Source: Loxodes magnus (lineage: Eukaryota; Ciliophora; Karyorelictea; Loxodida; Loxodidae). Taken from it: DNA of 64,000 nt. The notes under the pieces were generated by a model. It saw only the letters and a program-made list of their open reading frames with translations, was not told where the DNA came from and searched no databases. Location: positions 21,940-85,939 of the forward strand of contig CAMPDV010002180.1 of assembly GCA_946699065.1 (NCBI GenBank). The letters run 5' to 3'. Positions 1 through 64,000 of the stretch are shown piece by piece. A program made the translations under genes and the position numbers. Numbering within the stretch: position 1 is the stretch's first letter; each line of letters opens with the position of its first letter.

Positions 1-3000
1 TTAAAATTAAAGGTTGGCAAGTTTGAATAACTAGGTAAATTTATGGATCTTGACTGATATAAATTAGCTGAAAAATGAAGATAATGATTCTTAATTTTGA
101 TAAATAAAAAGTAGCATAAGCGAGAATAAAATAATGTCTTGTATAATTACTGGTAATTTACTTATAACTGATAGGTCTAATTTGGTAATATCTTAGTAGT
201 GCCTGTATATGTTGAATGTTAAAGTGATTTACTATTATATAGCATTTATATTGGTAATTTATAATTATAGCTTTAAATATCCTCCTAATTAAGTAAATTT
301 AATTATAAAGCCTTTATCTTTAATAACTTTGGTTTAAAACTGAATTTAGTTGGAGATTCAAATAAAGCTTTAAGCTTGTAATGACTTATTATATATATCT
401 AACTATTTTAATTAGTAGAAAGCTACTCTAATTTAAATAGAATGCTTTTTATAGCTCTTTTGCTTAGATATGGGAAGTGTTATTCTAGCAATAAAGTATT
501 AAATTAATGATTGTCCATACTTAAAGTAATAGATTATATATAAAGAAGATATTAAGATTAGTTTGATAATATAAGAGAAACGATTATTATTATTAAACTA
601 ATTTTAGTTAAAGAGAGTAGCTATAAGAGTATTTAAAGAGCATTAAAGTGATATAGAAATAATTATTATTAAATAATATAGCTTTATATAGTGGGAAGAT
701 AAGTAATTAATAACATTTCTAATGTAAACTTTAAAATAGTCAGTTAAACTTAGCTTAGTCAACTATAATATAAATAAAACAGACTAATTATTTTAATCAT
801 ATGGAACATAAGACACTATATTTTTATACAATATTTATTATAATGCTAAGTATAATTAAGATAACCAAGTGTGTTACAATCATATAATCATAGTGCTTAG
901 TAAATGCATTGCTTAAGATTATATCAAATTATTCATTTACATTTATTATCATAGCTATTAACATAGATTTACACTTAAGGATCATGCTAAATTCTTTTCA
1001 TTACCTAGATTTCTTAAGTTTAATCATTACTATTTTATAAGATCATTAGGATACAACCAAAACCAATACAGCCATTTAAAACTGATTAACTACTTTAAAA
1101 AGTTATACAAACCTTAGAAAATTAGTTAATATTATATGCCCTCAAATAATCCTATATTTTTCTGTTTGAACTTGCCAAACTTTCGGAATGATACTGTTAT
1201 TAATATAATTCAAAGGATTTAGGCAAATACATCATTTATGCTGCTTTTATTTAGTATACTACCGGGATCTAGGCTCCCTTATTTTAGAGAATTAACTGTT
1301 CTATCTGGCCTTTCATCTGTAGCCCAGCTTATTTTACCATCAATTTGTAAGTGAAAACTAATTTTGAAAGTTCAAATAATAATCTGAATTCCAGCTTGTT
1401 AACAGTCATTTATTGTATGTTTTTCAAATATAACGAAATTTTATCTTAAATATTAAGGAGTTAAGCATTAAATGTAGTTTCTTAGTCATCTATTTAGTCT
1501 CTGACCACGTTTCAACCCAATCCTTTGATAAGATGGTAAAAGTTTCATAGATAATAATAGACTTTTGGGCTATTTAGATGCCTTAGCAATATATAACTTG
1601 ATGTAAGTAGAAATCTAATATATCCCCTGCTAAGAGATACTCTTTCCACATTATATGATTCTATTTGGCTCAGTTATTCTTTATTATCGTTTATATCTAA
1701 AGAGTGTTCATGCTTACAATAGGTTTAGCAAGCTTTATCAAGTTTTTAAATATTATGTTAAACTCCATAAACACACATCTAAGCCCTTTCTTTTAGACTG
1801 CTAACTAAATACTTTTGATTAGTGTTTACAGTTGATTAAAGTGAATGTGTATAATCTTGAATTAGAATAGAAGTTTCTGATAGTGTTATGCTCTAATAGG
1901 AAAAGAGCATTAAATAGAAGTTAGTTGAATGTTAATAGTGTTTGAGATTATATATATGAGATACTATTATTAAATAATATAAGTTTAATTCCAACTACCT
2001 AATACTATATTTACTAATATACAGCTTATAACTAACCTACTAATAGATACTATATTTTATTGCTTTATATCACTTATCACCTAATCTACATTTATATACC
2101 AACTATCATTAAAGCTTAACTAATACTACAACATATTAATATTTCATAAGTTACGAACAAAATAGATCTATTTACAAGCTTAGCTTTTTGTCAAATTAGT
2201 TAATACTCTTTCATTAATCTCTTAACTTTTCTCGTTAGCTTGTTGTTTAACTTTGCTAGGCTTAGTGAGATTGTAAGTTTTGTTTAGTTTATTTAATTTA
2301 TATCAATATAATATCTTGCTTTGTATCTCTATTTTTTAATTTTAAGCCCCTTCAATCATATTTATATAATTTGAGTAGTTAGAAATTAATATTTAGCATA
2401 AACTGTTTAGAATCTATGCAGTTTATTGATTCTATTTATTATATTTCTTTTGTTTATTATCAAATCTCTTTCCGTGCCCTTTAATAGGGTATTTCATTTT
2501 TAGTTTCAACTTTCTAGATAGATTGACATTCTTTATTACTTAGCTGACTAGCTATACCATTTCATATGACAAATAAATTAGAGACTGATAAGTCAGAAAA
2601 GCACTAGTCGCTCTACCTAAACATAAAATAAAACTGATTAAGGAGTAAAATCTGAGCAATAAGTTAAAGGTTGTTAAATATATAAAATAAAGAAGTAATA
2701 AAAGAACATAGATAAATTAGATGATAAAAGTAGCACAATAGTAAAGTTAATTTAAAAGCTAAATAGAACTACTCTTTAGTTATTAAAATCAATCATTTCT
2801 TATTAAATCTAGTTCCTATTATTTACTTCCTTTACTAATATTTATTCTTATATATACTAATCAATTAACTCATTTAACCCATATTTTATTCTTTACCAAA
2901 CTTATAATTTAGATCCCCATTTTTAAATTTGCCCCTCTTTTTTCCTGCCAAATTAATATCAAAAATAATGTATAAAATGTTAATATCAAATATTATATTT

Positions 3001-6000
3001 ATATAAAGAGGTCTAGAAACAAGTAATAAAATGGCAAACTAGCTGTCATTAAATATATTTTTAAAATAATTATGATGTAGAAGTGTCTTTACATGTTTCT
3101 TATTCATATTCCTTTATTAGCTTATTCTATTTGGTTACTAATAAATATTATTTCCTACAAAATTAAATACTACTAGCTTACTTTTTTCAGTTTTATATTT
3201 ATTTTATATTTAAATTTACTAAAAATCTCTATACTATATTATTTACAGTAATATCAAAAGTTTTCATTTTTACCTCTCTCAACTTTTCTACTCTTGTATT
3301 CAATTTTATTCTAAATCTTTACAGTTAATGTGTTTATTTAATTTCCCTTTTTTTAAATAGAACTTCTTTTTCAAACTAATCTTTTTACTCAATTATTTCT
3401 ATTCTTATTCTGAGCAGTTTTTTATGAAAAATCTTGATTCTAAGGTCAGATTTCTTGAGTTACTGAATACTTGTAAAGTTCTCATTTAAATATTTTTGGT
3501 TATAGGTTAAGAGCTTTAGTAAATTATAATTGTTTAAGTCTTTAAATTCTTCAATTAACTCTTTCAAGATCTCACATGTTGGAATATGTTTAAAAGTATC
3601 AAGGTCTCCGCAAGAACATGTTTCAGAGCTTTAAATGTTATAATATCTTTACAGCAAATCATATTAGAAGTTATAGAAAAATGTTCTATGCTTATAAATC
3701 GATACAATTTCTCTTATCATATGTTTGTTAAGATTAAAGTAATTGTAGATTGGGAATTATGAGTGTTATTGTCAATTTCATTTACATATAAGCATGCTAT
3801 AGGCATTAAGTTCATTCTTATTATTGAATCTAAATAAAATTTTTGTCTTGTTTTATTTTAAACTAATCGTAGGAATTCTTTGCTTTCTTTAACATCCAAA
3901 TAATCAAATTAAAAATGCTAGGATAGTTTCTATAATTTCTTAAAATATTAAGATTACTGATTTTTTGTTTTATTATAGAGGTAAGCTATATCAGATTTAG
4001 GATTTGTTTCACTCTCTAATAGTATTTTGAGATAGAATTTAAAATATCTCATAGATATATAATATTCAAATGGAAGTCAATTCAAATCTATGAAGCAAAA
4101 TTCGTTAAAAGAGGATCTAGGACTCTTAAATGCATATCTTGATACTTTTCTCTGACTAATATTTATATCTTTTTTGATTTTCTTTATTCCTTTTAGAATA
4201 GCTCATGGTATTATTTCCGATCCATATTCAACTTTCGATAATATAAAAGATTGAAAGATTTATTTAAAATTTTATGGTGAAATATTTCTATATTTTGCAA
4301 GTTATAGCAAAGTTCCATTCACACACTTCCTATACTTTCGGCAAATATCATAAAAATGAATTTTGTAATTTATAATTCATTAAAATTAAATCCTAAATAT
4401 GTAGCATTTTTTTACTTTTTGATAATGTTATTATTCAAAGTAATATTAAAATTGTAATCATTCTATTTTTAATTCTTCTTAAGAAATCATATATATTCAC
4501 ATTTTTCTGTATTAATTGATAGTTTTACTCAACTAAACAATTTTCAAACAGCTTTTATTAAAGAATTCATATTATCTTCATTTTAAATCAATAGCAAATC
4601 TTCAGCCCATGTTTTAGTTACAAAATAACGGTTCAAAATTTTAAATATAAGTTATTTCTGATAATTTTCAAGGTATCTAATAACAATATCATAGAAAATT
4701 ATAGCAAATACTGGTTCATGTGAACTTCCTTATAATACACCATTGTTATATTATAGCATTCTTTATAAATTTTCATATAATAGAAATCTAACATCTAGAT
4801 CTTTATAAAATAATTTAATACTATTTATTAGTGCTAAAGGTATTTTAATTCTTCTTAAATGATCAAAAAATAGACATCTATCAATACTATCAAACATCTT
4901 TTCAACATCAATAAGAGTAGAGAGCAAATGTTTCTTCTTTCCTCATCTTCTATACAAATCATTAATTTATTATAAGGCTCATATTTAGTGCATAGTTTAT
5001 CTTTTCTTCAGAAATACTTAATGTGAAGGATGTATAATCTTTCATTCAATATATTCATATAACCTTTAAGTAAGCTTTTTATCGTATATTTTAAGGATGA
5101 AGTTTATAAGTGCAATAGGTCTCCAATTTATTCAATCAATTTTATCCCTTTTTGTAAATAGGAAGGATTATTATTTGCTTAAGTTAATTTGGATTATTTT
5201 GATTTCTTAGCATGTTATTTATAAATTTTAAAAGCACAAAATAAAAATCTTTATTAACATATTTAACGAGTTCTGCTTTAATGCCATCAGCTCCATTTTA
5301 TTTGCTATTTCCTAATTTCTCTATAATTGTTTAAATTTCATTTAAATGAAATAGATCGAACTCTTGTCTATATATAAGTACCTGCTCTTATACGAAATCA
5401 CAATTTCTATAAATATTATCAATTTTTTAATTACAATTTTTTATTTCTTCCTCATCAATGTCTTTGTGCTCATTAAAAACATTATTTTGCTAATTAATTA
5501 TTAAATTTGAAAACCCTTCAGAATCCAAATACATATTATTTCTCTTTCTTAGATTTAAAAACTTTTTTGTTTACTTAAAAATTTTAGTAGGAGATTCATT
5601 CATTTATATTCTATTTTTTTTACTTATTTTTACTTGTATTTCCAGTAATTATTTTTATATCTATTATATTTTTTATCTTTAATAAGCCAACTTCAAAACT
5701 ATCTAGTTTGCCCTTCCTTATTATTCTAAAGCTTGCTGGTAAGCTATTTGTGCTTATTTTGCAGCTTTAAACTCTTAATAATATTTATTGGAAGTCAACT
5801 AAAGTTATTATTCTATGGATCTGATCCTAAGATTTAATCTGCATTATTAATGAGTAAATGTCTTATAAAATAGTATTATTAATCTTAAAATTTATTCTAG
5901 GAGTAAGAATTGGTACGTTTCTATTAATATTTTAGATAAGTAAGTTAAACAGTATAGGAAAGTGATCTGCAACAAGTCAAGTGTTATGTAAAACTTAAAA

Positions 6001-7367
6001 TAGTGTAATCTAATCAATGTTGATATGATAATTGACTATAACATAATCGTTGCAATAAGTTTAAGGTTAACCCTACTTCTAAAAGTATCAAATCTTGTAT
6101 TATTTGCCTTTTATAAATCATATTCTTTAATAAAATTATTTAATCTTTAAGCGTTATTTTATTAATTTTATGAATTATTACTCCCATACTCTTAAAAAAA
6201 GCATTAAAGTCTCACAATAGCATAAGGGCTTAATCTCCTACTTCATTAAGGATAAGTTCTAAGTTTTAATATGATTAGTCTTTGATAGATAGAAGTTTTT
6301 CCTTTGTTGGCATGTAATATGTTGCAAAATAAATGTTATCAACTTTAATTACTAAGAAAGGACTATTTTAATCGCCAAAGTCAATTTCAATTTGTCTCGA
6401 ATCAAGTTCTTCTTTGACAATAAAGCAAACACCACTTGATCTTTAGGATTATTCACAATTTTTAAAATATGTTCTATATCCTTAAATTTATATTGGAATG
6501 AAGTCTTAATATTATCAAGTTTCATTAATTGAATAAATATATATTCCTTATTATCGAGTAAATTATTGAATACTTAATTATTTTGATTATATTTAATTCA
6601 TATTGCAAAGAGCTATTTTTAATTAATTTACTTCCGCTCCTCCTTTAAGTCCTGGGTCATAAATGCAAAGAACTTTTTTCTATAGTGAATTTAAATATGG
6701 AGTAATTTTGGACCTTAGATTATTGAATTTCTGTAGCAATTAATAATAAATAAAGTTAATGCATCATATTGCTATGTTAGTTTTTAATCTATTTTAATTG
6801 TTACTTAATTACTTTCAATTGTGGCCTAATTTAATTTATTAGATAATGTAATAAATATATTTTCAACTTAAGCAAAGAGATTTTGATTTTGTCATTTTTT
6901 CGTGCTTATAAATTAAATAAAGTTTTCACTTCTAAAGTTATTTCTTTTAATTATTTCTTCAACATCAACTTCAAATAATTGGTTATGTTACATAAATTTC
7001 AATTTACTTTTACTTAATTATGCATCTCACTAAATTCTTTAACCATTTATATTGATTCTACTGAATTTGAATCCATAATGAGATTTAATTATTTTTTGTT
7101 ACAAAATTTGAAATGTCTACACTGTAGCTTTTTTTTTTTTCATAAAATTCACTAAATTGAACCATCTAAGTAGCAGTGTCTTATTTTAAAGATTTTTATA
7201 TTAATTAAATCTTTGATTTTGCTTTGTCTTTCTATACCTATGATATCTCTGCATAAGCATCTAGTTTTAGTTCTCATTAATGTTCATAATATTTTACTAA
7301 TTAAATATGCTAAGTATTCAAAATATTATAAACTTCTTATAATTACTGATTATGCTGCTTCGCTTAC
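1..7367. repeat. Left copy of a >=7.4 kb direct segmental duplication
   Basis: This stretch matches 56519-64000 in the same orientation: base 1 pairs with 56519, and the right window edge pairs with about 7367. From 1 to about 3440 I counted only seven differences, six of them single-base indels (for example near 1541, 1712, 2064, 2226, 3226 and 3283) and one substitution near 2971, roughly 99.8% identity. From about 3448 onward substitutions become frequent, and a 97-bp block of the right copy is missing near 5890. The left copy may extend beyond the window. Bases 1-3100 hold no gene I can support: they are plain AT-rich DNA. Confidence 0.95.
3104..7076 (-). pseudogene. Non-LTR retrotransposon ORF2 (APE endonuclease + reverse transcriptase), left copy
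   Basis: Read on the minus strand with TAA/TAG as Gln. An N-terminal stretch (from an ATG at 7076) is followed by an APE-type endonuclease: a start resembling 'KIALCNMN' near 6610, 'NET' near 6520, 'YFATYYMPT' near 6310, 'DFNA' near 6205 and 'ADHFPI' near 5970. The reverse transcriptase follows: 'NGADGIKAE' near 5290, 'ILPIYKKG' near 5150, 'NWRPIALI' near 5120, the first catalytic-Asp region (FDSIDR) near 4890, 'GVLQGSS' near 4730 and 'WAEDLLL' at 4598-4609, where YADD is usual. A Cys/His motif (CSCG...HIPTC) lies near 3610, and a basic tail stays open to a TGA at 3104. Broken by TGA in GDFNA (6212-6214), a frameshift before the RT 'NWRP' block and the 97-bp deletion. Such elements copy themselves by target-primed reverse transcription. 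Sure of the family; clade not assigned. Confidence 0.85.
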
Positions 7368-7420
7368 TCAAAATCCTTGTAAAAAAACATTTAGATGATA
7401 GTCAGTAATTTCTGTCATTA
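6960..7420 (-). other. Possible ORF1 or upstream coding remnant of the left non-LTR element
   Basis: Upstream of the ORF2 start the minus strand stays open in the TAR=Gln code from about 7330 down to about 7000. The translation is basic and Gln-rich (it contains RYHRYRKTKQNQR and a lysine run from the poly-T at 7129-7140). The place, just 5' of ORF2, suits an ORF1 remnant, but there is no zinc knuckle or other motif and an open run of this length is not rare here. The same sequence is present in the right copy near 63.7-64.0 kb. Confidence 0.25.
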
Positions 7421-8589
7421 TTCCGCAATCCAAAGTATTAAAACTGTTTAAAGTTTAGGTTGATTTATTATTTTATCAATTATCTTGACTACAATCATTA
7501 AAGCTTCTCTTTTTATTTTTATTTTTATTGGTTAATATTTATTAATTTATTTGCTTTATTTTTGTTTGCAACTTTTTATTTATTTTTCGAAATTGTAGTA
7601 TGCTCTATTTACTTCTAGTCCAATTAATTCTTATCATATTATGAATTTTACTAAATAACTATTGTAATCTTAACTATTATTTGTTTTTTATTTTATATAA
7701 AAAACTTTCTTTAGATTCGATCTATCATGATTATTTATTTAACTGTAAATCTATTGTAATGAGTGAAATCTCTTGATATTGATATTCAAATTAAATACAA
7801 TAATAAATTTAATTAAGCTATGCTTAAGTTTGTTTGATATTAAATTTGCTTGTTTCTTTATATGTTTAAGTTTGAATATCAGAATATTCTTTAAAAGTCT
7901 CTGCTAATTATTTTGCATAGAAATTTGCTATATTTTAGATATAATTTTCTTTCTATGTTAATGTATTTTAAATTTGTTTTCTAGTATTTATTCTTAGCAA
8001 ATAGTAATTAAATGATGTTTCTTCTGTATTTAAGCATCAAATTCTTATCTCATTTCTTAAATTTAATTTTTATATTAGCAACAGTGAAAAAGAATGTTAA
8101 ACAAAAATAATTTATTAATACTCAGATTTATGTTAAAGCTAAGTGGATTAAACTAAAAATATATAAAATTGGAAAATACTGTAAAATATAAAAAAAGTAA
8201 TATTTAAATAGATTTAATATAAAATACAAAGAGTAACACTAGTTACATTATGCCATATTAAATTTTATTTTTTAGTTTTCTTTTAATTTAATTTAATTAA
8301 TAATTTTAGCTTATAAATATAGTTATCATATATTTTTTTAATAACACTAAATTTTAAATATATCTTCTTTATTTATTTTTTCTATTTTTATTCTTATTTA
8401 CTATTCTAATAGAAATAATAGTATAAAGAATTAAAATTAAATCATAGAAATTAGATACTTTTAGTTAATATTTTTTATTATATAAGAAAAGAGAAAAAAA
8501 TGGAACATTTCTTGTCATCAGTCTTTTCTTAAAAGGTTTCATCTTAATCAAGAAACGAATATTAAAAAATACTTTAAGAACTCAGAGTC
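7420..8589. other. AT-rich spacer, no supported gene
   Basis: Extremely AT-rich sequence with poly-T and poly-A runs between the minus-strand element on the left and the plus-strand element on the right. No motif, RNA gene or repeat array was recognised. Confidence 0.6.
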
Positions 8590-8997
8590 ATGCAACAAAA
8601 AAATTTAAACTTATTAAGACAAGTATAAGAGCTAGAAAAGAAAACCGAATTTCTGATGATCAATGTGTAAGATAAAAAAATTGGAAATAAATAAGAAGAA
8701 AATGTTAAAATAGAATAATCAGAAACTAAATTCAATCAATTCCCAGAATTGACGGGAAGCATACTCCTATCAAAGCTTTCGATGAATGATCCAATGGACG
8801 TAGAATAGCATATCCCAATAACTTATATTCCCTAACGGAAAATTATGAGAATCTACTGCAATTTTGAAGGAAAACTTTATAGAAGAAAATACTCCAACTA
8901 AATAGAGAAGCTCCGCATATTTAACATGCATTTTATGAGTTCAATAAGAAATGAATGGGAATAGACCTATCGGAAACCATTAGAAAAAATAAATTGA
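8590..8997 (+). CDS. ORF1 (gag-like) N-terminal part of a plus-strand non-LTR element
   Basis: An ATG-to-TGA frame of 135 codons that is intact in the TAR=Gln code. Residues 1-40 look coiled-coil (LLRQVQELEKK). The middle, 'DVEQHIPITYIPQRKIM', matches the minus-strand ORF1 near 14.6 kb ('EIEQQTATKYIPYRKIM'), which is the main support. Directly after this block the 14.6 kb relative has a zinc knuckle starting 'C-TGA-HC'; here the first cysteine is replaced (R-I-Y-C), so the knuckle is damaged. ORF1 proteins of such elements bind the element RNA. The second half of the protein continues in another frame at 9002, so this copy is frameshifted. Confidence 0.65.
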
Positions 8998-9001
8998 AAT
9001 C

Positions 9002-9376
9002 ATGAGGACTTATGTTAGACTTGACCCAGACAAATCGAAATTTCTTTTTATTAACAAAAAACTATTAATTAGTGGAAAACCAAATAAAGGCGATTCCACG
9101 TTAATCAATTTTTATTATTATATTATTATAAAATTTTACTTTAGTAAAATGAAAAAATGGAAAATTAGTTGTATTATTAAAGCAAAATTGATGAAATCCA
9201 TCCATCAAATAAATAAAAAATTACACATATTATATTTATCATCATGTAAAATTATTTATTTAATATTCATTTAGATTAAAAATCTTCAGGCTATATAAAA
9301 GAAGTTTAATCTATTTTTAATCTAATAATGTTATAGATTAAGCAATACTCAAAGATATAATTAAGAGACTAAATGA
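9002..9376 (+). CDS. ORF1 C-terminal part of the plus-strand non-LTR element
   Basis: Open from ATG 9002 to TGA 9376 (124 codons) with two TAR codons near the end. The block 'LLISGKPNKGDSTLINFYYY' is shared with the ends of the two minus-strand ORF1 copies: 'LISGKPNKGE' near 14.30 kb and 'LIYGKLNKGDVTLLYYY' near 15.52 kb. This identifies it as the end of the same ORF1, separated from the 8590 frame by a short frameshifted join. No catalytic motif; the function is inferred only from its place before ORF2. Confidence 0.6.
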
Positions 9377-9471
9377 TTTATCATTTCTATGACATATATT
9401 TAGTTTTATCTTTAATATTTAAAGCAAAAAAAATTGTAAAACATGACAAATTTACATAAATTCAAGTATAT

Positions 9472-10320
9472 ATGAAAAAAAAACTTGCTCGGTCGAAAAA
9501 ATTATCATAAAGAAATAGCTTAAATCAGATTAGGATTGGGTATGCCAATATAAATGGAATAGCAAATAAATTTATTTAATTGAAGTATTTATAAGAGAAA
9601 ATAGTTTTGGCATTTTTCAATCATCAAAACTTGTTTAAAACAATTTCTCTTAATTCTAATATAAGATTATTGACTGATCAGATACCAATTATGGTAAATT
9701 TTCTTTTTAACATAATCCTCTATTAGGTATAATTATCTAAAGAAATATAAAATTAATAAGCGATTAATAGATATTTCTTTCCAAATAATCTTAAATAAAT
9801 CTAATTTAATATCAATTTTAATATATTTGGAAATAATATTTAATTACATAGAGAATAGATTATTATTAAGTTAACTGTGAAGAATTAAATTACCTTTGGG
9901 ATTGATATAAACATTTTAATCATACTAAAAAAACCTTAGTTCATTATTTATTTAGAATTCTAGTCAATTTTAATATAAAAATGGAATTAAGCAGAGAAGC
10001 TCACATTAACATATGATAGCCCCCTTTGCATATGAGTAGATTATGATACTTTCGACCGTATAATGGAATTTAATTAGTAATTAGATATAAGGAAATGACT
10101 ATAATATAAAATTAAGAGTTTTTAAATAAAAAAATTGATTCTTAATGATCGAGTCTATATAAACGCATTTCCTAGAAGTTAAGAAATATAGGTAGAATTA
10201 CAAATAAAAATATTTCACAGATTAATACTTGATGGATAAATGAAACAATTTAAAAAAGATATTAATGAATAATCAGAAGATGTTTAGATAAGAAATGCTA
10301 ACGAAGAGGAAGTGATATGA
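9472..10320 (+). pseudogene. Shortened ORF2 of the plus-strand non-LTR element (endonuclease start + RT fragment)
   Basis: The frame from ATG 9472 to TGA 10320 is continuous for 283 codons except for two internal TGAs. After a basic start it has the beginning of an APE endonuclease, 'RIGYANINGIANKFIQLKYL' (compare the family pattern N-x-N-G followed by a leucine-rich helix). Near 10030-10060 'VDYDTFDRIMEF' resembles the first catalytic-Asp motif of reverse transcriptases. GDFNA, SDH and the YADD box are absent and the whole is far shorter than a normal ORF2 (about 1000 residues), so most of the endonuclease and RT must have been lost in frame. One TGA lies just before VDYDTFD. It follows ORF1 on the same strand, as expected for this element type. 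Confidence 0.6.
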
Positions 10321-11100
10321 CGAAACTTTTTAAATTTTAATGTCTTTAATTGAAAGAAAAATTCTGATAATTAAGGATATCTAAAAATATTTTAAGTTTA
10401 AATTTAAATTATTTAATAGCAATACACATAATCTGAAAGATAAACTATTAAAATGATGGAGATTAATTTTAGAGCTTTTTTAAAAATTTATTATTATGAT
10501 TTAAAAACATTGAAAAAATATATATTAAGTAGCTAGGATAATTGTAAATATTAAATATATTATAATTATTGGAAAGAAATAAAACACATAGATTCATATC
10601 AATTATAAAAATTAAAAAAAAGCGAATTAGCAAAAATATTATTTTACTATATTAAAAAATTAAATAAAGAGCTATTTAATTAATTATTTATTTTTAGAGT
10701 TTGAGGGCTACTGACTTTAGCCGTACTGTGTTTTCTGAACGACTTTAACAAAGAAGGAAAAATTAAAATAAAAAAATGTTTGCTTTGACTAAATATTGAT
10801 AAAATTATAGGCTTAAAATAGCTATCTGTAATTACAAAATTTAATTTCTAAAATCTGGTTTCTTTCCGAAAATATTCTATCAATATTAAGATTTCAAACA
10901 TAAATAAACTTTAAATGTTTGTAAGATATAAACTATACCTCATTGAAATTAAAAGAAATTAAATAATTTTAAAAAACTATTTAATTTATAAAAACAAAAA
11001 TAATAAATTTTTTTTAATTTACTATTAGAAATGTAAAAGAATGAAAGCAAATGTTTAACTTATATATAGTAAATTATTTAATTTTTAAATCAAATAATTG
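10321..11100. other. AT-rich spacer after the plus-strand element
   Basis: About 85% A+T by eye, with short runs of A and T. It may contain the 3' untranslated end of the element, but no poly-A tail, target-site duplication or gene could be defined. Confidence 0.5.
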
Positions 11101-11102
11101 AA

Positions 11103-11390
11103 AAGATGGTGGGAGCTGAGAATGACCTTCGTGACAACACTTTCTGGTTTTATGGCTAGGAGCAAGTTCCTTTCCTGTCGCTGAGAAAGTCCCTGGTCAG
11201 AGTCATTTTCTGAAGGGAACACTGTCTTTGAGATTATCCGCTCTTGGTAGGGGCTTGAAGCCTGGCTGCTCATAGCGATGGAGCTCCCTAGCAGCTGTGC
11301 CTGGAGTATAACAGGATATCCCCGTTATTCCATAAAAGAGAGCGTCGGGTCGTGCAATCGGAAAGGAGTTTCCGGTCCAAAAACTTTTTA
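11103..11390. other. GC-balanced island, candidate structured RNA or foreign insert
   Basis: About 280 bases of roughly 50% G+C lie inside DNA of about 15-20% G+C, with sharp edges. On the plus strand there is a perfect hairpin near the right end (CGGAAA, loop GGAG, TTTCCG), then TTTTT a few bases later, which could end a polymerase III transcript. Other plus-strand helices are GCTGCT/AGCAGC near 11265-11300 and TAACAGG/CCCCGTTA with one mismatch near 11310-11330. A TATATATA lies about 40 bases upstream. I compared it mentally with SRP, RNase P, U1-U3 and rRNA motifs and found no convincing match. A standard-code minus-strand frame of 62 codons crosses it and could be chance. Identity unknown. 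Confidence 0.5.
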
Positions 11391-14260
11391 GTTGAAATTA
11401 ATTAAGAAAACTTTAGCTTAGTTTAAATTAGGCAATTGGATAAACTAGTGTTAAGTTTAAAGAGATTAGTATTTACTTTAAATCTTTAATTAATTATTTA
11501 TAAAAGTATTATTTATATCTTTCATAAATATTTAAGAATTTGTAATAATAATCTAAATTAAATGGTAAAAAATATTAATAACTATAAATGGTTGTAAGCT
11601 TATTTATATTTATAATGTATTTGTATATTTGCTTATTTTTAGTTTTTCTTTTAGCTACAAAATAATTATTAATGTAACTATTATTCCATTTTAAAATGTT
11701 TGAAGATTCTATAATTTTAACAGATTTAAGATTATCATAAATAGTAAAAGGATAATACTAAAATTAATATGCTTAATTTTTGAATATAATATATGGAAGC
11801 AAATTTTTCTGACAACTTTACTTTTATAAAAAATAATTAATTGCTTTTTGTTCAGTTAAAAAATTATTAGAATAATAATGTTTTAAAATCTTAACCAAAA
11901 ATAAATTTTTGTCTAATAGTTATAATAAAAAAAACAAACATATGCAAAATAAAATAATTTAAGTTAAAATAAATAACTAAACATTTTTATTTTGCTATTT
12001 AATTTTTACAATATTAACTATAAATTATAATCAGAAATAGAAATTTGAAAAGAATATTATTATTGGAATTAGGAAATAACATATGAAAAGTAAAGATAAA
12101 AATTATTTCAAGATTTAAATTTAAAAAAAATAAAAAAAACTCACAATAGGTTTATTTTTTATCCGCTCTTGGTATAGGTGAAAAAGTGCTATTTTCTATA
12201 AAGATCAATAAAGTAATAAAAATGCTTTATTTTATGAAGAAAAGAATTAAAACATAAGAAATCATATTACAAAAAAAATGACTTAAATAATAAAATCAAT
12301 AAAAATTGTTTTTTTATAAAAAAATACGAAAAAATAATTTGCCTGAACTTTTTTATTTGTAACTCTTATCATTTTTCTCCAAAAAAAATGTTTTTTTGAT
12401 TCTATAACAAAAGATTTAAGACAGATTTTACCAATTTTTATACGAAAACATTTAAGATTAAAGAAATAGAATTAATAAAAACCTTATTTAGCTTAATTTA
12501 TAATTTTTGTAATAAAGAAAAAAATTGCTAATAGTTATTCTTTACTAAAAATGTCAGCTCAAATAATTAATTTAGTAAAGCAAAAACTTAAGAAAAATGA
12601 AAAAATTCAAAAAACGATGATGGGATTCAAATTTATAAAAAATAGATTAAAAATCATATAAACAAAATGAGATTATCTTACTTATAAACATTTTTTCATT
12701 ATTCTTTATTTAAAATTTCGTAAAAACTTCTATTTAATCTTCACAAATTCAATTACTCTTTCAGACTCAAACTTCCTTTATTACTCAAATTCTCACAAGT
12801 TTTTTTTATCAAATTTTCTTCATAAAAAATTTTTTTCATATTAAATTTTTTTGTTTTATTTCATTTTTTTGATGTCGTTATTTTTATCTATAGTTTTTTT
12901 TTTCGTTTTTTACTTTTTTAATAACTTTTTTATGATTTTTTTTAGTTTGATTTTTTTTACTTTCTTTTCTTTTAATTTTTTTTAGCAATTCTTTTTCATC
13001 TAATATTTTACAAGTTTTATCATATCTTAACATCTTTCAAGCTTTCTGCATTTACAAAATAATTTTTTTTTCTTCTTCACGTTGCTTTTTTTTAGGCTAC
13101 AAAGAATTTTTTTTTCAAAGTTAAAATTTATCAATACCTGCTATTTGTGAAAACCTTCTGGTTTTTTTTAACTAATCTTAGTGATTAGTTAAATGGTTAT
13201 ATTTCAAAAGTTTTAAGCATTTAATTTTATTCTTTTTTTAATTTAATTTTCTTTTTTTTAAGGTGATGTTTTTCTCTAGTCATTTTTCCTTAATTTGTGA
13301 TGTTTTCTTCATTACAGTTTTTTTGTTTTTAAATCCATTTCGGATCAGTTTAGAAGTTTCACTTTTGTTTCGCCTTGCTTTTTTGACTTTTTTATCTGAT
13401 GTTACACGAATCTTACTTATAATTCGTTATTAACATCTCTCAAAGTATTTTCCATTAAATTCGTACATCATATTTTTAATGAAAATTCCTTACTATTTAC
13501 TAAGATAAAAAAAGATTTTAAATCTTTTTTCGAATGTTGTATTTTTCAATATTATTGGTTTTTCCTCTTAACTCTTCTTTACATCTTTTTTCATACTGAA
13601 TCAACAGAAATTTTATTAATAAGGTAATTATTTTTAATTTTAAAAATTTATAAAAGAAAGAAATATCAACAACGAGACAAGGTAAAGCTAGAACTTACTA
13701 GATTTTATAAAGAATTTAAAAAAAATTTAAATAAAAGGAGATAAAAAAGGTAAATTTTCGTGACTTCAGATAATTAGATTATAGTATTTTTTAAATATTT
13801 AGGTTTGCTTTTCAAATTAAGATTTATTTTAAGAAAAAATAAATATGAAAAGAAGATATAAAAGAAAAAATTGAGAAAAGTAGTAATAGTATAGAGTTCA
13901 TAGAAAATGTTTAATTATGTTTCTTAAGCTGAGAAATAATTATTTCCTTACGTTTTTAACGCAAGTGCTACTTACCAGTTTAAATTTCTTTGTAGATTTC
14001 ATATATGATATATAAAATATCATTATCAATTAGATACTTTGTTTGTATGATTTCCTTTTGTATGAATTTACCTCTTGTTACTTTAATTAACTAAATTATT
14101 TGTTAAAATTTTCAGTTATTTTCTAAATTCTTTTGTAATAATACTTTCATATTTAATTAGATTGTTCTAGTCTTAGATTCAAATGTTATAAATCTTCATT
14201 TTATCAAAATCAAACTTATGATATTTCTTTATTCTAATATATTATTATAGCATAACACTA
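11391..14260. other. AT-rich region with long A and T runs, no supported gene
   Basis: Very low complexity: poly-A-rich on the plus strand to about 12.7 kb, then poly-T-rich to about 13.6 kb. A 16-base string, TTATCCGCTCTTGGTA, at 12159-12174 also occurs inside the GC-balanced island at 11234-11249. ORF2 of the minus-strand elements at 14.5-16.2 kb would be expected here, but no endonuclease or RT motif was found. Confidence 0.5.
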
Positions 14261-14269
14261 TTATTTCTG

Positions 14270-14993
14270 GTCTCACCTTTATTTGGTTTACCACTTATTA
14301 GTTTGTTAATTTATTGTTTAAAAATAATTTATCACTTTAAATTTGCTTGTATCTTCATTATCATGTTTCTTGATATTTTTAAGATTTTTTCCATTATTTT
14401 TTTAGATAGGCCTAATCGCTATCATTTTCATTGAAATAGTTTACTGCCTTTTAGATATAAGGAACTTTTTTGCTTAGTTTGAGTTTTTTTCAGATTAAGT
14501 AAACATTCACTTGTCTTGCTTATTTTAAGCATATCTTACCATTTGAATTATTAATCTCTTTTATTTTTATTAAAATTGGTAGCAATTTCTTACTTTATAT
14601 AATGAAAGCTTGCAATGTCAACATATCATTATTTTCCGATAGGGAATATATTTTGTTGCAGTTTGTTATTCTATTTCCAATGAATCACTTTCTTTAAGTT
14701 TTTCTGGTTTAGTATTTTCAAATTTTAAATTTCTATTGCTATTTGTTCTGTCTGTAAAATTCCACATTAAATTTGTTGCAAGTGCGGGTTTAGAGCAATT
14801 CCTATCGTAGTGCTGAATTTTCCTATTTTACAATTTCTATAGAATTTTACAATTCATTAGTTAGTTTATAAAGATCTTTAATTACTTTTGTTATTTCTTA
14901 ATTCTCTATCTAAAGATGGCAGAGATCATTGACTACATCCTACTAAGTTTTATAAGGCTTTGTTGGTGAAGTCTGTTATTTCTTAGGTACCAT
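14270..14993 (-). pseudogene. ORF1 (gag-like, zinc knuckle) of a minus-strand non-LTR element, frameshifted
   Basis: Starts at ATG 14993 with 'MVPKKQQTSPTK', almost the same as the ORF1 at 16248. Residues about 25-80 look coiled-coil (IENQEITKVIKDLYKLTNEL). After a frameshift near 14.74 kb the frame continues with 'EIEQQTATKYIPYRKIM' and a knuckle of the form C-x2-C-x4-Y-x4-C, in which the usual His is Tyr and the residue after the first Cys is TGA (14618-14620). That frame ends at TGA 14507; the family's C-terminal block (LISGKPNKGE) follows in another frame near 14.30 kb. Zinc-knuckle ORF1 proteins bind retrotransposon RNA. Clearly a broken copy; the family assignment rests on the three-way match with 8.59 and 16.25 kb. 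Confidence 0.6.
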
Positions 14994-15465
14994 TTTATTT
15001 TTATATAATATATCTGAGAAATGTTTTTAAATAGTATACAAGCAGTACAGCTGATATGCTCTATGCAGATGAAGTGCATCCTTTTATTTTTCTTTATATA
15101 TTCTATATAATTTATTTAAATTATCTCTTCTATTTATTTAAAATCCATTATATGATGTTTCAATCTATCTTATTATCTTTTCTATTTTTTAAATTGAAGA
15201 GTTAAAAGATTATTTTTTTTCAGCTTCTTTTCATCGCTTCTATTTCATAAAAATATCTTTTTAATGATTAATTTTTTTTTTTTTAATTTTTAATTTAATT
15301 TTTTAATTTAGCTAATGTTAAATACTTTTGTCTTTGCAATTTTTTTTATTTTAAATTACTTCTTGTCCTCTTAAATTTCTCTTATTCTTTTTTACTCTTA
15401 AACTCCTTAAAAATCCTATTATTCTTTTCACATTACACTTTAATTTACGTTTACTTCGTTGTCTT

Positions 15466-16248
15466 TCAAATTTTTATGTTCATTTTTTATTTTAAATTAA
15501 TATAATAATATAATAATGTGACATCACCTTTATTTAGCTTGCCATAAATTAGAGTTTATAGAGTTTTGTAGTAATTAATAGGTCTCGAGATCGTATTATA
15601 CTTTATTTTTTTAATCGTAAATTCTTATAACATTTTTATTTTCTCCTCTTGCTAATTCTTGTAAGTCAAATTCAGATTGTATCTCTCAATGCCTTTTAGA
15701 TTTTTGAAGTTTCTAAGAATGGTTAAAATATTTTTTCTTGAAAGTCTTCTAGTTGTCAAGCATAAGATCTTAAATAAATTTTAGATTTCTCTTTCAGTTA
15801 CTTAAGATTGCTTCTTCTTAAATCGTTAACACTAATTAACCTTATGTCCATACTTATAGCAATATCAGCATTTAATTTTTCTTTTCTAATAGAATAAGTT
15901 TAGTTCGGATTCTCTTCTCCTTATGATTCTGAATTTGATAATTAATTGAGCTTGATATGCACCAGTTATCTGATCCTCTGGTAAAAATTTTATCTTAAAT
16001 TTCATTCTATTTGACCAATTTACCTTTCTATCTATTTCTAAGGAAATAGTCTACTATTTAATTTCTTGCTTAGAGTCCTATTAATTTACCAATTAGTTAA
16101 TGTTAGCATGAGAGATTAAATTATTTATTTAAAGTCTTAAACTTTTTTACTAACTTCTAATTATCCAATTGAAACAATAGAAATAGTTAGCAAAGTCTGG
16201 TTAATTATTAGATTTTGTTGGAGAATTCTATTATTTCTTAGATGCCAT
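15466..16248 (-). CDS. ORF1 (gag-like, CCHC zinc knuckle), near-intact
   Basis: ATG 16248 to TGA 15466 is 261 codons in the TAR=Gln code with one internal TGA. It starts 'MASKKQQNSPTK', like its neighbour at 14993. Near residue 127 is a complete knuckle C-x2-C-x4-H-x4-C (Cys, TGA, Tyr, Cys, YKYG, His, KVNQ, Cys), followed by basic residues and ending in 'LIYGKLNKGDVTLLYYY', shared with the other ORF1 copies. The only interruption, TGA at 15865-15867, lies between the first two cysteines, exactly where the 14.6 kb copy also has TGA. Read as Trp the protein would be uninterrupted. No ORF2 follows directly; the next recognisable gene downstream is the related ORF1 at 14993. Confidence 0.7.
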
Positions 16249-16688
16249 TTTATATTATATTAAATTATATTATATAATAATTTATTATTATTTTTTAATC
16301 AAGTAAAAACCAAAACATCCAAGATTAGTCCATTTTTAAAATTCTTCTATAGTGTAAATCTCCAAAAATAACTCTACACTTTTCCTTTCTCTCTTAATTA
16401 TATTTCTTTTTTGGTTTCTTTTACTTATTTAGTTAGTTATCTCTTTTCATCATTATCTATCCTTATATTCAAATTATTTATACTTCTAACAATAGTTTAT
16501 AAGATAATTCTTCTTTAACTTAGTTTTTCTTATCGATAAGTCTAAATAATTAAATTTATAAATATTTTAATCTTTTTATTATATCGGAACTTACTTTATT
16601 CTATTTTCTAAATTATTTTTTCATTATTCATGATTCTATTATTTTTTTATTTAATATACTTACGTTTTACCCCTTTTCCTTAATTTTT

Positions 16689-16815
16689 CAAAATTTTTTA
16701 GTCCAACCCAAAATTTTTTAGTCCGTTCCAAAATTTTTTAGTCCAACTCAAAATTTTTTATTCCAACCCAAAATTTTAGTCCGTTCCAAAATTTTAGTCC
16801 GTTCCAAAATTTTTA
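16689..16815. repeat. Tandem repeat, 18-20 bp unit
   Basis: Four consecutive 20-base units of the form AAATTTTTTAGTCCAACCCA (variants with GTTCCA or AACTCA) are followed by 18-base units AAATTTTAGTCCGTTCCA. The unit length changes from 20 to 18 within the array by loss of two T. Confidence 0.9.
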
Positions 16816-16881
16816 GTCCATCAAAAAAAATCTCTTGCAGTGTAAAACGCTGAGCAAAAAAAGGCTTTCACCATTTTTCAC
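16815..16881. repeat. Dispersed direct repeat, copy 1 of 2
   Basis: A segment of about 65 bases, starting AGTCCATC followed by an A run and containing TGTAAAACGCTGAGC, recurs at 17252-17316 with few changes. The start overlaps the last unit of the 18-20 bp tandem array, so the array unit and this repeat share AGTCC. Confidence 0.85.
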
Positions 16882-17251
16882 TTTATAACACCCCCATTTT
16901 CTTAAAAAAAATTCCCCTCTAACATCCGACTCATCCCAAAAACACTCCATTAATCTTTCCTTTCACCTTCTCTTACTCTTATCACCAAATTACCTTTTAC
17001 TCTTTTTCAAAAATCAAAAAATTTTTCGATTCCTTTCACTCAAAAAAATTTTTTATTCTCGCTCATTCACTAAATTTTTTAGGAAAATAAATTTATAATT
17101 TTTTTATTCCTAACTCCATTTTCATTTAATCAAAAAATTTTTTGTTCCTTTCTTAAATTTTTTACCTTTTTTCAACAAATATCTTATACAATTATTTTCA
17201 TCCCTTTAATCATTATTCCCTCCCACACCCTATCCACTTCAACCCTCCTCT

Positions 17252-17316
17252 AGTCCATCAAAAAAAATCTCTTGTAGTGTAAAACGCTGAGCAAAAAAAG
17301 ACTTTTACATTTTTCA
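17252..17316. repeat. Dispersed direct repeat, copy 2 of 2
   Basis: Second copy of the element at 16815-16881. It keeps TGTAAAACGCTGAGC and the following A run and has a few substitutions (for example TTGTAGTG against TTGCAGTG). The 370 bases between the copies are C- and T-rich with several TTTTTT runs and hold no gene. Confidence 0.85.
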
Positions 17317-17544
17317 TGAATTTACAACCACTTTACACTTCCTTGCACCTCTTTATACTTCTAATCTACTTCCTTTAACTCCACTATCTCTTTCTACACA
17401 CTCATTTATTTTACACTCCTTCTCCCTTCATTCAAATTTTTTATTCTCTTAAATTTCACCCCTTTGTTACCTTTTCTTCTTTACTTCAAAATTTTTTCCC
17501 TTTCTTACTTACATTTTTTTCTCTCACAAAAAAAATTTTTTTTA

Positions 17545-18414
17545 TTTTTTTTTTTTTTTTTTTTTTTCCTTTCTTACTTTTTTTTTTTGTTCTTTGCTTT
17601 TTTTTGTTCTTTTCTTTCTTACTTTCATTTTTTTTTCTTAATTTCTTAATTTTCGTTTTCTTTCTTAATTTTTTTTTTTTCTTTTCTTTCTTACTTTTCT
17701 TTTTTCTTTTTTCTTTTTTCTTTTTTTTTTTTCTTTTTTCTTATTTCTTTTTTCTTTTTTCTTTTTTCTTTTTTCTTTTTTCTTTTTTCTTTTTTCTTTT
17801 TTCTTTTTTCTTTTTTCTTTTTTCTTTTTTCTTTTTTTTTTTCTTTTTTCTTTTTTCTTTTTTCTTTTTTCTTTTTTCTTTTTTCTTTTTTCTTTTTTCT
17901 TTTTTCTTTTTTCTTTTTTCTTTTTTCTTTTTTCTTTTTTCTTTTTTCTTTTTTTTTTTCTTTTTTCTTTTTTCTTTTTTCTTTTTTCTTTTTTCTTTTT
18001 TCTTTTTTTTTTTTTTTTTTTTTCTTTTTTTTTTTTTCTTTTTTCTTTTTTTTCTTTTTTCTTTTTTCCTTTTTCTTTTTTCTTTTTTCTTTCTTACTTT
18101 CTTACTTTCTTACTTTCTTATTTTCTTTTTTCTTTCTTACTTTCTTACTTTCTTACTTTCTTTTTCTTATTTTCTTTTTTCTTTACTTTCTTACTTTCTT
18201 ATTTTCTTATTTTCTTTTTTCTTTTTTCTTTTTTCTTTTTTCTTTTTTCTTTTTTCTTTTTTCTTTTTTCTTTTTTCTTTTTTTCTTTTTTTCTTTTTTC
18301 TTTTTTCCTTTTTCTTTTTTCTTTTTTCTTTTTTCTTTTTTCTTTCTTACTTTCTTACTTTCTTTTTTCTTTCTTACTTTCTTACTTTCTTACTTTCTTT
18401 TTTCTTTTTTCTTT
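17545..18414. repeat. Polypyrimidine tract, mainly (TTTTTTC)n, about 0.87 kb
   Basis: Almost only T and C on the plus strand, dominated by a 7-base period TTTTTTC, with patches of TTTCTTAC or TTTC. The purine strand is therefore GAAAAAA repeats. Such long homopyrimidine mirror-like tracts can form intramolecular triplex DNA. The long frame that runs through it would encode only Phe, Leu and Ser repeats and is not a gene. Confidence 0.97.
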
Positions 18415-18439
18415 TAACGCACTCGCCTCATACACTCTT

Positions 18440-18725
18440 CACTTACTCTATTCATATATTATATACACATACTCTATACATACTCTATACATACTCTAAG
18501 TATATTCTATACATGCTCTATACATACTCTAAGTATATTCTATACATACTCTAAGTATATTCTATACATGCTCTATACATACTCTAAGTATATTCTATAC
18601 ATGCTCTATACATACTCTAAGTATATTCTATACATGCTCTATACATACTCTAAGTATATTCTATACATACTCTATTCATACTCTAAGTATATTCTATACA
18701 TACTCTATTCATACTCTATTTATAT
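18440..18725. repeat. Tandem repeat, 33-bp unit
   Basis: A 33-base unit, made of ACTCTAAGTATATTCTATAC then ATGCTCTATACAT, is repeated several times. Shorter derivatives of the CTCTATACAT half-unit sit at both ends. Units are nearly identical, so the array is young or kept uniform. Confidence 0.92.
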
Positions 18726-18895
18726 AATATATATACCATCTAATTATATACATAATTTATATTATATACTTTATAATACTATAATATACTTTATAATACT
18801 CTAATATACTTATAATACTTTAAATACTTTATAATACTTTCTACTTAATAACTTAATAACTTAATAACTTATAATATAATAACTTATAATTGTCC
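18726..18895. repeat. Short AT tandem repeats
   Basis: Two arrays in succession: TATAATACTT/TTATAATACTCTAATA variants, then four or more TTAATAAC units. They close the repeat block that starts near 16.7 kb. Confidence 0.8.
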
Positions 18896-18967
18896 TCATT
18901 AAGAAAGAAAACTCACTCACTCAATTGCATAGATTTCCACTCTCTATCCTTCAAAGAACCAACTTTT

Positions 18968-20723
18968 ATGTCGTAATAATATATCACATTTGCCTATGAT
19001 TGAGAATCACTACTCCACATCCATATTACATTATTCACTTATTGACCATTGTATCAGAAAGCAGATTATTATTATGGATATTAACTACCATCCCTTATCA
19101 TTGACCTAGTGTCAAACACACAAGTTTACTAAAGAAGATTATTCCTGTCCCAAATATAAGCACACTCAGTCTCATTCACTCACACACTTGCCAATGAAGA
19201 AGCCGGCTTAGGTAACTCCATCCCATACTACTAATACACACTCAACATCACGTCATATGATGATACCAAACTTGAATTGCTGAAATTCTTAGATAAATCT
19301 GAACTTTATATTTTACCACCCACTATCCATACTCTCTCATGTGATACCCATATTCCATTATAATGGATACAATCCTTATTACTCAACAATGACACAGACT
19401 TATTCAAAACCATGTCGTACACCTCCAATGAATTGTAGTAATTATAATAATCATGAGATGAACCAGAATTTGATGTCGGATCCTACCCTCCTAATATATA
19501 CAACAATCTGTCATTGTCATATCCCATTTAAGAAATAAATCTTGGCTAGATCAAAGAAGCTTATGCTTTTATCACTGAATCACTACCAATAGTTATTTAT
19601 AAGATCTTATCCAGATATTATTTAGTTGTTGCACCACCTACCTAGATTAGTAACTCATCAGAGATCTAATGTGTCGAGGATCAATTACCATATATTGGAG
19701 TCATTGATGCTACCACATTGTAAACACAGGAGCCATTGATACTGTCCAACTAAAAAGATTAGATCTTATTGGTATTGCAGAATACTCTCCTATATACTGC
19801 TATCCTTGGTGGAGAATTATTCACTCTCTTAGCCAATGGTAAGTCTTTTAATTATTGTTCTTTTTACCTTAGCAATTCAGAATGGACTTTATTATCAGCT
19901 TCCAATTAAATAAATGCAGACTTTAAACTTTCTTACTCCTTCAATAAGATCTTAGTCTACTCTTAGTATCTCAAGTTCTCTTATTATAATTTAGATAATT
20001 AATCTTATAACTGATTGATGGCTTATCTACTAAGAGTTAATTCCTATTGAAGAACAGTTTTTTGCTGTTGAAGCTATTAAATCTCTTAAGCATATTATAG
20101 TTATTAGGCCTGATAGTAATTGTCCTTATTCTTCAACTAAAGCTGATATTCATATGCATTTTGCTAGAGGACTTAAAAAGATTCTTATTTCGTTCTTGCT
20201 AGCTAATCAGTTAGATCCTATATTGTCTTATTCTATCCAATGACTTATTGACTTAAACCATTAACCTGACTAAAATAATAGGAAACCTATTGCTCTAAGG
20301 AGGTGATTTGGTTGCGATATACTTATTCTTTATTTTCGTATTAGAAGTGCTATTTCTGCATGTCTTGGTACAAACGCTTTATTACTAGCTATAGTTGCTT
20401 GATCTAGCTTGCTTAGGCTTTCTAACTCTAGTAAACTTGGTTAGGCTAAAGCTACTGCATTAGATAAGAAATGATAAAATTCTAGAGTGCCTATAAGCTT
20501 AAATTCTCTTGACATACAACAGAGGATGATTAGGAGATACTCTAGAACCTTTCCTAGATTGCTAACTCAAATTGATTCAACTAGTTCCTTTTATTCTCAC
20601 ACTGATTGATATTATCCTAAGAACTATTTGAGATAGCTTCGACCTAACTTCCTATCACCTGATAGTAATCAGATGTTTCTTTAATAAACTAAATTTACTT
20701 CTTTATTTAGTATTATTAATCAT
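18968..20723 (+). CDS. Probable spliced protein gene of unknown function
   Basis: From ATG 18968 a frame with TAR=Gln runs to a textbook intron: GTAAGT at 19839 and TTTTTACCTTAG ending at 19872, 34 bases, not a multiple of three. Removing it joins 'LLAN' to 'AIQNGLYY' and the downstream frame stays consistent to at least 20.7 kb, with blocks such as 'LIPIEEQFFAVEAIKSLKHI' and 'SLDIQQRMIRRYSRTF'. The base composition is less AT-rich than the surroundings. The frame holds about nine TGAs (for example 18998-19003 region, 19043, 19454, 20016) and no frameshift; many would suit Trp (VA-TGA-SS, HTD-TGA-YYP). The true 3' end is unknown because it faces the RING-like gene on the other strand. No domain recognised. 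If TGA is stop, it is a pseudogene. Confidence 0.45.
19839..19872 (+). other. Predicted 34-nt spliceosomal intron
   Basis: GTAAGT donor and a T-rich tract ending in TTAG acceptor. Short introns of this kind are usual in ciliates. Splicing shifts the frame by exactly the amount needed to keep the downstream exon open, which is the reason for calling it. Confidence 0.55.
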
Positions 20724-21262
20724 TCACCATCTTCTAACATTCTTACTAGATATTCTATATATACAGCAATACTTAAACCATATTGTCTATTCTCGATTTC
20801 TACTACTAACTTATCTGACTATACCATTAATACAATGTAGATATGTATTAGATTAGTCTCTACTTGATAGCTCTAAAAGTGGATTCCAAGTAACTCTTTA
20901 AATGCTAGATTGCATCCTACGTAGCGATACATCTATGTCCTTAATGCGATTCTATTAACATTGTACACATATTCTTATGCTGTCCTATACGCAATATAGA
21001 GTTAAGGAATACTATCTATGAATAGAGCATATGTCCTAAGGATTGATAAGGTTCTATGCCTATTGCCTTACTAGATCTATTTGTAGTTACTCAATTGGTC
21101 TTGTTGTGGTGGTGTTGTGCTTTTCACATTAAACATTTGTTGTAGTCTATAAATACCTTTCAAGCATCTCTCACAGAGAATACATCCACAGTCCAATTGC
21201 CTAGGCTTTCTAAGCTCTTAGTTGAAATCTTCTTCACATAATTCACACTTGGCTGCTGACAT
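20720..21262 (-). CDS. RING-like cysteine-rich protein
   Basis: An intact frame of 180 codons from ATG 21262 to TGA 20720 (TAR=Gln). The N-terminus is 'KCELCEEDFN', then 'LDCGCILCERCLKGIYR', giving C-x2-C, C-x-C-x2-C-x2-C: most of a C3HC4-type RING or related zinc finger. The last metal pair is not present here. The paralogue at 54.9 kb, otherwise more decayed, keeps a C-x2-H at the expected place (FICNKH), so the family was probably a full zinc finger. RING proteins are usually ubiquitin ligases, but an element-encoded role is equally possible. It is convergent with, and may overlap, the plus-strand gene from 18968. The rest (residues 45-180) has no known motif. Confidence 0.65.
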
Positions 21263-21627
21263 TTTAATTTTTTATTGAGTAAAAAATAAAAATGCTACTT
21301 AATATTTGATTGGATAGAAATAACTTAAGAAAATAATTTAAATTAAAGTAATTGAATGAAAATAGTTATTAAATTAAATAGAAGAATTAACTACTTTTAA
21401 AATTATTACATAAAATGGAAGAAAATAACCTCTAAAAGGAATAAATTACTTATAAATGTAAATACTTAGAAATAGATGAAACTAATAAAAAGATCAAACA
21501 GAAAAGAAACAGTAGATGCTTTTAAAATTAGTAATAACTAAATTATTCTAATTTTATTAAGAAACATAATATAAACTAAATATAGATATAAATAGGTATC
21601 TAACCAAACTCATATAAAATTTATTTA

Positions 21628-22083
21628 ATGAAAAGCTTTTTCAAATTGTAGTAAACACATATAGCAAATGTGCTATTTTTAGATAAAAAGATAAAATAGA
21701 TTATGAATTATAATTTTAATTAATGCAGAAGAGAAAGTAAAGCTGAATTAAATAATAAACAATTATTAATATTTCTAAATAAACTAAGGATAACAGTAAA
21801 GATATAATGGAGTAATTTAACACATAGAGATTTTATTTAAATGGGAGAAGTATCTTCTAAAAGCAAGTACCTTGATGATCTTAAGATTAATTCTTTTTAC
21901 CTGAATAATCATATAAAATTTGAACTATATTACTTACTTAATCTCTTCTAAAGTACTTAGCCTTTCTGTAAGATAAATAAAATATATTAGACATTATAAA
22001 ACTTTTTAACAGGAGCTAGATAAAGTAATTTCTAAATTATGCTATTAATTAGAACTAAATTAGCCAAGAATAATTCCTATTGA
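21628..22083 (+). CDS. Putative open reading frame, unknown
   Basis: 151 codons from ATG to the first TGA in the TAR=Gln code, followed in the same frame by basic, coiled-coil-like sequence to about 22.6 kb interrupted by TGAs (the first at 22081). The translation contains 'SKSKYLDDLKINSFYLNN' and 'KFELYYLLNLFQ'. No domain and no paralogue were found, and an open run of this length occurs by chance fairly often in this DNA, so this is a weak call. Confidence 0.25.
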
Positions 22084-22610
22084 TTAATTTTTACATGTTT
22101 CATGTCTAAGATGAAGGAGAAATATCAGCAAAATAAAGAAAAGTAAGAAAGTAAAAGGACTTTTAGGAAGAATAATTCAACTAAAGGCAAGTTCAATTAA
22201 CTGATGGAAAGCATGGAATAATTAGAAAAGAAATAACTAAAATAACAAGCTGAAATTTTAATACTTTGCATTTAATCAGAGTAAAAGCAGAAATGCTTAG
22301 TTATCGAAAATCTTAAAAAATAGAAGACTATATTCAGCTGAAAAATTTTTTGTGCCATATCGTTATAAAAAGCTAGTAGCAGTATTTTAGAGAAGTATCC
22401 TGAAGTTAGTTAAATAAAATTCATAGCCCTAATTACTAAATTACAAGCATTGGGACGTGAAAGAATATGTGAAGATGAGAAAAACCTAAGACTAGACTAT
22501 CTGGTTTCCGTTCCTTAAATAATTAACCTAAGATCTATACAAGAACTAATCAAAGTATAGTATTAAGAGAAAAGGAGAAAATGCTTATCCAGCTGAGCTA
22601 AAGCAAAAAT

Positions 22611-22640
<30 letters not shown>
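22611..22640. repeat. (GAAA)n microsatellite
   Basis: About seven consecutive GAAA units. Within the frame that follows the 21628 ORF they would add a Lys/Arg/Glu-rich stretch. Confidence 0.95.
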
Positions 22641-22641
<1 letters not shown>

Positions 22642-23479
22642 CAATTAAGACGTAATTCTATAAAAGATAGGGAAAATTCTTCCATTTTATGTTTAAAAGG
22701 AAGAAGTAACTTAAAAATAATAAATCTAGTAGTTAATTCAGCTCATAGCTTACTAATTTAACAACTATCTCATAATATTTTTTTAAGATCTATCTAAAAT
22801 TGAACTAAGAAAGTATCTTCTATTATGTAAGATGCAAGATTACTTATTTACGATATTCATTAATATTAGAATATTTTATCTATTTAACTAAAACTAAGGT
22901 TTATACTCAAATGATTAGTTAATTGTTTAGAAATTTAAGATTTGTTTTTTATTTCACTAATGATCTCCTGTTTATAAATCTTAATTTGAAAATTCATTAT
23001 CATTATTTAAATGAGTTTTGCATATTTCTTCAGCTTTGTAGCTTTGCTTTCGTATTAGATATTTATCAATTCTTAATAATTGAAAATCAAGTTATTCTGA
23101 CATTTAAGTTGTCTCTTTTCCTTTTTACTATTTTTTTAATAATAACTCTTAATATCACTACAATCCAAGCTGTAGATTAAAATTCTCTGAAAGTTTATAA
23201 TCTGGAGGCGTTGAAATTTAAAGTTCTGTTTTATTTTTCTCTTTCTTCTTAATAAGGACTATTGAGTATTTTCCTTTTTGTTTCACTTTTTCCTTTTCAA
23301 AAATAACTTACAGATTCCAAATAGCTTCATCTCTTAATTAATCATAACAGTTTATTTTAATTTAGTCTTCGACTTTAATATCTTTTTAATCCGAATCTTA
23401 CGTTTATGCCTCATTGTATGTTTCTTTTGTAGTTACTTTACAAATAAAAATTTTAAATTTTTTTGCAACTTAACGTAGT

Positions 23480-25460
23480 ACTTTCTTACAAAACTTCATA
23501 GAAAATAACTAACTTCAGTTTTTTTTATATCCTTCTATTATACTTACAATATTTAAGTACCAAATTATAGTACAGAAGAAGTTTAGGATATCATTAGTGC
23601 TTACAAAGGTAAATATTCTTAGAGTTATTATAATGATTGCAGGAAATGCTGATTGCTCGAGCTTGATCCAGTCTTTGCTATTTATTGCTCTTCTATTATT
23701 GATAATATTTTAAACCTTTAACTATTAAGCTTAAGTAGTAAATTTTCCAATGCTTTAAAAAGGATAGTTCTATTGACAGTTTGTTTAACTTAAATAGCGC
23801 TTAGAATTAAGGTAATCTTTCGATTTATTAGAACTTAGTCTAGGTATAACCTCTTATATAATCTGATAGTTTTCTAATAAGTATCATCTTGATATATTAA
23901 TATTGTTTATATAACAATCTTCTAATCTAGACGCTTTCTAGAGCTATATCTTACAATTTCTCTTCTATAAACTTAAACTTTAATATTTTCCTACTTTTAT
24001 TCCTTTTTAATTGTATCTTTTATTTACCTATCATCACTAATTTCTTCTCATTCTTCAAATGTTAAATAATAGTCGTCTTATGTATGTTCATCTCTATTAT
24101 AAATGAATCTTCAACCTTTGTCGCTCGTAAAAAGCTAAAAGTCTAATTTGATTGAATTCCTAGGTTTCTCTTTTAAATTCCTTCTTTTAAATTTTGCAAT
24201 TCAATAAATAGTAAAAGTAAGTTTTTAAAAGTAGCAGATCTTAATTATGATAGTACCTCTTAAGTCATATAATTAGCCAATTAAATTATAAATACAAATA
24301 AACTATAAGGTTAGATAATTAAAGACTAGCTCTTTCAATTTCATCATCAATATTAACAAAAGATAAAAAGAAAAGGGTGAAAAATAGAGAATTCAAAGGT
24401 TTAGGATAAGAATAAAATCAATTTTCGCTTAAATTTCAATTTTATTATAACTAATACTTACTCTAGTCAGATATAAGTAACATTATTTAAGCATTTAAGA
24501 ATATAAAAAGACGGATGATTGAAGAGTTTCTGATCATTCAAATTAATACTACAATACAATAAAAAGCAGCAAAATTAATATCTTTAAAGATATCTCTATA
24601 TTAAAGTGAATGATAAATCTCTATCTAAGATTAAATATTTGTGAATCTTAACTATATTGAATAATTGAAGCTATTAATACTATTTTGTCTAAGTAAAGAG
24701 ACTAAAAAAAGGAATTGATAGTGTCAATAAACTATAAAAATTTACTTTCTGAAGAAAAACTCAAATAAATCTAAACTTTCACAACACAATTTGATCATTA
24801 CAATAAAGTGTTAACCTTAGTTTTGTATTTAATCCTTGTGTTCTAATAAACAGATATTTCAAAAATTAATTTTACTGGTTTAAAACAACTAAGTTCTCAC
24901 TTTATATAAACTCAGAACGGTGTCTTATTGTATAGAGGTAGGATGATTTGCCGATTTTCTTCTTCAAACAGAGATTACTATGTTATGAATGCTTGCTTGA
25001 TAGTCAAATATTTCAAAAACCTACCTAAATAGAATAATTATTTGAAAATTTTCCTTTTAGAACTTGAATCCAGCTAGAGGCTTCTCTAAGTTATTAGATA
25101 TAGTCAGATAATTAAAAGTTTTGCTTTTGTCATTCTTTAGATTAGATATTTTAAAAAATATGATTCTTTATCAATAAGCAAATCATTTAGCTTATATTAG
25201 GTAGAAACTAAGTGATTCATTAATTAAATAAATACAAAAAGAGATACTAGCGATATACTCACTTTCATTAGCAAATATCTAAGATATTAAAGATACCATA
25301 GAAGTATAATCATATTTTAAAGTTAAGTATGATGGATAATATAATCTACTAATAGCAAACGAGTAACATCTAATAACTAATATAGAAACAGATAGCTTAG
25401 AAGAAAGATTATTTTAAAATTAATATTTAGAGTTAAAGATATTACTATGTATAGGAAGGA
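23480..25460. repeat. Diverged member of the 28.7/44.5 kb repeat family
   Basis: Two islands match the better-preserved copies in the same order. At 23.83-23.90 kb, ACCTC TTATATAATCTGAT resembles 29.50 and 45.26 kb; on the minus strand it reads 'RLYKRLYLDQV', against 'RLFKRQQQDLV'. At 25.28-25.41 kb, AGATATTAAAGATACC followed by a frame 'NIETDSLEER' matches 'NRYEADSSEGK' at 31.33 kb. The spacing (about 1.4 kb) is similar to the other copies. Overall too decayed to draw a gene; both strands are open in places. Confidence 0.45.
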
Positions 25461-28400
25461 GTAGACTGACGCTAAAGAGTATCAAGCATCTTACGATTAT
25501 TGATGCTCTTTAAATTGGGAATTAGAAAATTACATTTTTAATATTTTGCACATAGATAAAAAGTATAGTAAATAGCTATTGAGAACTGGTACTATATCCA
25601 TAATACTTAAATGGCTTTATCATTATAACTAATAGGAAAGAATGATAATAACTAGTATTTTAGTTTAAGATTATTAAAGATGAAAAATTCTTAGTAATTT
25701 CACTCTTATTGAAATAATACCAATCTCTTGCATTTAAAGAATAGACAATTTCTTTTATTTCTTAGCATAAAAATAATAGGTACTATTTGAGTTTTAGTAA
25801 GCTAATACTGTATTAATGTTGGTTCTCTTGCTTTTTGATATAATAAGCATATAGCTATAGTTAGTTATGCTAAAGTTTGATATGATTATATAGAGTATTT
25901 TGATAGTAAGATAAGCAGTGTAACTTATATTTGCTTAGATTTAAGTTCTTAGGTAAAAATAAGCTTAAATGATAGTATAATAAACCCTATGCAAGATTCT
26001 TAAAGTAAGTATGCTAAATGAGAGCATTAATTTACTTGTTGCTCTGTAATCATACACATAATTCATATTGTTGGTCTTATAAAGAGAGTAATAGAAAGAA
26101 AAATCAGCTTAGAGTTAAATATATTTCTCAACAGTAGAATGGCTTTGATTTTGATCATATGAGTAGCTTGTAAGAGTTATATTGTTCTTTAGAAGGGCTA
26201 GAGAAGTAAGATTCATAAGCTGTAGTATTTTTAAGTTTTAAATTACTTTCTTCTTTAGAAATTGGATTCAAAACTCGAAATCTCTCAGCTTTTTAGATTT
26301 TATAGCAAAAAACAGAAATAAATCTAAGAGGCTAGGTTGACTTAGAAAAACTAGGATTTTACTGGATTGAGAAAGGAGTAAAAGCAGTACTTTATAAAAA
26401 TAAAGATAAGAACAGAGGAGTAAGGATTTTAGATTTATAAAAGGAGCTCAGTAAATTTAGGCGGTATTAGTGTAATATACAAATTTAAACTCTGAAATAA
26501 TAAATCCTCTAATAACTAAAATACCTTAAATTAAAAATTATAATACTAAAGTTTAAAAATCTTAGTATTAATAAAGACTTTAAATAAGTAAGAAAGTATC
26601 TAACTATCAAAAGATACTAATTATATCTTAGTTTAATAGTAATGCTTAAAAAGTAAATTAAAGATATTTATTTAATTAATTTAGTTATTAATAAAGATAA
26701 GACTTTTAGTCAATATCTATTATTCAAATCATTATGCCTAAACATAAAAAACTATTAACATTTCAAATTCACAATACAATTCAAGTCTTACCCAAATGGA
26801 GGATAAGTTAAGTCTGCTGACTTATTTTTTAATCAAACTTCTTAAATTACTTAGTTTTAAAATAGACTCTCAAACAAAAATAATTCATTACTGTAGCTAG
26901 ATTCTTTTAAGCAAACAACGCTTCTAAAAAATGCAACAGCTAGAAGGAAAAAACCATGTTTAAAAAATATTAATTTAAGAAGAAGAGAAAAAATGAAAAA
27001 TTCTAACTCTTTCATAAAATTAATTAACTGAAGGTTATTAATTGAAGGTTAAAGAAATAGAAAAGAAGGAAAGAAATTACTAAAGTTAATAAAATTATAG
27101 AGGAATCAGGTATTAATGAAAGTTGATTCAAGATTTAATAATTTTGCTACACAAGCATATCATTACAATTAAGTTATAATACAGCCAAAAGGAACAAATA
27201 AAAAAGATCAAAAAGAATCTTAAAGAAATAACGAATCTAATTATTCAAAGCCTAATTTTGTTTTTAGATAATAAAATTAATTTAATAAAAGTGACAGAAA
27301 CCTAAACCGGAAGAGAAAAAGTCTTATATTATTTCAATGTAGAAAAGATGAGCAAACTATAAGAAAGACTAAATGATAAATCTTATTATCAAACGAAATA
27401 AAAAAATAAACTAAGAATAAGAGTAGAGGGCTAAATATTTTTAGAAGAGAAACTGGTATGAAAGTAAAAATCTAAAATTTGATTATTATTTTAGTAAGTA
27501 AGCACACCAAATTTAAGTGACTCATAGTTAATTAAAAATGAATTTGGTAAAAAGAGACTGAAATCTAATAAAATTGTAGAAGATACTAATTTGCTTAAAA
27601 AAAAGCTAGTCAAGTCCAGAAAATTTTACTTAAGAAGTTTTATTAACTTAAAAACCAAATTTTTAACTGATGTTAGAAGGAAAATGAAGTCAAGATAGCA
27701 ATATACTTAATCTATAATAAAATTAATCATATAGTTAAATCTCATACCTAGTTGAGGAAACAATAGTAACAAAATGATACTGTAGAAAGATTAAGAAGGA
27801 AGTAGAAAAAGCTTAAGCTTGCAATCTTCATAACTCTAAATAAACTAAGTTGTTCATGAGCTTAAATAAATTGAAATTAAAGTCTAGAACTTGTGTAAAG
27901 AACATCAGCTTTAATTATCTATCATATGTACTTGAGATAATTAACTTGCATGTAATACTTGCCTAATATCAACTCACAATCATTAAAATATACTTATATA
28001 GGAAAAAATTAGGGTCCTATAGGAGTAAAATAAAAAAGCAGTTATTATTAAATTAAACTATGCATTTATAAGATAAAATAGCTATTTTTAGTAAAGCTTA
28101 ATAACAGATAAACTAATCAAAGCTTGCTACTAGAAATACCATACTAGAAGCAAGTGAGCTAATAATTTCCTAGGTTATTCATATTTGCTAATAGTACTTT
28201 AATTAAATTTTAAGCTAATTAGATAGATCAAAAGATAAGATTAATTCTAACTTATCGAAAGTACATAATTAATAGTAGCAAATAAAATGACTATGTCTAA
28301 CTCGAAGAGATTATTATAGATAAATGTGAGTAATAAGCAGGAAATAGATAGTTTATAGCACAGTTACTTAACTAGAAACTAAATTAGCAGGATTTAAATA

Positions 28401-28690
28401 TTTAAGATTAAGTAGGTTAATATATCTATTATAATGGTTTATAAAAGATATATGGATGCAAGTTATTCAAGAATAAAAAGAAAAAATAGATAACTAAAGA
28501 AAAAACATAGAGGACTAACTATCAAATCTAAATATAATATTAACTGACTAAGATCAATAATTATTAAAATAAAAAGAGTAAAGAGAAAATTAAAAATAGC
28601 AAATAGAATATAATAGATAAAATAGAATAACCTATTAATTAATAAGCTAATTTATTTTAAGAACACAATAAACAACTTTTAAAAGAATAA
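25461..28690. other. AT-rich region, no supported gene
   Basis: Many chance-length open frames on both strands and no motif, splice signal or recognised paralogue. Probably further decayed element sequence. Confidence 0.4.
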
Positions 28691-28845
28691 TTTTAAACTA
28701 AAAGTAACTTTGATACTTTATCTTTTTTAAATTATTAAATATATATAAACAATAAACTGAAAGCTAATTAAGTTATAAGGAAGCAATTTCCTTTGAATAG
28801 CTACTTCTTTAAATATTTTCTTAAGCTAATCACTTGTGCTACTTA

Positions 28846-29580
28846 TCAACTTTTAAATTTGTCTTCAGTTTGGTTTCTTAAATATAAAATTAGTCTTCCA
28901 CCAAGTTCGAGATCTCGTATCTTCATTCTCAGTTACTCCATTTTTAATTCACTTTTTCTTTTTTAAAATTTAGCTTACATTTTCCTTAAAACTTAATCTC
29001 TTTTGGATCTTGTTTCTTCTTTTCGCATTCTCTACCTTTCTTAATCTAGATTCTGGGTATACTTATTAAGCATCTTTATATACTTCTTTCTTTAAGAAAC
29101 ATAGCAGATTCTAGTATTTATGTATAGCTTAATATTAAACCTTGTTACAAAGCTCCTTAAACTCTTAGGTATCACCAGCTTAAATTACGTTCTTATATTA
29201 TTATTTTCCTATTTAAATTGCCAAAATATTGTAAAGAAGTATTTTAAGAATCCAATAGTACTTTTGGTGCTAAATATCCTGAGGAATAGTTTTTCTATAG
29301 TAGGAAGAATTGGTTATTCTAACCTATTCTAATTTGGTTACATATTCTACTTTCAATAGTTTATGTATCGCCTGCAATTTAGCTTGCAAGTCTGAGACAA
29401 AAGTAGTCAAACGTCTTTAAATATTGGTTCTGTTAATCTTTTCTTATACTGAAACAGTTCTTTAAATAAGCACATTTATTCAATTACCTAGACTAAATCT
29501 TATTACTACCTCTTAAATAATCTGACTCAATCGCTAGTTAGAATTATCTTATATATTAAAGTATTTCTGAAATAAATAAT
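28846..29580 (-). CDS. Conserved unknown basic protein of the repeat family, copy A
   Basis: Minus-strand frame ending at TGA 28846, with TAR=Gln. From N to C: 'RLFKRQQQDLVQVIEQM', 'EPIFKDV', then 'LFLRIFSTKSTIGFLKYFF' and a highly charged C-terminus (QERQRMRKEETRSKRDQ, then KRKSELKMEQLRMKIRDLE) that looks like a coiled coil. The copy at 44.6-45.3 kb has the same protein with synonymous swaps such as TAA/TAG and CAA/TAA at glutamines. Three internal TGAs (near 29535, 29412 and 29352); the last two are also present in copy B. Function unknown. Plus-strand frames over the same bases (for example 29120-29332) are shadows. Confidence 0.55.
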
Positions 29581-30485
29581 CTCTCTTATCATTAAACTAG
29601 CTAATAATGGATTTTGTTATTTCTCTTTTATTAGATTTAATTTACTATTACTACGATTTCTTTCTTATAGGATTATTCTTTTATATTACCCTCCAAATTT
29701 TTCTGCTTCTAGTACTTCAATTGCTTATATTTATCTACCCTATCCATTTCCTATTCCTATAATTAAGGATTACCCACACATTTTCTACTTATAGATCATT
29801 AGCATTCAGACTCTCTTGATTTTATTTCCTTCCCTTTTAATCTCTTTTCTTTTTATTGTCTCTCATTTAAAATGAATATGATTAATTAATAATTTTAGCT
29901 TAATTAAGAAGAAATCTTAGTATCTAGTTATACAAGCTAGTTAGATAGAAAGGGAAGATATTAATATAGTAACAAAAGACAAGCTATTATAAAAAATTAG
30001 GTATGAATGATACTAAAGCTGTAGCATATAAAATGCTAACTATAGTAAGATTTAAGTAACTTACTATTTTACAAGTTTAAAGGTAAAAGATAAAATAGAT
30101 AGGGATTTAAAGCTTTCTAGTTATTAAGAGAAGAACTTTAGACTAATCAAGTAATAGAGATATATCATTAAGCATGCTTCTATAAAAGAGTAATATTGAA
30201 TCCCCTATATTTCTAGTTTAGCTAATAGGGTAATATAAGTATCAAGCTAAGAGCTGTATTATTGAAGAACTAACTATCTAAATGATAAGCATCTTAAGTA
30301 TTAACATGACATTATCAAAGTTAGAATAATTTAAGCAACTAAAATAAAGAATGCTAAAAAATCAAAAGATATCTATATTAATTTAATACATTCACCAAGC
30401 TATTAGGTCTATTACTTTTTGTTTTAAAAGAACTTAAGTTTCCTTGTGATGTTAAAGACCTTTCGATAGATATCTAGTCAATTAT

Positions 30486-31088
30486 ATGTACTAATGCTAA
30501 ATATCTCTAAGATTGAATGTTGCTTCAATTAATGCATTCTTAAACTTATATTTGGGCAGAAATAAAGCCATCAAACACTCTAATGTCATAATATAATTAA
30601 AAATAAAAAAAAGAGATATAGAAGCATGCATTAGACTATAGAGTCAAGCAAGGAATACCCAACTTATTAACTTAAACTAGGAAATTAAAAAGAAAAATAA
30701 TTAGATTTAAATAGAAAATACTACTGAAACTTAATCTTATAAAAGTCTTAAGAGTAAATTGTCTATAAAGTTCAACAACATTATAGAAGTAGTTTCTAAA
30801 GATGTTTCCTAAACGATCTTTATTAAAATAGTCGTAATATATAGCAATATTAACCTGATTTCTCTTTAACTAGCTAATAAATAAGTAGAAATATTATCTT
30901 AATTAAATTATTATTTTAGAGACTTTAACTATCAGTCAGCATATACGATAGCAGTACTTTAAGTTTGCACTAGTATATATATTTAGTTCAGTATCTTCTC
31001 ATAAGCTTCACTTTATATCTCTAAGCTTAATTTCAGTTATTTAAATTTAATATCTGGAAAATAGTTTAGGTAAATTGGGTAATTATGA
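30486..31088 (+). CDS. Conserved unknown protein of the repeat family, copy A
   Basis: Open for 200 codons from ATG to TGA 31088 with no internal TGA, and for 212 codons TGA to TGA, longer than expected by chance. Copy B at 45.85-46.33 kb encodes the same sequence from 'SLKSKLS' to 'NLISGK', with the well-kept core 'LISLQLANKQVE' and 'QVCTSIYIQFSIFSQA'. Between copies AAA-TAA becomes AAG-CAA and ATT-TAG becomes ATT-TAA, which are silent only if TAR is Gln. That is the best evidence for coding and for the code. No known domain; Gln-, Ile- and Asn-rich with a hydrophobic C-terminal half. Confidence 0.6.
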
Positions 31089-32100
31089 TTAGCATGAAAC
31101 TAATACTTTACTTGACTCTATTTTTAATCTGGTTGGTCTAGTTCTTTTCTTAATCTTATTTTAGTTATTTTAACTATTTTATCATATGGTTAAGTTAGAT
31201 CTTTTCATTAATAAGTAAACTAGTAAATGTTTATTAGTAAAAGTCTTAGATATTAAAGATACCAAAGAAGTATAATTAGTAATTAGACTAAGCAGCCAAC
31301 ATAGTCTGTTATAGCATAAGCCAAGGATGTTATTAATAGATATGAAGCAGATAGCTCAGAAGGAAAGATAATAAAAGAGAAAGGCATATTTATGGTAGCA
31401 TTGACTGGATGTTGATTGTAAAAGATGAATGTTTATAGAAGCTGAGGTAGTAAGAGAAAGAATATAGATAGGAAATAATAATGAGATAGTAGTAAATAGA
31501 TTTTGGTAAATAACTGAATACTAGTATTATAATATAATTGAATAGTGTTGTAAAAATAGATTTAAAGAATGATTTAAAGAAATGAGTTTAATCTTTAGTT
31601 TATAAGTTATATACTTACTGGTTTGCTAAAATTAATAATTATTATCTAAGAGATTACTTTATATCTTAGCTTTTAAATTAATTATGAGTCATAGCAAAAG
31701 CCTTTTTCAGAACAGTTTATTAAATCTAGTATCTTACTTCTACCTTTTATTGTTATAGAATAATATGATTTATGAATAATAGATAGCATTACAAGTTTGC
31801 TCTATATAGCATTTCGAACACCACTGGAAGATAATTACCAAGTTTAACTAACCTAAAGCTAATTTTTATTCCAAGTATTAGTTATTTCTCCTTTCCTAAT
31901 ACCTGCTATTATAGCTATAAACTAAAGTATAATTGTTGGAACTTAAATCTAATAGTAACTAAAAAAAGGATATTAAAGCTAAGCTGAAAATAAGAAATAA
32001 AAAACTCTATATTGCAGTTTGGAGAATAAACTTAGAAAGTAAAGTTAAATCACTAGTTATAGCAGATAGGCTAAACTCTATATGTTAAGACAAAACTTGC

Positions 32101-35100
32101 CTATCTATATTTAGAAAAGAGACAAAGTATGAAATAGGGTTTTCAGGCTTATTACACTTCAGACGATAAACTTACTTAGCAAATTAATTAAAAACTGGGA
32201 GCGTCCAAATAAACTTTAGAATTTATAATAATAAACTAGAGATAAAGGATAATTAGGTGAATTTTAAAATAAAAGGGTTTAGATTAACTTGGAAAGGAAA
32301 AATACCTATTAGAATAATATAACCTTGAAAAGATAAGAAAAAAGCAGAAGATTTTAATTTAATACTTATAAAAAAGAACTAGCAAATTAAGACTGTAGCC
32401 AATAAAAATACAGCTAAACTCTCTAAATTCTTAAGTTTAAAAAATGAATAAAAGAAGATTTATCAAGAACTAAAACTCTTAGTATTAAAAAAGCTATAAA
32501 TGAATAAGAGCTAGTCTAACATGACAAAAGATATCTATTCACATTAGAGTGAAGCTAAAAGGAATTTTAATAACTAATTTATGTGATGATTGTGAGTAAG
32601 AAGGTATAAAGATTAATAATATCTAAGATAAAACAGATTTATAATTATTGAAGTGTAATAGATTTAGGAATTAGATACTAAACAATAAATTAAGTTTCCT
32701 ATTTTCCCTTTTTAAAATTTTACTCTCCAAATTTCTTCGCTTAGACCTAGATACTCTGTGATGCTAAAGTTCTAACTGAAACTACCTAAATTTTAGACTA
32801 AAAAGAAAATTAATTAAAAGTTGAGAGAGTAGAAGAAAAGAGAAGCTGCTGATACAGCTTATTTAGAAGACTAACAGAGTTAAACTTTTAAACTAGTATC
32901 AGTTAGCTGAAATATATGTCAATGAGAAAGTTTAATTATTAACTCATAGAGATAGAAGTCACTCAGACTAACGATAAAAGAATAACACTATTTCGGAAAA
33001 AAGAACGAAGATTTATATAAATTAACTTTATAATTATGTTGCTATGATAAATTTCATTATGTAAAAGACCAAAATAAGACTATAAAAAGCAAAGCAATAA
33101 TAGACTAAAATTAATTTATTTTTAAGAACTTAAGAGAGATTATAAGAAGAATGCTAAACTATAAAAGTGAAAAATATGATTAAAGCTATCATTTACAGAG
33201 TTTAATTGAAAGAGATTAAAAATAATTGCTTAGCCTAATATTAAAATGTATGATAAAAGAAAAGATATTTAAACTAAAGGAGATTGGTAAATAATAGAGG
33301 CAAGTAAAACGGAAATAAAAGTAGGAAATTATCAAAATTGAAGTTAGTAGAAGGGAAGTAGTAGGATATAACTCAAAGAAAGTATCTAGATAAGATGGCT
33401 GTTTGATATACAAAAAAAGTTAATATAGAGATTTGGCTAATTAGGGAAATTGTTAGATCATAAAAGGGATATAGTAAGATTTGAGGTTAAAATAAATTGA
33501 CTGATAAACTTAGTTAAAAACGGTATTTCAATTAAGAAAAATGGTAATAGAGTAAAGTTTTTTAAAGGATTGAAATTTGAAGGTTAATTACTTAAGGGAA
33601 ATGAATATTATCGCTGAGAAAAGATTGATAATTAGCAAGCCTGTTATTAAGTTAGGAGCACTTCCTACAATAATTTAAAGATATTAAGCCTTTATTGGTA
33701 CTAATGGTATGTTGAGTTTGTTTTGTACTTGAATTGGTATGTTAAATAGAGTAAATATAATAGAAGCCTGTAACTTAAGCTGAACTTAACTAACTATCTA
33801 TAAAGCTGTGTAAGAAAGTATTAAGTTAAATGCTAGTTTAAAGTATTATTTGTAAAGTATTGAAGAAGGAAACATTTAAAGTCGCATAAAAGGAAAGAAT
33901 TAGAATAAAAAGATATTAAAGTCAGACATTAAATCAAAATAGACTGTTAATTAAGAGATTAAGCTATTTGGTATCTGTAAGCTACTATTGAAAGGGAAAA
34001 AGTTAAGAAAAAATGAAAATGCTGAGACTTGAAAAATGAATTGTTAAGGTGATAATTTCTAAATAGTTTTAAGAAAACATAAGGCAAACTTGGGTAAGAA
34101 TAAGTTTGTTAAAGATAAAAGTAAAGCAAAGATACTTTTAGCTAATAATGATATTATAAAATTACCACTTCTAACACTATAAGCTTAGCTATTAAATAGA
34201 TATCTCAAGAAGATATTATTTTATATTAATCTGAAACAATCAAGAGTTATTGAAAAGTTGTTCTTAAAGATAAATAAAGAAACTTGTTAGCAGTAAGATA
34301 TGATAAATTGCGAGTGACTCTAAATACTAAGAAAAAGCCCATAGATCTTTATTAAGAAAAGAGAAACAATAAAATAGAGTTGTAGCTTTAACTACTCAGA
34401 CGATAAACTTACTGAGAAAATTGAATCAAAGGCTTGGATCTTGCAGATATTTAAGATTACTAATAGAATAATAGATAAAATGAAAGGAAATTACTTATAC
34501 TAAAGAATATCTATATTTTCATATGAAATGGAAAGGATAAAAATGAAATGTAAAAGCATTACTAAAGAAATACAACAAATTTTAATAATTAAGAATTTTA
34601 AATTTTGAAATAAAAGATTAGCAAATTTAGGAGTTCATTCAAATTATAAAAAACATAAGCTAAACATCTAAGCATTTAAATAATAATTTAAGTATAAACC
34701 TTATCTTATTTAAAATATCATACTGAAGAATTTTAAAAGTCTTAAATCTTATAAACTTCATAAATTAGTAAGAATATATCTTACATATCAGAAGATACTT
34801 TCTTCTTTTATTTAAAGTCAATCTTTAAGGACTTAAACATACTAATCAAACATGATATCATATTAATATCTAAGTTTTACCTTTATTTCTAATAAGAAGG
34901 TGTTATACCAACATTTAGTTCTATTTCTAAAATTTTATTACTTTTAGACGTAGAATCAAATTAGAAAACCTATCAAGCGAAGATAAATTAAATCTTTTGT
35001 TTTGGTTATGCTCAAATATAAATCTTAAAGTTTCTTCAATCAAATGTAAACTATCTAAGATATAAAAAATTTAACTCCAAATACCTCTATTTTTATTATA

Positions 35101-35280
35101 AAAGAAGGATAAAAGCTGAGTGCTGGTGAAACTGCAATTTGGATATAAAAATTATTTTAGTATGAAGCAATATGAAAGTTTTGAACTATTGAAGAAAAAT
35201 TAGTTAGTAGAAGGGAATTTCAGAAGAAATTATGGGAAAGAAATAGTTAATAGGGAAAGAAGTTATTGAAACTAGCAATT
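32101..35280. other. AT-rich region, no supported gene
   Basis: No motif or strong paralogue. Purine-rich on the plus strand in places (32.8-33.6 kb). Open frames on both strands are no longer than chance allows. Confidence 0.4.
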
Positions 35281-35289
35281 TAGGAATAA

Positions 35290-36600
35290 AAATAAGATTA
35301 TTATTCTATCTATTTTTTCTTTGGCTTCTTAAGTTTAAGTAGCTGCATAAGGTATCTATCCTTTCTAAACTATTAAAAATCTAAATGTTCTCCAGCCTGC
35401 TTTTTTCTTAGTCTATCTCTAGTCTTATACTCCTGGTTCTGAACTATCTGGGTGATACAAGCTTTTGGTTCCATTTTTAGTGGCTTTATTTCTAAGGTGA
35501 GGTAAATTTACTGCAAGATCTTACTTTTATCTCACATTTAAAGAAAGCTAGTGATCTTTGACTGGCCATTTAGGTCCATTCTGCGTTATTGCTATATCCA
35601 ATTATAGTAAAGGGAATCGTCTTTTCCTCTAAACCAACTTTTTTGAAGTGATAGGGCAATTATTATAAGTTCTTTTTAAGATCAAGTTTGAAGCGATTTT
35701 CTGTAGTAAGCCTTTAATCAATAAGCTGAATATTCCTTACAATTTCTCTTTTATAGAATTGAAGCATGAACTAAGTTATATAATTATTAAACTAATATTG
35801 GACTTACATTCTATAGATCGAAAGTTATTTCGCTAATTATGTGATAGAGGAATTTTAGGCTTAAATTGCTTTGATAATAGATACTTTTTTATGTCTCTTA
35901 GTATTAAATAAAATTTAAGTTTTAAAAATAATGAGCTTGGTAAGACACATAAATTAGAAAAGCTACTTCTTTATAAATCAGAGCTATTCTTTAAGTCTTC
36001 TTAAGCTATTCGTTTGCAATGCTTATCTGATTGTTTTAAGCTTACTATTTTAATTACTTGATATGACTTTCTCCTCATTAGGTACTAATCTTCTTCTTTA
36101 AAAATTCCTCAGTAGATCATTAGCAATCATTAGTTATAACATGCTTCTAGAGTAGAATAGAAGTAGTTAAATGAATAAGTAAAATTGTGTTGTAGAGTCT
36201 TAAATTTTGTGGTTCGGCTTCTGATGCAGCTTGCTGCCAATAAATTCGAAAATCTAATCTTCACCTTCAGGTTCCTGTTTAACTTCGTTTTTTCCCTTTA
36301 AGCCTAACTTATAACCTCTATTAATTTATACTCTGAATAAATCCTAAATGATTTAGGTTTGATATTTAAAGGATTAGATGATATGAAATGATTGGAAGTG
36401 GAATGGGGTTGGCTAGTGATAGTTATAGTTATAGTTTGGAGATGTAGAATTTAGAATATCTGAATTAAATGTAGTGACAGTTTGTTATATTATTGGTAAT
36501 TATGATTATCTACATTTGCACCCAATCTAGTGGCTAGCTTAAATGAAGATTTTATATTGCAAGCTTTAGTTGTAGCTTGCTTTTTAAGGTTATGTTGGTT
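35290..36600 (-). CDS. Conserved unknown protein of a second repeat pair, copy A
   Basis: The minus strand carries 'HFKKVGLEEKTIPFTIIGYS' followed by NNAEW and 'SQRSLAFFKCEIKVRSCSK' (35.65-35.49 kb), then after a frame change near 35.48 kb 'KMEPKACITQIVQNQEYK' and a very basic end 'RLRKKQ...LKLKKPKKK' to about 35.29 kb. Copy B at 38.5-39.0 kb has 'HFKTVSLQRKD', 'IGCSNN' and 'KMDLEA-TGA-VTQIIQNQK' in the same order. The frame change may be an intron or decay. Upstream, 35.7-36.6 kb also aligns with 38.9-39.8 kb. The basic tail suggests nucleic-acid binding; otherwise unknown. Confidence 0.5.
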
Positions 36601-38490
36601 TTTAAAGGATTGGCTAAAAAGTAGAAACTAGAATTGAAGTTTGAAGATATTAAAGATATGATGATATAGTAGCATGAATGAGTATGATGGATATGGTTAT
36701 GACAATGAGCAGATGACTGATAAGGAGTATGTTAAACTGAAGCGAGAATAAGGAGTGGTATGATGATTGATGACTTAAGGTGATGATGATTAAAGAGATA
36801 ATATTGGTATAGGAAGACTATGTATTATTTAGTTAGGAATGAATATAATAGTTTAGAATATTGAGTTATTAAAAAGGAGAATTGAAGGCAATAAGATTAG
36901 ATAATGATATCTATATAACTAGTTGATGTTGATTAAAAAAGAGAAATGAATTAGTATAGTGTAAGCCTTAGATTAAAATTAGTGTTTTAATAATCTTAAG
37001 CTTAATTATGAGCAATTATGTTAATTTTTTGAATGACTATTAAATTAAAGCGTCTCTACTAGGACTTTTGAAATGTATGGGATTGATTTTGATAAATAGT
37101 TGTACTTACTACTAAATAATGGTTTTTTGTTTGTGTTTTAGTTGTGTTATCTTAACTACTTATGTAGTGTTAATTGAAATAATGAATTAGTTTTAGCTTT
37201 TATGGATTTGATTAAGGTTATTATGATTTTGTATCTATGTTAGCCATAGGTATATTTCATAAATGATAATTTATTCCTATATATTTCATAAGTATAATAG
37301 TAGGGAAAATTGTTGCATTTTATTTTTTGAATTTAAAAGTAAAAACTTAGAAGGCCATAAGATTGTGGATAGGTTTATGGAAGATATGGTATAATAAGTT
37401 AGCTCTGTAGTTGATGTGTAGCAAGCATAATTACTAAAAGAGCTATTTATACATTAGAATAATAAACTTAAACTTATATGAAAATAAAGGTTTTAGTTAA
37501 ATTGTCTAGTAGTTAATTCTAAATTAAATATACCATTCTAAAACACCATATAGCATCATATCAATAATCAGGCTTAATCATATACAAACCTAAAGTACTA
37601 ATCATCAATACATACTTACTATCTATCTAAATCCTAACTATTTATTCAATCAGATTTACCTTACAACAAACCTTTAAGTCAACATACAAATTAAGTCTAA
37701 TTTCTTCTAAACAGACTCAAACTTACAGCTGAAAAACTAAAATGCTCAATTACAGAACAACAACTTTAAATCTTATTTAAGAAATTAAGCTACACAAGAT
37801 TAAGCAGATTAGAGCCAAATATTTAAATTATAGAATTCAGAGAGATTAATTTAAAGAGAGAAAGGAATATCAACCCTTTATTAAGTAGTTATTTATTAAT
37901 TTAACTAAACCATCTTTATTATTATACCTCTCTGCTTCTTATTCAAATAACACTAATCAATCATCATTCAAACCTTATTAAAATACCTAAGTGCTACCTT
38001 AAATCTAAATTAATAACTAATAATTACCAAAGAATAAAATACAAAAAGATAAGATATTATTTAAATCAATAGAGTAGCTTTAAGTTAATTACTATATTTC
38101 ATCATTCTAATCTAATTTCAAATATTACCATTATCTTACCAGCCATACCAAAATATTTCCCTTTTTTACATTTTGCTAAACATATAATAGTTTATGATTC
38201 AAATCTATTTCAAAATTATCATCTTAAAAATTATATAGAGAGAAGATAAATCTTTACTAATAACATCTTTAAATTTCAAATTATTAACATAAGTCTAAAC
38301 TAAAAAATACATTTTTATTCAGTTATCATACAACTATTCAACTCTTTATTCTAAACCTTTAGTCTTTAACTATCAAATTGCATTTGCTAAACATTTATAT
38401 CCATAAACTATTGATGTTTTCATTGAGTCTAATCTTTTTTAGATGAACTTCTTATTAATTACATCCTTAAACTTTTATAATTTTCTTTAT
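36601..38490. other. AT-rich region, no supported gene
   Basis: G-rich plus strand at 36.6-37.3 kb with many ATG and TGA, then ordinary AT-rich DNA. 'GATATTAAAGAT' at 36649 resembles the 25.3/31.2/46.5 kb block but the similarity stops quickly. Confidence 0.4.
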
Positions 38491-38499
38491 CTTTTATAA

Positions 38500-39850
38500 A
38501 GCAGGTTTATATAAGGTTTAGTCCTTTTTATATCCTTTTAAGATGTTAATGCAAATAACCCTTTTTTTTACTTAGTCTTTCTTCTAATTTTGTGCTTTTT
38601 AGTTCTAAATAATCTGGGTGACTCAAGCTTCTAAATCCATTTTTCTTAAAGGGATTTTTGTCAGAAGAAATAGATCTACAGCTAGACCTTATTTTCTGTC
38701 CCTTCTAAAGATAAAATTTAGTATTTACTGTCAATATATCCACATTCTATATTATTAGAACATCCAATTACCTCAAGCAAATTATCTTTTCTTTATAAGC
38801 TAACTGTTTTAAAGTGGTGGGGATAATTTTTCTATATCTGCTTCTGTTAAGATTAGCATTCTAGTTGATCTTCTGAAGTAAATCCATATTATCGTTAAGT
38901 TGAATGTTCCTTCAAACTATCTTTTTTATAGGATTGGAATGCAAACTCAATTGAGAGACTAGTGAGCTACTGTAGACTGCTACTCTATAAATCTAAAATA
39001 ATTATTAATAGCTATATAATCTAGCAATTTTAAGATAAAAGTACTTTAATGATTGCTGCTTTTTTAAGTTTCTTAGGATTAATAGAATTTAAATTTAAAG
39101 CTAATGGATTCGGTAAGACTATTAACTTTTAAAAGTTACTTCTTGATCATTTATCGTTATAAGTCTTCCTTATCTATCTTCTTGAGCTGCTTTTCTAAAT
39201 ATTACTGAAGTTAATTACTTGGTGAGATTTTACCTCTATTAGATACTAATCTTCTTTATTGAAAAGATCTCAGTAAATTATTAGTTGTAGTACGACTCTA
39301 GAAGTTAAGAAACAGATATAGTAATAATCAAAGTCTGTTGTAGAGTATTCAAATTTAGTGATGTAGTTTGCTAACGATAAGTCCTAAGATCTCATTTTCT
39401 ACCCTCAGCTTTACAATATTAACTCCACTTTTACATTTCCGGTACCAGCTAATTCCCTTTTAATTCACCTCTCAATCTAGATTAGCCCTCTATTAAGCTT
39501 TATCTTTACCTTTCATATAATTCTAGTCTAAATCTCCAGATTTAGCTATTTGAAAATTTTTATCAATTGCCAATGTTGTTTGGGTAAAACCTACAAGCTT
39601 GAAGTTTAAATTTACCAAATACATTGATATGATTAGTTCAGCTACTCAAATCTTAAGCCGAAACAGCATTTTAATCAATAATATTTCTCAACTAAGTTAA
39701 ATCAACATCTAGCTCAGTTTCTTATATAATCAGACACATTTCCTAGTTATCATTATCTACTTGCATCTATCCACATCCAATCTTGTACTAGCTTATCCAG
39801 CTTCTTGCTGGCTTTACAAGATTATTTTTCTTTATCCTAGTTTATCTCTT
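38500..39850 (-). pseudogene. Conserved unknown protein of the second repeat pair, copy B
   Basis: Degenerate partner of 35.3-36.6 kb on the same strand (see there for the shared blocks). The cysteine codon TGT of copy A's 'KACITQ' is TGA here. Further upstream the minus strand reads 'VDNDNQEMCLIIQETELD' and 'LTQLRNIIDQNAVSAQDL' (39.75-39.65 kb), then in another frame 'VGFTQTTLAIDKNFQIAKSG' (39.60-39.52 kb). These acidic and mixed blocks look coding but are split over frames. Confidence 0.4.
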
Positions 39851-39949
39851 TCATGTTCTATTTTCTATGCCTATAGACCTTTGATCCAGTTACTATATCT
39901 TAAGAACTTTTATTACAAGACTTGACAATCAAATTTTAAATTAATTAAT

Positions 39950-40120
39950 ATCACTTTAAGATGTTAAAGATACCATAAGTATAAATAAAGGAGAATGATA
40001 GAACATGATAGATAACTTTATCTATTGCTAGTATATAACTAGGATATAAATAGAATCAGATGACGGGCAGAGAAATATCAGCGTTAGATGAAAAAACAAC
40101 ACTAATAAGAGTAATAAAAT
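39950..40120 (+). repeat. Diverged 'ADSSEGK' block of the repeat family
   Basis: GATGTTAAAGATACC at 39968 and, 70 bases later, a frame 'ITRIQIESDDGQRNI' resemble 31.24-31.38 kb ('DVINRYEADSSEGKI') and 46.5-46.6 kb. It lies just downstream of the 38.5-39.9 kb segment, so the two repeat groups share this end. Confidence 0.4.
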
Positions 40121-40589
40121 AGACATTTAAAGGCATTAAATTTATAAATAAAGCAGATTATATTACTTGTAGATAAAAAGGAGACTCTAACAGTAATATA
40201 TCATATAACTACATCACATTTCACAGTTAAAGTTTTAGTTTAAGTAATTTAGATAAGACTAATAATACTAATTAGCTTAAGAGAATTAAAGATAATAGAA
40301 GTATAGTATCTAATATATAAGTAGTAACTAATTATTGCTAGTAAAGACAAGTTAATAGTTATTATATAATCCTTTATTAAAACTAGTGTTTTGAGCATAT
40401 ATGAGTGATTGAAAATAATAATGGTAATTATTTAAAAAGGATTAGTGTTATTAAATTTGATTGGTTGAAATAGTAGTAATAAATTGGGTAACTCATTACA
40501 CTATAGATAATTATAAAAAGGATAATTAATTTAAAGATATAAAACATTCAAAATATTTATTAGATATCATCCGTGTGGGAATTTTAATA

Positions 40590-40890
40590 GACGAGAACCA
40601 TGCTGAGAAGTATGGTAGGTCATTCAAGTTTCTGCCCTATCAGCTTTCGATTGTAGTGTATTGGACTACCATGGCAGTGACGTATAACGGAGAATTAGAG
40701 TTCAATTCTGGAGAGAAAGTCTGAGAGACGGCTACCACATCACAACATCAAGGAAGGCAGTAGGCACACAAATTACCCAATCCTGACTGAGAGAGATAGT
40801 GATAAGAAATAACGACAACTGGCTTCGTCTCGGTGATTGGAATGATCACAACGTAAAAGCGTTAGAGAGCCCACTGGAGAGTAAGTCCTC
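40590..40890 (+). pseudogene. 18S rRNA gene fragment, diverged
   Basis: About 300 bases of near-balanced composition match the 5' domain of eukaryotic 18S rRNA: TCATTCAAGTTTCTGCCCTA at 40620, then the strongly conserved TATTGGACTACCATGGCAGT at 40658, AACGGAGAATTAG, ACGGCTACCACATC, AATTACCCAATCCTGACT and AGTGATAAGAAATAAC. Many substitutions hit positions that are invariant in working genes (for example GACGTATAACGG for CACGGGTAACGG, GAGAGACGG for GAGAAACGG). It stops just before the 530-loop sequence (GCCAGCAGCCGCGG is absent). A transposed rDNA remnant, not a working gene. Confidence 0.9.
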
Positions 40891-40899
40891 CGATTTTGT

Positions 40900-42050
40900 T
40901 CTAGAGGTCTCTAAAAATATAGTATACATGAATTAAGGTTGGCTTTGACCGAAATCCCATCATAAATTAAAAAATAGCTCACATAATGATTAAGGAAAAA
41001 AGCTGAAATGAGTCTAGATTATGAAATAAAATAGTTAGCTTGAATATGAAATGTAATGAGTTGCTTATTTGGATGATTTGCTGCTAAAACGTCTAATTTG
41101 GGGCAGAAACGGTTAATATAGCAACAATTGAAAAAGTGCTCATGATAAGCAGATAAAGTGATTTGCTTGTGATAGTTAAAATTTTAAGAATAATGTTGTC
41201 AAAGATATTATCTTTCGATTGATTTGATACCTTGTACTAAATAGGTCTAAAAAATTATCATCTTAAAGACTAAATTTTTGCTTCCGTACTTAAATAATTA
41301 ATTTATTAGTAGCAGTTATATCCTGTATGTTTAATCGCTTAAAACTTTGTCTTATTTAATTCTAAGGAGTAAATCTAAAATGTGTTAGGTTAATTTAAGA
41401 TTAATAGTAGATAACTAGGATTAGATAAAAGCAGTAATTAATAGATTGAACTAATTCTTAAACCACTGAGGAAAGATTGCTCTTCAAATTAAAAAACAAT
41501 TATAAAATAGGTAAAGCAGAATAGCTAAATCAAATATAACTATTAGAACACATTTAAATGCTTATTCAAAGTCAAATAATATACTACTTACTATAGTTCA
41601 ATGATATATTAAGACAAATATTAAAAGATAATATTGATTTTTCTTTTTTACTTAACTCCAATGTAAAGAACTAACTGCTTACAAATATGGTTTCATCTGA
41701 GTATGTTACTAAATTTTTTATCTACATATATAACTCCTCTGATCTAGAATTATTAGATAGTACCACTCTAATTGCTTTAAATCGCTTTTCTTTCATTTCG
41801 TAGACAATTTGTATTCTTCTTTCCACTTATATTTAATAAGCTTATATCTCATTCGCAAATATTCTTATCATTCTTCATAAAACTTTCTTAAATAAGGTAA
41901 TTAGCATATAAAATAGCTTCTCTTATGAATCGTAATGGTATAGTTTTATTTAAGTAATGTTAAGACATAAAATGATTTGAAATATTAAATATCCTAAGTT
42001 TATAATAAATAGTATAAAGAATTACTAATAAACATACAATCTAATTATCC
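40900..42050. other. AT-rich region, no supported gene
   Basis: Ordinary AT-rich DNA after the rRNA fragment; no motif or repeat recognised. Confidence 0.4.
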
Positions 42051-42055
42051 TTCTA

Positions 42056-42604
42056 TCATACAAATTTCTCTTTTTCTCTAGGTCTAAAAATTATAGTTCC
42101 AAAGTATTAAACTTGAGCCTCTAATATTTGGATCTTAGTTGTTAAATTTTAGGTTCTAAGAATCAGTAGTTAGATATTCTACTTACTGGACTCTAATTTC
42201 TAGTTTTTAAATCCCACCAGAAATTTATAGCTGAATCTACCTCCTAAATTCCTTTTTAACGTTGATTAACTATTTCTAATTACTAGTCAGTATGTATTTC
42301 GATACTCAAGGGTTATGATAACTCTAGTATCACTCTCTTTGATATTCAATTCACGTTCTAAATGAGCATTAGCAACTCTTCAATAATCTTTGAGGCTTTA
42401 GATATCCTTAATCCTGTAGAATAATCCCTACCTATCGAGATTTTACTAATCCTTCAGCTAATCTAGCAAAAATTTCTCTGTCTTAAGTAAAGCACTTTGG
42501 TTAATTAAGAAGAGCTATAAGAGAAAAAAGAGTATTGAATACTTTGAAAATGTGTCAGATAATTAGCCTTGAGATTGTGATAGTACATTCAAAACCTCAT
42601 TACT
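42056..42604 (-). CDS. Putative coiled-coil protein, unknown
   Basis: The minus-strand frame ending at TGA 42056 contains 'RIKDIQSLKDY-TGA-RVAN', 'HLERELNIKESDTRVIITLE' and, near the C-terminus, a heptad-like stretch 'LTTKIQILEAQVQYF'. Two internal TGAs (DY-TGA-RV, NTY-TGA-LV) would suit Trp. Amino-acid use looks real (acidic and basic residues mixed), but a plus-strand frame over 42.2-42.6 kb is also plausible, so only the part from about 42470 downward is favoured. Confidence 0.35.
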
Positions 42605-42760
42605 TTTTAATACCTAGGATCTAGAACAAAGGAACAACAGAAAGGAAGATGAAAATAATGAGGATATCAGTAACTTTGCTAGCAAATTCGATAAGATTAG
42701 CAAAATTTGGCAGATAGAACAGAAAAAGTAAGTAATTTATTGTAGCAAAAACATGAGAAA
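42480..42760 (+). CDS. Putative hydrophilic protein, unknown, divergent from the 42056 frame
   Basis: Plus-strand frame with 'KKSIEYFENVSDNQP', TGA, 'DCDSTFKTSLLFNTQDLEQR' and then a very acidic stretch 'KEDENNEDISNFASKFDKI' ending in 'WQIEQKK'. The composition (many D, E, N, K; TGG for Trp) is unlike random AT-rich translation. It points away from the 42056 frame on the other strand. The one TGA again stands where Trp would fit. No paralogue found. Confidence 0.35.
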
Positions 42761-42769
42761 TGTAGTTAT

Positions 42770-44470
42770 AGAAGAAACATAATTATTGAATCTTTGTCTT
42801 ATTTTCCTTCCGTAAGGTTTTTATTTTTTCCAATATTAGCTCAAATTAATGATTGTGATTAGTTATTAAGCAGGTTTTATATATAAGTTAATTATCTTTA
42901 GATCATATTAATTACAATACTATTTGATGCTCTTAACACAAGTTATAAATTTTAGTTTTAATAGTTTTTAGTTAATGTACAAGTTTAGTTTATTTTAACT
43001 TAACATCAAGACAGAATATAACATTATTCCTCTTATGCATTGCATTTAAACATCACTACCTATACATTACCACTTAGACAATTAATCTCATTAAACCCAT
43101 CATCACATATCACACAAATGCTTGCATTTTAAACATTTTTAATCACCAAATTAATTATAAGAAAATAAATAGCTTTAATTATATCCTTATAATATAGATA
43201 ATCCATAGACAAGCAATTTATTAAGAGTTTAAATATTATTAAAGAGAATGCTTAATTAAATAATATTTATTACTCTATCATAACGTATTCTATATGCTTT
43301 TTGTGGATAACTTTAATCTTTTATGATAGTTTTGTTAATATTCAATTAATTTAAAATTCAATTCACAAATTACAAATTAATATCTTACAGAGAAAGCTAC
43401 TGGCGTTATCTCTGCCAAAAAGGTATTTTTAGTTTTAGTTCTTATTTCTCATTGAACAATTTCCCTTTTAGATTTCATGCCTTTTATCTAACTAATTTAA
43501 TTCCAGAGGTTCAATATTTTACTATTTATCTATTTCTTAAATTTATCTTTATCATTCAAATACTCTTTTCTTTTACTCACCTAGCCTTTTTTTTCTTATT
43601 TTGTTATTAAAAATTAGCTTACTGAAATGAGATTTTAACACCCTAGATAGCCTTGTTAAACTTAAGTATCTTTTAATGTAGTAATTAACTAACCAAGATC
43701 GCATAGTTAGAAGATCCTTCAATTTGCATATTTTCTATCTTTTATTCCATTTCTGAAAGTAATCTTCTATTTTCATTGATATAATTAGCATTCTTATTAC
43801 ACCTTCTAATTACTAGATATCCAGCAAAAAAATTCTTAGAATAAAATCTATTTAATAAATACTATAAAAGGCCTATTTTAGCTTTCTTTAGTATTTGATT
43901 TTAATTAAATTTTAGGAATTTATTCAATAATTGAACGTAAAAGTTTAAAAAATAAAACAGTATTTTATAATATATAAATACCGCCCAAATTTGTTTGGCT
44001 CTATTTAAAGGTTAAAATCTTTATTTATCCGCCTTTTTCTTGATTTCTCAAGTTTGTTTTGCTTCATATGTTATAATCCTTTAAAGTACATCAAGATCTT
44101 TCTACTATCTAATCTAATCGACATTATTTAAAACTTGAACTATTAGCTCTAAAATATCTTTCAACCCCAGTTTTTGAGTTTATCATCTGAATTTTATTGA
44201 AATTAAGTTTTATTTTTTTAATTATCTCCCTTCTAAATATAGATCTGTAAATTTTTCATTAGCATTTAAGATCCCTCCCATGTCTTGCATGTTTATTGAA
44301 GCAAGCAGCTTAAATTTATCTTCCTGCATTAAATTTTGAAAGTACTATTATAATTATCGATGTTTTTCTTAATATTAATAATAGAATCATTTTTCTACTG
44401 AGAAATTGCTTACCCACCAAATTTACTATTTCTTCAATTACTCATTTTACAGCGTCAAAAAGAGCAATTT
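42770..44470. other. AT-rich region, no supported gene
   Basis: No motif, RNA gene or array seen. T-rich on the plus strand at 43.4-44.4 kb. Confidence 0.4.
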
Positions 44471-44599
44471 TAAGCTAAAAGTATCATTGATACTTGATGC
44501 TTTTTTATTCATTAGTATATATAAAAAATGAACTGAAACCTAATTAAGTTAAGGAATGTTTTCCTTTGAATAGCTGCTTCTCTAAATATCTTTTTTAAC

Positions 44600-45340
44600 T
44601 TTTAACTTTTGCTATTTATCAGCTTTTAACTTTAGTCTTCAGGTTGGTTTCTTAATTATAAATTTACATCCAATAAGTTTAAGATCTCGTAAATTTCTCA
44701 TCATTCCATTTTTACTTCGCTTTTTTTAGATTTATCTTATATTTCCCTTAAAACTTAATCTCTTTTGAATCTTGACTCTCAATCTTGATATTCTTTACCT
44801 TTCTTAATCTAGATTCTTGTTATACTTATTAAGCCTCTTTATATACTTCTTCTTTAAGAAACATAGCAGATTCTAGTATTTATGTATGGATTAATGTTAA
44901 ACCTTGTTACAAAACTACTTAGACTCTTAGATATCACCAGCTTAAATTACGTTCTTATATTATATTTTTCCTATTTAGATTACCGAAATATTGTAAAGAA
45001 GTATTTTAAGAATCCAATAGTACTTTTGGTGCTAAATATCCTGAGGAATAGTTTTTCTAAAGTAGGAAAAACTGGCTATTCTAACGTATTCTAATTTGAC
45101 TACATATTCTACTTTCAATAGTTGATGTATCGCTTGCAATTTAGATTGCAAGTCTAAACAAAAGTAGTCAAACGTCTTTAAATATTGGTTCTGTTAATCT
45201 TTTCTTATACTGAAGTGTTCTTTGAGCAAACATATTTATCAATTACCTAGACTAAATCTTATTAGAACCTCTTAAATAATCTGTCATAATAACTAGTTAG
45301 AGATATCTTAGATATTAAAGTATTTCTAAAATAAATAATA
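44600..45340 (-). pseudogene. Conserved unknown basic protein of the repeat family, copy B
   Basis: Same protein as at 28846-29580, kept best in 'LFLRIFSTKSTIGFLKYFF' and 'IRTQFKLVI'. The C-terminus is damaged: two successive TGAs follow 'SEVKME', and there is a frameshift near 45.26 kb. Glutamine codons differ silently from copy A (GAA-TAG for GAA-TAA, CGG-TAA for TGG-CAA). Plus-strand frame 44882-45094 is the shadow of this gene. Confidence 0.5.
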
Positions 45341-45844
45341 TCTCTTATGAATAATTAAACTTATAATGTATTTTGCTACTTCTCTTTTATTAGATTTAGA
45401 TTTACTATTACTTAGCTTTCTTCTTTATTGGATCTATATTTTATTTTACCCTCCAAATATTTTTTGTTCTAATACTTGAATTGCTTATAATTATCTACCT
45501 TATGTATGTTAAATTTCTATATTTAAGGATAATTAAAGTATTTTCTACTTATTGGATATTAACAGTCTAATCCTCATTATTTATTTTCCTTTTCATTTAA
45601 TCCTTTTTTAATTTCCTTCATTTAAAAACAATATAATTAATTTATAATTTTAGCTTAATTAAGAAGACAAATCTAAGTATTTAGTTTAGTAAGATAGTTA
45701 GATATAAAAGGGTAACCATAAGAATAATAAAGAAAAGTGATTATAATAAAATATACTATCAATGATACTTTACTGTAGCATATCAAATGCTAAGCAGTTT
45801 ATATCTTTAGTTTATATTTTATAGAAATGAAGCTACCCAATATT

Positions 45845-46330
45845 TAAATATCAAAATATAATTAAAAATAATAACAAAAAGAGATATAGGAGCATGCTTT
45901 AGACTATAGAGTGTAACTACAAGTCATCCACTCATTAATTAAAACTAAGAAAAGATTAAGTTGAAAATTAGATTTAAATACAGAAACTTATTCTTATGGA
46001 AGCCTTAAGAATAGAAGGTCTGTTAAGCTAAACAACACTATAGAAGAAGTTTCTAAACATATTTCCTAAGCAATTTTCATTCTAATATTCGAAATATAAA
46101 GCGGCATTAACTTGATTTCCCTTTAACTAGCTAATAAGCAAGTAGAAAGATTATCTTAATTAGTTATTTATTTTAGAGACTTGAACTATCAGCAAGCATA
46201 TACGTTAGTAGTAATTTAAATTTGCACAAGTATACATATTTAATCCAGCATCTTCTCATAAGCTTTACTTTATGTCTTTAAGCTTAGTTTTAGTTAGTTA
46301 CATTTAATATCTGGAAAATGCTTAGGTAAT
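45845..46330 (+). pseudogene. Conserved unknown protein of the repeat family, copy B
   Basis: Plus-strand partner of 30486-31088. It is frameshifted near 45.98 kb, after which 'NLISLQLANKQVERLSQL' and 'TSIHIQSSIFSQALLY' follow copy A closely. Many changes are third-position or TAA/TAG/CAA swaps, showing past selection on the protein. Confidence 0.5.
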
Positions 46331-47950
46331 AAAGCAGTTATTATTATAATTAAGATAAACTTTACTTTATTCAATTTTAAAGCTGCTTAGTCTAGTCCCT
46401 AGTTTCTTAATTTTCTTTTAATTATCCCAATCATTTTATCATATCGATAAATTAGATCTTTTCATTAGTAAGTAAACTGGTTGATTTTTTATTAGCGAAA
46501 GTCTTAAGATATTAAAGATACCAAGAAGAATAATTAGTAATAAGATCAAGCAGCCAACATAGTCTGTTATAGCTTAAGCCAAGGATCTTATTAATAGATA
46601 TAAAGCAGATAGCTCAGAAGTAAGATTTATAAAAGGACTAAAAAGAATAATGAAATTATATATTAAAGAAGCATTATGAAATCCATATTCAGCTAAGAAT
46701 TTAGATTAAACATAATAAGAGAGAAAGTCAGATTCATCCTAACATTACAAAACTGGACGTTCATTAGAGAAAAATTAACGTTTATATTATTTAAGTTCAG
46801 CTACTAAGAGAAAGAATATAGATCAAAATAATAAATTATAAAGAAGAAAATTAGATATTAAAAAGTGGATAAATTTGCGTTAATAACTAAGTATTAGTTT
46901 TAGTATTATAATATTGTAAAATTAATACTCTTATAAAAATAGATTTAAGTAAAGAATGATTTAAAGATATCAATTTAATTTAATGTTTATAAAGTTATTA
47001 AATTACTGTTTTGCTAAAATTAATTATTAACATCTAAGAGATTACATTAAGTCTTAGCTTTTAAATTAATTATGACTTATAGCAAAAACCTTTTTCAAAA
47101 CTGTTTATTTTACCAGCTTTCTTATTTCTACTTTTAATTACCATATAATAGTAGGATCCATGAATAATAGATACCCATTCCTTCTTTTTTACTTCAAAGT
47201 GATACTTCATAAATAAGTTTTAGCTCACTATCTAACTACCAACTGATTAAGGTGTTTTTTTCTACTTTATTTGAATGCATTAGAATTAGCTTTCTTCTTC
47301 TATAATTATAAATAAGCCTATCTTCAATTCTTGATAGTCTAATCTTACTATCTTATTTAGATTCTTTAGCTAGACAACTTTCAATAGCATTCATATATTC
47401 TTTTAATTCCTTTATAGCGAAGTCATTATATACAACAATTAACTTAACCTAAATAGGATTTAGAAATATATTCTAATAGTTTTAGCAATTTAATATTGCA
47501 TCTCTTAAACTTACTCTAAACTGCTGAGATTGTACAATATTAACCTTTGTTCTTTAAATTTGTCTCCACTAATTCTACTTAATTTAGTTTCTATTAGATT
47601 AATTTTTTATGCTTATCTTGTTACTAACCTTACTTGCAACTCCTAGTCTTGATATCTCTTATCATGATCGTATCTTCGTCCTATATAATATCTGGAACAC
47701 CATGGAAGCTATTTACCACACTTAATTAACCTAAAGCTATTTTTTGTCTTATTTACGTATATCCTGCTTCTCCCTTCCAAAAACCTCTATTATATTTTTG
47801 AACTAAAATATAGTGCCCAAAGCTTAAATCTAATAGCAACTAAAATTAAAGCTAAGCTAAAATGAAATAATAAGCTTTATTACTTTAAATTTGAACAATA
47901 GATTAGAAAGGAAAGTAAGATAGTAATTTATAATAGATAGGATAAATATA

Positions 47951-50900
47951 TGAGTGACTGCTAAGAGAAGATATATATGACTTAGCTTCTTAAACATATT
48001 AGCAATATAAACTTTAAATTAAAAATCAAGAAGCAACACTATAGAACAAAATAAAAGGAATAGCAGCCTTTTCTTATTATAAGCCTTATAAAGTGTCAAG
48101 CAAATATTTTATAATTAAATATAGTTAAATTAAATAGACTTAAAAAAGGCTAAAATAGGAATTATTTTTAATATCATAACAGATATTAAAAGAAGAGTGC
48201 TGATCTAATAAAGTTTAAAAGTAAGTTTGAAGCTACTCTGTATTGATTTTACTTGAAAGAGAAAAAGAAATTATCTTAACCTAATATAAACTGTATGAAA
48301 AAAGAAAGGGTAAGCAAATCGAAGGAAGATTCATAGATAAGCCTTAATCCAGAGACAAATAAATTAGCAGCTTAAGATTAAAATTAAGTTCAAATAATTT
48401 AAGAATAACTAACAGACCTAAGAGGGTAAGTTTTCTTATTTAGGATTATTTTTTAAACCAAACATCTAGAATTATCTTCAGTCTAGATTAGAAACTAAGA
48501 TCAGCTTGTTCAGATTAATAAAATTAAATAAAATCATAGAAAATAAATAAGTTCGCTAAGTGAGCACTGGGACAGTTTTCAAAAATTTTTTACCAAAAGA
48601 AGATATTTTCGTTAAAATTTAAAAGCAGGACTATATAAAAGGGAAAAGAAGCCAAGAAAATTAATTACAGATCTGTAATAAATATGAGAATATGGAAAAA
48701 TTATAAATTGATGAAAGAACAAGAAAAATCTGAAGTTATAGAAAGAAGTAAAAAATTAAGACACTTAAAAAATCCTTTATAAGAACTTAAATCTATTATA
48801 TTCCAAGAAAACAAATAATTCAATTTTTAGAGACAGTGAATATCCTTATTTCAAGATAATAAACTTTTATTAACTAACCAATTTTCAAAGTTGTTTATTC
48901 CTTAATCAATTAACAAATCAGATTAAAATAGTTTTATATTAATTAACTTCAAAAAATAGATGATTGTTGCTATAAAATATATTACCATTTTGTCTTTGTA
49001 ATATCATCAACTATTGTAACTACATTTTTTCTATGAATCTACTATGATCTAAGCCATAAAACCCTTGAAAGCTTAATTTCTTATCCCTTTATTTTTAACT
49101 CCTTAGGGATCTCTTTTTCCATCATAGAAGTAATATCTTTTGGTAAAATAATGGTCAAAATAGATATATTATAAAGGCTTATTATATTAGAACACTCAGC
49201 TAATATAATAAAAGAACTATGCTAAATTCTCTTTTAACCTAGTAAACTAAATTAATTCTATATATAGCATTCTAAAAAGACAGTTTAAAATAAAGAGATA
49301 TTTAACTGTCTTAAGTAAAAGAATATCAAATCTCTCTTTACTTAACTCTCTTTAATCTCTCAGATTTTCTCCTTTATCATCTTTTTAAATCTATTCTATA
49401 GTACTACTAGATATGACTTTTACGTTTGGAGGATAATTGAATATAGAAAAAAGCTTTTAAAATATAGATTATATTTGTTTTAATGATAAAGTAATTAATA
49501 AAATAATAATAATCATTAACATTTAAATTATCAAAACAAGCATCCAGAGTTTCAGTAGTTTATGTATACATTTAACACTTATAAAAAAACGCTAACTAAT
49601 TTCTATAATTTAAGACTATTTATCTAATACCTAGATTAGTCATTTCCTATTTTTCTTAGATTTTATCTAAAAATAAATCCAAAATAATTATTATTATCAA
49701 TAAGACTGCATTAGAACGGCTAAGCTCTTTAAATATTATTTATTTTATTTATCTTTTAATGGAAACTATTTGGAAATTCTGTTAATCAGTATGAGCAAAT
49801 AAATCAAACATGAGTAATTCATTTATAGTAAAGATATGTTTTAAAGTCACTACCAGAGTGGATAGTTGTCTGGATACATTTTATCTGATTTTAGATGCAA
49901 CTTGGAATCTTCCTTAAGTTTAGAAGTAAAATTAAATAGAACTAGGCTATTATTAAATTTCTTTAGAAGTATATTTTCTAAGTAGTTAAGATACAATTCA
50001 TTTGAATGCTTACAAAATTATATTAATATGGTTCTGCAAAAGTAAGAGGTCCTCCTAATCTTTCTTAATATACATCAGAATTTTTATGCATTTTTATTAG
50101 TTAGAAAATGTTCGAAGGAAGAACGAAATTCTTAGAATTAGATGCTAAATTTAAGAGAATGAAGGAAATTAAAAATATATAATATATTCTGCGTATGAGT
50201 TGCCTTACCTTATTGTACTTCCTTTTCTATTTTATTTAGATTTTTGTGTTTTAAACTGAAAGCTAGATTTACTTATATTTGATGGAATTATATAGTGGTG
50301 ATTGAGTGTATTCAACTAGCTTTATTTATGAGAGAGACTTAATTTTAAGGAGTTAATTATAGCGTTGGAAATAAAACTTGCTATAGAATAGTCGGCCTTG
50401 CTGATTGTCAATCTAGATATTCCCAACTATATTTATAGTTTCTACATATTAGTATCAGATATAAAAATACAGCTGAGAAGAGAAGATAGACTTAGATTCT
50501 AAATAATAAGACCCAGATAGCATAATTAGCTTCTAATTTATCAAGCAATATGCATAAAATCACCGTCTTATATAAATTAACCTTAAATATTATAATTATT
50601 AAATCTTTCTCCATTCTATCGCTCTCATATGCAAATTCCCTCTGAGCACCTTAGCAACTCTTCTTTATTAATTAACTCAAAATTAAAAGAAGGAAAAGGA
50701 AGCAAATAAAAGCAAAGGTCTTTAAAGTGAGCTTATATAATCTGTTAGATTAGAATATGAGATTGGTATCTTTTAGGGGATTTTACTTTTATTATCCTCT
50801 TGCTTTAGACATTCAACTATGAAGTAAATTTAGACATTTCTAAGTATCGTTTAGGATTGAAAATATTTAATTGATGAGCATAAATAAGATATAAACATAG

Positions 50901-53900
50901 AATTGAGATATAGCTAATAATGCATAAATGGTGAAAGTAAAGTTAATACTTTTTGGAATTTAAAGTCCTTTTAATAGATATATTATGAGTAAGTGATTAA
51001 TTAGAGAATACAATAACTTGATATTAAAACTAATGATTAGTATTGAAGAAGATTGATGATAGAGTATTCTTAAATGACTAAGATATGATAAAACGGTGCT
51101 ATTTAAAATAATTCTTAATCATTGAAAGATTTATCTTATATAAAAGAGACATCAAAAACTTTTAACATGCTAATGAGACTTAAATATACTGTGGTAACCA
51201 AATAAAAGAAAGTAATTATTAACCAGCCACTACTTAAACTTCTTATCTCCTCTCATTATAATAATATAATGTTATTGCAATAAACTTCATAACTATAAAC
51301 TTAAAATCCTAGAAAGTCCTCAACATTTAATTTAGAGTAAAAAAGTGATAATATCTGTATACTTCGGCTTTCTACAGTTATAATCAATACTCATATAATT
51401 TAAATATGACAATCATATGATTTTTGATATTCAGCAGATTGATATAAAAAACTAAATATAGTTGATAGTACAATAGTTGGTAATGTTAATAATAGTCAAT
51501 TTATTTATGTTAGGAAGGTAAAAATAGTCTTTATTGGAAAATCTAACATTTATTTTTTAAGTAAGAGTGCTTAAATGAAACGAAATTAGATAAGGAATTA
51601 ATAAAAGAATAAAAAGACTTTTCAATACCATCATAACGAGAAAATTATAAGAGAAGAATAAATAGATTAAATATCTAAAATTTATAAGAGACTGCAGAAG
51701 TAGATATGATCTACTAATCTCAGCTAATCTCATATTCTTTATCTTATAAAAAAGAATAGTTAAGTTAGAAGAAAGTAAGGAAAAAATTTTGCTAGAATTA
51801 AGGGAGATTATAGTAAGGAATGATAGTGAATTAGTTAATCAGTATTGGTTTTTTTAATTTTAAATTTAAGAACGAATTACTAGTATCGATTGAGTAACCA
51901 TTTTAATAATAATTAGAGTCATAAAGAGTAACTCAATTCTGCTATTATCATAGAAGCATTAAGGAATGAGAAAAACAATGCTAAGTGGGAAAAACTTAAT
52001 CCATGCTATTAAGGATAAAGGACTAAAGAAAAAACACAATAAATCTATTATCTTTAGAGTGAAACAAATAATTATCATTATTAAGATTTCTTAATCCTAG
52101 AGCCAACTTTCAAAAAATAATAGAATCTAAGCCAGTCATTTGGTTAAAAATAAGAATAATATCTGTCAAGATTTAAATTAAAAGGTCACTTAATCTATTT
52201 TAATTATCTAGGATATCATTTCAAAACTTGACTACAATATAATATCACTAAAAGGAAGTTTTATCTTCTTCTATTCGCTGATATTTATCTTCAGAAAGTA
52301 AAAATAATTAAAGATAAAAATGTATATATCATCGCATTTCTATCTTTAATTTCCTTTATTCTAGCTTTAAATTTTTTTCTACTATCTAAAACGTAATGAA
52401 GGTAACTATTTTAATTTCCATCCATATATGGTCACCTTAAATAATCTTTAGTTCTCACAATAGTCTCAAATTATTTATATCTATGCATTAAAAATATTCT
52501 CCGTATGATAAACTTTAAGAATAAGTATTCTTAGCTACATGCATATTCCCACATAAAACTATAAACAATTACCTGCGATAAATAGATATTTATAATATGT
52601 TACTAAATATTATGTAATAGAGGTAGAGGCTAAATAAAGGTATTATTATCTCAATATTTTATGGCTCAATTTTTGTGAATTATTAAGCTATAGATGAGGA
52701 AGCCTTAAGTGCAGATGGGAATTTATCAAACTGAAGAATTATATAGTTGATTATAGTTTAAAAGGTTTTATCTACTAAGACCATAATAAATTACTCTAAA
52801 TAAAGTCACCAATATAATATAATTGCTTTTGCTTGATCATCAAATATCAAGTTCCATTTAATCACTTAAAAGTTCTTAATACAATAAATAAAAATAACAG
52901 TATAAGAGCTTACAGATAATGAACTTATATATTTTAGCGGATTTCAATGAAAGAAGAATAAAATCTTAACAATGGTAAATTTAAAATAGAGCATATCGTT
53001 AAGATTTTTTACTGAATCTTATGCAAAAACTTTTAGAGCTTTGTATACATATAATAAGTATGATATTTGAGGATTTATTAGTAAGATATATAAAAATCAT
53101 TTTATGATTTATTATCAATTTACTTAGTCTAATAATATTAATAATTTTGCATGTTCAACTAATAATATTTTTTATCCTTTTAATAGCTGTAAGCTATAAT
53201 ATATTTAAAATAGCTTAAACTAGATTTATAAACTCATCAATGAGCCAGTTTTTCCTTTGTTCTTATCTCAGCTAATAACTAGATGAACTCTGTCATTATA
53301 TTCATACAAAATCTTTAAAGTTAAAGTTTACTTTTTTTAGACCATATTTGTACGTATCTTGAAGTATTTGGTTAGGATTTTTGTATATTTAAACGTAAAA
53401 TTATTTTTGATAAGTTCTCTTAAATTTTAAAGTCCTCAACAGTTAACTTTTGCTAAATCTCTTTTAAAAGAGCCTCTATAAGGTCACAAGGGTTTCAAGA
53501 AGTTATTTATGTTATTTAATTCTTTATGAATAAACTTCATTTGGATTATGATGATAAAAAGTTTCTTATCTTGCAAGAATTTTATCTGGATCAGCTGATT
53601 AATTAAGATTGATATTCCTAAGATACTTGCTTTGAAATGTTTGCATATTACGTGATATCCTCTTGAAATATCGTGATAGCTATTTAAACTACTCTATAGA
53701 GTTTAAATCCAGTTTCTTCTATTCCACTTAGAAGCTTATATTAATCTTTATATTTACTGAATAAAGATTTCTTAAGTAGGATTCTTTCCTTTTAGAGTTG
53801 TAGTAAGATAGATAGTTTCATCTTTATATCAGAAAGCCCTTTAAGACTCTAAGCAGTATTTTTTTTAAGTACTCTACTCTTATCAAATTCATAAATTAGA

Positions 53901-54880
53901 GGGTACTTGAAAAAATTCCTTAAAGGAAGCTAATGTATTTGCTTGCTAAGCTGATCAGAATTTTTATTAATCTAGTTTAGTTTATAAGAAAGAAGCTGGG
54001 AACAATTTTAGCTTTTAAGTTAACAAAAATATTCCTTTTAAGTTTTTTAATTCTTTTTAGCTTGAGTTGCTTTCAGTAAAAACAGGTCTATCTTCTTTTT
54101 CTTAGTTGTTAGACTTAAGTATTTAGTCCATATTGTCTTTAAGTCTAATTAGTACCTACTAATCTAAACAAGTTTTTACCTAAAGTTTTTATTTTCTAAG
54201 TTATCTTTTACTAATTCTCAATAAGCTGCTTTTTTATTCTTAGTAAAAGAATATTATCCAAAACTATCTAATATGAAGATCTTATTTCATACCTAAATGG
54301 TATGAAATAAAGGTGATAATGATTACATAGAATCTTTTTGCTTATAATTGAAATATCTTTAAAGAGTAAAATTGATAATTTATATGCTAGCTTTTTGGTA
54401 TGAAGAATAAATGGTAAAATTTAAGTTTCTTATATCTGCTTTTCATGCATTTGTCTAAACAGTTAGACTACCTAGAATTAATACTATCCAATTCCAATTA
54501 TAATTTCTAAGCTTACTTTTCTCTATTAAACTTGTTATCTAAATTTTATATATTACTTCCTGTATTTAATTTCTTAATTAAATGATTACCTATATATAAT
54601 AATCTGTTCAGTTTATTTCAATTAAGAAACTATATCCAATCTTATAAGTCACCAATTCCTTCATTCTTACTACTTTTTTCTTAACTGCTACCATATCTAA
54701 AACAATATGTCAGCTCTCCTATCATTTATTTCAATCATACTTCCTCACTAAGTAACTCAAACCTTTTTTATTTCTCACTGTATACTTAATCTCTAGGCAG
54801 CATTAAAGCAGTCTAAAATAAGTATAATCTTTAAAAGCAATAATATATTAAGTAATATTTGGTTAACTCTTTAAAAATAA
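47951..54880. other. AT-rich region, no supported gene
   Basis: About 7 kb without a recognisable motif, paralogue or array. Open frames on both strands are of chance length. A strong short inverted repeat at 54282-54310 is listed separately. Confidence 0.45.
54282..54310. repeat. Perfect inverted repeat, 12-bp arms, 5-nt loop
   Basis: TTATTTCATACC, spacer TAAAT, GGTATGAAATAA. A perfect 12-bp stem is unlikely by chance at any given place, though one somewhere in 64 kb of AT-rich DNA is less surprising. No T run follows and no gene was placed next to it, so a terminator role is not supported. Confidence 0.8.
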
Positions 54881-55258
54881 ATGCCAGCAACTAAATGTGA
54901 ATATATGAAGAACAAATTAAATAAGAGCTTAGAACTACTAGAAAATCGGAATGTGGCTGTATAATCTGTGGAACATCCTTGGAATCCATTTATAACATCA
55001 AAAATCATTTTATATGTAACAAACACAAAATCCCTTTATAAAGACCAATCGAGGCACTATAGACCATTAATTTAGCTATCTAATAAGAAAAGATATTTCA
55101 CCTTTAGGACATCTGCTAGATACTCAAATAATAGTAATACATTTTTAGTGTCTTAAGGCATATTATAAATAAATTTAATGGGATTAACTAGGTAGATAAA
55201 TATTTAAATATGCTAATTTTATATACTCATAAAAAGGATAATCAATATTTTTACCAAC
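54881..55258 (+). pseudogene. RING-like protein, decayed paralogue of 20720-21262
   Basis: ATG 54881 starts 'MPATKCEY'. After a one-base slip it continues 'YEEQIKQELRTTRKSECGCI' then ICGTSLESIYN, aligning with the 21.2 kb protein (MSAAKCELCEEDFNQELRK, then LDCGCILCERCLKGIYR). The second and fifth cysteine positions are lost here, but 'FICNKH' downstream keeps a C-x2-H that the other copy has lost. The frame stays open to the tRNA pseudogene that follows. Broken by the frameshift, so not functional as it stands. Confidence 0.6.
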
Positions 55259-55265
55259 CCTCTAT

Positions 55266-55324
55266 GCTTGGCAGAACATTCACTTAGTAAGCGAAAGGTC
55301 CGTGGTTCGAGCCCACGTGGAAGC
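55266..55324 (+). pseudogene. tRNA-Thr (anticodon AGT) pseudogene with D-arm deletion
   Basis: The 3' part is a normal tRNA: anticodon arm with loop TTAGTAA, T arm CGTGG-TTCGAGC-CCACG (B box GGTTCGAGCCC) and acceptor strand TGGAAGC, followed by TTTTTT (55325-55330), a polymerase III stop. The 5' acceptor strand begins GCTT but goes straight into GGCAGAACA, as if about 12 bases spanning the rest of the acceptor strand and the 5' side of the D arm were deleted. One A-C mismatch in the anticodon stem. The A box is destroyed, so it is very unlikely to work. Confidence 0.75.
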
Positions 55325-55330
55325 TTTTTT
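55325..55330 (+). terminator. Polymerase III T-run after the tRNA pseudogene
   Basis: TTTTTT directly after the acceptor strand, the usual stop for polymerase III. Confidence 0.6.
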
Positions 55331-55384
55331 ATAATAAAAATGGTAAAATATGTGAATATAGAACAATTTTTATTCAATATATAA

Positions 55385-55423
55385 GGACAAGAAGGGAGTC
55401 GAGCCCTCGACCTCTGGATCTGC
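55385..55423 (-). pseudogene. tRNA 3'-half fragment
   Basis: On the minus strand: GCAGATCC, AGAGGTC, then a T arm GAGGG-CTCGACT-CCCTT and an acceptor-like CTTGTCC. The T arm pairs over five bases (one G-T). No matching 5' half with GGACAAG was found upstream. The first part resembles the end of an anticodon arm (AGATCC as in Tyr tRNAs), but the amino acid cannot be named safely. It lies 60 bases from the tRNA-Thr pseudogene on the opposite strand. Confidence 0.5.
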
Positions 55424-56518
55424 TTATTTCAAGTTAAAAGTATCTAAATCAAAGTTAATTATCTTACCTTCTAAGAAAACAACCATTTTGGTCTTTTTGA
55501 AGAATAACTACTTTATATGTTTAAAGCACAGTTGAGTTTATATAGTTAGAGTAAGCTGTAGTGGGTAAATAAGCAAATATAGAATATTTCTGATTAAAGT
55601 ACTTTGTAATAAATTATTTGGTAATGATAGGCATCTTAAATTTGAGGATTATACTTTCTTAAATAAACTTAATGCTTTGATAGTAAGAGTGAGTTATTAA
55701 ATTACTTAGTTATTCGCCCATCTGAAACTAAAAGTTACAGATTAAAAAATTTTAACTACCTTTGTTATAACTTGACATACAAGCTAAATGAAACTCTAAT
55801 AGTTTTTATTGAAATGTTGGATCTAAATTACTACTTCTAACTCTAAGTTATTAAGATATGATTCATAATGAAATGTATCTAAAGCAAATTAAAATAATAA
55901 TTATAAAGAAATATTATTTAAATTAGAAGAATTTGCTTAATTTTCTATATGCTAGTATTTAGTTGCTTAGTAAGATATCTTTATTTTCTTCTTTATTTAC
56001 CAATGTTTTTTCTTTCTGCTGAACTTAGTTCTTTGTTGGAAGGATTTATTCAAATGTATTTAAACTGATATTTTTCAGCGTTATTTGTATAATAATTAGA
56101 ATTTTTTAATGATCAAGTTAATTTTTCCTTCTCTAAATAAATATAGTTCAGTTTAAGATGGCAACATGGTAAATTCAGTTATTACGTTGTTTAAGGTTTT
56201 ATTTTATGTGTTTCTTTTAAAATGTTTAAGCTTTTTAAGAAATTCTCTTATTTGCTTGGAAAAATAAGAATTAACAGTTCAATTTAGTTTAGAATGATTT
56301 AATTGTTTCAGCTCTTCTTCAATGCTTCTTGAATTATGGTTGAAGTTTGATTTGGCTATTAAATATTAGGAATTTTGAAGACTGAAGTCTTAAATTTAGA
56401 GATGAGATTCTTATTTGGATGCTAATAAAAGTATTATTGAAATTAAATGAAATATCGTTCACCTAATGGCTTCTTAATTTATTAAATAGTTTCATTCTTT
56501 TAATTTATGTAATTCCTT
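55424..56518. other. AT-rich spacer before the right duplication copy
   Basis: No gene or array. The boundary with the duplicated segment is at 56518/56519 within TTTTAAAATTAAAGG; no target-site duplication can be judged because the left copy starts at the window edge. Confidence 0.5.
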
Positions 56519-59500
56519 TTAAAATTAAAGGTTGGCAAGTTTGAATAACTAGGTAAATTTATGGATCTTGACTGATATAAATTAGCTGAAAAATGAAGAT
56601 AATGATTCTTAATTTTGATAAATAAAAAGTAGCATAAGCGAGAATAAAATAATGTCTTGTATAATTACTGGTAATTTACTTATAACTGATAGGTCTAATT
56701 TGGTAATATCTTAGTAGTGCCTGTATATGTTGAATGTTAAAGTGATTTACTATTATATAGCATTTATATTGGTAATTTATAATTATAGCTTTAAATATCC
56801 TCCTAATTAAGTAAATTTAATTATAAAGCCTTTATCTTTAATAACTTTGGTTTAAAACTGAATTTAGTTGGAGATTCAAATAAAGCTTTAAGCTTGTAAT
56901 GACTTATTATATATATCTAACTATTTTAATTAGTAGAAAGCTACTCTAATTTAAATAGAATGCTTTTTATAGCTCTTTTGCTTAGATATGGGAAGTGTTA
57001 TTCTAGCAATAAAGTATTAAATTAATGATTGTCCATACTTAAAGTAATAGATTATATATAAAGAAGATATTAAGATTAGTTTGATAATATAAGAGAAACG
57101 ATTATTATTATTAAACTAATTTTAGTTAAAGAGAGTAGCTATAAGAGTATTTAAAGAGCATTAAAGTGATATAGAAATAATTATTATTAAATAATATAGC
57201 TTTATATAGTGGGAAGATAAGTAATTAATAACATTTCTAATGTAAACTTTAAAATAGTCAGTTAAACTTAGCTTAGTCAACTATAATATAAATAAAACAG
57301 ACTAATTATTTTAATCATATGGAACATAAGACACTATATTTTTATACAATATTTATTATAATGCTAAGTATAATTAAGATAACCAAGTGTGTTACAATCA
57401 TATAATCATAGTGCTTAGTAAATGCATTGCTTAAGATTATATCAAATTATTCATTTACATTTATTATCATAGCTATTAACATAGATTTACACTTAAGGAT
57501 CATGCTAAATTCTTTTCATTACCTAGATTTCTTAAGTTTAATCATTACTATTTTATAAGATCATTAGGATACAACCAAAACCAATACAGCCATTTAAAAC
57601 TGATTAACTACTTTAAAAAGTTATACAAACCTTAGAAAATTAGTTAATATTATATGCCCTCAAATAATCCTATATTTTTCTGTTTGAACTTGCCAAACTT
57701 TCGGAATGATACTGTTATTAATATAATTCAAAGGATTTAGGCAAATACATCATTTATGCTGCTTTTATTTAGTATACTACCGGGATCTAGGCTCCCTTAT
57801 TTTAGAGAATTAACTGTTCTATCTGGCCTTTCATCTGTAGCCCAGCTTATTTTACCATCAATTTGTAAGTGAAAACTAATTTTGAAAGTTCAAATAATAA
57901 TCTGAATTCCAGCTTGTTAACAGTCATTTATTGTATGTTTTTCAAATATAACGAAATTTTATCTTAAATATTAAGGAGTTAAGCATTAAATGTAGTTTCT
58001 TAGTCATCTATTTAGTCTCTGACCACGTTTCAACCCAATCCTTTGATAAGATGGTAAAAAGTTTCATAGATAATAATAGACTTTTGGGCTATTTAGATGC
58101 CTTAGCAATATATAACTTGATGTAAGTAGAAATCTAATATATCCCCTGCTAAGAGATACTCTTTCCACATTATATGATTCTATTTGGCTCAGTTATTCTT
58201 TATTATCGTTTATATCTAAAGAGTGTTCATGCTTTACAATAGGTTTAGCAAGCTTTATCAAGTTTTTAAATATTATGTTAAACTCCATAAACACACATCT
58301 AAGCCCTTTCTTTTAGACTGCTAACTAAATACTTTTGATTAGTGTTTACAGTTGATTAAAGTGAATGTGTATAATCTTGAATTAGAATAGAAGTTTCTGA
58401 TAGTGTTATGCTCTAATAGGAAAAGAGCATTAAATAGAAGTTAGTTGAATGTTAATAGTGTTTGAGATTATATATATGAGATACTATTATTAAATAATAT
58501 AAGTTTAATTCCAACTACCTAATACTATATTTACTAATATACAGCTTATAACTAACCTACTAATAGATACTATATTTTATTGCTTTTATATCACTTATCA
58601 CCTAATCTACATTTATATACCAACTATCATTAAAGCTTAACTAATACTACAACATATTAATATTTCATAAGTTACGAACAAAATAGATCTATTTACAAGC
58701 TTAGCTTTTTGTCAAATTAGTTAATACTCTTTCATTAATCTCTTAACATTTTCTCGTTAGCTTGTTGTTTAACTTTGCTAGGCTTAGTGAGATTGTAAGT
58801 TTTGTTTAGTTTATTTAATTTATATCAATATAATATCTTGCTTTGTATCTCTATTTTTTAATTTTAAGCCCCTTCAATCATATTTATATAATTTGAGTAG
58901 TTAGAAATTAATATTTAGCATAAACTGTTTAGAATCTATGCAGTTTATTGATTCTATTTATTATATTTCTTTTGTTTATTATCAAATCTCTTTCCGTGCC
59001 CTTTAATAGGGTATTTCATTTTTAGTTTCAACTTTCTAGATAGATTGACATTCTTTATTACTTAGCTGACTAGCTATACCATTTCATATGACAAATAAAT
59101 TAGAGACTGATAAGTCAGAAAAGCACTAGTCGCTCTACCTAAACATAAAATAAAACTGATTAAGGAGTAAAATCTGAGCAATAAGTTAAAGGTTGTTAAA
59201 TATATAAAATAAAGAAGTAATAAAAGAACATAGATAAATTAGATGATAAAAGTAGCACAATAGTAAAGTTAATTTAAAAGCTAAATAGAACTACTCTTTA
59301 GTTATTAAAATCAATCATTTCTTATTAAATCTAGTTCCTATTATTTACTTCCTTTACTAATATTTATTCTTATATATACTAATCAATTAACTCATTTAAC
59401 CCATATTTTATTCTTTACCAAACTTATAATTTAGATCCCCATTTTTAAATTTGCCCCTCTTTTTTCCTGCCAAATTAATATCAAAAATAATCTATAAAAT

Positions 59501-62500
59501 GTTAATATCAAATATTATATTTATATAAAGAGGTCTAGAAACAAGTAATAAAATGGCAAACTAGCTGTCATTAAATATATTTTTAAAATAATTATGATGT
59601 AGAAGTGTCTTTACATGTTTCTTATTCATATTCCTTTATTAGCTTATTCTATTTGGTTACTAATAAATATTATTTCCTACAAAATTAAATACTACTAGCT
59701 TACTTTTTTCAGTTTTATATTTATTTTATATTTAAATTTACTAAAAAATCTCTATACTATATTATTTACAGTAATATCAAAAGTTTTCATTTTTACCTCT
59801 CTCACTTTTCTACTCTTGTATTCAATTTTATTCTAAATCTTTACAGTTAATGTGTTTATTTAATTTCCCTTTTTTTAAATAGAACTTCTTTTTCAAACTA
59901 ATCTTTTTACTCAATTATTTCTATTCTTATTCTGAGCAGTTTTTTATGAAAAATCTTGATTCTAAGGTCAATTTTCTTGAGCTACTGAATACTTGTAAAG
60001 TTCTCATTTAAATATTTTTGGTTATAGGTTAAGAGCTTTAGTAAATCATAATTTTTTAAGTCTTTAAATTCTTCAATTAACTCTTTCAAGATCTCACATG
60101 TTAGAATATGTTTAAAAATATCAAGGTCTCAGCAAGAACATGTTTCAGAGCTTTAAATGTTATAATATATTTACAGCAAATCATATTAGAAGTTATAGAA
60201 AAATGTTCTATGCTTATAAATCGATACAATTTCTCTTACCATATGTTTGTTAAGATTAAAGTAATTGTAGATTGGAATTATGAGGTGTTATTGTCAATTT
60301 CATCTACATATAAGTATGCTATAGGCATTAAGTTCATTCTTATTATTGAATCTAAATAAAATGTTTGTCTTATTTTATTTTAAACTAATCGTAGGAATTC
60401 TTTGCTTTCTTTAACATCCAAATAATCAATTTAAAAATGCTAGGATAGTTTCTATAATTTCTTAAAATATTAAGATTACTGATTTTTTGTTTTATTATAG
60501 AGGTAAGTTATATCAGATTTAGGATTTGTTTCACTTTCAATAGTATTTTGAGATAGAATTTAAAATATCTCATAGATATATAATATTCAAATGGAAGTTA
60601 ATTCAAATCTATGAAGCAAAATTCGTTTAAAGGAGGAATAGGACTCTTAAATGCATATCTTGATACTTTTCTCTGACTAATATTTATATCTTTTTGATTT
60701 TCTTCATTCCTTTTAGAATAGCTCATGGTATTATTTCTGATCCATATTCAACTTTCGATAATATAAAAGATTGAAAGATTTATTTAAAATTTTATGGTGA
60801 AATATTTCTATATTTTGCAAGTTATAGCAAAGTTCCATTCACACACTTCCTATACTTTCGGCAAATATCATAAAAATGAATTTTGTAATTTTAAAGGGCA
60901 TTAAAATTAAATCCTAAATATGTAACATTTTTAACTTTTGATAATGTTATTATTCAAAGTAATATTAAAATTGTAATCATTCTATTTTTAATTCTTCTTA
61001 AGAAAACATATATATTCACATTTTTCTATATTAATTGATAGTTTTACTCAACTAAACAATTTTCAAACAGCTTTTATTAAAGAATTCATATTATCTTCAT
61101 TTTAAATCAATAACAAATCTTTAGCCCATGCTTTAGTTACAAAATAACGGTTCAAAATTTTAAATATAAGTTATTTCTGATAATTTTCAAGGTATCAAGG
61201 TATCTAATAACAATATGCTAGAAAATTTATAGCAAATACTGGTTCATGTGAACTTCCTTATAATACACCATTGTTATATTATAGCATTCTTTATAAATTT
61301 TCCATATAATAGAAATCTAACATCTAGATCTTTATAAAATGATTTAGTACTATTTATTAGTGCTAAAGGTATTTTAATTCTTCTTAAATTATCAAAAAAT
61401 AGACATCTATCAAAACTATCAAACATCTTTTCAATATCAATAAGATTAGAGAGCAAATGTTTCTTCTTTCCTGATCTTCTATACAAATCATTACTTGATT
61501 ATAAGGTTTATATTTAGTGCATAGTTTATCTTTTCTTCAGAAATCCCTAATGTGAAGGATATATAATCTTTCATTATTCAATATATTCATATAACCTTTA
61601 AGTAAGCTTTTTATCATATATTTTAAGGATGACCTTTATAAGTGAAATAGGTCTCCAATTTCTTCAATCGCTTTTTGATCCTTTTTTGTAAATAGGAAGG
61701 ATTATTATTTGCTTAAGTTAATTTGGATTATTTTGATTTCTTAGCATGTTATTTATAAATTTTAAAAGCACAAAATAAAAATCTTTATTAACATATTTAA
61801 CGAGTTCTGCTTTAATGCCATCAGCTCCATTTTATTTGCTATTTCCTAATTTCTCTATAATTGTTTAAATTTCATTTAAATGAAATAGATCGAACTCTTG
61901 TCTATATATAGGTACCTACTCTTATACGAAATCACAAATTTCTATAAATATTATCAATTTTTTAATTACACTTTTTTATTTCTTCCTCATCAATGTCTTT
62001 GTGCTCATTAAAAACATTATTTTGCTAATTAATTATGAAATTTGAAAACCCTTCAGAATCCAAATACATATTATTTCTCTTTCTTGTATTCAAAAACTTT
62101 TTTGCTTACCTAAAAATTTTAGTAGGAGATTCATTCATTTATATTCTATTTTTGTTGGCTTATTTTTACTTGTATTTCCAGTAATTACTTTTATATCTAT
62201 TATATTTTTTATCTTTAATAAGCCAACTTTAAAACTATCTAGTTTACCCTTCCTTATTATTCTAAAGCTTGCTGGTAAGCTATTTGTGCTTATTTTGCAG
62301 CTTTAAACTCTTAATAATATTTATTGGATGTCAACTAAAGTTATTATTCTATGGATCTGATCCTAAGATTTAATCTGCATTATTAATGAGTAAATGTCTT
62401 ATAAAATAGTATTATTAATCTAGATTATTTTAATCAATTGTATCAAAATTAATCAAGCATCATTCAAATAAGACTTTATATTCAGATCTAATTTCTAAAT

Positions 62501-64000
62501 TTTAAAGTTTATTAATCTTAAAATTTATTCTAGGAGTGAGAATTGGTACGTTTCTATTAATATTTTAGATAAGTAAGTTAAACAGTATAGGAAAGTGATC
62601 TGCAACAAGTCAAGTGTTATGTAAAACTTAAAATAGTGTAATCTAATCAATGTTGATATGATAATTGACTATAACATAATCGTTGCAATAAGTTTAAGGT
62701 TAACCCTACTTCTAAAAGTATCAAATCTTGTATTATTAGCTATTTATAAATCATATTCTTTAATAAAATTATTTAATCTTTAAGCGTTATTTTATGAATT
62801 TTATGAATTATTACTCCCATACTCTTAAAAAAGAGCATTAAAGTCTCCCAATAGCATAAGGGCTTAATCTCCTACTAAATTAAGGATAAGTTCTAAGTTT
62901 TAATATGATTAGCCTTTGATAGATAGAAGTTTTTCCTTTGTTGGCATGTAATATGTTGCAAAATAAATGTTATCAACTTTAATTACTAAGAAATGACTAT
63001 TTTAATCGCCAAAGTCAATTTCAATTTGTCTCGAATCAAGTTCTTTTTTGACAATAAAGCAAACACCACCTGATCTTTAGGATTATTCACAATTTTTAAA
63101 ATATGTTCTATATCCTTAAATTTATATTGGAATGAAGTCTTAATATTATCAAGTTTCATTAATTGAATAAATATATATTCCTTATTATCGAGTAAATTAT
63201 TGAATACTTAATTATTTTGATTATATTTAATTCATATTGCAAAGAGCTATTTTTAATTAATTTGCTTCCGCTCCTCCTTTAAGTCCTGGGTCGTAAAAGT
63301 AAAGAACTTTTTAATTATTGCGAATTTAAATGTGGAGTAATTTTGGACCTTAGATTATTGAATTTCTGTAGCAATTAATAATAAATAAAGTTAATGCATC
63401 ATATTGCTATGTTAGTTTTTAATCTATTTTAATTGTTACTTAATTACGTTCAATTGTGGCCTAATTTAATTTATTAGATAATGTAATAAATCTATTTTCA
63501 ACTTAAGCAAAGAGATTTTGATTTTGTCATTTTTTCGTGCTTATAAATTAAATAAAGTTTTCACTTCTAAAGTTATTTCTTTTAATTATTTCTTCAACAT
63601 CAACTTCAAATAATTGGTTATGTTACATAAATTTCAATTTACTTTTACTTAATTATGCATCTCACTAAATTCTTTAACCATTTATATTGATTCTACTAAA
63701 TTGAATCCATAATGAGATTTAATTATTTTTTGCTACAAAATTTGAAATGTCTACACTGTAGCTTTGTTTTTTTTCATAAAGTTCACTAAATTGAACCATC
63801 TAAGTAGCAGTGTCTTATTTTAAAGATTTTTATATTAATTAAATCTTTTATTTTGCTTTGTCTTTCTATACCTATGATATCTCTGCATAAGCATCTAGTT
63901 TTAGTTCTCATTAATGTTCATAATATTTTTACTAATTAAATATGCTAAGTATTCAAAATATTATAAACTTCTTATAATTACTGATTATGCTGCTTCGCTT
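56519..64000. repeat. Right copy of the >=7.4 kb direct duplication
   Basis: Same order and strand as 1-7367, cut by the window end. Near-identical to the left copy up to about 59965, more diverged after that. It keeps a 97-bp block (62421-62517) that the left copy lacks. 56519-59600 holds no supported gene. Confidence 0.95.
59626..63710 (-). pseudogene. Non-LTR retrotransposon ORF2 (APE endonuclease + reverse transcriptase), right copy
   Basis: The same protein as the left copy but with a longer intact middle. The endonuclease box 'LMLLGDFNAL' is intact (62846-62848 encode the Gly that is TGA on the left), then 'ADHFPI' near 62.60 kb. From there the frame is continuous through the linker to the RT boxes 'ILPIYKKG'-like, 'RNWRPISLI', 'HQGFLKKRQTMHQIQTL', 'LIDIEKMFDSFDRCLFFDN' and on to 'DVRFLLYGKF' near 61.31 kb, about 430 codons with five TGAs and no frameshift. 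An extra C near 61.30 kb then shifts the frame. The catalytic box reads WAKD (61117-61128) instead of YADD, so the RT is dead. In the C-terminal Cys/His motif a Gly codon is TGA. A frame change before 'ADHFPI' is shared with the left copy. Confidence 0.85.

Follow-up and report, generated by a model that had tools for sequence, protein, structure and literature searches.

Karyorelict ciliates use genetic code table 27, in which UAA and UAG encode glutamine and UGA encodes tryptophan when it lies sufficiently far upstream of the poly-A tail and is otherwise a stop, according to the accessible text of PMC11441545. The same text gives the Loxodes magnus MAC assembly as 706 Mbp and reports about 2,700 RVT_1 copies, about 1,200 Exo_endo_phos_2 copies and two LINE-like families. 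Here we analysed a window of 64,000 nucleotides from this species (contig CAMPDV010002180.1, here C2180, positions 21940-85939), and searched its genome over 705,730,643 bases in 7,843 contigs. Judged by its sequence, the feature under study appears to be an APE-type non-LTR retrotransposon, present as a duplicated and dead copy with in-frame TGA codons. Very probably this element used the karyorelict code of Loxodes magnus, with UAA and UAG read as glutamine, internal UGA as tryptophan, and UGA close to the mRNA 3′ end as stop. Because the host reads TGA as tryptophan within its genes and uses it as the stop where they end, most in-frame TGAs of the retrotransposon would be tryptophan codons, and a minority would be damage acquired after the element died. 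The code behind this finding is already known (table 27); mobile DNA and host genes together confirm its ambiguity here.

The duplicated element of the window

The right copy of the element (family W) occupies 59711..64000 on the minus strand, its 5′ part being cut by the contig end at 64000. Its 3′ end was placed near 59711, relatives of 88-93% identity losing their match at about 59704-59725. The left copy (3189..7365, minus strand) is 98% identical to the right copy; its 3′ end at 3189 was set by equivalence with 59711, and 7365 is the edge of the matching segment. Both copies lie in a duplicated segment of about 98% identity (55424..64000, corresponding to -1094..7365) that reaches about 4.3 kb beyond the element 3′ end near 59.71 kb, and they represent a single duplication of about 8.5 kb and no independent insertions. 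Contig C1761 opens (1-3101) with the same 3,101 bases as the right copy (window 61-64 kb, 100% identity), and the contig end within the right copy, together with this contig start, probably marks a repeat in which the assembly was interrupted. Further duplicated blocks on the contig are found at 28681-30039 and 44458-45793 (83% identical) and at -9939..-7096 and 26809-29645 (96.6% identical). The window also contains a eukaryotic SSU rRNA fragment (40380-40910, plus strand; 133 bits, model positions 28-600 of 1831) and a long low-complexity tandem repeat (17534-18415) whose frames are Phe/Ser/Leu or Lys/Glu-rich runs. On the minus strand, a 469-aa open frame (19681-21090), Gln-rich and coiled-coil-like, includes 67 codons that are TAA or TAG and is probably a host gene; its one domain match was a weak one to SlyX, below the cut-off.

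In the right copy, the main part of the APE-type endonuclease was recognised at 62725..63330 (Pfam PF14529, 28.6 bits), with weak matches to L1 endonuclease and exonuclease III type structures (best E-value 3e-6). The C-terminal part of the endonuclease (62330..62715), which includes TGA-LVADHFPI, lies in another frame, and the frameshift preceding it is common to both window copies. The reverse transcriptase (RT) follows as an N-terminal part at 61310..61945, located by tblastn and by eye, and a later part with the thumb at 60945..61295, all of these features being on the minus strand. The frames of the endonuclease C-terminal part and of the later RT part were likewise assigned by eye. The RT of the right copy is 30.5% identical to that of family A (tblastn, E-value 2e-10). 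An APE-type endonuclease and an RT are combined in the window element, where the former was found by Pfam and the latter by similarity to family A, and also in the family A locus L042, where PF14529 (43.8 bits) and PF00078 (125 bits) lie in one frame.

Between 59.72 and 63.34 kb, nine frame-changing indels are private to the right copy, and five are common to both window copies, unlike nearly all covering relatives; two of the shared five cancel out within 12 nt. The initial annotation had stated that true lesions differ between the copies, which is correct for the private indels and incorrect for the shared ones. It had also described about 430 codons of the right copy as free of frameshifts, and this was an overestimate, the longest such stretches in the interval being about 210 codons.

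The left copy and nine relatives (L032-L040) were aligned to the right copy, with coding segments assigned by eye and with L041 and the 96-100% identical copies L002-L030 set aside. The TGAs first noticed after NET (63149..63151 in the right copy, 6515..6517 in the left) and in the thumb (61063..61065 and 61048..61050 in the right copy, 4544-4546 and 4529-4531 in the left) are present on the minus strand with the neighbours described. The codon after NET is TGA in ten of the ten other copies; its proposed equivalence to the tryptophan of an ETW motif was not upheld, the residue being His or Lys in the solved homologues shown and Gln or His in two other families (by eye). Tryptophan had likewise been proposed at both thumb TGAs and before LVADHFPI. 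The second thumb TGA (S-TGA-VKLSIN) is TGA in 9/9 readable copies, with TGG or TGA three alignment columns away in families A, C and D; the first (AV-TGA-KLF) is TGC in six and TGA in three of nine readable copies. The TGA before LVADHFPI (62610..62612, minus strand) recurs in nine of the ten other copies, the remaining one having TTA. Two more minus-strand TGAs, at 61664..61666 (SD-TGA-RNWRP) and at 61571..61573 in the RT, are each kept in 9/9 readable copies; the column of the former is TGA in family I too and Pro in families A, C and D. The TGA at 62460..62462 (FE-TGA-CL, minus strand) is probably a lesion, with GGG in five, GAG in one and TGA in two of eight readable copies.

The presence of the same TGAs in both window copies had been used as evidence for a sense codon, an argument that loses its force in one duplication of about 98% identity. 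Across the ten other family W copies, 66 of 81 readable cells keep TGA at the ten in-frame sites of the right copy, as do 286 of 350 at 39 off-frame TGA sites in these stretches, without a difference between the two classes, and TGG occurs at none of the in-frame positions. TGA conservation among family W copies is silent on the meaning of TGA; because in-frame and off-frame TGAs are equally conserved, the window copies are poor evidence for UGA as tryptophan. UGA might instead be a stop only, and the in-frame TGAs might be decay, for example of TGG to TGA, fixed before amplification. The window copies are in keeping with such decay: they are full of frameshifts, in-frame TGA is not enriched in their family, and some single TGAs, opposite TGC, GGG or CGA in other copies, do look like decay.

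Tubulin genes and tRNA-Trp of the host

A genome search for tubulins gave 258 candidates, of which the best 150 were scored, and in-frame TGA was counted by eye in 116 of these 150. The beta-tubulin L062 (contig C629) was aligned to PDB tubulins over 419 residues (best E-value 2e-276). All three of its in-frame TGAs, entered as X, stand opposite Trp in one PDB alignment shown, and its TAA and TAG codons stand opposite Gln (by eye). Such TGAs at tryptophan positions, in an unbroken host frame, argue against a UGA that is only a stop. Two diverged tubulins are less clean, with 3/5 (L063) and 1/3 (L064) of their TGAs on tubulin Trp positions (by eye). The alpha-tubulins L059 and L060 use TGG internally and have their first TGA at codon 455, a comparison of two loci from which L061 was left out for giving no alpha-tubulin start. 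Because the TGAs of L062 are opposite Trp and the first TGA of L059 and L060 is at codon 455, this single genome uses TGA both as tryptophan and as stop. The reassignment of UGA that the initial annotation had suspected in host genes is thus observed in tubulin. The two alpha-tubulins belong to a region of about 315 kb (C64:618992-934095) in which 21 tubulin matches were counted by eye on both strands.

A tRNA-Trp(UCA) had been suggested as a possible mark of reassignment. Three tRNA-Trp(CCA) genes were found in the genome with a strict tRNA-Trp pattern, and a looser pattern gave 128 places, of which about 100 were listed, all of them CCA and none a tRNA-Trp(UCA). The anticodon stem is of 5 bp in the tRNA-Trp(CCA) genes L066 and L067. 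In L068, which belongs to a tandem array on C148, a T stands opposite C atop the anticodon stem in the ARAGORN drawing, leaving a 4-bp stem. In the accessible texts of PMC12153298 and PMC13092985, tRNA-Trp(CCA) with a 4-bp stem is tied to UGA reading in Blastocrithidia and Condylostoma, and the latter text, citing an eLife critique, gives such a stem for Loxodes too; the finding is already in print. L068 is like the tRNAs of these two organisms in its CCA anticodon and unpaired stem top, and the sole addition here is the tandem arrays, which are not Trp-specific. These arrays lie at C148:155451-209573 and C67:482310-486656, with units of about 241 and 187 bases. A special role of tRNA-Trp amplification in gene dosage was rejected, the 649 matches of a Lys-tRNA-like control pattern being clustered too.

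TGA columns across retroelement families

The best 150 of 3,403 first-look candidates from a genome search for RTs were scored, and each of the 150 carries three to nine in-frame TGAs; one further genome search scored the best 40 of 1027 candidates. Among the fetched loci we recognised the retroelement families A (L042, L056, C614 and others), C (L044), D (C321), I (L050) and W (the window), with RT identities to family A of 70% for C, 44% for D, 27% for I and about 29-30% for W. The inter-family codon table was compiled without the row of the left window copy (WL), and cells beyond residue 898 of the L042 endonuclease-RT piece were omitted, L042 being seemingly out of frame there.

Families A and D, which are 42% identical, both have TGA at 9 of 1226 columns, from 19 and 22 TGAs respectively (hypergeometric P = 2.5e-12), and TGA is paired with TGG at four further columns. 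At 19 of the 32 TGA-bearing columns the partner has another residue, including six Phe and one Tyr and no Arg or Gly. Families A and C have five common TGA columns and five TGA/TGG pairs among 700 columns (P = 3.1e-8), and the remaining five TGA columns include one Arg. The TGG pairs speak for tryptophan at such columns, and the A-D partners with another residue speak against it. Families of 42-65% identity have TGA columns in common, and between families TGA is observed to exchange with TGG and with aromatic codons. In a BLOSUM62 vote at the TGA columns, whose pairs are not independent, Trp scored 42, Tyr 15 and Phe -2, with the rest lower.

These comparisons bear on two alternatives. Decay under a stop-only UGA is hard to reconcile with TGA in all of the best-scored RTs and with identical TGA columns in diverged families, and with the host beta-tubulin we regard it as very improbable; an explanation by TGG-to-TGA changes fixed prior to amplification is unnecessary, though some single TGAs resemble decay. 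UGA could also be translated, partly as a residue other than tryptophan such as Cys, to which the TGC at one thumb position in six of nine relatives would correspond. Cys is far under Trp in the BLOSUM62 vote and the tubulin TGAs fall at Trp columns, and we regard such a partial assignment as extremely improbable. UGA as tryptophan inside coding sequence, with UAA and UAG as glutamine, as the initial annotation had proposed in naming a karyorelict-type code, holds from host tubulin and from the inter-family exchange of TGA and TGG, though several of the arguments first given for it fail. The weight in inferring the code belongs to host genes and inter-family exchanges, and none of it to sharing among recent duplicates.

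Within families A and C, L042 was compared with 12 loci. Changed in-frame TGA cells were TGG in 7 of 24 and TTA in 10 of 24, and changed off-frame TGA cells were TGG in 4 of 50 (Fisher's exact test: p = 0.03, the cells not being independent); this excess of TGG may lend weak support to UGA as tryptophan. Two comparisons speak against tryptophan. In a Pfam RVT_1 residue scan of the L042 TGAs, Trp reached 129.3 bits and ranked 17th of 20, the best residue being Ile (132.7 bits); at the four clearly aligned TGA columns the residues of human L1 are Val, Lys, Ile and Leu, and none is Trp. The TGA columns appear to be tryptophan positions of the Loxodes families and not of RTs generally. Head-to-tail arrays of RT-bearing units were also seen, at C5131:5395-26349 and C20:2028-7877, with a spacing of 2,532 or 2,504 bases.

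Element architecture and comparison with known systems

In family A, frame 2 of L056 holds the endonuclease start as well as the later ORF1-like part, and frame 3 of C614 holds both the ORF1 end and the endonuclease. In family D, ORF1 and the linker share one frame in L065, as do the linker and the endonuclease in C321 (by eye). All four copies have frameshifts elsewhere. A CCHC motif was recognised by eye in the ORF1-like part, which gave no match in a Pfam search. A common frame for the ORF1-like, endonuclease and RT parts in these two families is only suggestive, because chance agreement per family is about one in three; such a frame would fit a code without internal stops. In the ORF1 linker, differences were too few for codon-position counts, and the third position showed no clear excess.

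The distance from the last TGA to the element 3′ end is 71-83 nt in three family A copies and 62 nt in a family C copy. The hairpin that follows is similar in families A and C (-16.1 and -15.5 kcal/mol for the 3′ UTRs of L042 and L044), and an Rfam search of L042 and L044 gave no match. Before the last TGA, the same four copies are free of TGA for 74-92 codons and of TAA for 25-67 codons; the lack of TGA is in line with the published depletion of UGA and UAA immediately before the stop, and by a hand estimate it is not significant. The flanks of L042 and L044 directly beyond the element 3′ ends resemble each other around an ATG (AAATAAAATG..TCTAAGAAATAA-like), which may reflect a common insertion preference.

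If UGA stops translation only near the mRNA 3′ end, an internal stop would not work, and retrotransposons might be confined to a single fused ORF1-endonuclease-RT polyprotein, with a TGA next to the conserved 3′ hairpin, about 60-85 nt before the 3′ end, as its sole stop. We put this forward tentatively, as a possibility that falls somewhat short of probable. If true, the ambiguity of the code would shape mobile-element architecture, and the question arises whether a positional stop rule forbids two-ORF retroelements on one mRNA. It is also conceivable that one UGA in the linker joining the ORF1-like part to the endonuclease is a partial stop, yielding a short ORF1 product besides the fused protein. 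L042 has three linker TGAs in a charged, low-complexity stretch and an ATG directly before its endonuclease, and UGA has two meanings in the table 27 code; however, these linker TGAs are thousands of bases from the 3′ end, and the UGA stops described in the accessible text of PMC11441545 are near the poly-A tail. We consider a partial stop unlikely.

The closest described system is the karyorelict code (table 27) of Loxodes magnus itself, for which the accessible text of PMC11441545 gives the same assignments of UAA and UAG to Gln, internal UGA to Trp and terminal UGA to stop, together with thousands of RT and endonuclease domains, as here. That text, in its accessible part, has nothing on retroelement UGA columns, ORF1 or stop position. 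Our literature search, to which subscription journals contributed little, found no paper on retroelement TGA columns or ORF1 under the karyorelict code.

The elements described here have the same APE-type endonuclease and RT as the LINE-1 ORF2 protein and other APE-type non-LTR elements, recognised by sequence. The residues of LINE-1 at the TGA columns are not Trp, unlike those of the Loxodes families. L1 has a separate ORF1, whereas the ORF1-like, endonuclease and RT parts apparently form one frame in two of the families found here.
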